Source of the DNA: Thuidium tamariscinum
Taxonomy: Eukaryota; Streptophyta; Bryopsida; Hypnales; Thuidiaceae
Reading direction: 5' to 3'
Length of the DNA: 64,000 bases
Assembly (NCBI GenBank): GCA_947034885.2
Contig: OX344749.2
Coordinates: 38,345,682 to 38,409,681 of the forward strand
The notes below the pieces were generated by a model. That model was not told where the DNA came from. It was given only the letters and a program-made list of their open reading frames with translations, and ran no database searches. Below are positions 1 through 64,000 of the stretch, one piece after another. Position 1 is the stretch's first letter; each line of letters begins with the position of its first letter. Position numbers and translations under genes: made by a program.

Positions 1-827
<827 letters not shown>

Positions 828-1405
828 AAAATTTAGAAGTAATAAATTAGTTGCTGATTATATTGAAAAAATATTTAGTATCAACTCGATCATTTAATTA
901 TTGAAGAAAAAAATTACTTTCAATTAATTACTTATATACCTATATATAGATATAAGTATATGAAATTTAAAAAATTTTAAAATGTAAGAAATAAATATTT
1001 TTTACAATCTAAAAATATTAATAACTAATAAATATATTTAAATAAAATAAATAAATAAAATAATTTTATTTTCAAAAAATAAATTAAATTAGGTAATAGT
1101 TTATTTTTCTATTTCTAACTATGTTTCTAATTAAAATTTATTTTTATTGATTATTTTAACATTCAAAAGATTATTAGGTCAATTCTTATACTAATAAAAC
1201 TCATTTACTAAATTAAAAATATCTGAGTTGCATAAAATGTAAGAAATACTATACAATGATACTGTTTTGTTATAGTAAAATAACTTTGTCTAAAAATAGA
1301 CAAAATTAAATACCAAAGATGTTTTTTTATAAGATTAAAAAAACTTATTTGTCGAGCAGACCTCATCCTTGCAAGAGTTATCAATTGACTTGTAGGGAGG
1401 GACCT
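828..1405. promoter_or_regulatory. Plastid atpB-rbcL spacer (copied promoter region and rbcL leader)
   Basis: AT-rich spacer between the divergent atpB and rbcL copies. In plastomes it holds both promoters. A GGAGG-type ribosome-binding sequence (GGGAGGGACC at 1395-1404) sits directly before the rbcL ATG, as in functional plastid rbcL. No function is expected in the nucleus. Confidence 0.6.
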
Positions 1406-2836
1406 ATGTCACCACAAACGGAGACTAAAGCAAGTGTTGGATTTAAAGCTAGTGTTAAAGATTACAGATTAACTTATTATACTCCAAATATCAAACTAAA
1501 GAGATTGATATTTTAGCAGCATTTTGAATGACTCCTCAACTAGGAGTACTCGCTGAAGAAGCAGGAGCTCCAATAGTTGCAGAATCTTCTACTGGTATAT
1601 GGACCTCCGTTTGGACTGATGGACTTACCAGTCTTAATCATTATAAAGGACGATGCAATGATCTTGAAGCAGTTCATGGAGAAGAAAATCAATATGTTGC
1701 TTATGTTGCTTACCCATTAGATCTATTTGAAGAAGATTTTGTTACCAATTTATTTACTTCTATTGTTGGTAATGTTTTTGGATTTAAAGCTTTACGAGCT
1801 TTACGTCTAGAAGATTTACATATTCCTCCAACTTATTCCAAAACTTTCCTAGGCCCACCTCATGGTATTCAAGTTGAGAGAGATAAATTAAATAAATATG
1901 GTCATCCATTATTAGGATGTACCATTAAGCCAAAATTAGATTTAGCTGCTAAAAACTATGGTAGAGCTATATATGAATGTCTTTATGGTGGACTTGATTT
2001 CACAAAAGATGATGAAAACGTAAATTTTCAACCTTTTATGCATTGGAGAGATCGTTTCTTATTTGTAGCTGAAGCTATTTACAAATCTCAAGCTGAAACA
2101 GGTAAAATTAAAGGACATTATTTAAATGCTATCGTAGGTACATCTGAAGAAATGATGAAAAGAGCTCAGTTTGCTAGAGAATTAGCCTACTATCATGTAC
2201 GATTATTTAATAGGTGGTTTTACTGCAAATACTAGTTTGGCTCATTATTCTCGTGATAATGGCTTGCTTCTTCATATTCACCGTGCAATGCATGTAGTTA
2301 TTGACCGACAAAAAAATCATGGTATGCATTTCTGTGTATTAGCTAAAGCATTACATTTATCCAGTGGAGACCATATTCACGCTGGTACTATAGTAGGTAA
2401 ACTTGAAGGAGAACGTCAAGTTTCTTTAGGGTTTGTTGATCTACTTTGCAATGATTATATCGAGAAAGATAGAAGCTGTAGTATTTATTTCACCCAAGAT
2501 TGGGTTTCTCTACCACGTGTTTTATCTGTAGCTTCCAGTGGTATTCATGTTTGGCCGTATGCCCGTATGCTAGCATTGATTGAAATCTTTGGAGATGATT
2601 TTGTATTACAGTTTGGTGGAGGAACTTTAGGTCATCCTTGGGGTAATGCACTTGGAGTAGTTGCTAATAGAGTTGCCTTAGAAGCTTGTGTACAAGTTTG
2701 TAATGAAGGATGTGATCTTGCTCGCAAAGGTAATGAAATTATTCGTGAAGCTACCAAATGGAGTCTTGAATTAGCTGCAGCTTGTGAAGTTTGGAAAGAA
2801 ATTAAATTTGAGTTTGATACAATTGATATTATATAA
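1406..2836 (+). pseudogene. rbcL: rbcL pseudogene (Rubisco large subunit)
   Basis: Full-length Rubisco large-subunit homology from [20 protein letters not shown] to [10 protein letters not shown] and a stop at 2834-2836. It is broken by a 1-bp deletion near 1488 (after YYTP), an in-frame TGA at 1525-1527 where Rubisco has Arg (CGA to TGA), a short deletion near 2187 before the [12 protein letters not shown] segment (reading requires dropping about 5 nt of the native GVPT region), and an insertion near 2555-2570 ([13 protein letters not shown] for a shorter native WHMPALTEIF-like segment). Active-site segments GCTIKPKL and [13 protein letters not shown] are still readable. The rbcL-trnR-accD order points to a bryophyte-type plastome source. 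Confidence 0.95.
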
Positions 2837-3025
2837 TTTAATTTAATTTTTTACTCTTATTTCTATCAAAGTAAGTTTTTAAATTTAGTAAAATAAAAAG
2901 AAGAATAAATTAATAATAAGTATTAAAAACCCTATAGGTTTTTTTATACTTATAGATTTTAATTTGTTTTATTGATCATTGATCAATAAAACAAATTAAA
3001 ATATGTAATTAACCCATTTTTTGAA

Positions 3026-3099
3026 GGTTTTGTAGCTTAGTGGATTAGAGCGTATGGTTCCAAACCATGAAGTCAAGGGTTCAAATCCCTTCTAAACCA
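3026..3099 (+). tRNA. trnR-CCG: Degenerate plastid tRNA at the trnR-CCG position; anticodon now CCA
   Basis: A 74-nt cloverleaf can be drawn: acceptor GGTTTTG pairs with CTAAACC with one T-T mismatch; D arm around GCTTAGTGGATTAGAGC; anticodon stem TATGG/CCATG; seven-base loop TTCCAAA; T arm AAGGG-TTCAAAT-CCCTT. The anticodon at 3060-3062 reads CCA, which would decode Trp (UGG), whereas the plastid tRNA between rbcL and accD in bryophytes is tRNA-Arg(CCG). A single G-to-A change explains this. The mismatch and the setting in a decayed NUPT make function unlikely. Confidence 0.75.
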
Positions 3100-3287
3100 T
3101 TAAATAAAAAATAAATAAGAGAATTTTTTTTAAAAAAATTCTTTTAATTAGTTTTCTTACTTGTGTCAAATTTTAATTATATATTATGTTAATGTTAGGT
3201 AATTTTTTTTTTTAATATTATTGATTATTAAAATATGTATTCATTGTTAATGTAGAAAAATTAAATAAAAACTACAAAACAACTAAT

Positions 3288-4272
3288 ATGTCTTTAATGA
3301 ATTGGCTTGAACCGATTTGGTGGTTTAATTGGAGCTTCTATCGAAAAAGCTACAAAAGGATATATTCTTAATAAAAGAAAAAGACTTAAAGTTAATACTA
3401 CTAACGGACTATGGACTCGACGTGATAATTGTAAAAATATTCTTTATGTTAGATTTTGAAACAAAACAAATCTATTTGTGAAGAATGTGGATATCATTTA
3501 CAAATAGGCAGTACGGAAAGAATTGAACTTTTAATTGATTGTGGAACTTGGCAACCTATGGATGAAGATATGGTTGTTCGAGATGTTCTCAAATTTTTTG
3601 ATGAAAATTCTTATAAAAGTTGTGTTATTTTTTACCAAAAAAGAACTGGTTTAATTGATGCTATTCAAACAAGTATAGGCAAATTAAATAAAAATTTAAT
3701 TGCTCTTGGAGTTATGGAGTTTCAATTTATGGGAGGAAGTATGGGTTCTGTAGTAGGTGAAAAAATAACCCGCCTTGTTGAATATACTACTGAAAAATCT
3801 ATGCCATTAATTACTGTATACTCTTCTGGAGAAGTACAAATGCAAGAAGGAACATTAAGCTTGATGCAAATGGCTAAAATTTCATTTGTTTTACAAATTC
3901 ATCAAGCTAAAAAAAATTCCTTTATATGCTATTCTTACATATCCTACAACCGGCGGAGTTACTGCTAGTTTCGGTATGTTAGGAGATATAATTATTGCTG
4001 AACCTAAAGCATATATTGCATTTGCTGGTAAAAGAGTAATTGAACAAACATTACGTCAAAAAATACCATATGGTTTTCAAGTTGCTCAATCTTTATTCGA
4101 TCATGGTTTACTTGATTTAATTGTTCCACATAACCTTCTAAAATGAATTTTAGGTAAAGTATTTGAACTTCATGGCTCAGCTGCTTATAAAGAGTATAAT
4201 AATTTATTTTTTAAATTCAATATTTGTTTTATGAATTTCTTCTTTTTAATAAAAATTTTAATTAAAAATTAA
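3288..4272 (+). pseudogene. accD: accD pseudogene (acetyl-CoA carboxylase carboxyltransferase beta)
   Basis: Homology starts at ATG 3288-3290 (MSLMNWLE). A frameshift follows at once, with RFGGLIGASIEKATKGYI in another frame. A lost T near 3455 breaks the link to [15 protein letters not shown], and another frameshift near 3905 separates VLQIHQ from [24 protein letters not shown] at 4144-4146 follows NLLK. The first Cys of the zinc ribbon before DNC is Arg, though CEEC remains. Several substitutions look like deamination (IDCGTWQ, KSCVIF, ISFVLQ). The 3' end is approximate. Confidence 0.9.
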
Positions 4273-4474
4273 AAATTATTTTTAAATGTTATAATTTTGT
4301 ATAAATGCTAAATTTTTATATATTATTAATATAACTACTTTATTTAAATTTTAATTATATTTTTAATATTTATTTATTTTTAAGTTAATATTTAAAAATT
4401 TTAAGTAATTATAAAAAATATATTAACATCTTTTTTAGAAAAATGATATAATTAACTTTCTTATTTTTTTATAA

Positions 4475-4615
<141 letters not shown>

Positions 4616-4722
4616 GATGAAATAATTTCAAATTTTTATTAAACTTTAATAAAAAATTTAGATTATTCTTATATTTTGTCTATTTATTAACTTTTAAATT
4701 TATACTTTTTAATAAAATTTTG

Positions 4723-4728
<6 letters not shown>

Positions 4729-4760
<32 letters not shown>
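4729..4760. repeat. (TA)n microsatellite in the psaI-ycf4 spacer copy
   Basis: A run of about 15 TA dinucleotides between the psaI and ycf4 copies. Confidence 0.9.
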
Positions 4761-4769
<9 letters not shown>

Positions 4770-4964
4770 ACAAATTTTAATTATAAAAAACCTATATAAA
4801 AAAATTTAATATAGTTTTTTATTTTATTTGAATCTAATAAAAAACTATATTAATTTTTTTTCTTAAACTACTAAATATTAATTTAATATATAAAAAAAAT
4901 TTAGTTTTTTTTTTTTTGCTAGTTATACTATATATATATTTCATGAAGTTTTGGAGACATCACT

Positions 4965-5520
4965 ATGAAGTGGGAATTTGAATGGCTTTGGGTAGAGCCT
5001 ATAATAGGATCTCGAAGAATCAGTAATTTTTGTTGGGCATTTATTCTTTTATTTGGTGCATTTGTATTTTTTTTTGTATGATTTTCCACTTATTTTGGTA
5101 AAGATCTAATACCTTTTTTTATCATCTCAACAAATTCGTTTTGTACCTCAAGGGGTTGTAATGTGTTTTTATGGTATTGCAGGGTTATTTCTTAGTTTTT
5201 ATTTATGGTGCACGATTTTATGGAATGTAGGTAGTAGTTATAACAAATTTGATAAAAAAGAAAAAATTGTTTCTTTATTTTGTTGGGGATTTCCTGGGAA
5301 AAATCGGCGTATTTATATCAATTTCTTCATGAGAGATATACAAGGAATACATATGGAAGTTCAAGAAGGTATTTATCCTCGGCGTATTCTTTATATGAAA
5401 ATAAAAGGTCAACAAGATATTCCTTTAACACACTTTGGGGAAAAATTAACTTTGGGGGAAATTAAAGAAAAAGCTGCAGAATTAGCTCGATCTTTACGTG
5501 TATCTATAGAAGGACTTTAA
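4965..5520 (+). pseudogene. ycf4: ycf4 pseudogene (photosystem I assembly factor)
   Basis: Starts [20 protein letters not shown] and ends [13 protein letters not shown] plus stop at 5518-5520. The span of 556 nt equals a 184-codon ycf4 plus one extra base. The extra base is a T in the T-run near 5110-5117, shifting the frame before the [14 protein letters not shown]-like segment, and a TGA occurs near 5080. This is the last plastid gene seen; cemA, expected next in a plastome, is absent, which places the NUPT junction just after the stop. Confidence 0.93.
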
Positions 5521-5533
5521 AATTTAAAAATGT

Positions 5534-5961
5534 ATGTAGATGCACATGGCAAATCTCCCTTGAATGATGGTAACGACCGTCCAATGCAAGATCATTCGCA
5601 GCATCAACACGTAATGCTGCAAAGATTTGGATTGCATGAATTGGTTGTATCCTTCCAACCGTTTGTTCTTGGACTTCTTGCTACCAACATTCTATGACAC
5701 CCAACCAATCCAAGTTCTGTCAATTCGTAACCCTAAGAGATTGTGGTATTATGACAAATTTGACCCTCAGTCACAGTAGACAACTCGATCCAGCTTGGGA
5801 GATTCAGTGCAAGAAATAGTGGTATTGGGTTTCACCCTACAGTTCCAATTACATTAGAGTAAGCAATTACTACATATAGCTAGCATCTGTGAGCTTGAAC
5901 TTGTCCAATACCAAAATCTTGAAATTTTGTGTTGGTTGCGAAAAAAGTAGTAAGGGTTCCA
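5534..5961. other. NUPT/nuclear junction and 5' flank of the CBS-domain gene
   Basis: Non-plastid sequence with mixed composition. No gene is seen. It should contain the 5' UTR and core promoter of the downstream gene, but no clear TATA box is recognisable. Confidence 0.5.
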
Positions 5962-8900
5962 ATGGTAGACAGCCAAGTCGAAGCAGAAGTGGTCGCGGGT
6001 GTAGGGAAGCCCATGGATTGGCAGCTGCAAGACTTGTGGGAGGAGAATGGCGACAAGCGAGGTGTGCCCGAAGGTGTTCGCGACCTCTTGAATGCCGCCT
6101 TCACCCGAGTCTCAGTCTCGTCCTTTCCAGATCTTCCCAGTGGCAAAGGTACCAACGATGCGCGCACTCGGTACATCGACAATAGAACAGAAGGCTGAGA
6201 TTGCATTACCTTTTTCTCGATCGTCTTTGCAATGTTTTTGCAATGATTGCCAAAAGTCTATTAAGAAATCTACAATGGTAGAAGAGCTAACTCGTGCAAT
6301 CGGCATTTGCAACTATTTGAAATTGCAATAATTTTGTGCAAGAGTTTAGACTTAGGTATGCATTGGTTCCATGCCCAAGACTTTTTCAACAAATTTGTAG
6401 CACTTTTCCAATAGTTTGCAATAGACCATGAGTATAAGGCAAGATCGGAACCACTTCAAAACCTTTGCAAAATAATGTATTGCAAGTGATATTTCTTGTT
6501 ACAGTGACTAAGTCTCTATCTTCAAGTCATTCCGATCCTTACCTGCTTGGTGCATTCACTTTAACTCCAATATATGTTTTAGTAATCTCTAACATTCTCG
6601 AGATTTGCTTGTCTACAATTTTCTAGCTCAGTCTGTCTTTTTCTAGAGTCTATTTTACTCATGCATGATCGATTAGCACAACTCTTTTATAATTTGCATA
6701 ATCACGCTCACTCGCTCTTTTTACTGTTTATTTGGCAGTGGTGGAGGTTCCTGGGGACGTCTCAATTGCCGATGCTGTGTACATCTTATCGCAAAACAAC
6801 ATCTTCTCGGTAGAAACATCTTATTAATATCAAATATGAAAATTTTCAGTTGTTACTTCCATTCAAGATGTTTCTTGCATCAATGGAGTTCAAGCGAACT
6901 TTGATAGTGTTTGTCTTCTATATATCTCGAGCCAAGGTGCCAAAATTAAATCGTACATAGTCTTGAAAATTTTACGAATTAGATTTTGAACCCATGCTGC
7001 AACTATCTGCAAGATAAGTCTAATCAATTAGTTATTTGCAACCTTGCCCTAATGTTTGGGTAATCGTCTTTCCTAGCAATGCGGAGTTTTACAGGTTAAT
7101 CAGTCTTGTGGCCAATGTATGAATTTGATGGTGGGATATACATACTATGTAGGCACCCGTAACCAATCCGAATGCATTGCAAACAGACCCATGGTCAACT
7201 CGGTATCTGGGTATGGTGGACTATCCGGCTATCATTATGTGGGTGCTGGAGCAGGCAGAGATGGCTGTCGCTGCCTTCACAGCTGGTAACTCAAATTAAC
7301 AAAGCTTAAAGTTTTTGCGTCAGTTTCTAGAGGGTTTCACAAGAGAAATACAAACATTCCAATGATGACATTTTCGAAAAACTCCATAATTAAGGGATGA
7401 TAGAATAGGATACTCTAAGAATGAAATTTGGACACAAAAGGGCAACCGTTTGTCTAATTTTTATTTTCAATTTTTCCTGTGTTAATTTCTTCAGTTCTCT
7501 TCACTTTCCTATGGTTATCAATTTGCACAATTGATTGGCTTTTGTGTATCAGTCTGCAATTGACACAACAATTCGCAATGAATTCAACGATTAATTTCAA
7601 TTTCTGAACCCCTCCCATCATTGATGTGAAATTCAAATGGGATGTGATTTTTTTAATTCTTTTTTCTCATGCCAGAATCAATCTAACCACACTCTGGATG
7701 CACCCGAAAATACTTCTAGGGACAGCTGCTGCAGTGGGTGTGGGCGCTGGCGCATTTGGGGCTCTAGGTGCTGTTGTCATGGGTTTCACTGGACCTGTTG
7801 CTGTTGCAAGTCTGGCTGCGACGGTAGTGGGAACTGCTATTGCTGGTAAGTTTGATTTCCAATCATAATTTCCTTGATGAATTTCCTTGCTTCAGTTGTC
7901 ACCAACTCTTCTTAGGGAGCTATCCATTCAAGTCTGGATCTCCTCATTTTTGAATTGGCAAGCATTTTTATCAACAAGATACTTTGGATCTTATCTTGTC
8001 AGCAATGTCACCGCCGCTGAAAGAGGAGCAAGTGAAGGAAAAGTATCGTCCCTACTTCTTAGCAACTCCTCGTAGCATAGGTAGGTGATATGGTAATTGA
8101 AAAGCCTTAATGAATTGATATTTTTGAGTGGTGAAAAGTAAACAATAGATTGAAGGCTTAAGTATTCTAGTTGGTAGAATTGGTAGTGCATATAGATCAC
8201 ATAGATACATATAGATGAAGAGAGTAAATGGAAGCATTTATATCATTCCTAAATGTCAATATTAATAAATTGACAATATTTCCTTAAAATGGCATGGCAC
8301 AATTGACAAAAAGGAAATGAAAAGAAAGAAATGAAAAGATTTTGGGAATGAAGGGGATGAAAATCTTGACTTGGTGGTGCATAATGTTTTGATAAACACA
8401 ATAAATAATTGTGATGATTAAGAAATATTCAAGGTTTAGGGTCCACTTCTTGTCAAAATGGCAAATGGAATACTGCCAATTTAACAAAATTGATGTGGTC
8501 ATTCTCTCCTATGGATGGACAATCATGGTCTACAAGTTGTAGTTGTAATTGATCATTTATTGGATAATGCTCAAGCAAATTACCTAACATTCTAAATATA
8601 GATAAGATATATCATCATAGTTGTTGAAAAGGGATTTGTTACTATAATTGACCTTGCAACTTGAACTCAAATGTGTGGAATTGCTATGAGTGGTGGCTTA
8701 TGTATTCATGAAATTTCACTACAAATAAACAAGTGTCCATAATGACTCGCCCATAATGATTATAACTTAACAATGACTTCTTCAGTCATTGCAGACAAAT
8801 CATTTATACCCTCATTCTTTTTTAGTGTTTATAGAGGCATTATGTTGTCTCCATTTGAGCTTGGCATTTTGTGGTCAGGTGGAGTTGCAGCTGAGAATAC

Positions 8901-11533
8901 AATGATCAAAGATGCAACATCTATTGCCAACACTTTTGGAGAAGAGTTTTACAAAGTCATCCTCCAAGAAGAACCCTTTGCATCTACTAAGGTAAATTAA
9001 ATATCATATAGAGTATCAATTTCTCCAACTTCAATGAACTAACTTCCTTGGTACTAGATGGAGAGTGAAGAATCTGATTTAATTGTACTACCTCCTTTGG
9101 TGCAAGATAGAGAGTGCAGAATCTAATTATCTTTGCATATTGACTTCAAAACAATTCTTCCATAAAATTCCATCAAAATGGCCTGGTAGATCATTAAGAA
9201 AGGAAGGAATTAGAAGGAATTAGGGAGTCACAAGGAATGCTAGGATTGAAGGAGTGAGGGAAAAAATCCTTGCTTCCTTCGCAATGTTATGGATGGAATG
9301 CAATTTGCATGTTATTTGCATATCAGTAGGTACAAGAAGCTCATGAAAATGTTAGAATGGTGCATGGAATACCAACAATTTAATGAAATATTTACAATAC
9401 TTTGCAGAGATGATCTGACAGTAGAGGATAGGATACAGGTCGTGTAAAGAATGTGGTAGACGCACAAGCAAGAAAGTTTGGTTTAAGCTGAATCAAAGTC
9501 GTAATTCACTCTAAATGTGTCCCTGCAGGTGGTTGAGATCACTAAGACCTACAGATGGGCACCGTTCTTACCCATCCAAATGGATGACTCCATGCTCACG
9601 GTCCTGTTGCTGCTGTCCAAGTTCCGGCTCAGGAGCATTCCTGTGGTGAATCATGACGAGCCCTCTTTGAAGAACATCATCACACAAACGGCCGTTGTCC
9701 GTGGATTATCCCAATGCCAAGGCCGCGACTGGTTCGACAGTTTGGCTTCCAAATCCTTGGACCAACTGGGGCTTCCACTCATGCCGTCTGGAAAGGTGGT
9801 CCTCTGTCTCACATTTCTTTATCACTTCCCAAGCTTAGAAGAGATACATAAGGCAGGAAATAACATTCCAATTGTTTAAATGGCTCGTTTTAGAGTGCCA
9901 ACATTATGACATTCAAGTGCAAACATGACATTTAGGAGTTCTAAAAATATGGAAATGCAAATAGGATTACACCTCAGGTTCCAATTTCTTTAAAATGAAG
10001 GACAAATCAAGTGCCAATTTCATTGAAATTTCTGGCCATTGTGATAGATATGGTGACCAAGTTGGTGACGGACGTCTCCTGATCATGCAGGTGGTTTCTG
10101 TGGACGCGAACAGGCTGGTCCTGGAAGCCTTCATGCTAATGAAGGCGAAGGGCGTTGGTGGACTTCCAGTGGTCGAAGGCCCTGACAAAAAGCTCAAGGG
10201 CAATATCAGTATCAGGGACGTCCGCTTCCTGCTCTTGCAACCAGACTTGTTCGCCAAACGGAGGTACTTGATTAACAAGTTCTTCATCACGCATTCTCAA
10301 TTACACGAGGGCCTTAAACCCTATGCCCTGAAACGAATTCTATCTCGTCAATAATCGGATTGAAGGGTGAATGCAAGAAACACTTGTACTATTTTTTGTC
10401 ACACGGCATGTGCTGATCTGTTTTTTGGCCATAAATTTTGCATTTTAACTTGAAATGACTCAAAATTTCTAGGGAAGGTACTGATGACTATCACACACCT
10501 TAAGTAATTTTTTCATAATTTTCAAAAATGATTTACTATTTAAATAGTACTAGTGATTGAATGCCACAAATGCCATTTTGGAGGTTTTTAGTACTATTGA
10601 GTACCTTTTTTTAATGATTTTGAGCTCAAATTTGGATGAAGTAGTCTTCTAGTAGACTTCTAGCTTTCACCTAGAGGGATTTCAAAAAAAGTTATTTTTA
10701 CATGGTGTACAAGTCCACAAAGTGAGCCTCCTTCTACATTTTTTTGGAAACATGTAAAAAGTTTTTATTTTTATTTTTTTGATTAATAACCATCTCTATA
10801 AAGTTTTTGCAAATGGACAATTTTTATTTTATTTTTAAAAAAAATTCTATTTTTTACTAATTAAAACATCAAAGTATGTGTTTTCTTAAGGTTTGGCACT
10901 TTTTCAAGTTCTCCTACTTAGAGATTTTTTTAACAAATTTCCTTTAGTAGTTTTCTTCATCTTAAAGGTCTTTACATTAGTCTTATTTTTGAAATTTCTT
11001 AAAAATTATTTTTCTAATTTTAAAGTACTCCCAAAAAATCAGCCAAACGCAACAAATAGTACAAGTGTTTCTTGCATTCACCCTGAAGTATACTGTGGAT
11101 GCTCGCAAAGTGAACTTCTCACCTACGTTCTTATTACAACGCTCGCATTCGATCTGAACTGGACTGATAGTGAGAGAGTTATACTTGCAGGGTGCTAACA
11201 ATCGTGGAATTCATGAAGACTGTGAAATGGGCTGCGCCAGAAACAGGGATGTTGCCAGCCTTGACGTGCGAGAAGACGGCAACATTGGGTGAAGTCATCG
11301 GGCAGCTGTCGGCTCACAAGTACCACCGCATCTACGTGGTGGAGAATTCTGTGCAACTCCTGGGGGTGGTGACACTACGAGATATCATCGGGTGTTTTGT
11401 GTCCGAACCGCAGGGCTATTTTAACAACTACTTCGGGGGCACTTTCAAAGAAACCCTGGCCCATAGTCTCCAACGAATTTCTGCCCTTTATGATCCCATC
11501 CAAGAGAAATTACAGCAGCAGCACACAGCTTAG
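5962..11533 (+). CDS. SnRK1 regulatory gamma-1-like protein with four CBS domains (8 exons)
   Basis: Exons by GT/AG borders: 5962-6148, 6739-6809, 7153-7285, 7720-7845, 8879-8991, 9529-9795, 10091-10263, 11191-11533. All phases fit and the total of 1,413 nt gives 470 aa with no lesion. N-terminal segment PMDWQLQDLWEENGDKRG precedes CBS1 (about 60-130; ADAVYILSQNNIFS, RYLGMVDYPAIIMWVLEQAE). A Gly/Ala-rich stretch at about 131-172 (AVGVGAGAFGALGAVVMG) is typical of this plant subfamily. CBS2 lies about 212-299 (YRWAPFLPIQMDDSMLTVL, GRDWFD), CBS3 about 300-356 (GVGGLPVVEG, NISIRDVRFLL), CBS4 about 358-450 (HRIYVVENSVQLLGVVTLRD). The family resembles AMPK/SNF1 gamma subunits, which bind adenine nucleotides and scaffold the energy-sensing kinase; for this plant branch a kinase-subunit role is by homology. 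ATG 5962 is the first Met in the open frame. Confidence 0.9.
10361..11087. mobile_element. Non-autonomous inverted-repeat element (MITE-like) in the last intron of the CBS gene
   Basis: 30-bp perfect terminal inverted repeats beginning GGGTGAATGCAAGAAACACT lie at 10365 (forward) and ending at 11083 (reverse). TGAA flanks both sides (10361-10364 and 11084-11087), a possible 4-bp target duplication. The 719-bp interior is AT-rich with no gene. It sits in the intron 10264-11190, so splicing removes it. A diverged relative lies at 40081-40782. Confidence 0.8.
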
Positions 11534-14500
11534 TCGTCATGGATCTGGGTGGATTGGCCCCCTCGCTCGGCCTTACCATGTTTTACCAGAGGTGCAATCA
11601 AACCAAAAAAAAACCTAGTTTGGGCCGTGATCACCCCTACATTCATCACCCCCTAGCTAATTTGCGGTCTCTGATCGCAAATACGAATTCAAAATTTGCA
11701 AAAAGAATTTGTGTGAAAAATAAAAAATTACAGCGTTTTACCCAAGTGGCTGAGGGAGGGGTCAGTTCTCCCTGCCCGTCGTCATGCTAGGATCTTGCCA
11801 CTCAGTAAGAATGATACTCTTGATTGAAAGACCCTTAGCTAACACTGCCAGAGGTCAGAGGTGGAATAGATCCGGATCACGCACATATGTTCTTCATCAC
11901 CTTGGGTTATGCTCTTACAGCTAATGAAATGGGGAGCAGGACAGGTGATTCTCCCGAGAAAATTCTCACTCACATGTAAGGTGGGTAAGGTAAGAGGTCC
12001 TATAATGGACCATCTAAGGCTGAAACAGAATTTCAGGGAGGTAAAACCTCTAGAAATGTTTTTCAGTAATTTCAGAATTTCAGTAAATTTTCCTTGAAAA
12101 ACAAGTAGAATTGACATTTAACCCAAGTCGTTTTATATTTTTTTGAGCTTTTTTGAATTACTTATCAAATTTTGAAGTTGAAAGGGCATAGGGCTGTAAA
12201 ATGGTGCCCTAGCTACAATGTACAGTACATTGCTAAAGGTTATGAAAAAGCAACAGGTACAACTACTGTACATTTAAGATAGGGCGCCATTTTAGAACCC
12301 GCTCCATTTAAGAGCCTTCTACCTTACACCTAAAATGGCCATTTATTCTTATGTACTTAGTTCCTGTCATCATGCTATTCAAATTTTTATATAGTCTTGT
12401 TGGCCAGTGAAACATGTTCCAATGCACCAAAGAACATAGGATTTGGATACCATATACAAAAGTTATCAACAGTCAAAGTTTGTTTCTAAAATGGTCATCT
12501 ATAGTTTGACTGATTTCGGAAATGTATGCACATTGTAAATGGCGCTTTAAGGTCAAGTGCCATTTTGGGTGTACTTACCTTACGTGAGGTTGAAGACATG
12601 ATTTTAAGTCGGGTACTAACTTCAATGTGTGACCTTTGGAAGAAGTGAGGAGTGGTGAGGAAAGGTCTTGAGCTAATTTTCTTGAGATCATGTGTATAAT
12701 CTCCTAATGCGGTTTCAAATCTAGGCTTACTGCGATCCAGATGCGCAAAGCAAGAAAGAATGTATTCACATATTCTACATCACTGGCTTTTCTCCTACCC
12801 AACTCTATTTGTATAAAGAGATTGTCTTCTCATTCCAAAACATTCACAATTAATGGCATTTGAATCTATGTGAGATAGTTGTTGGATATTTTTTATCATT
12901 TTGAATTTAATGTTGAATTTTGAATTTAAAAAAGAAGTTCCAATTGCCTATATCCTTGGGCTACTCACCTAAAAAATGATAAGGAGTTTCTATCAAGTGA
13001 TTAAAATCTTCTTGTTCTTCATGGAAAAAATCTAAAAACCATTCATTTTTTTTCATAAGTTGTTCTTTTTTTATACTCCTAATTTTTCTGGTAATATGAT
13101 TTCAAATATTGAGATTAAAATGACAATTTACTAATTTTAGTTGGTTAATTTTGTACTAGCTGTCATACCTCTCAATTTGTTGTGCCAAATAAATCATTTA
13201 AAAGTAGACCATGGCTAAAGAAGAAAAGAAATTCATCCTATCCCATCAATTTTTCATCACTATCCAATCTTGCTAAGACTATAAAAGGTGAAAGATCCCC
13301 ACCCGGCTCACCAAGAGTGACATTTAGCCAAAAATACATTCTTCAACAAAAGAATCACTACAATAATATAGGCCTTGGCTTTATTCTAAGATGCCTAAGC
13401 ACATTCATGAAGCCTATTCCAAAGCCACCTCACATGTTCATAGTGCCATTTACTTCACATCTTCATCTTAGTCTTTCATAGGTTATTTTATTAAGCACTA
13501 CAATTTTTGTGAAACCATGTAGTTACAAAATTGATGGATGGCAAGCTCTTCAATACATTCCTTGCACATAAGGTAAGAAAAGCCATATCCATTTGTTTAA
13601 GAGGTTAGGGTGCCATAGGTACTTCCACGCAAGCATTGCTTATTTGAAATTGACCACACTAGAACCATTTTTTTATATTTCCAACAAGCTTTGCAAATTC
13701 TTGAACCATAAGAGCCTCATGAGGAAGCAATGTCTTGACATGGTGCACTTCCTCCTTGGCACCCTTGCGAGTGGACTAGTCTTCCCAAGTGGATACTTCC
13801 TTGACTTTGTATGAGCACAAGTGTTCCTTCCCTAGGATGATGAAGTTGTCCAGCTCTAGAGTTCTTTTGGAGTCTATACTAGTGAAAAATGTTTGGACAC
13901 AATTTAGCCACATAGCTAGCATTGAAAATCCTTGGCTAATTTTTTTGAAGGAGCTTAGCTAAAGAAGTGAAATTTATTGCAAAAGAATGTCATAGCCTAA
14001 GAGGATTTTTGTTCAGTTTAGAAGACTGCAAGTTCCCAAATACTAGGAACAATGTGGGAATGTTGGGAACACTATGCTCATGTGGTCAAGCAATTGTCAT
14101 GTCAAAAAATACTAATTAATAATTATTTTAATTAATTATTAATTAATTTAAAAATATTTTCTTGAAAAAAATAATTTTAAATAATTTTCTTACTTTTTAA
14201 TACATTTTGAAGGATTTTGGAAAAAAAATTAATTAATTTTTTCAAAATTCAAAAATTCAGACCAATAGGAGGCTAGATACTACAACCTAAACACCCCCAA
14301 ACTCATGAGAAGACTAAAATACAGGATGTTTCAACTCTGCCTAGCAACTCCAATGATCTCAATGGAAGTTTAGAGCCTAGCTTCAGTTTTGTATAAGTTT
14401 GTTAGACAATAGTCACCACCTACAATCAAGGAGCTCACACCTTCTATAGTAAAACCCTAGATTAAGATTTTTTGAAGAGAAACCCTAACAAGAGAGAGCA

Positions 14501-15083
14501 TGGATTGGACATTCTTGGGAGAATGCTAAATTTTTTTGTCAAGCACTAGAAGAAAATGAATTTTTTGCAATTGTTGTTTGACAACCGGTTTTCTAGTTGT
14601 ATGAGATGCTTGCAACTAGGTTACAATTTTGAAGCCCGAAATTGTAGGAGACAAATTGCAAAGATTGTAAAGGTCATTTTTCATTGGGTAGCCTATTTGA
14701 AAATTTGTTGATGAATTCTTTTGATGTGGTTGCTTATGTGGAACTTATTTTTGTGCAACTTATGTGGAAGTAATGTGCAACTATTTTGTAACTTCTAAAT
14801 TCATAGATTTTGAAATTTTAATCTCAAATTCTCAATGATTATAGATTCAAAATTTGAGATCTAATTTCTTTTTTTAGATCACTAAATTCAAAACTTCTTA
14901 AATTTTAAGTATTTAAATATTTCTATAGACTATAAAAATCTATAAATTGTAAAAATATTAGAATTTCATTATCAAAATTGACAATATAAAAATGCTATAA
15001 CTTACAATTCTTTTATGTCCACCTTAATGGTATTCTTGACAATTGATACATATATGACAATTAATAAAAGACTTGATACTAGT
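11534..15083. other. AT-rich intergenic region with small inverted repeats
   Basis: No credible gene: open frames are short and of biased composition. About 12195-12297 is an imperfect inverted repeat (TAAAATGGTGCCCT against AGGGCGCCATTTTA). A member of a dispersed element family lies at 12320-12583 (listed separately). The rest is AT-rich with no recognised content. Confidence 0.6.
12320..12583 (+). mobile_element. MITE-like dispersed repeat, copy 1
   Basis: Ends are inverted (ACCTTACACCTAAAATGGCC at the left; GCCATTTTGGGTGTACTTACCT at the right). The internal segment around 12395-12480 (GTGAAACATGTTCCAATGCA, then TTTGGATACCATATACAAAA) recurs at 44880-44950 in the same sense and at about 60410-60480 in the opposite sense. 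Its size, ~264 bp, is close to the 273 and 281 bp of the other two. Confidence 0.6.
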
Positions 15084-15245
15084 TGCATGCTAGTTGTTTT
15101 CTAGTTGTAGTTTAGTTGTGTCCTAATTGCATGCTAGTTGTATTCTAGTCAAAGTCTAGTTGTTTTTAGTTGAATTGTAGTTGCCTTCTAGTTGCACTAT
15201 AGTTGCACTGTAGTTGCACTCTAATTACTTTCTAATTAAACTCTA
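15084..15245. repeat. Degenerate CTAGTTG-type short repeats (MULE target site)
   Basis: About ten spaced copies of CTAGTTG or close variants (TAGTTGCACT, TAGTTGTATT) at 10-20-bp intervals. The MULE is inserted inside this tract: the same motif resumes right of it (TAGTTGC at about 32950). Confidence 0.75.
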
Positions 15246-15254
15246 GTTATTTTC

Positions 15255-15723
15255 GGCGTTCACTATTTCGCACCCCTCTTTAAGGGGCCTGCCGCGACCT
15301 GACGGTCCTTCTTCCTCGGGTTTGGCGTAGCGTCCGTGCTGGTTGGGCAAGGTCCGGCTGACAGGCGGGCACGTGCCTCCTTTTTGCTCCCCGGTTGGCA
15401 GGAGGGGCGGGGCTGCCCGGGTTCGTAGTGTTCTGAAGGCTGCCCCTGCCAGCAGACTTCTGAAGGTGGGGGTCGATACCCGCCACAACAGCCTCTGTGT
15501 TTCGCTAGTGCAGTCAATGTTTTATACTACCGTTACTGCAGCTTTAGGAACGTTAGGGCATGTTTAGGGTTCATTTTTGGACTGGGTTCAGATTGGAGGG
15601 TACCTTCAGTTTTCATTATCTCCCCTTCGTCTTAGAAGTGCACTGCTCTAAAATTACTAATGAGCTTTAACTTGTAACTAGCCCTCCAAGAAATGTAATT
15701 TGAAATTTTCATTGCAACTTGTA
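15255..15723 (+). repeat. MULE left terminal inverted repeat (469 bp)
   Basis: Begins GGCGTTCACTATTTCGCACC. The outer ~300 bp is G+C-rich and the inner ~150 bp AT-rich. Identity to the right repeat is 462/469 with no gaps, ending abruptly after ...GCAACTTGTA. Open frames seen inside occur on both strands of both copies and are not genes. Confidence 0.97.
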
Positions 15724-16068
15724 ACATCAACGTTAGAGTTCCAAGGGTACTCGAGAAATGGAGAACATTCTTGGATCAGAGGTGGAGACCACATTATTAA
15801 ACTTCACCGTCCCCCAGGAAACCAAGAGAAGTTTAGAATCCAAAAAATTAGGAAAACACGACCTCTAATACCAAGGTACAATACACTTTCTTCAATGTAC
15901 TAATAGTGTACATCTCATTGCAGTTGGGGGTTGGGGGTTCGGGGTTCGGGGTTTAGGGGGGTCGCGGTTTAATAAAGCACTGCATTTCAAGTTCTAAAAC
16001 TCATAGCTAATTCTAGAGAGGCACAAGAAAGACAAGACGTCTTACGTCAGATGCCAATTTCATTTGTG

Positions 16069-16260
16069 TATGTATGTTTTAAGTAGAGTCTTAGAGATAA
16101 CATTTTAAGTAAATACCTTTTCTGGAGACTTTAAGTAAGAAATAAGGGTCCTTTTAGAATTTTTTTTTATCAAAAAGACACTTACTTCTTACTTAAAGTC
16201 TCCAAAAAAGGTCTTTACTTAAAATGTTATCTCTAAGACTCTACTTAAAACATACATATA
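16069..16260. repeat. Fold-back (hairpin) element 1 inside the MULE
   Basis: A near-perfect inverted repeat: TATGTATGTTTTAAGTAGAG at the left returns as CTCTACTTAAAACATACATA at the right, arms about 85-90 bp with a short centre. It is related in arm sequence to the hairpin at 16496-16674 (shared GATAACATTT and GGAGACTTTAAGTAAGAAAT). Confidence 0.85.
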
Positions 16261-16495
16261 CCTTGTAGTGTATTCCAATGTTTTCATGAACCCTAGAATG
16301 ACAAAGATCTGTAGGTTCAAATTGAAAAAGTACTAATTCATTGTACACGTATACATGTACGGGAGTTGTTGCGGTCTAAAATGTAGTTATTGTAAATAAG
16401 GTACTATCCATTTTGAAGAGTTTGCCTTGTACATTTTAAATGACCTACATTTCATTTCAGGTCTACAACGTTTTGTAGTCACTACAACATAAGTG

Positions 16496-16674
16496 GTGTT
16501 CTAAGTTTAGTTCTACAGATAACATTTAAAGTTATGACCTTTATAGGAGACTTTAAGTAAGAAATAAGTGTCTTTTTGGTAAAATGTTACTAGGAAGACA
16601 CTTCATTCTTACTTAAAGTCTCCTATAGAGGTCATTCCTTTAAATGTTATCTGTAGGACTAAACTTAGAACACC
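16496..16674. repeat. Fold-back (hairpin) element 2 inside the MULE
   Basis: Arms of about 80 bp: GGTGTTCTAAGTTTAGTTCT at the left, returning as AGGACTAAACTTAGAACACC at the right. It shares GATAACATTT and the GAGACTTTAAGTAAGAA core with hairpin 1, so both belong to one small fold-back family. Confidence 0.85.
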
Positions 16675-17165
16675 CACCCCTTTCTCGTGTAGTTAATTTT
16701 TAATATTTATTGGGCATGATTTGTACACACCCTATAAGTGCATCATTTCCTTCACGGAGTATTAGGAGTATTAGGAGTATTAGGACTTCAATGTAATTTT
16801 TAAATCACATTCCATTTTAATAGCTTCAAATACTTCATTTCTTCTGTCCTCCAAATCAGACAAACTCATTAATTCACTTACCACATATTTTAAGGATTTG
16901 TATTATGGAAAATTTATGGGAAATTTATGGAAAAATTTGGAACTGCCAATTTCTGGGTTTTGCTAAGGGGTTGATTTGATGTTCAGCCTCACTGGCCTTC
17001 ATCATTTAAATACTCGAGTGCTTTCATGGAATGGACGTTACAGTGTTTAGTTCATTTACTTTTGTTATCATGACCAACATTGTTGACAAGACAGTCAAGA
17101 ACATCTCATACAATGACACTTCTGTGTTTTGGGCCACCTATGCAGATTGAAGAAAAACTTGACCG

Positions 17166-17348
17166 TCACCGAGGTTCGGATTCAGCTTCGGCAAACGGGT
17201 AGGTCCGGTAGGACAGGCGGGCAATGGGCCATTGTGCCAGAGTTCTGTTCCATTTCCCCGAGCCATTTTCGATGACTGCCTCGGGGTTCAGTGTTTTCAC
17301 TTCAAAGCTACGTGGATTCCTGCTGTTGCAGACAATGTACACCTGCAC
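17166..17348 (-). CDS. Short open frame in the MULE, unknown (60 aa)
   Basis: MQVYIVCNSRNPRSFEVKTL and on, with normal-looking amino-acid composition and no recognised domain. It is divergent from the Ulp1 gene. It could be an exon, a captured host fragment, or chance; nothing in the sequence decides. Confidence 0.2.
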   Translation of the reverse strand: MQVYIVCNSRNPRSFEVKTLNPEAVIENGSGKWNRTLAQWPIARLSYRTYPFAEAESEPR

Positions 17349-17402
17349 TTAGAAGAATTGGCGGTTTAGTTTTGACAATTCAAATGAGGACTACATCTTC
17401 TA

Positions 17403-17723
17403 TTGAATCGTAACGATGAATTTACCTCCACCTGTTCTAGGGTTCTGGGGTTTACCGGCAATGATGGCCTCGGCAGTTGGTTGTCAATTCCACAATGCCA
17501 TCGCGACACTTGCAGCCATCATGACAAGTGCGAGGATGGCTTCCAGGGTGATCGCGTCCATTGCCAGAAGGCAAAGGAAGCTCCGGAGTTTGCAAGGTCG
17601 GTGTCGCTGCTTCTGGACTTTCGACTTCATTCGGCTGGTGAGGGTTCTTGTCGCTCAGTCTTTCACTGTTTTAGTTTGCGTGCACATTGTCCATTGCGTG
17701 CACAACATCTTCGAGAGGAATGA
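17403..17723 (+). CDS. Open frame 5' of the Ulp1 gene, possibly an upstream exon or leader
   Basis: A Cys/His-rich segment (CHRDTCSHHDKCEDGFQGDR) lies in one frame and an overlapping frame is also open, so coding status is doubtful. A possible donor GTGAGG follows at about 17638. The segment 17724-18158 between it and the Ulp1 gene start shows nothing else. Treat as the likely 5' leader of the Ulp1 transcript. Confidence 0.2.
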   Translation: MNRNDEFTSTCSRVLGFTGNDGLGSWLSIPQCHRDTCSHHDKCEDGFQGDRVHCQKAKEAPEFARSVSLLLDFRLHSAGEGSCRSVFHCFSLRAHCPLRAQHLREE

Positions 17724-18158
17724 CATTGCTTTTAGCGGTTCATGTGGATAGTCTTTTCATTAGAAAGTGGAAGTGAGGATTATCAGGGTTTAGGCTGTGT
17801 TGTAGGGTTTAGGCGCACTTCCTTACTTGCTCTATGGCACATGAAAATGCCATATAATATAATTGGTAGTATACGTGTGGCTTCAGAAGTGAAGACATTG
17901 TTGTTTTTTGCCGTTCGTGCTCCGGATTTTAGAAGTGTGCAGCACACTCTTCCATTTTAGGCCCCCCCTCATTTGCTGGCATTCCAGATTTGCAGCGGTT
18001 TAGGGTTTCACCATGTGTTCTATGTGTAGGGAGTGCTTAGGCAACGCACCTTCTGTGTAAGATGACCCTGCAGTGGAGCGTTCGGTGGAGTTTTTTCGCT
18101 ACTGGAGGAAGAGGCAATTCTAAGAGCAAGAACCTTGACTTGTTTGTGAGGCACCAAC

Positions 18159-21100
18159 ATGGCGAAGACGAAGCACACTAAACACGTAGAAGATCCTGCA
18201 GCATTGGAGGAGCAGCAACACGGGGCTGTAGGGGCTTGTGAAGGGTCGAGCTCCGACGACTTCCAGGTATTTGGCCCTAAATTCCAGCGTCGTTTACTGT
18301 TTTCATTGAAGCTGTGGCAATTGGGATGGAGTTTGTGTCAAGGTTGGGTTTGCTTTCAATTCACCTGGGCTGCATTTAGCTGCAATACAATGCATGTGTC
18401 AAGGACGTGTGATTTTAAAGCTTCTTTTTTGCACGGACCTCTCTCTCATGAATTTCGGATGTATTTACTGTGCACAGGAAGATCCACCCCTCGTAACGCC
18501 CAAACCTGCTGTAGACCCGCCTAAAGGGGTCTTTTGGGCCTCCGTTAACATCGACCAGAGGACGTTCGACGTCAACTACGGCACTGAAGAGAACTTCCTG
18601 AGGTTGCTGAGAGAGTGTGCCTTGGAGGCTGCTACAAAGATTCCCCGACCCACAGCCAAAGGGAGGTTTTTCTTTCACTGTGTGCATTGCCTGTCAACAA
18701 AATTCACGAGCAAAATTAGACTTAACAAACACAGGTGGGATTCTGAGTGTCTGGCGGTGAAGGACGACATGGGCAATCCCAAGCGGCTGTTACCCTATCC
18801 AGACTAGGGCAACGGACAGGGGAAAACTTCAGAGATGATTCGGAAAGGGAAGGACGCGGAGGTAACAACGAAGGTGGTGCGCCGAGTTAAAGGCAAGAAC
18901 AAAAAAGGTGATGCTGCCATGCAAGACACTGCTGTGCAATCTAGTGTTCCAGTGGACGGGGACTCAGACAATCCAGCCGTCACAGAGATCCATCAGGAAG
19001 GGACAAGGGCTGGAGGAGACGTGGAGTTGCAGCAAGCAGAGAAGAGTGCGGCCACTGTTGAGGTGCTGGAGGTGGAGGTGGAAGAAAACACTAAAGCGAC
19101 AGAGGACATGGAATCCCCGCCCACCGTTGAAGATGACGCTACTGATGGAGAGGACATGCCTCATGCAACCAGTCCGAAGAAGCCTAGGGAGCAGAACATT
19201 GGTGATGGGATGGAAGGTGTTGCCGAGCAATCCAAGCAGAGGAAGGTTTACGACGCAGAGGTAGGGGACGTAGGAGACTGCATTGCTGATCGCACAAAGC
19301 GGAGGAGATCTGCTGAGCAAGGGGTTGTTGATAAGATTTTCTGGCAACCTCATCCTCCAGGACTCAAAGTTCCATTGGAGAAGGCGCCTCTCACAGAACA
19401 TTGCGTGGACTTAGATGAGGAAGACCCCCTCGTCAGTGATCAACGGGTGATTGGGAAGACGGCCGCCACTAAAGTGAAGCACAAGGCAGTGCACAAACAT
19501 AATCCACCACCGGAGTTGCGAAACACTGGTGACAAAGATAGTAGCAGTGAGGACTTCTCCTTCCGATATCTTGTCCAGACACGAACTACGAGTCCGCTCG
19601 GTGCGCAAACAGACCCAGTCCGACTCTCAGAAACAGTGACTGAAGAGGGCGCGCAAGAAACAACGCCACTCATGGAACCAACCGCCGTGACACTGCCTGC
19701 CCAGCAAGCAGAACTTAGTATTCCACGCCCAGAAACGACTCTACCGCCCGCGGATGACCCAGTATGGGATAAACTCGGGAAGTTCAAGACAATGTCTGCT
19801 AAGAAGGGCTTCTTGAAACGCAGTCCTGAGAGGGAGATTGCAGCTCGAGCTCTAGAGGAGTTGCATATGGAGAAATGTTTGAAATCTGCGCAGACGCCGT
19901 CACCACGTAAGCGGAGACTTAAGCACATAGTGCTCTCGTCTGACAGTGAAGAGCACCAACAGGAAGAGATGGTTCTCCATGATAGTTTAGAACCCGTACA
20001 CTGCGCACAGCCCGAGTCTCCGGACCCGGTTCATGCAAGGCAAACTCTAGGGCCATTTACACAGGACAACTTAGAGGAACTCGACAAAGAGGCGGAAACC
20101 TACGCTGATGACCTTGAAGCACAACTAGAAGACAATCATGGGGACGAAGACCTCATGGAAGAGCATCAGAACACTGCGGTAACCTGTCCACAGTCCCCAC
20201 CAAAACTGCAATGCAGTGCAGATCGCGTGCCTTGTACTTCATCGCCGAAGTCAATGCCAGTTAGTAGCACGCGCATGGATGTTGTGCCTTGGACCGTGAA
20301 CTTGCAAGGCAATTCCACTATGCAGAGGTATTGGATGTGCGGTGTAGGGTCGCCAGAGCCTACTGTGCATCCGGACATAGCACAAAAAAATCCGGGACGG
20401 GTCCAGCGGTTGGACAAAGATGAACGAGATGTTCGGATGAAAGCCGATGTAGAAGCGGAGGCAATGGCTGCTTCGTCTACGAAGCCTAAACCCCCACAGC
20501 CTTGCCAGACACCTGATCTATTGCATTTGGTGACGGCCCGCCCGCAGGTGCTGGATTGGGATTACCGCGGACAGACCGCGGAAGAATTCAAGAAGTCGTT
20601 CTCTTGCTCCTGGGAGAAGGGAATTTTCCAAGAGTCAACTCGAGCGTGCTCCATGTGGTGGTTCTGTGACGCAAAGGTACGCTCTTTCAACCCTTGTTGC
20701 ACTTCCCTTGGTAATTAGCAGGTGTGAATTCGTAGATTGCCTCGCCTGTCCACAATGTTAAGCTTGCAACATGTCCAGCTTCATTGCCATGGAAATTGAG
20801 TTTGAACTCTGAATTAACTATTGCTATGTCTTGGTAGGACGAGGATTATCCCGATGTAAGCACTGCAATTGGGCGTGCTGTAACTTCCATTTGTAGAAGC
20901 GTGAAGTATAAAGAAACGCCTCAAGACATTGAGTTGTTTGCGAAATACCTCCAATATCTCAGGGATCTCCAGAGTTATGAGGACAGCCTTGCGGAGCTAC
21001 GTCTTCGTCAAGAGCGGTTCGTGGAAAAGGCAGTGCAGGAGTTCAGGCGTGACACTAAGTTCCGACGAGAAAGCTATAGGTGGGATTGGTGCCCCTTGTG

Positions 21101-23431
21101 GTGGGTGGTCTCGCAGGTCAATGTTTTTCGGAAACTACCACCATTGCCCTGGTGTCACGACGGTAAGAGTTCATTTTCAGCCGTGCGTTTAGGACAATGC
21201 CCTAGCGTATTGTGTCATATTGTGTTAGTGTTTTGGCACCTGCAGTGCGGATGTCCCTTTCACTGATGTCATGTTTCCTATGCAGATGAGGAGGCAGACG
21301 AGGTGCGCCGCATATTGCTCGCGAAAAGAGTGCCGCGTATGAATGCGCCTCATTTCGTACAAGTCCTTCGAATTGCCATGACCAACATCTTCGGGAGGTT
21401 TAGGCAGTTCACGTGCCCAATCTTTGGGGTGAACAGGGCCGCATTGCGTGCTATGTGCCGTAGTGACAGTGAAGTCCTTCGGGCAGTGGGCATCTACACT
21501 AGCGAGGCACCTTTCCGGTTTGCTGGCATCCAGAATTGGGAATCCCATGCAGTGTACGCCTCAGTCATGCGCGATTCGCAGGTGGTCTGCGAGGGGAAGG
21601 AGGACCACGTCCTGGACGGAGTTATGGAGTGGGTCGAAAGCGTTTGTGCGCGTGCTTTGCAGGACTTGGCACTGCACCACCCCGCAGTGTTCCGGACTTG
21701 TTGGAGGATGACTACATGCGAGCAGTGGGGAGAGCAGTCAAAAATGTGGGACGCATGTCTTCGAATACGGGAGGACTTCGACATCGGTTGGGTGGCTGAA
21801 GAACATCAGCCTCAATGGGCTATCCGAGTGAAGAGTATTCAACAACAAATACTCGACCTAGTCCATTCATTAGCTGCTGCTAGTGAAGCGGATGACGAAG
21901 CGGCTTGGGTGAGCCGTCTGAGTAATAGTGCACCATCTACTGAAACAGTGCAGTGTCCTGCTCTACCAACGACAGTCACGCACCAAGAGAGTATGGGCGA
22001 AGGAAGTGCGTCCGCGGACAGTCCAATCCCTCTTCAACAGAGGATGCCTGCCGCGGCAATTGAGTTGCCGGTGCATGTTGATGACATCTCGACGCAAGAT
22101 TTAGAAATAGATGGTCTTTCTGTGCCAGTGACCCCGCCGACTCTAGTCGGTCTCATTTGCACACAGTCCGGGGGAGGGCAAAGCAGCGTGGACGTCGTCA
22201 AGGCATCTCCTCGAAGTCTGGAACAAGTGTTCCAGGCCATTTCTTTAACACAGTACGAGGCCCTATTGGATGACAAGTGCAGTGACGAAGAGACCGAGAA
22301 GGTTGCCAATGTTCTGCAGGACAAAGTGACAGCCGATGATCCGGAGCTCGTGACTAGAGTACGCCATGCGAAGGCTGTCACATTTGTCCCACTACACGTC
22401 AAGGAGCAGGATTCCAAGCGATGGAAAAAGCTGTCCATCTCCAAGGCATATGACTTCTTCACCATTGACGAACTCATTGAGGCATTACCAAGGTTAGTTG
22501 CCTTTTATGTGTATCTGCTTTCTCCTCTTTCCGTTCTTCGTATTTAGCAACAATAGCAACGACACGGTGTAACACTGAAAGTGCCCTTCGCTCGTTGTTT
22601 TGCAGGAGAGGTTCGGGCGATGCCGACATGGGAACAGTCAACTTCTTTGGGGACGCTAATTGGGATGCCCTTCCTGTGCCAATGAAGCAGATCTTTGATT
22701 TGCAGAAGACGAAGCGATTCCTTGGGCAGAACATTGTGGAGTTGCTTAGTCGACGACTTTGGTGGAGTCTTTCAGTGCAAGCTCGTCAGAAACTGTACGT
22801 GGCGCCATCGTTTGTGCAGGCGCCACTACAGCACGCATGGGCTGCTGAGTCGGATGAGGCCCTCCTGAAATGGGGTCGGGAGTACCTTGTGCCCTCTCGA
22901 TTCTATAAGAGCTGCCCACCAGACATGGAAGTGTTGGTTCCCTACGTAGGCGCGCATCACTGGTCTTTGATCATTTTGACGAGTACTCGGGTAAGTCACT
23001 TGGATAGTGGAGGCATGCACGAGTTTCCGGAGGATTTGCAGTATCTGAAGCGGCTTCAGAAAGTGTGGGAGTTGCTGCATGATTCACGCCTTACCCTACC
23101 ACCTGCAGAGGAGAAAGTGAAGTGCTTCTCGCAATTAGGGAGCTACGAGTGCGGGTACTGTGTTCTACGATTCATGGAATCATATCTTCGGATTTTCCAT
23201 GGAGATGACCCTGTCTTGGAGACGGCGAGGGCGTCCGCAATGTTTCATGAGCAGGTGAACTCCCCTGAGCGTGGACGTGAGTTGCAGAAGAACGTGATCG
23301 CGGCGGTTGCAGACGAGCTCGGAGCTGCCACGGAGACAGAGTTATATGAGCGTCCGTATAGGGTGATGTATGCGCCGCACAGGGAGTGTAGTCCGGAGTT
23401 CCTCAGGGAACGGAAGAAAGGTGACAATTGA
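18159..23431 (+). CDS. MULE-encoded large protein: C2HC zinc finger plus Ulp1/SENP cysteine protease; one in-frame amber
   Basis: Exons inferred: 18159-18266, 18478-20676, 20838-21162, 21286-22492, 22606-23431; phases agree and the sum is 1,555 codons. One TAG (18805-18807, codon 146) interrupts the frame, which stays open on both sides, so this is probably CAG-to-TAG; a second start at 18835 would give a protein lacking the finger. Residues about 104-127 form C-x2-C-x13-H-x5-C (CVHCLSTKF...HRWDSEC). Residues ~150-730 are charged and low-complexity, probably disordered. The last exon is a Ulp1 (C48) protease: His1398 (GAHHWSLIIL), Asp1413 (SHLDSGG), Gln1456 (FSQLGSYECG) and Cys1462, the full catalytic set. 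C48 proteases cut SUMO-like proteins; the role in transposition is unknown. The N-terminus MAKTKHTK resembles the histone H3 tail. Confidence 0.85.
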
Positions 23432-24465
23432 ATGTAGACAGATAGACAGTGCCCGTGACATGCAAACGAGGGGCATCATGGTCGTGGCTTGTCAATAGTT
23501 TTGTGCATAGTTGTCAGAACTGTTGGTTTTGCGGTTTAAGGGTTTCATTACGGTTTGGAATTTCTGCCTCACCTTAAACTGCGTACTTCACTGTGAGGAT
23601 TAGAACACTACGGTTACTCTGTGGACTATCTGCATTATGTGCCCCAGACCTGTGGAATGTATATTGTCTCAATTGAAAAGACAAAAGTAACAAGGGACAT
23701 GTGCTTGTACTTTGTGTTATTAAAAAGGGAGTTCTTGTGCGAGTTCTTCTAGGGAGTTCAGCCACCATTGCTTGTAGTGTGTTACATTGAAGAAGGCCTT
23801 CTGGCATTCTCTTTAGGCTTGTGTAACCAGTGAGTGTGCTATCCGGCACGAGAGGACTAAACATCTCCTTTGTCTTCCGTAATGTAATAGTGACGCCTGG
23901 GTGCACTTAGTGTAGCACGCCTGCGACGATGAGTCACTTTCTGTGCCAACGAGTAACCAACAGGCAAGGAAGTGCAGAACACTATGCACTGCATGGAAAT
24001 CGAAGTATCAGGGAAGGGAACTCCTAACAACGTGCATTTGAAAAAATTCGCACAATACCTCCATCTTTCTTGACTACCAAGCAAACGCGAGGATTAATCA
24101 GCACTTGGAGACACTTCCATGCACCGAAGACAGCGAAGACTTCCACGATGTGCAACGACGTCAGTGAGGAAGCGGTTTACAGTGTTTCGTGAGCACCGAC
24201 GTAGAACACTGGACTGTGCACGGGACTTCCCATCTACAAATCGTGAATTCCGTAATCCCACTTCCCATCCACGACCTAAGCATAACAAAATTGATGATCA
24301 ATTCATTCGAGCTTAAATCAAAGGCGAAGAGATCATCTCGCATACATTGAAACTGTCGAGAATGAAGCACTCTCTTCCTGAAGCTCTAAATGTCCTTCGC
24401 CTTGTACGTCATACAGAACACTGTAGCCTATCTAATGCTCTGCATTTGAGAGGCTAACTTCCTGC
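23432..24465. other. MULE non-coding region between convergent genes
   Basis: No recognisable gene; open frames are short and inconsistent. It should contain the 3' UTRs of the Ulp1 gene (+) and the OSB-motif gene (-). Confidence 0.5.
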
Positions 24466-25043
24466 CTACATAGCAAATTGCGCCTTCACCCACTCCGGGG
24501 TATGCCAACTATCTATCCATAAGGCCCTCTTGGATACCTTGTGCTTGAAGTCTGGTGACTTAGAATTTCTCTTGTTGGCACGATTGTCCCACCAAGCATT
24601 AGGGTTGTTGAAGTAATCCGCCCAGTCTTGCGCAATTCTCTCGCCAGCTTCCTCGACCCGCTCGCTGAATCTATCATTGTTGCTGCGGTCTTCACTACGA
24701 CTTCTTTGCGCGTCACATGCCTCTCTTACGAAGCCGACTTGACCCAATTGCAGACACCAGCAGACAAGAGATAAGAGCATGTCCGCAATGCAGCCACTGA
24801 TCCTCTGCACCGTAAGTGCTAGGAGCCAAAGTGTTAACAGCATTAAGCCAACCTGCAAGTCTCCAGCAAGTCAATTCGTTAGCTACGGACATGAAACCTC
24901 GAGAAGAGAATCCTAACCTAATGCAAGCAGGAATGAAGGTATACACTCACCACTGATAAGGCGTCGGTCTGCTGTCGGAGGATGAGGAAGGTCTCATGAA
25001 GGATGAGCACTGTCTCCTCCGAGACGAAGAATCGGCGCACCAT
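24466..25043 (-). CDS. MULE-borne gene with OSB-type PDF motif (captured organellar ssDNA-binding protein fragment?)
   Basis: Proposed exons 25043-24951 (31 codons, MVRRFFVSEETVLILHETFL..., ending at a GTGAGT donor) and 24852-24466 (128 codons plus stop), phase 0. The C-terminal ~50 residues (108-159) read WADYFNNPNAWWDNRANKRN, then SPDFKHK and ALWIDSWHTPEWVKAQFA. This is the signature of the PDF motif of plant OSB proteins, which bind single-stranded DNA in mitochondria and plastids. The OB fold that normally precedes the motif is not seen. Residues 32-70 are hydrophobic and Cys-rich, and an overlapping frame there is also open, so the splicing of the middle may be wrong. No stop interrupts the motif. 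It may be a host fragment acquired by the MULE or a DNA-binding module proper to this element family. Confidence 0.6.
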
Positions 25044-26256
25044 TGTGCCCGAATATGCGGCCACACCAGAAGCCAAAAATAGTGAGGGAAGGGGGCTATA
25101 GTGGGAAGACGTTCACTATTTCATAGTCTGTTGCGGTAGGGGTCTTCAAGATATACGACGGAGTGACGTCACTGAGTATTCCAACTCGTGCTAGCACTAA
25201 TTTCACCAGTCGTGACTGTGTAGTTTCTGTCCTTGGAATTCCCCACGTCTCCAATGTTCATGAAGCTAACAATGTAGGACCACAACACCTTCCTTACTGA
25301 GAATGTTGCAGGGACCTTCATGCCCCATGCTAGTGCTTTAAAACAGTTGAGCGCCTAAATCCAGGGCATTCAGTATGAACCAAGTTCAACGACGGGTTCT
25401 TTCTATGAACCGTCGTTACTGACTATCCCAGTAGGTGCTAGTGTGCCACTATCAAGAATGGCGATTTGACATATCTTCACTTGCAAAGTTATAGACGCGG
25501 CACTGAAACAGAATCGTACAATTGCAGTCAGTTTCCAAATTTTCGGTAGACGCTCTCAGTGGACTTTGCTGTAGTGAACGAGCACCAACATAAATCGAAG
25601 TAACTTGCACGTCTGCACCTTAATGAAGAACTGCTTCTTAATACTACATGAAGAACTCATTATCAGAAAGCGAACAGAACACTGAAATGAAGAACGAGAT
25701 ATTTCAATGTCAGTAGAGTTGTAGACCGAAGTCTGCATGATTAGCCCATGAACCTCATCATTCAGGAAGCCTGCAGTCTGTTTATATGTTCCGCAAGCCT
25801 AATGAGAGCAATATGTTGTGTTGAATCCCTCCAAGAGTCCAAATACGCAGCTGTACATGTAACCACAAAACACTGTGCCTTCAAGTGCACCTTGTCGCAC
25901 CGAAGCTAAAACCTTCGTACTCGCATGAAGTTCACTCATTCCATGAAGAACTTGTGATCCTTGTGTCTGGAGACGCCTCAGTCATGCATTTTTGGCAACG
26001 AAATTCATAGTACTCCAAAACACAAAAGAAAACCCACTGAAGAACTTAGAAACGAACGACAGATGCACACTTTGTTATGTGAAAATATAAATATCATAGC
26101 CCCTTCATATATGAAGGTACATATCACATTCTGCATACAGAACTCTGTCCGTGAAGTAGTAACTCCGAAAAGTGGAAGCCGCATGCAATGCGAACTATCC
26201 ATACCGTGGTATGTGTACCGCAAAGAAAACCGTACTCTCCATCACAGGAAGATGTA
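25044..26256. other. MULE non-coding region downstream of the transposase
   Basis: No gene is recognised. Presumed 3' UTR of the transposase gene and promoter of the OSB-motif gene; several short frames on both strands lack features. Confidence 0.5.
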
Positions 26257-28792
26257 TTATGCTGGGGAATCCATCCCCAAACGTAACCTTCTTGACGTAG
26301 GAGGTCTTCCACTCCTCTCAAGCCAATCTTTCATGTGTCCTAAGCGCATACCCATTCCATCTTCCACACGATGAAACACAGGATTTGCACTTTCTGGGTG
26401 GAGAACGCCAGACTCCAAGTCGTTGGCCAACTTCTTCATCTTTCCTTGAAGACGGTAGAAATCAGAGTGCAGGTGTGCCATGAGGGTTTGGTTACCAAAT
26501 ACAAAATCTAGAAGATCTTGAGCTTGGATTCTCAAAGTAGACGGCAAGTCAACTTCATTGTGGGATACTTCTTCCTCTGTCACGGTTCCAGAGGGAGAAG
26601 CCATGGCAACGGAATGTGGAGTTTGAACTGATGCTTGAGATGGAGGTCTTTGAGGGGTGAATATTTGGCCTACAGACGTTGCCATCGTGCCCTTCAGAGC
26701 TCCACAGTGTCTCGCCACAGTCCCCTCTGCAAGGCTGGGATGTAGTAACCTAAGAACTTTCACCTTGTGTTTGCAGGTGTTACCTCTTAACGCATGCATG
26801 CAGTTGCAGCTGGCCCACAACTCAGCAGGGTTATGCACAACATACCGGAGATGCTTGTGCGTGACCGATGTCACATATGCCAGACCGCCTTCATACAACA
26901 GCAGTGTCACATCAGTGTCTGGAATGTCCCGTGCCAAGATAAGAGCAGAGACTACCATTCCTCACTCTTTGCGGTTGTCCACGAACCCAAACTGCTTGCG
27001 CACACGTTGGTACCAATAGTGGGTAAGTATATCTTCTGTAAGGACGTGGATACACCAGTCAACTCTACGGCCAGTCATTCGACTCCTCTCCGCCTTCAGC
27101 ATGGACTTCATGTAACCATGGTAACTCTCTACTGCAGCATTTGTGTCTTGGCCCGCATATGGCAAGTTCCTGTACCCAACAACCCACATATGTACCTTTG
27201 GTATCCACTGCTCTGTCACGTAATCCCAGAACTCATTAGCAGCAGGGTATGTAGCACGTAGATGTTGTAGTTTCTGAAGAGCCCAAGCAGTGGCTGCATC
27301 CCCCCCGGGTCCCGCTCAGTCGTACATGATCGAAGATAGTCCCTTCAAGATATGAGCCCGCATATCGCTGTCTTGTATCTTGATACAAGCTTGCTTCTGC
27401 CACGCTCTGTGTACGTGCCACAGACATAGGAAAATAGCGGTTGATGGCCACACAGCACTAGCACAGAATGAAGCAGTAATCAGTGTTTCATAGCAAGGTA
27501 GCATGCGCGTTGCACTCAAAGTGTACCTAAGGTCAACATGGAGCGATGATGAGGTTTTCTGTTGATGACAGTGCTTTAAATTGAACTATTGAAAGCCAGG
27601 TTTAACTGAATTATGAGCACGTAACACTGAGGGGTAAGTGGCGTAGGGGTTCCAGCGTAAAAGAAAGACTAACCGCAGACTGTTGATCTCCCCTTGTGCG
27701 CAGTCAACAATGAAGGCATTAGGTTTCCAATCAGCCTTCACACGCTTGAGGGCATTGTCTAACTCCTTCATCCAAGGAGTGAGGTCCTCTTAACAAGATG
27801 TGGAAGTCAAAATGAAGGCCACGGGGATTCCATTGTGCCATTCATCGAATACCATGGCGGTGTACAAAGGAAACTGTCAAGCGGTAGTCCACAACAAAGT
27901 CAGCACCTTTACTCGAGGGTAACGTTAACAGTTGTCAGTGAAAATGTAACGATTACAATAATGGATATATTTAGGCTGTAATAGGGTCATGCAGACATAC
28001 CTTATTTTCGTTGGTGCCGAAAGTGGCGTCAAGAGAAAGTGAGAAACTCCACCTTCATGCCCGAACTGAATCATTACTTCACGTTGCCACGGGGTTTGGA
28101 TTCCTATAGTGAATGGCATAGTAGAAGCTGTGAGCTGTCCCCTTCTAACTGCTGCGGTTTCTTTATAGAAGAAAAAACTGTCACGATTGGCTTGAATCCA
28201 AAGTTGCACGCTTTTGGCGTCACCAGCGTCAAGCATGTATGTCTCTCTCGCAACTTTTGTAGCTAGATTGCGCACATCACGTTCATGAAGGAACATGTCC
28301 CTAGAAATGTCCCTCCCTGTCGTAAGAGCTTCTTGTACGACATGCATGTGCTTGGACATGATCTGTGGAACACTGTGACCATCACGGAGTAGTTTCAGGA
28401 CAAAGTCCTTAATGTCTTTCGATAAATGCCACGAGAAAGCACCACGATCTCCACTATCTTGTAACCCATGACATTGGACGCCAACAGCGTTTACATGGCG
28501 TCCTTCATAGATTGAAATCTCTGTGATGTCCGGCAAAAGGTACAAGGTTTTAACACTGAAAGATGCAAGACATCCACGCTTCAACGACCCCCCCCCATTG
28601 CTTCATGGAATCTCTTTTTTGTTTCGGCAGACCATCTTTAGCGGCAGCTTTTCCCTTCTTTTTTTTCGGCTGAGCATCTCCTTCGGCAGCTTTCCCTCCA
28701 TCTTCCATGGACAATGGAGCATCACTATCATGTTGAGCGGCACTAGTTTGAAGGCGAGGAGCAGTTTCGTCAGTTGTGGCAGACTCGGACAT
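26257..28792 (-). pseudogene. MULE transposase (DDE, SWIM zinc finger), broken
   Basis: Exons 28792-28001, 27873-27674 and 27457-26257, joined at GT/AG borders with matching phase. A lysine-rich N-terminus is followed by KRGCLASFSVKTLYLLP and helical domains, then LDATFGTNENK (first catalytic Asp), FPLYTAMVFDEWHNGIPVAF, NAFIVDCAQGEIN (second Asp), FLCLWHVHRAWQK, DTNAAVESYHGYMKS (Glu, candidate third acid) and the SWIM finger CNCMHALRGNTCKH (C-x-C-x8-C-x-H). The C-terminus beyond is unrecognised. Lesions: a frameshift at the G9 run 28588-28596, a second shift back near 28030-28050 just before LDATFGTN, TAA at 27790-27792, TGA at 27316-27318 and TGA at 26962-26964. Each stop could derive from CAA or CGA by C-to-T. 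As read, no active transposase is made. Confidence 0.88.
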
Positions 28793-28926
28793 TGCAGCGT
28801 TCGTTCCTACAGTATAAATTTCATTTCATTATCTCATCTCTTTAGATCACACTTCAAGGAAATAAGTACATTCGCAAACATGTAATGAGGGCATTATAAG
28901 AAGCAATATAAACCTAAACTCCGTCG

Positions 28927-29900
28927 TCAATAAATTCGTGAACCTGCATGTTGATGCATACCAGTGCAAGGAACTGCACCTGAAGTTGTGTCACCAACGC
29001 TGGGTGTAACAGTGAAGCCAGCGCCTGATGTAGTAGAAGTTAAAGTGGAAGCGCTGTAGTCGTTGTCCTCAGTGAGTGTCACATTCAGATCAAACTGAAG
29101 AATGGTTTCTTCGAGTGTACTGGGAGTTTTTTTAGGAGTATGACGCCGCTTGCACTGTATTGTCCTTCGTTTCCAGCCTGGCATGCTGGAGGTACAGGGC
29201 ACCTTCCCAGTCGTCGTTTTAACAGATGTAGGAGGGCTTCGCGGGCACTGTGCGGACACGAAGTGTGCCGCTAGCAAGTTCAAGTCTGTACTTTCTAGTG
29301 GAACTGACTGAGACAGTGTTATGGATATGACATTGGCGATGGCTTGTGCGACTTCTGCCGGCTCAGGTGCATTGATCGCATGAATGCCATTTTCATTCCT
29401 TTCTGATGGCACTTCTGTGTTTGGCAGAAGTGCAGCCATAGCTTGGCGGTCTCCTACAGCCAATTTAAGGAGTACAGCTTCCAGGTGTGTTGTGTCTACA
29501 TTTGCACCTTCATTGTTCCGATCACCTGAGACAATGGTCTGCTCTGCAGCAGTAGTAAGAACAGCACATGTAGATTTTTTACCTTTGCGCGTTTTCGTCG
29601 GTTTAATTGCTGCATCTTGAGCAGCATCTTGCGGAATGATCTTCTTCTTCGGCCTTCCCCTTTTGGGTTTCACTGCTCCAACTTCAGCGACCTCTTCAGG
29701 TATTTTTTTTTTGGCCTTCCCCGTTTGGCTTTCACTACCGTATCCGGAGGGACATCTCCAGGGCTGATCTTCTTTTTCGGCCTTCCCCTTCTCTTTTGTG
29801 GTACAGGAGGTTGCGCTTCCCCTTCCCCTTGCGGTACCCCTTGCACTTCTTCTTCCACTTCAATGCCGAAAGCCTTTTTTTTCCTAAACCGCTTAGCCAT
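28927..29900 (-). pseudogene. MULE AT-hook protein with three AT-hooks, frameshifted at an A10 run
   Basis: Starts MAKRFRKKKAFGIEVEEEVQ. Three AT-hook cores, KRRGRPKKK, KRGRPKKK and KRGRPKKK, are each followed by an acidic/Pro spacer. After the second hook the frame runs out at 29670, and the third hook continues in the neighbouring frame at 29673. The break falls in a run of ten A on the coding strand (29703-29712); a length change of one base joins the frames, and spacer similarity shows that this is the original reading. The remainder (about 245 aa) is Thr/Ser-rich with basic patches (KRRTIQCKRRHTPKK) and no known fold. AT-hooks bind the minor groove of AT-rich DNA, so a role in recognising the element or its target is plausible. 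It lies directly upstream of the transposase on the same strand. Confidence 0.75.
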
Positions 29901-30028
29901 AGGACCTCCAACTACAACTACCTTCGCTTTCTACTTACACAACAACCGCGAAGTCACATTCTTGATGTTCCCAGTATGATCTTGTGGACCATATTGGCAA
30001 TTGTAACTGCACCATCACCACAGAACAA

Positions 30029-30490
30029 TTAGGAACAGAGTTTTGTTGGCAAAGGCAAATGAGCAATGAAGATACAGATCCACACCATCCCTGCAGAGAG
30101 CGAATTGCCATACCGGACAACTTCCTTGGGAGTGCTATCAGAAGCACAGAAATCCAGTGCTCCTTTCGCTGGCTTAGTTCGTATCTTGATATACTTGCAA
30201 GGGACACCGTCAACGCTAGTCTCCATCCCAGTAATGAAATCTGCAACCCTGTTGGTTGGGATGAAACATTGCTGAACGACGAGTTTATCACTCTTGTAAG
30301 TGCCCTGTACTCTTCGGACACGGTGTGTTTGACGTAGCTCCCACAACAAATCTTCTTTGCAGATTGACCCAATGGGAGGACATTGAACCTTGTCTATAAC
30401 ATACTGCAGATTAGAGTGCATTTGGCCCTTGTTGAATTCCTCGGGCCCTAAACCAGATCCAATGTCCATCTTCAATTCCGTGGCCATCAA
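30029..30490 (-). CDS. MULE open frame, unknown, perhaps 5' exon of the AT-hook gene
   Basis: MMATELKMDIGSGLGPEEFN and on, 153 aa, with balanced composition (VRRVQGTYKSDKLVVQQCFI, PTNRVADFITGME). Coding character fades after about residue 128, next to possible donors (GTATGG at about 30113). No domain is recognised. It ends about 130 bp upstream of the AT-hook frame on the same strand, so the two may be exons of one gene, but no splice pair is convincing. Confidence 0.45.
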   Translation of the reverse strand: MMATELKMDIGSGLGPEEFNKGQMHSNLQYVIDKVQCPPIGSICKEDLLWELRQTHRVRRVQGTYKSDKLVVQQCFIPTNRVADFITGMETSVDGVPCKYIKIRTKPAKGALDFCASDSTPKEVVRYGNSLSAGMVWICIFIAHLPLPTKLCS

Positions 30491-32471
30491 GAGAAGGGCG
30501 TGTAGAAGGAACTTTATTTTCGAAATTAAAACGCCTAAAACCCTGTCGCCAGTACACTAAACACTGCATGAGCAATACTGCTGAATGTACTTGAAATGAA
30601 GAGTGCACACCGGAGTTAGCACCTGATCCTTGAAGTACTGTAATAAAAATTGCGTGAGTAGCTGATTGGGAAGCTCAGCAAGAATGAAAACTTCGACGAA
30701 TCCCTCAAACAGGCAATCCATCATTTTCAGATGCACGCGAATGCACAATTGACGTTACAGTAAGAGCAATTCAGTGGTAACAGACGGTAATCAGAAATGA
30801 AAGTGAATTCTGAAGCCCAGCAGAAGGAATTGTAGGTGAAGCACATACCACCGTAATCGTGTGCTGAACGCTTCTCATTCGTGCCGAACATTATGCATAA
30901 AGACCCTATCCCCTGAAACACAGGTTCTAATTTAATCCCTATACCTCAAACACTTTTTTCATCCCTTGGTACACAAGCCGCAAGCGGAATACAAGGAATA
31001 CACCCAAAACCTTCCTATACTAGAATACTAAGTGGAAATGAAATTTGAAACATAGAAAATGTAACTGCAGGTGAACCCTTCAACACAGTAGTGATGACTG
31101 CAAGTCAATCCTCAATTACAAGTATGCTGTAATGGAAGGTGAACCCTAAAATGCAGTACCTTTCAGAAGCACATGAAGTTAAGAGCCCAATGTACTGAAT
31201 TACGGAAGAATCCGAGTCTACAATGACAAAGTTCAGTGAAATGTCAAAAACGGGGACGTCGATACTCCTGAACACTGAGGCGACTGAACACTGAAGCAAC
31301 TACAGAAGCTCGTTGTAACGAAAGAACAGTGCAGATACATTTCATGATAACTGCAAATAAAGTTAGCGACAATGTGACCAATCACAGACGAAACGACAAA
31401 GAATGCTTTTGACACAGGAGGCACCTGTTCAAGGCAGCGATTTGAACTGCCAGTGTGCATTACTCGTGGACGTAACATTGGGGAGTAGTGTATGCCCCGC
31501 AAGTAATCGAGAACTACAGAGGAGCAAAACGACACTGAAGCAGGCGCCGCCTAAACCCTAAAAACAGTACATCCGGAATTAGTCGCAAGCACCAATCCAC
31601 CCACCCCTAGTGTCCCTTATAGAGAAGACGCTGAAAAACTGTATGAAAACACTGAACCCGGTTGGAGAAACGAAGACTTCGAATGATAGGGTGAAGCACA
31701 GAAATCATGCATGTAAGACGGATGAAGACATTCATGGAAGGTGGACATGGGACTGCAAGGCGAAACATTGGACGTGTCCCAAATCGAATTTTTGTGCTAG
31801 AGGTTGTCCGAACGTTTCCCCTTCATTTTCTTCATTCAAGTTCTGTGTCTTGCAGTTGTAGATGTCATTCATGAGAAGAGGGAGAAAGCATGATTCCTTC
31901 CCCATTTTTTTTTCCACGGTGTGTACGCAATTGGAATCCAGTAGTCATGAATTGAATGCGTGATGAGGGAGTGGGTGTCGCAATGTTCCTCCTCATTTTT
32001 TTCGCAAGCCCCTTAGTCATGAATGTCATTCATGACATGGGATTCCATGCATCCACTTTGTGTCCATAATTTACCATGCTCCAAGGTAACTAGGAGCATA
32101 GTAGTCATGAATGTCTTGTATATATAATGTGGGTGTGGGTTGGGTTGGTGTGGGGGGCAGTACAACAATTTCTACCATTTCTTCTAACGTTTTGGCCATT
32201 CTTTCATTGTCGAGTAATTTATGTGAATTCTAAGACGTAGGAGTTCTGTAATATAATGTATGCGACGTTGTTGTTGGAGGTAATGTTCTACATTCTTCGA
32301 ATGTGCACCTAAACCTCTAAATGAGATGTTCAAAGTATTTATGATTTTAGAAAATGAATTCCTAGAAGGATTAGTTGAAGCTTCTAAGTACATTTGTATT
32401 GCAGATCAGTGGAACTCCAAGAACAAGGGGAAATACTGAGAACAATGGGGCTCTACCAAAGGATTTAGAAA
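30491..32471. promoter_or_regulatory. MULE right subterminal region: probable promoter side of the minus-strand genes, with TCATGAAT repeats
   Basis: No gene. AGTCATGAAT occurs at about 31944, 32013 and 32102. The middle copy forms an almost perfect 21-bp palindrome (GTCATGAATGTCATTCATGAC), and CATTCATGA recurs at about 31868. A TATA-like stretch, TATATATAAT, lies at about 32119. Such spaced palindromes near a transposon end could be protein-binding sites; that is inference. Confidence 0.4.
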
Positions 32472-32940
32472 TACAAGTTGCAATGAAAATTTCAAATTAC
32501 ATTTCTTGAAGGGCTAGTTACAAGTTAAAGCTCATTAGTAATTTTAGAGCAGTGCACTTCTAAGACGAAGGGGAGATAATGAAAACTGAAGGTACCCTCC
32601 AGTCTGAACCCAGTCCAAAAATGAACCCTAAACATGCCCTAACGTTCCTAAAGCTGCAGTAACGGTAGTATAAAACACTGACTGCACTAGCGAAACACAG
32701 AGGCTGCTGTGGCGGGTATCGACCCCCACCTTCAGAAGTCTGCTGGCAGGGGCAGCCTTCAAAACACTACGAACCCGGGCAGCCCCGCCCCTCCTGCCAG
32801 CCGGGGAGCAAAAAGGAGGCACGTGCCCGCCTGTCAGCCGGACCTTGCCCAACCAGCACGGACGCTACGCCAAACCCGAGGAAGAAGGACCGTCAGGTCG
32901 CGGCAGGCCCCTTAAAGAGGGGTGCGAAATAGTGAATGCC
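32472..32940 (-). repeat. MULE right terminal inverted repeat (469 bp)
   Basis: Reverse complement of 15255-15723 with seven transition mismatches and no gaps; outermost bases GGCATTCACTATTTCGCACC. The 9-bp duplication GTTATTTTC follows at 32941-32949. Confidence 0.97.
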
Positions 32941-33057
32941 GTTATTTTCTAGTTGCTTTGTTGTTGAATTGCTATCACATTAAGAATACATGCAATTGTA
33001 CGTAGTTTGACATATTAGACTTTAAATAATGTAAAGCTGTCAACATCACCAATTGTA

Positions 33058-33302
33058 TGGTCAATTTCGTTAAAATGGCGGTATTCCAAGTGCCATTTTG
33101 ACAAATTCCAGTGCCATTTTGACATATTCCATGTGCCACTTTGACAAATTTCAACTGCCATTTTGACATATTTTTGTACCATTTTGACATAGAGGCTTAG
33201 TGGTAGAAAAAGAAAATGTGCCATTTTAATGAAATATCTTGCCATTTTAATGGAATGTCATGCCATTTTATTGGGGTATCGCCATTTTAACGAAATTGAC
33301 CA
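33058..33302. repeat. 245-bp inverted-repeat element built of CCATTTTGAC/CCATTTTAAT tandem units
   Basis: The ends are 26-bp inverted repeats with one mismatch (TGGTCAATTTCGTTAAAATG forward and its complement). The interior consists of about ten degenerate ~20-bp units around GCCATTTTGACA or GCCATTTTAATG. Lys/Trp-rich open frames across it are repeat artefacts. No clear target duplication is seen. Confidence 0.75.
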
Positions 33303-34382
33303 TTTGTCTTATTACATTCCCATATTTCTAAATTTCATTTCGCAACTACTTTGCAACTATTTTGCAACTACAACAATTTACATGCATGTCAATGTTGGTA
33401 CAAATGTAGAGAGTTATAGTTGTAAGGTAGTTGCATAGGACATGTAGTTGCATTTTAGTTTGTTGTGGCTGACATGTTTTTCTTTTAATGAGGGGAGTAT
33501 AAGCATCTCTTGGATGTCCCATAAAAAATCATAACAATAATTTTTGTCTTGCTTTCATGTAGGACATTTATAAAAAGTTTCAAACTAAATTTTTTTTATC
33601 ATTATTGAAATTTAGAAGCTAAAAATAGAAAGTATAGACATTCTTTCGGCAAAAAAATATTGTATACAACCAATAATACGACACTAGTAGGTCTTACATC
33701 AAATTGGCTAGAAGACAAGTCTTTAGTAGTCAGAGGATTCTTTTGTAAATTTTTTTAAAAACAACCTACCACTACAGAACTTAATGTTCTCGCAAACATC
33801 ATTTTTGACGTAAAAACATGTGTTGCTATATTGCATATCACCTAAAATCTATCACCTAAAACATGAGTTTCTAATAGTGGAATAATGAACATACTCATTA
33901 CACACGTGCATAAAATATCCCTAACTTTGGAAAGTTGATTTGGCATCTGCAATGCCACAACAATCTCCTACATAACATTAAAAGAAAAATAAATATGAAT
34001 CAAATAAGAAATGAAAAAAATAATTGAAAAAATAATAATTAAGAAAAATTACCTTCACAAGCATATGGACATTAGCTTCATAGATGTACAAGCCATTGCT
34101 ACTAGTGATCCATGGATCATTGGAACTACAGATCCATGGATCATTGGGACTAGCGATCCATGGATCATTGGGACTAACAATTCAGGCCTGTCTTTAGAGC
34201 TAACTATTTCTACAATTCTCTAGAGCATATTATAAACTCCCACTTGCAGAAAATAAGAATCTTTGTATTTGCAATGTAAGTCTTCATCTATACCATGCTT
34301 TTGGTTTGAATCTTAATGAGCTAGCACATGAGGATTCAATATTTAGTTGTCTACCCTATTCAATATTGAGAGCACACATTGT
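33303..34382. other. AT-rich intergenic DNA with a half-copy of the 34383 hairpin
   Basis: No gene. Around 33795-33870, CATCATTTTTGACGTAAAAA and CACCTAAAACATGAGTTTCT match the right arm of the hairpin at 34383-34566. Short TTGCAACTA repeats occur near 33345-33470. Confidence 0.5.
34107..34178 (+). repeat. 24-bp tandem repeat, three units
   Basis: Units GATCCATGGATCATTGGNAC plus four bases at 34107, 34131 and 34155. Because 24 is divisible by three, the overlapping open frame repeats DPWIIGTS; no other evidence of coding exists. Confidence 0.9.
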
Positions 34383-34566
34383 AAGAAATTCATGTTTTAG
34401 GTGATGTATTTTAGGTGACATTCAATGTAGCAACACTTGTCTTTACGTCAAAAATGATGTCCGCCATAACATCTTGATGGCGGACATCATTTTTGATGTA
34501 AAAACATGTTTTGCTACATTGAATGTCACCTAAAATACATCACCTAAAACATGAGTTTCTTATAGT
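34383..34566. repeat. Long palindrome (fold-back), about 180 bp
   Basis: The left arm TCATGTTTTAGGTGATGTAT returns as ATACATCACCTAAAACATGA. The centre CATCATTTTTGA/TCAAAAATGATG surrounds CCGCCATAACATCTTGATGGCGG. Arms are about 80 bp with few mismatches; the outer end TTTCTTATAGT resembles the CACTATAAGAAA ends of CACTA-type elements. Confidence 0.8.
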
Positions 34567-37333
34567 AACAATGTTCGTTATAAATGGCTTTGCAAGATCT
34601 ATCATAATCAGTTTGAGGTCTCTATCGAATTTAGGCCTTAGCCTAGTTGGATTAATTATGAACCTTGGTATCACAAAATGAATTATAGCAAATTGCAAAA
34701 AAAATGTAAACCAAAGTCAAACATGAAGACTGTAGAAAAATTGTAGCTTTTTAAAAGTTGATAATTAAAAAACGTCTGAGCAAGAACAAGACAAACAACA
34801 AATTTTAATCCACTACCAAACCCAAGAATCCAAGAAAGTGGAAAATGATTTCAAAACATTTCAAAACAAAAAAGAAATGACTGCATTACACACAATAACA
34901 ATAAGACCAACAGGGCGTGATTACCATGGTAGCTAGTTAGGGCGGACTTTGTCAATTGTATAGTTGTAGAGGCTCATAAAGATACTTGCCACTTTTTTTT
35001 TTCCTTGCCCCATTTCTTTGCCTTTTATTTATTTTTGGATGATGAAATTGCATTTATTTTCCTAACCATTTGGATTTCTTACCATATGTGAGGGTTAATT
35101 CTAGTAGTGAGTTGTCAAAATACTTTAAAGTAATTACACCTAAAATCAATGGAACAAGAAATTCAACAAAGCTTCCATTATTGTACTAAATTTTTTTAAT
35201 GAGATCTTATTAACAGTCAAAAGGGGATTCTAGATTATCTTACAATGCATTTTTTGGACACCATATAAATAAATTATAAGAATCCAAAGTGTTGAAAATA
35301 GGTGTTTTTAAAACCAATCTTGTATTTTCATGGACAGTGGACGTACATTTTAACCTCTAAAATTCCTTGACCATATTTTCACCAAAATACTTCAAAATTG
35401 CCTTTTCCAATACTAGTAGTGAAGTTTAGGGAAAAAGAACATTTTTGGATACATGTAGCTATATAATCTTGTAGTACACTAATTTGAAAAAATATGAAAA
35501 TAATTTAGAAACTTCCACCATGTGGATTGTAAAATACTAGCATTTAAATTGATAAAAATCTTTCTTTTACCTTGTGAAAAATTGGACAATTGCACTTCAC
35601 AAGCTCACATTTGTATAGAAAAATGTCAAATATGATGGTGCTTGTTTGGATTCATTCTTCAAGTCAAGCTGGCTACATGCTTGAAAAATTTGAGATCATT
35701 TGGAATTGTACAATATATAGGGAAACAATACTAAGTAGAAAGAAGTAGAGATTGATACAAAACCTAAATTGTTAACAATTTAGTTATGAAATTGAATAAT
35801 GCCAATCCCAATGGTTGTAGTGTTATAATAAAGAATCTAAATCCTATAATATTATTTTTTTCACAAAATATTCAAAATTCAAAGTTTATTTTAGAATAGA
35901 AAATCCATGATTGCCAACAAACATGAACTCCTCATAACTTTTGACTCGTTGATGAAAATGGAATGATTCATTATTTTCCTTGTATTTATAAATTTAGAAA
36001 ACCAATATCAAATTTTTGATTCTGAAAAAACGAAAAAAAATGATTTCTTTTTTATCTACCTAGATTGTTCAACTTGCAAAACAAAACTACATATTGTACA
36101 ATAATTTTTCAACCATTTAGTCAAAAGTTATAAAACTTGTTGGATCTTAAATAAAACCTCATCTCCATATTGTGTGAAATTTTTTTTTTAAATCCTTTTG
36201 TAGAGAGCTACCTAAGATTGCTATGTTGCAAAAAAAATGCAACTTGGTCTTTAGGAATTAAGCATGAATCTCTAGGGTGTGGTTTTAGAAAGGGAAAAAA
36301 AATTTAGATGTAGGTTCCTTATTCTTCATCAATGAAAGAATTAGGCAATTTGAAAGTCCATTTTAAAGTGGTTTTGGCACTTTTAATTCAACATTTTTTT
36401 TGTTTTTAGGTTTGTTACAATCTTTTTTACTCTTCATTTCCACATCTTTTTTCATCTCCGATTGGTTTTTAGACATGGTGATCAAATGCCTAGCCATTGA
36501 AGCTTTGGTACAAATGTAATTTGGATTTTTTATGTATACTATCTCCAATGATGATGCAACCAACTTCATTTCCTCCAAGGTTTCCGTTCTCCTAAGTGAA
36601 AAGATCCAAAGTTGTCTATTAAATTTGGAAAACAAATGACCTCCACCTATGATATTGATCTCATGTTCAAAATCAAGTAAATCTTAGACATTGATCTTAG
36701 GTGTTCATTACTAGCTACCATTCATTCTTGTTAGTTGTCGGCAACTACATTAGGACTTGGGTTTTGCTTTGGTTTCTAGAGTTTTGAAAATTTGGTTACA
36801 AAATTCTTGCATCATTATCAGGTTTTGTGGTTTTAGTAATAGAGTTCTTTTATCATTATTGAGTTCTAAAGCCTTTATTCATCAAAATGTGGATGCAACA
36901 TCAAGGCGATGTATGGAGGCGCAACATGTTTAAAGGGCTCTTCTTCTTTTTCTAGTTTGGAACAGAAAATATTGTCTTTTACTCTTTTGTTTTTGTGCAA
37001 TTTTTTGGTTTCTTGATGAGGGATAGAAACCTCTTACAAATCTTCTTCTAGTTTGTTAGCATTGATTTATTCAAAGAAGTTTTGAATTTGTATAGTTATG
37101 TGTAATTTGAAGTTAGTTAAATGGAATGGAAATGGAGGCAAAATATAGATTGCTCTACTTTTGTACTTTAGGATTGTTGCTAGACTTATGAATTATTGCA
37201 AGATTGGTTTTCATGTAGGGTTGGCATTTTTGGCATGCATGGAATGGTTCATTCCTAAAATTCTTTGTGTTGATTGACCAAATGTAACTTGAAGAATGCA
37301 ATTGAGACTTGGATTTGAATTTGTTGTAGTCTT
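34567..37333. other. AT-rich intergenic DNA, repeat-derived
   Basis: No gene is supported. 35640-36060 is one copy of a dispersed repeat (listed separately). A 90-codon minus-strand frame at 36363-36635 is Lys-rich, unfamiliar and isolated, and is not counted as a gene. Confidence 0.5.
35640..36060 (+). repeat. Dispersed repeat, copy A (second copy 56103-56520)
   Basis: Long collinear similarity to 56103-56520. Shared blocks include TAAATCCTATAATATTATTT against TACATCCTATAATTTTATTT, and CTCCTCATAACTTTTGACTC against TTCCTCATAACTTTTGACTC. No coding content. Related segments in opposite orientation lie near 56985-57065 and 59550-59640. Confidence 0.75.
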
Positions 37334-38708
37334 TCACTATAAGAAAACCACATTTTTGGTGTTGTTTCCAAAAAACATATCTTATTTTTGAAACATCATG
37401 TATTAAATGGTGAATGGCTATAAGAATGTCAACTTGATATGATGTTGTAGAAAACATGTGTGGCTAAGTTGAAGAACAAGAAGATGTCACTGTAGACCAA
37501 CATATTCTTAGTGATGTTTAAAAAAACAAGTTCATGTTTTTTGTGACATCTCAAAAAAACATAGACTGCCATGTCAACAAGTAGACCTATTTTGAATATA
37601 CACAAATTAATAAAAATTACTACATTCTATGGTGAAACACTAAAATGTTGACAATATGTGAAAAATTTAAAGAAAAGGCAACCACGCCACATACTTTAGG
37701 AAAAAAAGGGAAATGGATGGATGTGTAGTATGGATGAAAAGAAATTATCTTTATACAAGTGGGGTGGTAGGAAGGGAAACAATCCATATGGGATATGTAA
37801 AGCAAGAACTATGTTCAATTTAAAATGTTTGAAACAATGTGATCTAGATGTATAGAACAACATTGAAATGTTTGGATGACTCAAACAACATTTAAACATT
37901 TGAAACAACATCAATATGTATAATTGTTAAGTTGCCATATTCTAATTCGTATATCTACTGTCTCACCATGGACAAAGAATGGATATAAATATGTCTTCTC
38001 CACCCCCCATTTTCATTAACTTCCAATAAAGTAATTAATTCATTTTGCCATCAAAAATTCCCTTAGTGGTAGATGATAAATATTCTCCAATTCTATTGAA
38101 TTCAACAATTTTGCTTGTTCATTTTATTTTATTGTTTAGTTTGGTTTAATATTTAATTTTTGTCAATTTTCCTTTATGGGTAGGATAAGTACTAATTGAT
38201 GTTTCAAAAAACATCTAATTTGATGTCTCAAAGAGCAACATCAAAAAATTTTAAACAACACAAAAGTTTTCTAACAAGGCATGCTACATCATTATAATTT
38301 GAGGTTTCACATTAAAAAATTAAAGGGTCCATGTTAGTTCACAAAGACAAAGAAGGTCTATATCAAAAATTATAGGGGTCGACATCACTTTTTTTTCTAC
38401 ATCCATGTCATAGCCTCAAGTGAGAAGGGGTTGGATGAAAAAAGTTCACGCATATTAAAAAAAAGCTTATGTATTAAAGCTTTGTATCCCTCTATATGTC
38501 ACATTTTTCAAAGCTTAGAAGATCCCATTTTATTGGATGTCTTTAAGAAATAAGCTAACATTAGGCACATTATTTGAGATTTTAGAATGTTTTTTTTTGT
38601 TCATCTAGCATGATAGATTTTAGATGATATCAACATTCATCCTACTCACATCAAACAAAACTCAAACCCATGTTTTTTCACTCGTTAAAAAAACATAGGT
38701 TTCTTTTA
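37334..38708. mobile_element. Possible non-autonomous CACTA-like element
   Basis: The left end CACTATAAGAAAACCACATT is mirrored at the right by AACATAGGTTTCTTTTAGTA (reverse complement TACTAAAAGAAACCTATGTT). The interior repeats CAACATCAAAAAA-type motifs and has no gene. Only the short ends support the call and the 3-bp target duplication is not clear. Confidence 0.35.
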
Positions 38709-40080
38709 GTATTTGTTATTGTTGTCATTATTGCTTTCTTATTCATTTGTATATATATTTCTAAATGTTTAAGTTCATATGTGTAGGATCAAAATGCAAG
38801 ACCAATAAGGAGGTAGAGACATTTGAGAATGAAGTTGATGAATAGATTAGGATTTATGATTCCATGGTTGTCTCTCCAAATAAAATTAGGAGAGGTGTAG
38901 AGATTTTAGTATTGAATTTGTGGATTTTGTTTTGGAAATTTTGAAATGGTTGAAATATGACATGAGTACCCCTTTAATTTTTTTGGTAAAAGTTTTACTA
39001 CTAATAGGAAAATGACATGTATATCTCCTATGTTCATTAATATATGGTTTTTTGAAAAACAATAGTTTTATCACTATCCACTCAAAAGACCTCGAGAGAT
39101 CACCCTCAATTTTTTTTAAACTATGTGAATTTAAAGATAGGGTCCATTTAATTCAAAGGGATAAATTTTATATAATATGTAGGGCTACTATAGGGTCCTT
39201 GAAATGCCACATACCCTATTATATGTAAATCAAGCTATGTAAAACCTTTATTTAATAGGAATTTTTTTAATACATTAGCCTTTACAAATAGGGTCCATAC
39301 AAATCTTTTGTAGTACAATTAATATAGATGTGGAATTTTTTTTAAATGAATGATCAAACCTATACAATTTAGTAAATCTAGCAATTTTTTTCTTGAAATT
39401 TGTTGTAGTTGTCAAATAATTCTAGATTATTTAATCCTTCTAGCTTGTACCAATCTTTCTATACGTGCACCAATAATGCGATAGCCTATTATTTGTCTAA
39501 TTTTAAATTATACTAAAATATTAGTAGTGCATATATCAAAAAAAATAAGTGTACATATAAGACATTATTTTTATGGTGTGAATTGTTTGTGGATATGAAA
39601 AAATTAGATATGTAAGTTTTGTATATAAGATAGACCAACTATAAAAACCACATGAGTCCAAATTGGTCTCTTTATATTTAAAAATATGATAATTTAAATG
39701 CTATAATAAATAGAAATATCTCCAAATTAAATACCCTTTTAACTGAGGTGTATATTTGAAATTACAAGGAGTAATCTCCCTGGGTCAAAAGATTGTCATA
39801 AATTCAATAATGACTTTGCTTCATCTATGTGAGCCTCCCATGTACATTGGAAATGGGTACATCCAACTCTCCCTTCAGGCTTCCAATCATTTCTTCTCCC
39901 TCCAAATATAATACTTTAGTTTGAAATGTATCTAGCATTTTTGTTATTTTCTTTGGAATCTCTACTTTGTTTCTCAACTTTTCATTTCTATGCCTAAGGT
40001 GGAAACACCTAAATCACAACTTGTTTTCATTTTTTTAAAGTACCAAAGTAGCAATATAAAATGTTATAGTGGTACTAAGT
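38709..40080. other. AT-rich intergenic DNA, no gene seen
   Basis: Roughly 70% A+T, short open frames only, no recognised repeat or RNA gene. Confidence 0.5.
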
Positions 40081-40782
40081 AATTGCAAGAAACACTTGTC
40101 TTATTTTTGTCCCCTTAGCCTTGAATAAGTGATTTTTTACTAATAACTTTTGCATCATTTGTCCATTTCATACAAAACTTGAAATAAATTTAAATATAAT
40201 ATTTCTAGACACTAAATAATTTTCCAAAAATATTCAAAAATATTTTCCTATTTTGAAACCACCCCCAATTGGATGTCTACCTTGGTCATTTTAGGGGATT
40301 TTAGTCCTATTTTTTATTCAAAAATTCAAATTATATGCTCAAAATTGGCATGCAATGACTTCTACTAAATTTACACAAGCCCTCAAAGAGATTTTCCAAA
40401 AATAGTAAATTGTTCAACTTCCTCATGTGCTCAAAGTACACTACAAGTGCAAGTGTAGAGAACACAATCTATTTTTCACAAAGATGAAAATGGTTGAAGA
40501 AGAGCATCTTTAAGTTAGGAAAAGTGTGTTTTAAGAAAAATTAAATTTCTTTACTATTTTTGAAAACTCAAACATCAAAGCGTCTATTTTCATTGTATTT
40601 TCCATTGTGCATAACTTTTAGAATTAAACTTTCTTAAGTCGAAATTTTAAGAAATACAATATTCTCATTGCTTTTCAAATTATCCATATTTTATTTCATT
40701 TTTAAAAAATTATTATAAAAATCACAGGACTCATTGAAGTAGGCCATTTTGAGGTACAAATGGTAAGTGTTTCTTGCAACAA
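40081..40782. mobile_element. Second, diverged copy of the GCAAGAAACACTTGT MITE-like family
   Basis: The ends AATTGCAAGAAACACTTGTC and AAGTGTTTCTTGCAACAATC are inverted and match the terminal repeats of the intronic element at 10365-11083. Length (~702 bp) is similar and parts of the interior can be aligned (TTTTAGTCCTATTTTTTATT against TTTTAGTACTATTGAGTACC). More decayed than the intronic copy. Confidence 0.65.
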
Positions 40783-40976
40783 TCTCACTCTAAATTTCAA
40801 CATCCGTCTATACATTACATAGAAAATACTACCTATAGTTTTGAAAAAGATCCATTATCTTTTTATCAAATGTAACTATGCATGTGTTTCATGAAATTAA
40901 AAAATAATAATATTTCTTTTGTAAAAATACTAAAGAAACACTAGCCATTTAAAAAAATAGAGGAAGCACCATATAA

Positions 40977-40996
40977 ATATATATATATATATATAA

Positions 40997-41031
<35 letters not shown>

Positions 41032-41034
41032 ATT
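40977..41034. repeat. Compound (AT)n(CT)n(AT)n microsatellite
   Basis: TA repeats, then about ten CT repeats, then TA repeats, flanked on both sides by ATAATTCT. Confidence 0.95.
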
Positions 41035-44000
41035 CTATTTTTGTCCACAATCTTGCAATTTTATACCAAAAATTCCAAATCATGAAGTTAATAGAACTTG
41101 CCAAAGTTCTCAAAAAGCCTGAAGTGGAGTCCTTGGTCCTTTCAGGATTAATTTAAATTTTATGGTGAGAAAAATCATAATAATTTGTAGTCACTTTGGA
41201 TCCAAATTATTTTTTCCTAGTGCAATATGTCACTAAAAAGCCAAAAAAAAACCCTCAAACTATCCATATAAGCAATTCAACCTAGTTGAAGGTATCTTTT
41301 TCTATACAAAAGTATTTTCTCCCTACTAGCATTTTGAAATTCATAAATTTTTAAAAAAGAATTAAATTTTAGATAAAATAATTGATTTCTATAAATTTCA
41401 AAGTAGAACTTTTAAAGATGCTCTAAACCACATTCTAATAAAACTAATTCAATTCAAATCTTCAAATCTAAATATAGACAACCTACGAGTTACAATTCAA
41501 TGTGGGGATAGCTTAATGGTTCTTTTAGGGGACACTTTAAAAGACGTCTATTGTGCAAAAGTGGGTACATGGGTGAAAATGGACATGTCTACCTAATTTG
41601 CTATTATTAGTTTAGTTTAATTTTCATAGTTTTCTTGTTGGCAAATATAAAGAAATTCCAACAAGTACTAGAGAACGTGACATTTGAATATCATATGCAA
41701 AAATTATGAAGGATCAAAAGTTTGGTTTTAAAACAATTTTTTCTACATCAGAATATACATGATTTTTGAGACGTAAACGATACATGAATGAATATTTCTA
41801 CATTCAGTTTTTAGAGATAACATCATTTGTATCCTCCAAATAATACAAAATTTCAGATTTTTTTCAATGAAAAATTGAAATTATAGTTAATTTGGAATTG
41901 AAAATTTTTTAAAAACTTATATTGAATACATATAATACATTTCAAAAATCTAAAATGTTCCCTACAAATGTATATGATATTTTAGACCATTAGGGTGCAA
42001 AAATGTTAATTATGCATATCATTCTTAATTAAGGAAATTAGTGCTTTGTCATAATAGGCCCAAAGTTCAAACTAGAAATTTCAGGGGAACAAACTCAAAA
42101 CAATCTTCTAAAACCTTGAATTAATTGATCACTCAAAACACATGTTTCTTATAGTAATAGCTAGTCACCACATTTAGGCTCTTAAAGACCTATTATAGGG
42201 CTATTATAAGGTTACTTTGAATTTATTTAATACTTATGTACATTGGCTAAAATATGGATATCAAAATTTGACTTTATATATTCATTCAATAGTAGAAGTA
42301 TTTTGGATTTTTAATTTTTCTCTTCTAGGATATTTGTTTTTATCAATATTGATTAGTGATAATGATGATTACAATGTACTAATTAATTTGAAGTACTCTC
42401 AAAGTGCATAGTGCATTTTTAACCTTCGTCTTTCATAACATTATATATTGGTGAATATTTTAGGCCAAAAATATAACTACATGTTCAATGACAATACATT
42501 CAATTTTAAATTTAATTTAAATTAAAATTTTTACTTTAAAACTATAATTTTAAGTAGGCACAATGAACATGTTAAAGTGATTAATGAAACTTTCCTTATT
42601 ACTACTTATCAAAAGGTTAGCATCAACAATAAAATGTCCTAAGATAGCGATCACTTGTATTTTTGTGATATAAAATATTTGTACATTCATTCATTTTTAA
42701 ATAAATCTCATTATTGCTAAATACATGCACATCTACATGATAAATAGATGGTTTCATTTATAATTTTGAAGATTGAAATTTAGAAAATTAGAAGACTATT
42801 CTTTCAAGCACTTGAAGTAATACAAAGTATGTAAAATGGTACAATTTGGTCATATAGTGGACCTCCAAAGAATTGATTAGTATAAACAAATGATTTTTAT
42901 TGTTGTACTTATCAAAAACTATAAGACCTTCATTCAATAATAAAGGTAGGCTATACAATTTGTGCTATTTTGTTACAATATGATTTGTAGTACATTTCAA
43001 ACTTTAAAATGAAAATTGTTTATACATAATGGCACAAATGAATTACAACTAAATTGTGGCACAATTAAGTTGTTTTCATCAATTGACTAGGGCTCCAAAT
43101 GGTTTGACCATCTTTGGCAATCCAATTTGGGATTTATAAATTGATGCATACAAGGTCATTTCTTTGGAAGGTTGTTGCAATTGCAACTTGTTCTTGTTGC
43201 CATAGTCCCTCCATAGCTTCTTATCTTTCTCCATGAGCTTTTTAATTTCTCCCACCACCTCAATTGAATGAGCTTTGGCATTACTTCAAAGCAACTAGAT
43301 ATTTTTGTCTTATTTTTCTTCTTTGTTGCCTACCCACCCATGAACCACCTTATAACAATGTTCTATTTAAAATTTTATATTTTCATCTAAATCACATAAC
43401 ATTAGTACATTACTCAGTTGGGGTAGAAAGATCCTTGGCCTTCTAAAAGTAATGTGAAAAAATTGCAAAAATATAAAACACGATAATGAATGATTTGAAT
43501 TGTTGAATTCAATTCTATCCTTGTATAGGAATTTCATGGAAGATAATTTAATATTTTTTATTTTAACCTTCAAAGATATCTTAGTTTGTGGTTTTGTAAT
43601 ATTATAATAGCAACAAAGGAACAACAATATATCTACTATTTATCTTTTTTTTGGATAGGAATTCTTTTCAAATCTACTACATACTTTAGTCATTCTATTT
43701 TTAATGATTCATCAAATTTGAACAAATTTTAGCAATTTTGTTGCAACCAAAAATTGATATTATTTTCCAACATCTTTGCTCTCCATCCTACCTTATTATA
43801 TACATCAACAAAATATACTTATAAAGTATAAATATTTTATTGGATAATTATTCTTGAATTATTCATTGTTAGCAATTGTTTGTTTAGACAAAATATGCTT
43901 ACTTTTAATTTCTCATTTTTGGTTAGCTTGTCTCAAAAAATTGGTAGAAACTATCAATTTTGGCAAATCTAATAAATGTATTTTTAATTTTGATAGAAAC

Positions 44001-44800
44001 AATGCAACTTCTACAATTCCTTATATTGACACCAATTTTGCACCCTAACCAATAGGATTAATCAATTTCCCTTTAAAAAATGATAGTCACACTTTTATTC
44101 TAAAACAACAACTATACTTGAACCTTAAATGGCTATCCACCTTCACCTTAAACCACGACAATATTTCAAGGGCAACCATTTTGAAAGCAATCAATAGAAG
44201 TAGCCAAGGACTTTGTGTTCTAAAATCAAATGACCTAAGTACACATTTTACACTTTCAACTTTGAAAATTTATAAAAAAATTGTGTAAATATCAAAAAAC
44301 TATTAAACAACTACACTTGGATTTCTCTTCTCATAAAAAGGCAAGCATTGTTCTTTAAAATAATCATCATTTGGACATCCACTAAGGGATTGAAAAAGTG
44401 GTCTTTTGAGGTGTTTCTACCTTTTAACCCTTTTCGGTGTCAATGTACCATCGAAACTTAAGAGTGTTTCACACTACATTCTAAGCACCAGCTTCCTTCC
44501 TCCCAATTCAAGTCCAAACCTCAACTTCATTGAGTTGTAGAAGGTGGGTTATGATTAAGAAATGTGATTTTTGGAACTTCTTAGTGTGAAAGTCAAAGTG
44601 ACAACTTTGAGTTCCAATTTGGGGCATGTATAATAATCCATAGCATTAAAATTCATTTTGGGGGCACTTATAGCATCAAACTTGCTTTGAATATATTTGA
44701 AGAGATGAGGAGAGCTCATATGGTGGTTTCTTCCTAATTTTATATTCAAAACAATAGTTCAAAGTTGGAGGTTGAATCAGGTTTCCACTTTTCCTAAGTT
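41035..44800. other. AT-rich intergenic DNA, no gene seen
   Basis: No credible coding, RNA or structural feature except faint similarity at about 41610-41720 (CTTGTTGGCAAATATAAAGA, CATATGCAAAAATTATGAAG) to the interior of the 44801 element family. Confidence 0.5.
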
Positions 44801-45073
44801 AAGGTGGGTACACCTAAAAGCGCCACTTTTTGGTACTGTGCCTAATAACTATTACTGGTTTGATTGAATTTTATATAGTCTTCTTGGCAAGTGAAAGCTT
44901 GTTCCAATGCACAAAAAAACGCAGCATTTGGATACAATATGCAAAAGTTTTTAAGGTTCAAAGTCTATTTCTAAAAGCGCTCCAACCATACAGGTACATA
45001 ATGGAATTCAGAAATGTACAGCAACTATAGATGGCGCTTTTAGGTGAGGTGCAATTTTGGGTGTACCCACATT
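44801..45073 (+). mobile_element. MITE-like dispersed repeat, copy 2
   Basis: The left end AAGGTGGGTACACCTAAAAG is inverted at the right end, CAATTTTGGGTGTACCCACA. A second inner pair is AAAAGCGCCA against TGGCGCTTTTAG. The interior matches the elements at 12320-12583 (same strand) and 60276-60556 (opposite strand). Confidence 0.75.
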
Positions 45074-45271
45074 ACATCCAATTCAGCTTCCTAAGTCTAA
45101 CTTCCTTAGCACCCAAACTCCCTCAAAGTGTTGCCATGTAGGCACCATGGAGTGATGAGGGACTTGAGACTTAGGATGTTTGAAGCCCTGGATCTGAATT
45201 TTCAACTCTCCAGCAATAAGATTTTGGGAATTGAGCGGGACTTGGGACGTAGAGTGAAGCACCCCTTATGC

Positions 45272-45487
45272 TCAACGGTCTATCCGGTGTGCTACCTCGC
45301 CACAATCGGCTGCACCTGCTTGAGGAAGCTGCAGCAGCCGCTCGTTGATCTCGGCCTTGAGCATTACAATTGCAGGCACAGCAGAAGCAACAGCATTCCC
45401 TTCCCCTGTGCTCGTTCCCTCTTGTTCTTCTGCATCGATTACAATCAGCACAATCATCAATTTCCCCATTGCAATGCCGAAGCTCAA
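45272..45487 (-). CDS. Short open frame of unknown nature (71 aa)
   Basis: MSFGIAMGKLMIVLIVIDAE... to ...KAEINERLLQLPQAGAADCG. It is more GC-rich than its surroundings and has plausible protein composition, but no domain is recognised. It directly abuts the 130-bp minisatellite. Could be a gene fragment. Confidence 0.2.
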   Translation of the reverse strand: MSFGIAMGKLMIVLIVIDAEEQEGTSTGEGNAVASAVPAIVMLKAEINERLLQLPQAGAADCGEVAHRIDR

Positions 45488-46115
45488 GTTCGTCTCGAAA
45501 TTATGGTTTTAGAATTAGAGTTTAGGACTTCTCTCTCGTGTGGTGATGGATGGTTGCTGGATACGCTGTCTGAGAAGGAATCATTTTTATGGATTCTAAT
45601 TGCTCAGTTGCAAAGGTGAAGCTCGACCAAGTTCACATTAAAATTCAGTGTGGGATTTAGGGTTTCTCTCGTGATGTTGGATTGTCGCTGGCTATGGTGT
45701 CTGAGAAGGAGCCATTTTGGTGGATTGGAATTTCTCAGTTGCGAAGGTGAAGCGCAAACGAAGTTCATATCGAAATTGAGGATTGGGGGGTTAGGATTTC
45801 TCTCATGTAGTGATGGATTGTTGCTGGTTATGTTGTCTGAGACGGAACCATTGTGATGGATTATAGTTGCCCATTTGCATAGCTGAAGCTCAATAACTTC
45901 ATATTGTAATTTACAGTTAGGGCTGTGGTTTTGCTCTCATATGGTGATAGATCTTCACTGGCGTCCGAGAAGGAGCCCATTGTGATGATTCCAAACTGCT
46001 CAATTGTAAAGCTGAAGCTCAACCAACTTCATTTCGAAATTAGAGTTAGGGCTTATGATCACTCTCATGTGTGCATGGTATCTTAGAAGGAACCACAGTG
46101 ATGAATTCTAACCAT
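45480..46115 (+). repeat. Minisatellite of ~130-bp units, about 4.8 copies
   Basis: Units begin with GAAGCTCAA or GAAGCTCGA at about 45480, 45618, 45749, 45882 and 46012. Each carries TTCTCTC-TGTGGTGATGGAT-type and GTCTGAGAAGGA-type segments in the same order. The last unit runs into the 3' end of the minus-strand gene at 46108-46869. Confidence 0.85.
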
Positions 46116-46869
46116 GTAGTAGCTCTGGCGGTGGACTTGTCGGCAGCTCAAGCCGTACTGCCGGATCCACTTTCTTTTGTGGGTCGACCTCCATTCTTAC
46201 AGGAAGGCTCTCGCTGTCTTCATTCTCCACCACAGTCTGCTCTTTCGATCCCACCGAGCCAACAAACTTCTCACATCCAACAAGCTGTTCGAAGTCGCAA
46301 TCCCTCCTCAAATCACAGTTTCCACGGACTAGAATTTCAGTCTCGCCTTGTGATACAGAATGCGCAAGTTCCACCTGACAACTCCGTTCAAGCACGTCCT
46401 GTTGCCCCTCATCCTCCCCATCACCGAGGAAGACAGTCCTGGGCGACCTGCATGTGTCTTCCACTGAGCTTCCTGGAGAGCTCTCATCCTCCTGCGGGCT
46501 GGCTAATGCACCAAGCCCACTCAAGGACCTCGCCACTCCTTTCCTTGGAGTGTTAATGGCGATTTCTTGGAAGTTCTTGGCCTCCTCACAGCTGATTGCC
46601 ACATCGTGACGATGAAGCTCACCGGTTGGTCGTGTTGGCTTTTTGTTGATGGAGGCTCGGGTTCCCGAGAGGCTTTTCGTGAAAAACTCCAGGCGTGATA
46701 CCAGGCGTTCATCGTCACTATCTTGGTCCGACTCGGGCTTGGTGCGAATGACTTCCCTCCTCACTGCTGGTACACTCTTTTGTTTCTGCATTTTTAGGTT
46801 CATGATAGTTTCAAATTCGTTGCGATTGATTGACATGGTGTGTGTGTGCGAGTGCAAAGTGAAGCTCAC
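46108..46869 (-). CDS. Unknown Ser/Glu-rich protein (up to 253 aa)
   Basis: The frame opens MSFTLHSHTHTMSINRNEFE; the Met at residue 12 is an equally good start. It contains ESDQDSDDERLVSRLEFFTK and a Pro-rich end ELPTSPPPELLHG. The G+C content and codon balance exceed those of surrounding DNA, which supports coding, but no domain, signal peptide or membrane helix is recognised. Acidic serine clusters could be casein kinase 2 sites. Splicing to the upstream minus-strand frame at 47486-47776 is possible, since that frame has a strong GTAAGA donor. The 3' end lies at the start of the minisatellite. Confidence 0.45.
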   Translation of the reverse strand: MSFTLHSHTHTMSINRNEFETIMNLKMQKQKSVPAVRREVIRTKPESDQDSDDERLVSRLEFFTKSLSGTRASINKKPTRPTGELHRHDVAISCEEAKNFQEIAINTPRKGVARSLSGLGALASPQEDESSPGSSVEDTCRSPRTVFLGDGEDEGQQDVLERSCQVELAHSVSQGETEILVRGNCDLRRDCDFEQLVGCEKFVGSVGSKEQTVVENEDSESLPVRMEVDPQKKVDPAVRLELPTSPPPELLHG

Positions 46870-47485
46870 CTTAAAAATATGACGCGACTTGCCCTGTCTG
46901 CTGGTCTACTAAATGAGACCCCCCAAAGTCCCATGTGATCTCCCAACTCTCAAATTCCGGTTCAGCCCACTAATGCCACTCCATGTTTGTGATGTTTAAT
47001 ATTCAAGAGAGTAGAAGCTAGAAAATGATCAGCTACACCCGGTATGATACTTTAAAGAGTATATACGAGTGGATACCAATGTCAAAGCTACCGTATCTGA
47101 TCTCATTAGACCTGTCAATGCGTGCGCAAAGAGAAGCGCACCTTGAAAACATTTTGGTTCCAAATCATGTCCTCCTTCCGCGGTAAGATCTCAAGATCCC
47201 GCTTCGCACAGCGCTCTGGTTTCTCCGTCAGCTCTCTGACCGAGAAATCCTGTACCCCAACCAATTTTTGCATATTGAAACGACTTTTTTCAATCTACCT
47301 CGAAAGGGCTTCTTGTTTTTTTTAGCACTTTTGTAGTGGTTGTATGAGGTCGTTCTGTTGTCCGATTTTTTAGTGTTTGTGACCATCACATACAATGTTC
47401 AATTTGGCCATAAATGAATTATTGTTTCTACAATTCGATCTATCGAATTGGTCATTATAAAACGAGGGATCTTTGGTATTCACAT
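46870..47485. other. Spacer or intron between two minus-strand frames
   Basis: No independent gene is seen. If 47486-47776 and 46108-46869 belong to one gene, this is its intron. Confidence 0.35.
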
Positions 47486-47776
47486 TTAGGTCTTACTCAA
47501 ATCGTGTTGACTTCTTACCCATTCTGCTTCAGCGGGGTTTAGCCACTGCCTAACGATTGCCATGGTTTCGGGATCCACCATTGCCGCAGCAGGCTCCGGA
47601 ACGTAATTGAAACTCTCAGTCCCTACACAGCAAGCTGCTTCGGACGTCTCGGGCGCATCAACTCGATTTTCCATGACGCTCCTGCAATGTCTTCCATACA
47701 TGTACCCCAATGCCAGACATCCTGCCCCTACGAGAATGGGCTGATACTCGTGAATGGTCGAAGAAAAGCAGTCCAT
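47486..47776 (-). CDS. Unknown small protein or first exon with one membrane segment (96 aa)
   Basis: MDCFSSTIHEYQPILVGAGC... has one predicted membrane helix (ILVGAGCLALGYMYG, about residues 14-28) followed by a hydrophilic part ending VDPETMAIVRQWLNPAEAEW. At that point the DNA reads TGG|GTAAGA, a strong donor, so the last ten codons to the stop may be intronic. The start region is G+C-rich like a real 5' end. No family is recognised. Confidence 0.45.
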   Translation of the reverse strand: MDCFSSTIHEYQPILVGAGCLALGYMYGRHCRSVMENRVDAPETSEAACCVGTESFNYVPEPAAAMVDPETMAIVRQWLNPAEAEWVRSQHDLSKT

Positions 47777-48771
47777 CTCTGCGCAATTTCAAGATGACCC
47801 TCAACGCTTCGGTAGTGTCGCCATGACTGGAGACTGCAACAAGGATCCCAGCAACAGATTGTTATGTGATTTCTGCGCTTGGATATTCAGCTGTTGACAT
47901 GCCTAGCCTCTGAGGGGAATCCACTGATGCAGTCTCATCTTTCTCCAGTTTGGTGATGGAAATCTTCTTCAATGTCGACATCGACGTCGATTAAAGGGTA
48001 GCAATTGCAAACCTTGAGATTCGCGGCAGTCTCAAGAGAGTATGGTGAAGAGGAACGGAAATGGATGCGAAGAGGCGGCATCAGCGACGCATCACAAAAT
48101 TAGGAGCTCACTCAATCTCTCGAGCGTTCTTCACATCCTCACACAGAACAGTCTGAAAACATCGGAAAAGAACATTCTTTTTTCTAGCCAATAATGTCCC
48201 GGCATGAAAAAATGGCTATGGATGTAGTAACTGTTTGACCATATCCGCCGTTTTCGGAGATTCTGTCTTTCCAATCTGCAGCAAGATCACTGCACTAGTG
48301 CACTTTTTCTCGTGCATGACTAATATAAAAAAATAAAACTCATGGAAGATCTTACTAAATTCAGAGCCCCGTCTGTCAACGTTCCGTCGACGGACTTTTG
48401 GTGGACTTTTTGTTGGACGGAGCCCAAACGGATGAAGCATTCCGTATCACGAAAACCTGGAACCTATTTTTTACTTGCACAGTTTCTTTGTTGCTCTCCA
48501 ATGAGGAAAGAGAATGGCACTTGTGCATCTTACTGTATCCCGTATCCGCATCTATGCAAAATCATTATCTCCGTCAACAGCATCATTCTCTTGCACACTT
48601 TATCACTACTACTGGAGACCGACTCCAACTGACGGAGAGCGGGAGCTTCCATGGCTTTGTACTGTGCAGTTCGAAGCTCGAGATGGAGATGATGGAGGTG
48701 TAGCGGTTGCATTTTTTTTTTCTTGTGTGGGTGGGGGGATTTGGAGCTCGTGGTTTGAAAACAAAAACCAT
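47777..48771. other. Intergenic region between divergent genes
   Basis: Between the minus-strand frame starting at 47776 and the phosphatase gene; overlapping open frames on both strands show no recognisable protein. It may contain promoters of both. Confidence 0.4.
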
Positions 48772-49290
48772 AAAGGAATGTGGTGTGCTTCGTGTTTCTC
48801 GTTGCTCTTGGGTTTGTCGCCGCTCTGTGTGTGTCTATTCGTGGTTTGAGTTTGAGCAGGAGGGGTCCTTAGAGCGGTGCTCCTTTCGCTCGAATTTGGC
48901 TCCTGGACGGTGGAATTTGATGTAAAGGAGCTGGAGGTAGTTTTGTTGCTTGCATTTCCAGGCGTAATTTGAGTGCAAGCCTTGGGAGTAACGGTGGCAG
49001 GAAATAGGTCTTCGTGCTTGTTTCTGTGGTTAGTGTAGCTGAGTGAATGTGGTTTGTTTCGTGTTTTTCGGGTTCTTGGGTTCGTCGCCGTTCTGTGTGT
49101 TTGTTTGTGGTTTGAGGTTTAGCAGGAGGGGTCCTTCGAGCGGTGCTCATTTTACTCGAATTAGGCTCCTGGATGGTAGAATTCGGAGGGGGGTTTTTTG
49201 CTTGCATTTCCAGGCGTGATTTGAGTGCGAGCTCTGGGAGGAGTAACGATAGCAGAAGATAGGTCTTCGTGTTGTGTTTGTGGTTAGTGT
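48772..49290. repeat. Tandem duplication (~260-bp units) 5' of the phosphatase gene
   Basis: Units at about 48772-49033 and 49034-49290 share, in order, GTTTCTCGTTGCTCTTGGGT against GTTTTTCGGGTTCTTGGGTT, AGCAGGAGGGGTCCTT, AGCGGTGCTC, GGCTCCTGGA, TTGCTTGCATTTCCAGGCGT, and ATAGGTCTTCGTG. Identity is roughly 80-85%. The second unit ends about 100 bp before the ATG, so both lie in the promoter or 5' UTR. Confidence 0.85.
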
Positions 49291-49394
49291 AGTTGCGTGA
49301 ACCCTTTTGCGTTTCCAGGTTCCCTTGTGTGCGCCCATGTGTGGTGGTGGACGAGGATGGTAGAGAATCATACATTTCAGAGAGAGGTTCAAGA

Positions 49395-52300
49395 ATGGCC
49401 ACCATCTCTCTCCTCCGCCCTCCTCTTCCTTCCTCCCAACAACGTGTGAGCATTGGCGAACCAGACCACCATGAGAACCTGATTTCTCCTCTTGTGAAAT
49501 TGACACCGGCCATGACGTGCGCTTGGCGCTGGATGCCCACTATTGCGTCGAGTTTGCTGCGGATTTCCCAGTTTCCGAATTCTTATTCCACGACACGACG
49601 GGTGTCGTATGGCGTTCGGAGTTCGAATAGCCGAAGGAGACGGTGCACGGGAACGTCCAATGTGGGTCCCGAAAAGGTGAAGGGCGTGGAAGTCAAGCAA
49701 GGAGAAGAGGAACTGGTGGCTTCTGTGTCTGCGTTGGACAAATTGTGGCAGGGGAGGGAGGATTTGGACTCGGCAGTGTTTGGTCCTGTGGAGACAGAGA
49801 ACAAGGACAAGGACAGTGGTAAGGTGGAGCAAGGAAATTCAGGAGGATTGCGGCATTCGAAACAGGTATTTGGTGCGCTCTGTTATGCTGTACCGAAATA
49901 AGTGTCCGCAGTTTTGTTAATAACATTGGATGCCAATTTCATTGGTCACATTTATGAAATAAAGAAATTCAGAAGGGTCCAATTTTACATCATCAAAATC
50001 AATGAGAAGGGAATACTGCATGTGTTCATTGCAACCTAAAATAAAATGGAACCGAAAAAAGACTCCATATTACCTACTCAAAACATCCTTTTAAAACATG
50101 AGGTCCAATTAGGACACTTATTCGTCTCGAGACGGAGGGAATACGATTTTTCAATCTGTCTCTTAACAAGTGACTATATCCTTCTCGAGTAATGTCGCAG
50201 GGTGCCAGGAATATGGGTTAGCCCTAGACGTCCTGGTTTTGATCCTGCATTGCTTTCGGTAATTTATCTTTTAGTAATGTTCGATTGTTTGGATTTAGAA
50301 TCTGCACGTGTAGAAACTAATAACATAGCATTCTAGAAAATCCTTGTTCGAGCTCCCTCTCTGAATTGGCACGATAGCGAATTCCTGACACCGGGTTTTG
50401 CAAAGTTGAGCTGAATCTGTACAAGTGAAAGCTTCTCCGATTTTCTGTTCCTAAGGAGGTGTTCGGAGAAATTCGTTGAAATTTTACCTGAAAAATTGCA
50501 AGATGCTTCAATTTGTCGTCCAGTAGGTGTCTCTGTATCCTTCTCGAGTCGTGTCGCTGACTGCCAGGGATTAGGGCTAGCCGTAAAAGTTTTGGGTACT
50601 CTGTTTATGTCCTGGTTGATATTATGCATTGATAGATCTTTGATTTGGTTGACGGACCGTTTACTGCTCGATTTCTTGGGTATAGATTTCGCACCTATAA
50701 AAACTGACATAGCAGTCTAGAGTATCGTTGTTGAGCACCCTGTGAAACCTGACTTCTTTTTTTGCAAAATTGAGTTAAGTTTGAACAAGTGTGAGCTCCT
50801 GAAGCCTATTAGCGATTGTCTTCACGTATGAGAGTGTGTTAGAGCTTTACTTTCGCTTCATTTGTCATGACTTCGACCGAATGAACTTTTAGTTGACACT
50901 GCCAACATTAGGTGTCGTGCTTCCAATGGTGAAGAATGTTATGCGATGCTCTTGAAGAAGTTCGTGAATTTGATGAATTGACAAAGTGAGACAGATACTT
51001 AGTTCTATGATTTGACCAATGATCTGAGTACGAGATGTTTGATATCTTTCCATGCCTCGCTTTGTTCTCTCCTATGGAACCTTTGTCAAAGGTTTAGTAT
51101 TTTATGAATCTTGAAAAAGCCAAGTCTTCCTGCATTAAGTTTACGGTATCTCATGTTAATCTGAAGATATTCTCAATGGTCAATGCAAGAAATTCTCGGT
51201 TTCGTTGACCGTGATAGTTGCTGTTCTGTTCAACAGGCGAGCAGGTCACGGGCTCCTACAACCAGGGTAGATTCCAACGGTGCACTGCACAATTGCACGC
51301 CACCAGATTCCGGCAGTCCTCCACAGGACAATATTCATAGTGATTACGAAACACAAGGGAGTGACGAACCGGTGTTCTTGGAAGTCATACCCGAAGACCT
51401 TGTAACAATTCACCCCGACCTATCACAGACTGTGGGACTTTTTGATGGTCAACAACCACTTCCTGTTATAGAACAAGCACTGAATGTGGAGCCTGCCAAA
51501 GAGTGGGATCGGTGGCCATCTGGTCTTCAAGAAGACCTTATTAAAATCAAACCAGACGTGCAGGGTAAGTATGGTCCAGAAATGGCAGCCGCTATTCAAG
51601 CGGTTCAGCTTGCGTCCATGTTAAGCCAACGAGTTCAGGAGAGGTTGATTCGTCACGAGGAGAAGGCGGACAAAAAGAAGGATAAATCACTAATTACAGT
51701 GGCAGGTACTGTACACGTAGTGGCAGTGAGCACGACCTCCGAGTATCTCACACCGAATTTCTTACTCAGTTTCCTTTGTTCGACCACGGTTTTGTTGATT
51801 TAATTGTTCCGTGTAACCTTTTGGTAGGAGTCTTAGGTAAACATAATAGCTTCTAAGTGAAATGTAATAGCCTTGACATACTGGAGCTTAGCTGATTATA
51901 CAGAGCGAAATTGTTGTTGTGCTTTTGTTTTTCTTAACTTGATATTCGTTTTGTTGAATTTTAAAATAGAAAGGAGGTTGCTTTCGGGAGTCCACGAAGG
52001 AATTTTGAACCTCCAAAACCCTTAAAAAATTTGAATCGTTTTTTCAATTCACAGCACTTGATGAACATTGAATAGTGATGAAACAGGTGTTGAACTTGTT
52101 GCTGATCAACTTGTGTGACTGGTGCAGATTGGGGAGTGCAGGCTGTTGTGAGCTGGGTTCTTTCACAAGCTTTCCAAGGGGAGGAGATTTCGATGGTGGC
52201 TGAAGAAGACACAAATGGTCTGAGAGGTCAAAGTGGCATGGACATGTCCCAGAGGGTCGTCAATGCAGTGAACGAATGCTTATGTGAGGCCTCGGTGGTG

Positions 52301-54449
52301 GGCATCGCGCCTCCCAAGCAACCACTGGGCTCCTACGAAGTGCTCAAGTTCATCAACAAAGGAACCGCCCTTGGTGGCCCTACAGGGCGTCACTGGGTGT
52401 TGGATCCTGTTGATGGTACTTTAGGGTTTGTCCGCGGGGATCAGTATGCGGTGGCTCTGGCTCTTGTGGACGATGGCGAAGTTGTGCTTGGGGTTTTAGG
52501 ATGTCCAAACTTTCCGATGAGAACCGCTTGGTTGGGATATCATCACAAGTGAGCATCTAGTTTTTTTCTCTTTCTGATGCACTCCGATAAGCATGCTTGT
52601 GGATGTGCCTTCATTTTCAATTGGGTGCTCAAATTTTCCAGAGATGATCTAGAACACTTAGCCGTGTTAATCTTTGTCTATTGCTACGCCATTTAATGTA
52701 GTTTCTAGGAGAACTTTGCTAATTGTGACGCCAATTAACCCCTAAATGCCTGAGCCCTTTTTCGAGCTTCTAGAAGTTCATTCAATATTTGCAATGCAGT
52801 CTTCAATAGAAAAATCATTAACAATTTTTTTCAAATTTGGATTTTTGATAAATAAAATACACTTTAAAGGGTATTCAACGAAAAATATGATTCACCAAGA
52901 ACATTACTTTGAAAGATTTTATTTTATCTTCAAAGTTTAGTCCAGTGAACACCAAAGTATGGTGCCTTGGGCATTTAGGGGTTAATTTAGTTGTTAACAC
53001 AAACTCTGCTAATTGTAGCGTGGCTAGATTTTCTTGACTCCTCTCTGGAATGGGTTCTCTCCTAGTATTTTTACTTTCCTGGCTAGATTTCTCAGCAGGT
53101 GTTGTATTGGCATGAACTGGTTTTGCTTTTCCGCTTCGAACTCTCTTGAAGGAAATGCATCTGTTGGATTGACGGTAGTGATTGTAATATTTCAACAGAT
53201 ACTATCGAATTGCAATGCAAATTGCGCCACCAGACCCCAAAAACTGGCACAGGGGGTGTGTCATGACAGCTCAAAAAGGAGACGGTCGAGCATGGATGCA
53301 GCCCATGATTTTTAATGGGAAAACTTTTAACGAGGTTCATGCTCGTCGTGAGGTGTGCGTCTCCGCAGTTGTTGACCCGGCCGACGCAACTTTTTGTGAG
53401 CCGGTGGAGAAAGCCAACTCTAGTCATTCTTTTACAGCCGGTCTGGCAAACACTTTGGGTTTAAGGTAAGAGACCTTTTCATACCTTCCGTATTCGAACA
53501 CTTTGGACACATCTCTGCCGACTTTATGAATTTCTTTTTATTGTATAAAAATCATTCAGATGGTGCCTGCGACGTCATTTTACAAGACTCTCGTTTCACT
53601 TTTTTGTTGGATGCGACAGTGTTCTCTGCTCTCGTTACTTTCTTTCCTACATTTGACGTGCATTACCTTGACCACTTTCACCCGCAGCTTAGTGATTGTC
53701 TTTTTTTCGCTACTGTAAAGAATGAACCGATTCAGAGAGTTGGTCCTGCCTGTGTTAGTACTTGCTGGTTGGACACCTTTCAGCATACATTGAAGAGCTT
53801 GGTTTGTTTCCTTCTGTATCTATCTTGCCATTTTCCTAGTAAAGTGTATTGTAAGTTCACTAATGATGGACCCCTCATTTTAGGCAATATTAAAAAAAAA
53901 ACATTTTATCAGATATGTTCTGGAAAACCTAGTTGCTTTTAGTTGCAACGCCATTTTAAAGCAAAATTTCTAACTCTACCAATTGTAGAATACCTCTTTG
54001 GGTTGAGTTCCTCCCTGCTGAGCGTAGAATTTTCAATTTTGTGTTTCTAGCTTAATCACCAACTAGCGAAAGCTTCAGTTTTTGCATACTTGCATTTGGA
54101 GGTTGAAACCTGAAGGGTCTAAGCCAGTCTTTTCCCTTTTTCCAGGAATCAGCCTCTACGTGTCTACAGTATGGCCAAATATGCAGCCATCGCTCGGGGC
54201 GATGCTGAGATTTTTATGAAGTTTGCAAAGGCCGGGTACAAGGAGAAAATCTGGGACCATGCAGCCGGTGTGCTCATTGTGCAAGAAGCTGGGGGCGTGG
54301 TCACCGATGCAGGGGGTCGACCTCTTGATTTTTCCAAGGGTCGGTTTTTGGAAGGGCTGGATCGTGGCATTGTAGCGTGTTGTGGGAAGTCGCTGCACAA
54401 CAAAATCATCGCAGCTGTGGATGCAAGTTATAACTCTTCCACTCTTTGA
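49395..54449 (+). CDS. HAL2-like 3'(2'),5'-bisphosphate nucleotidase / inositol monophosphatase family (5 exons, 643 aa)
   Basis: Exons: 49395-49865, 51237-51705, 52128-52548, 53199-53465, 54146-54449; phases fit and the total is 1,932 nt without a lesion. The phosphatase domain starts near residue 275 (PEMAAAIQAVQLASMLSQRV). It has the metal-binding motifs SMVAEEDT (~337-341) and VLDPVDGTLGFVRGDQYAVA (Asp406, Asp409), and C-terminal KIWDHAAGVLIVQEAGG (Asp580). HAL2/SAL-type enzymes remove the 3' phosphate from PAP, linking sulfate assimilation and stress signalling; VLGVLGCPN and GTALGGPTGRHW fit the plant HAL2-like branch. About 270 residues precede the domain: a Ser/Arg-rich start that may be a plastid transit peptide (MTCAWRWMPTIASSLLRISQ from Met40), then an acidic low-complexity region. 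That is unusually long; a shorter product from an internal start is possible. The ATG is the first Met in the frame. Confidence 0.9.
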
Positions 54450-55760
54450 AAACTGGAAGACGGGCGGCTCTTGTACAAGCAGATCAAAGTCTTGTCCCAA
54501 CTACAGGCAGATTGCTTCACTCAAATGGTGGCCCTTGCACAGGTAATTGATCATCTCATGCCTCGGATAGTGGGTGCTATCCGTAGTGGAAACATGGAAT
54601 AAAAACTAGGGTGGTGGAGACATTGTAGGAATGTACACTTCCCCATTAGATTTGGGACACAATCGTGTCCTGATGCGGGTAATGTTTAGACCAATGCTTG
54701 ATGTGGAATTTTGCACAAGATCCATGATTGGGCATTGAAGTGCTTTGACGTGTAACAGAATCAAAGATACGAAGAATCAATATATGCCGTCCAAACTTCA
54801 TTTTTGGACTCTCGTAAGTACATATTTAAAATCTAATAATCTAATCTCTTTATTTTGGGGGGCGACTCTGTGGTACTTGGTATGAAGTTGGAGATTTGAA
54901 CCATAAATCTCGACTGCATCACTTGAGTGGTGCAGATTTTTAGTCACTAATGGACTGTGATGTTGTAGTTCACCCTGTCACTGCTCGTGGATCTGTTGCA
55001 TCTTCCTGCCCAGTGAGTTCCATTTGTGTTGCTTGGTGTTGTGAACAAGGAACTATTTCTTACTTTATAACTAAGAGTTGGTGCGTCATGTGCAACTAAG
55101 TGCCCTGCATTTAGTCTGGAAAATCATTTACTAACCAAAGGATCAAAGTCCCCTTGGAGACACCTGGGATTTGGGGGCAGGCTTGTGTGACCTGACTTTT
55201 TGACATGAGTTTTTAAAAACTTTTTCTGAAGAGAGGAAATCATATTAGCTTATTGAAAATATAATGTTTATTACAATTGGTGCGTGGGAGCAAAAGTGTT
55301 GCCATTCTAAGTTCTACAAGCAATTTGTCGGGCAAAACAAAAGAAACTCAAAAAAATAATTAAATTTTTTAACCCTTTCAGTTTTTCGATTATGTTTACT
55401 CCAAAATTGCTTGACTATATTTACTCTAGAAATGGTCAAAAACTGCCATTTCTAGTACGAATACCAATTTTTTTAGAGAGTGTTTTTTGAGATTTGGAAT
55501 TGTAGGATCTTGGTAGTAAATTGGTTTGAGAATATGTGGAAAAAATTTCAGACTTTTTCACCATGTAGATTGCAAGATTTTAGTGTTTGAATGAATGCTC
55601 AATTTATTTTTTTATTTTTTTATAGAAAATAGGGCAGCTTCTCTTCAAGAAGTGACAATCATATGAAAAATTAGAGGAGATTTTAGTGAAAAGAAGATTG
55701 TGAGTTCCCATGTAGTGCAGAGTTGTGGGAATTGTAGATCAGCCAAAAATTGATGTAGTC
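54450..55760. other. Intergenic DNA downstream of the phosphatase gene
   Basis: 3' UTR of the phosphatase gene followed by AT-rich DNA. No gene seen. Confidence 0.5.
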
Positions 55761-56000
55761 GGGTGATGTCCACATCAGATTTACTTTTGCAAAAAAAAAA
55801 AATCAACTTTTTTTTCCAATTTCAATGGCCCTCCAAATTTTTACGGGTGACGTCCACATCAGATTTGCTTTTGCAAAAAAGAAAAATCAACTTTTTTTTC
55901 CAATTTCAATGGCCCTCCAAATTTTTATTTTTATTTTTTTGTATTTATTTCAGTGGCCCTCCATATTTTTATTTTTATTTTTTTGTATTTATTTCAGTTG
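55761..56000 (+). repeat. Tandem repeats: two 84-bp units, then two ~46-bp units
   Basis: GGGTGATGTCCACATCAGAT starts unit 1 at 55761 and GGGTGACGTCCACATCAGAT starts unit 2 at 55845; both end in CAATGGCCCTCCAAATTTTT. Then TATTTATTTCAGTGGCCCTC-type units follow twice. Confidence 0.9.
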
Positions 56001-59000
56001 ACTACTATTAGCCGTTCCCTCACTGCTATAGGAATGATAAGAGGAATTGGCTTGAAATGGCCCTTTAAGGAGCCAAACTTCATCTAATGGTTCAAAACAA
56101 TTGTGTGTCTTTGGATTCATTGTTGTGGTCAAGTACGGTACTTGCCTAAAAAATTTCAAATTATTTGAAACTGTACAACATATAGGAAAAAATAGAAAGT
56201 AGAAGGAAGTAGCAAATGACACAAAATAAAAAATTGTTAAGAATTTCTTTAAGGAATTGAAAAATGTTAATCCCAATGATTGCAATGTTGTAATAAACAA
56301 TTTACATCCTATAATTTTATTTTTTTTGAATAATATTGAAAATTGAGTAAAATAATGGACTTCAAAGTTCATTTTAGAGTAGAGAATCAATAATTGCCTA
56401 CAAACAAAAATTCCTCATAACTTTTGACTCATTGATCAAAATAAAATGATTCAAAGCTTTTTAGACAAACATGAATGAAGAAAACCAATTTCAAATTTTT
56501 GTTTTTGAAAAAAGTCTTGCTTTTCAATCTACCTAAACACCTAAAGTGCCTATTTACAAAAATACAAAAATATATTAAGCCATAATTTTTTACTCATATT
56601 TTCAAATGTCTTGATTTTTAATATACATGAAAGATACTCTTCATTCCTAGGTTCCACTAAAATTTAGTCTTGAAATATAGAAATCTCCACTTAGACATAC
56701 TTGCTAGAAATTGCTATTTTGCCAAATTTAGCAAGCTAGGGTTTAATTTTTTCTCCCCTCAAAGATTATATTTTGGTTTACATCTAAAGCTTTAATTCAT
56801 TCTATTTGAACTAGTAATGAGAAAGTTATGGATAATCTTGTATTTTAGGCAATCTAATCAACTTCTTGAAAAATCAAGTTTTAGAATTAATTTTTGAATG
56901 TATTTTTTCAAATTTTTCAAATTTTTTTCTTTAATAGGGATAAGTTTGTTTGCAAGAACAATCTCATTGTTGGAATCATGCATGGTGTTTCAATTCCATC
57001 TTAAAGCTATTAACAATTTAGTGTTTTGTTCAATCTTAGACCTACTTCTACTTAACAATTTTTTAATGAGTGACAATCAAGTGTGTTTTTTGAAATTTTT
57101 TTCATCAATTTTCAACTCAAATGTTCAACATAAAAAAATTGAATGTAGGATCTATAATTAATGCAAAAATTCCTACAAATGGTAGTCAAAGTCTTTTGAA
57201 ATTGCAGACCAAAATTCAAAAATAAATAAAACTCCACCTTTGAATGTTGTTATCTTCTAATCTGTCTTGTCAAACTTCATGAAATTCTTACCACATAATT
57301 TGAGACAAGTAAATTACAAGATCCCATAGATAGGTACTATAAAAAAAACTTTTTTTGTTTCTTAGGTGAAAGTAGCAAATGAGACATTTTTTAGTAGATT
57401 TTGAGTTAAAAAATGCCTTGGTCCTTTATAGGTTATACATTATATTTTTAGCAAGATGCATTGACTACCAACAAAATAAGATGCTTCATAATTTTTTCAT
57501 GACTACTTTAAATGGAATGTCAAATCTATCTATAAAGAAAAATATATCTTTTATATGAAAAATAATTTAAATAGAATTTATATTTCATGTTTTTTTATTT
57601 GTTGTTGACTATCCTAAAACCTTTTGAGCATGGCATAAATTTTGCTTTGAAATATTGAGAAAAATTTTTTTTTAAAAAAATATTCCTATAAAACTAATGT
57701 ATATTTTTGTATAAAAATAATCTAAGACAATTATTCCAAATTTGAGATCATAAAAGCTTGCATAAGCTTCAAGCATCTCCTTAGAGATACTCAAGACTCT
57801 ATGGGCTAATAATAAAACCCCTATTTTAATGCTTATTTAATTCTAAATCTAAAGGACCTAAAGGCAATCCAATTTTACAAAATTGGAATAACTTATTATA
57901 AAATGAACTTAAAATAATAATAATCTAATGATGATTTTCAAACAATGTATTAAATATATTATTTATAAATCATATTTTTATGACCAGATCAACTAGTGCA
58001 CAAACCAAACAATAATATTTGAAGGGAAAAATTAAATATTCATTCTAAAATTAATTGTAGATTGAATATTTGTAATATTTACAAGAATTTTTCCCTCTTT
58101 AGTTCAAAATTATAAATTTTAATCAAGGTGGTTTTTAAAGATTTTAATATTAATTTTTTTAATTCAAATCATTTTTAAAGGGTTATTTTTTTAAGTTAAA
58201 AAGTTATTTTTTGAGGCAAGACCTACAAATATCTTTTGAATTATAGAATATTTGCAAAGCAAAACCTTTAGAGTTTATGTTGTATAAATGTTAAAGAACT
58301 AACACAAAAAATCTTTTAAAAAATGATGGATGAAAAAATGCATTTTTTTGTAATTGAAATGTATTTTCATTCATTCATTGTTTGAAATTTGAATACCTAC
58401 AATAGTTCTTTAGAAGGTGAATGTAGTTATTTGAGGTGCATGTCAAATATATATAGTGGGATACCAATCAAAATGGCATTTTTGAATTTGTAGTGAAAGA
58501 AATTTCTATGCTTCCAACTTTGGTAGCCTTTTAAGAGTTGAAAAATTTGTGTTTTACCATTAATTTTTTTTTACGTGATATCATCTCTAAATTAGTAACA
58601 TGTGTGCCAAATTTTCTAGATGTGTACACCTATAATCAGCACTCTCCAAATCGTGATACCTATATAAAGTTCCAAAAGCATTGTAAAAATCCAGATATTG
58701 ATTACACAAGATGTCCACAATCAAAACATAGAAGTCCATGAGAATCCAATATTAGATATTTGTCCATTTAGAAATAATACATTGAAATTTAATAAATCCA
58801 CCAGTATTTAGTGTTCAAATAATGCATGCTAGAGTGTGTTAAAATTCTATTCTAATTGCAAATAAGCTCTATATACCTATAAAACTAATGTTCAAGCAAG
58901 TTTCTATAATCTTATAGCTATTGGCATGATTTTATAAACTCTTTTTTAAATTAAAAACCACATAGCTTTCTAGGAATATGATAATTATTTCAATTAATGC

Positions 59001-60275
59001 CATAGTAAGAAAAATTATACTACCCTAAGTTGAAATGGAGGTTAGTAGGCAACATAAACAAATCACCACAAATCAACATAAAATCTTTAAAATCTTATTC
59101 TCATAGAAAATATTTTTGCCTACCTAGAAAGATTTAGTTCATTCTATTTGAACAACACTAAATAGTGAAATTATATTGCCTTTACAATTAGATTGTCTTA
59201 TTCCAAGAAATCTACTCTCCAAGCCATCAAAGTCAACAAATATTTTTACAAACACTTTACATGTACCCGTGGAAGTTCATGAATTTCAACTACACCAATA
59301 ATTAATTCAAAAGTAGTGCATTCTTGTACAAGTGCAATAAATATTTATGTAGTTGGAATTTGAAGATATTAGTGATAGGCAACCTAACTTCACTATTTAG
59401 TGTAGTGATGAGAAAGTTATGGAGTGTCTTATTTTGCATGCAATCCAAGCATTATTTTTCTTCAAAAAATAATTGATAGGATTTGTTCTTGAACTAAATT
59501 TTCATAATTTTCAAAAAGAAACTCCACATTGTCTACTATTCTTGCTAAAACAATCTCACTATTTGCAATCAATGTGTTTGATTTCAATTCCATGTAAAAA
59601 CTATTAACAATTTACTTTTTCTTCCTACTTGGTACCTAATTCTATTTTAAAAAAAATTAATGAATGAATTCATGTGATTATTTTTTGAATCTTTTTACAA
59701 ACTCTCAACTAAATTCTTCAACTAAATTTTCTTAAATTCAAAATCTATAGAACAAAAATTTTAGATTAAGAAGATTCAAAGTCAATAGATTGAGTCTAAC
59801 AAAGTGTTTAGAAAATATTTATTTTCTACACTTCAAACACTATTATCTTGCAACCTATATAGTTACAGTTTTTGAAATTTCTACCATGCGATTTAATATT
59901 AGTCTAGTGCAAGATCATTCCTATATTGGTTAGATATGCAAAAGAGAAAACAATTTATTAAAAAATTTGCACCTTGCACCTTGCACTTGGCTTGCAATAG
60001 AAATGACATTTTGAATATTAATTATATGCCACCAAAAGAAGGCCTTGGTCTTGTAGGGGTTAAAAATTATATTTGTTTGATTGAAGAAACTAATTATGAT
60101 AAGTGTTGATTATAAAGTATATGTACACATTCTTGTCATTTTTAGAATTCCTCATGTATTGTTGGTGCACATTTTTTTTTAGAATGTACTCCATTCATAC
60201 ATGAAGACAAAATTGGAGGCAAGGATAAGAATGAGTATGTATACATGGCAATGAAAAAGTCAAGTGAAGATCATT
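56001..60275. other. AT-rich, repeat-dominated intergenic DNA
   Basis: Includes dispersed repeat copy B (listed separately) and, in opposite orientation, related pieces near 56985-57065 (TTTCAATTCCATCTTAAAGC, TACTTCTACTTAACAATTTT) and 59550-59640. No gene is supported. Confidence 0.5.
56103..56520 (+). repeat. Dispersed repeat, copy B
   Basis: Collinear with 35640-36060, including the GATTCATT...CAAGT start, the AGAAAGTAGAAGGAAGTAGC-type middle, and CCTCATAACTTTTGACTCAT. Divergence of roughly 20-25% suggests an old duplication or transposon family. Confidence 0.75.
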
Positions 60276-60556
60276 AAGGTAGGCATTCAACCCAAATGTG
60301 CCACTAACCCTAAACAGCCATCTTCACTTTGTGCCAACATCTTCAAAAATCAATTATGTACTGATGTCGAAGTAACTATTAATTTTAGAACCAAACTTTC
60401 TTCCTTCATAACTTTTGCATATGCTATCCAAATGTTACATTCTTTGGTGCGTTGGAACCTTCTTTCAAATGCCAACCAGTAAATACGAAAATTTGAGCAG
60501 CCCAGTCTCATAGTAGTAACTAAGAAGTGGTGGTTTGCGGGTAACTTACCCACCTT
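60276..60556 (-). mobile_element. MITE-like dispersed repeat, copy 3
   Basis: Ends AAGGTAGG...CCCACCTT are inverted. The interior (ACTTTTGCATATGCTATCCA, TTCTTTGGTGCGTTGGAACC) is the reverse complement of the 44880-44960 segment of copy 2. Confidence 0.7.
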
Positions 60557-63079
60557 CCACATGGGAGGAAAAACATGGAGATTCTTTGATAGAGCCCATA
60601 CAGTATAATTAATGTACTGTACTTTTATTCCCGCTCGGCGATAGTTACTGTATGTAAGTTAAGCTTCCTGTTCTGCACCCAGGTAGGTAGAGCTTTCGTG
60701 CTGTCCACATGCCACTTAAAGGGGTAGTAGTAGGTCAATCTTCACTCAGTCAGTCACTGAAAATAAAGTAAATTTGCGCCAATTGAACTCAAATAAAGCT
60801 AGAGCAGGGCGCCAGGAGGTAGGTAAAAGTAACTTATTTATAAGTTTCTCTGTGGAGTGTATTTTAAAATACTTAAAAAAAATACTCCAAAAAGGGTGGG
60901 GGGAGTAGGTAAAACATTGCCTGTGCCCAAATCAGAAACCAATCTACAGTAGTCAATACTGTAGACAGAAACCTACGCATTCAGTCAGTCCGTCGGTTGG
61001 ACCCAGTTCTCACCTATTCAGTTAGCAAAGGACGAATAAGGTACGTGCTTTTCATAGAAACCTTGCCGCTTGTTTCCGTCCTTTTTGCACTGGAAATGAC
61101 CGACCGACAGCTCTAGATTCACCAATGTGTAGAAAAGTTTTCTTCATTGTTTTAAAATTTTAATTGCCTTTGTACGAAGCTCAATGGAGAAATCTGAAGT
61201 ACACGCCACGAGCACCAATGTGTAGGGAGTATTAGGCGGAGATGTGATTACAGAGAAAGAATTGAAAGAAGAAGCGTTACCGGTTGGTCCAAAGACTATC
61301 GATATCAAGAAAGAAGGATTTGCTGGAGACAGTTCAGCCTAGCCACTCATGCTTAAAGTTATTACGAATGCAGGAACTGTAAATAAGATGTGCGATCACT
61401 TATTCATTACTCTTACACTTCACAAAGACGTCATGGTTTATGAGCACGGTGGTTCATCATCAAATGCATCGGACCTGTAGGTAGAATGCGTATTGGTGGA
61501 ACAGTGCTGTATTTGAGGCCTTCATTTTGCAATATACCGCCCGGCAGGGTGGTATCGAGGGCACTCATGGGCATGCCCGTAGAAATTTAATTTGTTGAGC
61601 GACAGCTCTTCATCTCTATCGATTGAATTGCTGGCATACTTTCCGCTTTCCAGGTTCACGAAATGGATCAGTTAAATTGCACTGCCTAGTAGCTCAAGAA
61701 GCTCTGCGTCGGACTGTATTAATTCTTCAGGAGAAGGCAGAAAGCACACTTGTGCAAACTGAACTATTGACAATCCAATAGCTCGAAGAATTCGCCGATT
61801 CTCACACTATGGTTGGGATTACTTACAGCTTGCAGACACACAAAGAATCTGTTTTTCTTCTTTCTTGCAAGTTTGCAAATGCAAATGAATGCGTTCAAAT
61901 TTGTGTTGAAGCAAACAAACATGCAAGCTAGTATGCGCATGTTTACAGACATTAAATCGCCACATGACTACGGAGTACTGATTAATGATGATGACGATCA
62001 GGAATAGGTGGAACTGGCAAGCAAGGGAAGGGTAGGTGCATGCTGGCTCGTGCTGACACGTTAAAATTGGAATAATCGGCACAGAAGATCCAGGAATTCA
62101 CCGCCAAGTTCCTACAACTGCGGAAGATGCACGGTCCTCGTGAATCGTGATTCGTGAAATGTGGCCCAACTACCAGGCTCTTGAAGTACAGTATGGGAAA
62201 ATTTAAAAACGCTGCTCTTCCGATGAAACTTCGAGGTATCTGTCGACTGGAATCTCCATGTAATTATATTCCCAATTTTCATTTATTACTATGGCAAAAT
62301 TTTAATTGTGTCACTTGTACATTATTTAAATGTATGTACCTGTCCTTTAATCAAAGGAAAAACTGCTTGTGCATGCACCTCCATCACGTTTGAGTGCCAA
62401 TCAGAACTTGCCAATTAATCGAAATTGCATTGTTGACATTTCACAACTTACATTAATTGACACTAATAACAGTGTAAGAAATTTCTTGAACTCAATTGTG
62501 TTTTCGTGGACACAGTTAATTATAAAATGGGTGCAATGGGGACCAAGAGTCCGAGTTTGGGAAAAACAGAAAGGACGAAACTCCTTGGAGCACCAAAACT
62601 GAGGTCCAAAGGAGTTTGGTGCCATGTTTCTTTTCTAGTGTTCTCAGTTATACTGCCCTATGACACCCCTATTTCAAACCAGGGTTTCCTTAGCGATTAA
62701 CTTTGTCTGCTCCCAGAAATTTGAGATGTGAATCTATTTATAGCCACAGTTGACTTAAGTATTACATCGCATTCATCGGAAAGTACCAGAGCGGGAAAAA
62801 TGCTCCAAATATGAACTCGTTCACCCAAAACGCTCTACAACGCACAGCTTGGTACCGAATGACATGAAGTGTTGCCGCAAATACCCAAAAAGAGCACCTC
62901 GACGGATTTGAGGGAGGGAGAACGAGACTTACACGAGCATGCAGTAATTAACTTACTTACTGTAGTCCTGTGCAGATCCCCAGCCTCCGCAGCGTGCTCT
63001 GCTTCGCAATTTAATCAGTCCTATTTCATTCTGTGCCAAAAATAATAAAACAATGAAATACATGCTGGATTCTCCCGCC
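60557..63079. other. Intergenic DNA with possible decayed gene remnant near 61180-61850
   Basis: Composition is less AT-rich than further left. At 61183 a frame reads MEKSEVHATSTNV, stop, then GGDVITEKELKEEALPVGPK, stop, and further broken pieces (MLKVITNAGTVNKMCDHLFI; LVAQEALRRTVLILQEKAES). These look protein-like but are interrupted by stops in every frame, and no family is recognised. Nothing else is supported. Confidence 0.35.
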
Positions 63080-63082
63080 TGC

Positions 63083-63088
63083 TATAAG
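63083..63088 (+). promoter_or_regulatory. Candidate TATA box of the peroxidase gene
   Basis: TATAAG in the context GCCTGCTATAAGACC, about 217 bp upstream of the peroxidase ATG. Placement would imply a ~180-nt leader; no experimental support. Confidence 0.35.
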
Positions 63089-63304
63089 ACCACCAGTAGT
63101 GTATCCATTGTCACTGCCTGGTGCTGGTCTCTCGAATCCTTCGAGAAAGCTCCATCAGCAGCCCCACTAGCTAGCGAACGATCGATCTAGTGGCATTGAA
63201 TCTTCGGGGTCCTAGCTCCGCACGTTTTGTTTTCATCTGACTAGTGATTGATCGACCGACTGGAGACTGGAGTGAGATATTAGTCGCTAGTTTCGATCGA
63301 AAGT

Positions 63305-63523
63305 ATGGGTGAATCGCAAAGAGCTTCTTCGGTGGTCTTGCTGATGTTGCTGGTGGGTGTGTTGGCCTCCGGAGTGGACGCGCAGTTGCAGTATCGGTAT
63401 TACAGGACTTCGTGTACGAATGTGGAGAAGATTATTCGGAACGAGGTGACGAAGGCGTTCAAGAAGGACCCCACGATTGCACCGGGTCTCCTTCGACTCA
63501 TGTTCCACGACTGCTTCGTTCGT
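63305..63523 (+). CDS. Class III secretory peroxidase, exon 1 (gene continues beyond window)
   Basis: MGESQRASSVVLLMLLVGVL is a typical signal peptide with likely cleavage after VDA. The mature start QLQYRYYRTSCTNVEKIIRN has the conserved first Cys, and APGLLRLMFHDCFVR is the distal haem site with Arg, Phe and catalytic His (family usual RLHFHDCFV; here Met replaces the first His). The exon ends at 63523 before GTAAGC, the usual intron position after FVR. Following DNA to 64000 shows no second exon, so the rest lies to the right. Class III peroxidases act in the cell wall on phenolics with H2O2. As a truncated view, function is by family only. Confidence 0.9.
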
Positions 63524-64000
63524 GTAAGCTAGATTTTTATACATCATCACAGCAGCTAGTCATGCCGGCCAACTCTGTCTTGCAATCTGCAGTGCGAGCT
63601 TCATGAACGTACTTCATTGTCTCTAGAAAGACTAGGACTAGATCAAATTTAATAACCCAAGCGTCACATCGAATGGATCTATGAATGCCATGCACTTCGA
63701 TGAAGAGAACAACACATGCATTTAAGTGTCTGTCAGTCAAAGATTTGATTTCATTGTGACTTTTCTTGGAGTGTCATTTTGCACCACCTTTCTTATATAT
63801 AGTGGAGAACTAGATGATCCTCTTCCTCTTCCTCTTCAAATCTCAGAAGAAGAATAACTATGGTCCGAAGATCAACTCGATTAACTGTAGCCTTATGGCA
63901 TGGGGTCCAGACTGTCCATTATTATTGAAAGAGTACCTTTCAATGACACAAGTCGGCACGAAACTAACGTGTTAAGAACTGACTGGTTGCAAATACATTG
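63524..64000. other. Presumed intron 1 of the peroxidase gene
   Basis: No continuation of the peroxidase (a GCDAS-like segment) is visible before the window ends. A TATATATA-containing stretch at about 63795 is not interpreted. Confidence 0.5.

Follow-up and report, generated by a model that had tools for sequence, protein, structure and literature searches.

A Thuidium tamariscinum MULE with a transposase, an Ulp1-type protease and a PDF-motif gene, probably assembled in steps

The window, the whole 64,000-nucleotide stretch of Thuidium tamariscinum DNA analysed here, contains a 17,686-bp MULE (15255-32940) with 469-bp TIRs and a perfect 9-bp duplication. With a probability of roughly 0.7, we read it as belonging to a MULE lineage to which accessory genes were added in steps and which holds a selected set of three genes, for a transposase, an Ulp1-type protease and a PDF-motif protein, with the roles proposed below. 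Its features, in window coordinates, are as follows.

15246-15254, no strand: left target-site duplication, GTTATTTTC, 9 bp, a perfect copy of 32941-32949
15255-15723, plus strand: left TIR, 469 bp, 462/469 identical (98.5%) to the right TIR, ungapped
18159-23431, plus strand: Ulp1-type gene, five exons (18159-18266, 18478-20676, 20838-21162, 21286-22492, 22606-23431), exon model with boundaries in 9 copies
18478-18804, plus strand: start of exon 2 with a C2HC-like zinc-finger motif (FHCVHC...H...C), from the sequence
22607-23428, plus strand: Ulp1/CE-clan cysteine protease domain (His 22958-22960, Asp 23003-23005, Gln 23132-23134, Cys 23150-23152)
24466-25043, minus strand: PDF-motif gene, two exons (25043-24951, 24852-24466), 159 aa, open in the window's copy
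24475-24624, minus strand: PDF motif (W..YFNNP..WWDNR..K....PDFKHK...ALWIDSW.TPEWV), from alignment, the best-modelled part
26257-30487, minus strand: transposase gene, five exons (30487-30114, 30006-28980, 28806-28001, 27873-27674, 27457-26257), exon model
26767-26808, minus strand: SWIM motif, CxC...CxH, from the sequence
27127-28030, minus strand: span of the proposed DDE triad (Asp 28028-28030, Asp 27703-27705, Glu 27127-27129)
28980-29930, minus strand: AT-hook block in the transposase gene, three RGRPKKK motifs in two frames
32472-32940, minus strand: right TIR, 469 bp, partner of the left TIR
32941-32949, no strand: right target-site duplication, GTTATTTTC, 9 bp, copy of 15246-15254

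MULEs have target-site duplications of about 9 bp and long TIRs, though non-TIR MULEs exist. The element shows 9-bp duplications, 469-bp TIRs and a MULE-type DDE transposase, the last recognised as PF10551 on copy C3c. A genome search with the left duplication and TIR as query returned 32 matches, and perfect 9-bp duplications flank all nine full-length copies, the window's included. The initial annotation called the element intact-ended, which is accurate for the ends but not for the genes: the PDF gene is open, whereas the transposase and Ulp1 genes of the window's copy are broken, which had been missed. The Ulp1 gene has a single in-frame TAG (18805-18807), and the transposase has stops at 29931-29933, 27790-27792, 27316-27318 and 26962-26964, together with frame breaks near 29700, 28590 and 28030. 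The window's copy is disabled and could move only with help in trans; in none of the nine full copies is the Ulp1 model, or the transposase model, free of stops and frame breaks. A TIR-like 13-bp stretch (25110-25122) was considered as a trace of two fused MULEs and rejected, as its BLAST E is 0.36 and it lies some 65 bp ahead of the start codon of the PDF gene. Separately, GGTTTAGG is enriched in the non-coding parts of the window (6 observed, 0.15 expected).

Copies with the same TIRs were searched for gene loss, the outcome by which a chance patchwork was to be recognised, and Ulp1, PDF and AT-hook/transposase sequences were found in 9/9 full-length copies. The claim of an Ulp1-bearing MULE was borne out by the Ulp1 sequence inside the element and in each of these copies, and a plastid insert points to a host that is probably seed-free. 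With perfect 9-bp duplications and one gene content common to all nine, the shared gene set is beyond chance. Exon boundaries are conserved among the 9 copies, with a few splice-site losses specific to single copies. A search out to 12 kb from the decayed transposase of C11b, a partial copy in which related TIRs were seen at a single end, matched neither Ulp1 nor PDF.

Pfam analysis of the transposase on C3c revealed the MULE domain PF10551, which passed the curated cut-off at E 2.2e-14; the window's own ORFs gave nothing above cut-off, the nearest being DUF5575_C. The proposed DDE residues were assigned by motif, and CxC...CxH is a SWIM motif. The start codon is uncertain, the Met at 30487 being absent in C3a, C3b, C4 and C3c. 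In C3b, C4 and C3c, which have 2 to 4 GRPKK motifs, a single frame extends across the N-terminal exon and the AT-hooks as far as a splice donor common to the three copies. It is interrupted only in C4 and in C3c, by one in-frame stop apiece, and exon lengths in these copies (1085, 935 and 1082) differ by multiples of three. On C3c, one 5-exon gene, with one stop and with AA as one splice acceptor, can be read across the N-terminal region, AT-hooks, core and SWIM motif. On this continuity, the AT-hook block belongs to the N-terminal part of the transposase, and the genes therefore number three, not four. A separate AT-hook gene might have been expected from the stops and frame changes that flank the block on both sides in the window, and from a dN/dS unlike the rest; we leave it scarcely any probability and reject it on the exon continuity in the three copies, with the whole C3c gene in one frame with one stop. 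Of the four-part gene set first described, the Ulp1, SWIM transposase, AT-hook and PDF sequences all lie within the element, and it is the count of genes that changes.

The Ulp1 gene carries in exon 2 a C2HC-like zinc-finger motif, whose second Cys is replaced by Tyr in the related element L040. The gene has the ordered His-Asp-Gln-Cys catalytic set of Ulp1/CE-clan (C48) proteases, which is invariant in 8/8 aligned Ulp1 sequences (the 8 open ones, of 15). Pfam scans of Ulp1 gave no domain match at E up to 10. A profile search against PDB sequences gave nothing significant, with four CE-clan chains first (E 0.036-0.16) and an Ulp1-like chain sixth (0.44). The structure model is of low confidence (mean pLDDT 53.5); when it was compared with the PDB, ranks 1-42 were all CE-clan proteases (probability 0.96-1.00, best E 1.0e-3), and no match was counted at E 0.001 or below.

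The PDF protein was assigned by its Pro-Asp-Phe signature and length, with no curated profile found, and by resemblance to OSB sequences. Conservation and model confidence in the protein are both highest at the motif, and the N-terminus forms a long hydrophobic helix (mean 2.37 over 19 residues). No OB-fold/SSB domain was found ahead of the motif in the 159-aa protein by Pfam, alignment or model; a Pfam scan gave no match, and comparison of the model with the PDB gave no meaningful match. The description as an OSB-motif protein thus stands for the motif and not for an OSB protein, given a hydrophobic helix in place of an OB fold. In C3b, C4 and C3c, the PDF gene is an aligned island between spacers that do not align at the BLAST setting used. 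The genome has many PDF motifs (at least 150 matches), and three C-terminal-only matches that were examined adjoin PPR genes.

Selection was assessed by pairwise counts of dN/dS for six pairs between distant subfamilies. Values were 0.07-0.11 for the transposase core, 0.14-0.17 for the Ulp1 catalytic exon and 0.28-0.38 for the PDF gene (highest upper bound 0.58), against at least 0.99 for all three in wrong-frame controls on three of the six pairs; Ulp1 exon 1 and the exon 2 start gave 0.11-0.24. The transposase, Ulp1 and PDF genes were under purifying selection while the subfamilies diverged, and are therefore of use to the element rather than carried along by chance. For the AT-hook block, between-subfamily values of 0.61-0.82 lie near the wrong-frame values (0.80-0.90), and constraint is weak or absent in every one of the 10 pairs. 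The expectation of dN/dS below 1 was thus confirmed, by a wide margin, for the three genes, while an AT-hook module selected in its own right was not supported. Between recent copies (window versus C2 and C10), most dN/dS intervals include 1, with 2.53 for PDF versus C10; such ratios are expected after insertion and give no support for present function. We reject a chance patchwork on the genes common to the copies and on dN/dS.

The transposases were split into three identity classes: 14 of the window's clade, 28 intermediate and 12 distant. Ulp1 lies within 12 kb of 14/14 clade, 26/28 intermediate and 0/12 distant transposases, while PDF is near 14/14 of the clade and none of the 28 intermediate or 12 distant ones. 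Two of the 28 intermediate transposases have no Ulp1 nearby, three have it in another arrangement, and 6/47 Ulp1 rows have no transposase nearby. By this distribution, the gene set looks layered, from no Ulp1 to Ulp1 and then to Ulp1 plus PDF. With the history of Ulp1 readable in one genome, it becomes possible to test in what order the parts were gained and how selection acts on each.

A PDF gene with this two-exon structure was also found in copia (L047/L049/L050), in a complete retrotransposon with 217-bp LTRs (99.1% identical), an AAAAC duplication and one open frame of 1445 codons. L047 shows a copia reverse transcriptase (RVT_2, E 5.5e-75) together with LTRs and a 5-bp duplication. The PDF gene lies antisense between the LTRs, between pol and the 3' LTR, and its intron matches that of the MULE gene in position and phase. 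That a DNA transposon and a retrotransposon both retain genes of one family points to a need that they share. It is possible, at somewhat less than even odds, that the PDF gene is a helper shared by the MULE and copia, kept by selection in both, which handles ssDNA, perhaps anchored by its helix, and which with Ulp1 makes up a three-gene transposition and anti-silencing kit in the MULE. The case hints at how an organelle-type DNA-binding motif could enter mobile elements.

In the proposed mechanism, a MULE transposase comprising the N-terminal region, AT-hook array, DDE core and SWIM motif would bind the 469-bp TIRs, move the element and leave 9-bp duplications. The long, intron-containing Ulp1 gene, tail-to-tail with the transposase gene and with a CE-clan-type domain at its end, would encode a nuclear SUMO or ubiquitin-like deconjugase, which, if the Ulp1-bearing VANC/KIU proteins of Arabidopsis are a guide, may counter host silencing or protect the transposase. 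The product of the PDF gene, which among the relatives found sits between the Ulp1 and transposase genes in the window's clade alone, may bind single-stranded DNA of transposition intermediates; such a role could suit DNA transposons and retrotransposons alike and would explain copia elements with a gene of the same family.

That Ulp1 and PDF are instead captured host fragments riding without a role, as in Pack-MULEs, is in keeping with the frequent gene-fragment capture described for MULEs in PMC13317346 and PMC2528002, with the abundance of PDF motifs and their PPR-adjoining matches, and with decayed, partial C11b, which shows neither gene. Their presence in every full copy and near every clade transposase, the conserved exons and introns, and between-subfamily dN/dS far below 1, against wrong-frame values of roughly 1 or more, largely refute this, and we consider it very improbable. 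The PDF gene alone could still be a structural or regulatory rider, for which antisense transcription or the membrane-like helix matters and not DNA binding. The strong hydrophobicity of the helix fits such a rider, as does the antisense position to pol in copia, where antisense transcription itself may regulate (PMC7264820). It is nevertheless unlikely, if the least so of the alternatives, as purifying selection on the protein is frame-specific, the motif is its best-conserved and best-modelled part, and AtOSB1 is reported in PMC6963530 to need no more than its PDF motif to bind ssDNA.

Direct descent of the Ulp1 gene from KIU/VANC, with the element as a TIR-bearing relative of the Arabidopsis-type non-TIR MULEs, would account for the same broad layout, with the protease domain reversed relative to the transposase gene (PMC2528002), and for the anti-silencing reported for KIU-bearing elements (PMC13317346). 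We consider it improbable. KI-MULEs are described in both sources as non-TIR, whereas the TIRs here are long and well kept, and the review PMC13317346 dates Ulp1 capture by non-TIR MULEs to the monocot-eudicot split. Pfam scans of five Ulp1 ORFs found neither of the VANC domains DUF1985 and DUF287 (names from PMC5735166). Nor is there any enrichment of the VANC21-type core AGTATTA, which occurs 4 times inside the 17.7-kb element, 6 times elsewhere in the window and not at all in C4 or C3c, and no VANC21-type motif arrays were found.

Our preferred reading, stepwise addition to a selected three-gene set, can be set beside Ulp1-carrying MULEs already known in flowering plants. The KAONASHI/KIU non-TIR MULEs (VANDAL) of Arabidopsis likewise have the Ulp1 domain reversed relative to the transposase gene. 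Unlike KAONASHI/VANC MULEs, the element has long TIRs, an AT-hook array in the transposase and an extra PDF gene, and its Ulp1 is too distant for Pfam, with no DUF1985/DUF287 found. Ulp1 also occurs, in either orientation, in MULEs of melon, rice and grapevine, including TIR-MULEs in melon; compared by description only, these are not credited with a PDF gene or fused AT-hook array in the available part of PMC2528002. The PDF motif is about 50 residues long in OSB proteins (PMC6963530, PMC4166229), as it is here; the element's protein differs from OSB in having no detected OB-fold, in its hydrophobic N-terminal helix and in being carried by a transposon. The aORF-3R of plant LTR retrotransposons, like the copia PDF gene, lies antisense between pol and the 3' LTR, and for aORFs the section available of PMC7264820 describes no clear similarity to other proteins, bar an SMC domain in one. 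In contrast to aORF-3R, the copia PDF gene has a recognisable motif, an intron and a relative in a DNA transposon, and the PDF family gives antisense retrotransposon ORFs a recognisable relative.

The Mutator-like element (MULE) at window positions 15255–32940 is bounded on both sides by a perfect 9-bp duplication, GTTATTTTC, and its terminal inverted repeats (TIRs), 469 bp each, are identical at 462/469 positions without a gap, in agreement with the initial annotation. A CTAGTTG-type minisatellite (15079–15254) adjoins the left end. Two internal fold-back palindromes near the left TIR (16066–16261 and 16495–16674, 77.5% alike) are candidate MITE-like or element-specific hairpins; another palindrome (34382–34562, ~180 bp, 92% self-complementary) lies outside the element.

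A genome search for further TIR-bearing copies had also been proposed. The left duplication and TIR as query gave 32 matches in the 363-Mb assembly containing the window (19 contigs), from which we assembled a set comprising the window, eight more copies complete at both ends and portions of two others, leaving out the remaining TIR pairs. Counting the window's, the full copies number nine, each with perfect 9-bp duplications. Over long aligned blocks, identity to the window's copy was ~98% for C2 and C6, 96.5% for C10 (whose TIR is interrupted), 88–90% for C3a and C11a, and 70–78% for C3b, C4 and C3c. The last three resemble the window in three blocks (~18.1–23.5 kb, 24.3–25.05 kb and 26.2–32.1 kb), and otherwise only in TIR tips and short pieces. 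The following genes were modelled in the window's copy.

Ulp1 gene, plus strand: five exons with GT-AG introns, 1,555 codons, with an in-frame TAG at 18805–18807
PDF gene, minus strand: exons 25043–24951 and 24852–24466, 159 residues
Transposase gene, minus strand: 30487 to 26257, five exons

The position of the Ulp1 TAG reads through in C3b and in the more distant element L040. The PDF gene, termed OSB in the initial annotation after the organellar ssDNA-binding proteins from which its motif is known, is open in the window, C2, C3a, C11a and C3b, and interrupted by two stops in C10, by a frame break in C6, by both a stop and a frame break in C4, and by a frame break near the gene end in C3c. 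A TIR-like 17-mer ~65 bp upstream of its start (25108–25124, 3 mismatches against the TIR tip) may be a chance match or serve as a binding site.

The AT-hook protein had been counted as a separate member of a four-part set. The AT-hook block is instead predicted to be part of the transposase gene, because in C3b, C4 and C3c one frame joins the N-terminal exon, 2 to 4 AT-hook-like motifs and a common donor, with a single in-frame stop each in C4 and C3c, and because the entire C3c gene (~1,221 codons, one acceptor being AA) contains a single stop; the set thus reduces to three genes. AT-hook exon lengths (C3b 1085, C4 935, C3c 1082 nt) differ by multiples of three. Pfam detected a MULE domain in the C3c transposase (E 2.2e-14); the motifs of the element's transposase are what we take to be AT-hook, SWIM and DDE.

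Pfam and PDB sequence searches with the Ulp1 domain did not reach significance. His118, Asp133, Gln176 and Cys182 of the catalytic exon were invariant in the 8/8 open sequences aligned (out of 15), and a structure model of poor confidence (mean pLDDT 53.5) retrieved CE-clan proteases, including Ulp1, SENP, XopD and NopD, at PDB ranks 1–42. We estimate a probability of about 0.9 that the protease-like gene is of the Ulp1 type.

The window's copy is disabled: as modelled, its transposase is interrupted by four in-frame stops and by frame breaks at three places, of which one is an 8-bp insertion absent from the nine other copies compared at that site. In every one of the nine full copies, both the Ulp1 model and the transposase model are interrupted by one or more stops or frame breaks. 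CAG, CAA, CGA and TGG are each one transition from a stop codon. Scoring common stops once per copy and excluding named junction stops, we found that 74 of 89 stops (aligned pieces, ten other copies) coincide with one of these codons in one or more of the remaining copies. This pattern fits decay of methylated cytosines.

Selection was assessed by pairwise dN/dS (NG86, 500 bootstraps) among the window, C3b, C4 and C3c.

Table. dN/dS ranges over the six pairs
Transposase core: 0.07–0.11
Transposase SWIM and C-terminal part: 0.19–0.33
Transposase N-terminal part: 0.18–0.29
Ulp1 catalytic exon: 0.14–0.17
Ulp1 exons 3–4: 0.13–0.20
Ulp1 gene, zinc-finger part: 0.11–0.24
Ulp1 middle: 0.32–0.39
PDF gene: 0.28–0.38
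AT-hook block: 0.61–0.82 (2/6 intervals include 1)
Linker after AT-hook block: 0.45–0.70

Wrong-frame controls (3/6 pairs) gave at least 0.92 for all parts except the AT-hook block (0.80–0.90) and the linker (0.34–1.26). The Ulp1 and PDF genes were thus maintained in the element's lineage, because dN/dS between subfamilies is low relative to these controls. The proposal of purifying selection on all modules holds for the Ulp1, PDF and transposase parts (0.07–0.39) but not for the AT-hook block (0.61–0.82), which at most amounts to a linker under loose constraint that carries repeated motifs. In comparisons among recent copies, pairing the window with C2 or C10, most intervals span 1; the PDF gene gave 2.53 against C10.

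The transposase exon, Ulp1 catalytic exon and PDF stretch matched 68, 54 and at least 150 places in the genome, respectively. Excluding weak and fragmentary matches left 54/68 transposase and 47/54 Ulp1 matches, compared at a distance of 12 kb in searches that more diverged Ulp1 or PDF genes could escape. Ulp1 lay near 14/14 transposases of ≥90% identity, all tail-to-tail, near 26/28 of 72–82% identity (23 tail-to-tail, 3 otherwise), and near 0/12 of 36–49% identity; 6/47 Ulp1 matches had no transposase nearby. A PDF match lay near 14/14 transposases of the ≥90% class (50 of at least 150 PDF matches used) and near 0/40 of the remainder (150 of at least 150 used). In L040, an intermediate element, the Ulp1 and transposase genes are tail-to-tail, and the 9.5 kb read shows no convincing PDF match. 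The expectation that other copies share the gene modules is thus borne out near all 14 close transposases, but not in C11b (L027, G000:C11:8823300-8833299), a decayed and incomplete relative: its one identified end has a related TIR (78%), the other end was not found, and its transposase (82%) contains stops. No Ulp1 or PDF match was found within 12 kb of this transposase, one of the two intermediate ones without Ulp1, intermediate by identity and kin by TIR. C11b counts against a gene set common to every copy.

Nine other PDF places, picked by hand, were read. Five (L042, L043, L044, L046, L047) have the PDF frame at the end of a copia-like pol and in antisense orientation to it. In L029 (3826–7172), L041 (493–3399) and L048 (507–3437), a PPR gene lies downstream of the PDF exons at a distance of a few hundred bases, and the interval has plausible splice sites, an arrangement that points to putative PDF-PPR fusion genes; this category may include many of the at least 150 PDF matches. 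For L045 (G000:C9:5758430-5758636), a two-exon PDF gene, the 3.5 kb read shows neither copia nor a PPR gene; it is a possible host source gene. Pfam identified copia RT in L047 and L043 and PPR/DYW domains in L029, the only loci scanned, the other assignments being by reading or similarity to these three. The L047 element, seen whole (L047/L049/L050, G000:C3 about 16733065-16738431), has 217-bp LTRs 99.1% identical, an AAAAC duplication and one 1445-codon open frame, the PDF gene lying in the stretch that separates pol from the 3' LTR. PDF genes of L044, L047 and L045 begin with a short ATG exon, followed by an intron placed and phased as in the MULE, and those of L042 and L043 read as one exon. 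Over exon 2, the MULE PDF protein is 34–37% identical to those of these loci. Between copia families, synonymous sites of the PDF gene are saturated and pN is 0.36–0.45, which is consistent with constraint. In a 63-column tree, too short to distinguish two captures from transfer, MULE PDFs group with PPR-linked PDFs (0.95), apart from copia PDFs.

Elsewhere in the window, a plastid DNA insert (1–5520, left end) contains rbcL, an accD-like frame and, between them, a tRNA called Trp (anticodon CCA), together with atpB, psaI and ycf4 by reading. Its rbcL has T at expected C sites, including a TGA before MTPQ, a pattern typical of plastids with U-to-C editing; PPR-DYW genes occur in the genome. 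An open frame at 52106–52552 matches inositol monophosphatase (Pfam E 1.1e-20).

Titles and abstract beginnings of open-licence papers yielded no Ulp1 MULE in a seed-free plant, for which novelty is tentatively suggested. The passages cited describe Ulp1-bearing MULEs (PMC13317346, PMC2528002), VANC anti-silencing (PMC5735166, PMC10398659), antisense ORFs of retrotransposons (PMC7264820), and OSB proteins with the PDF motif (PMC6963530, PMC4166229). Judged against those on OSB/PDF, MULEs and antisense ORFs, a PDF gene carried by transposons may be new.
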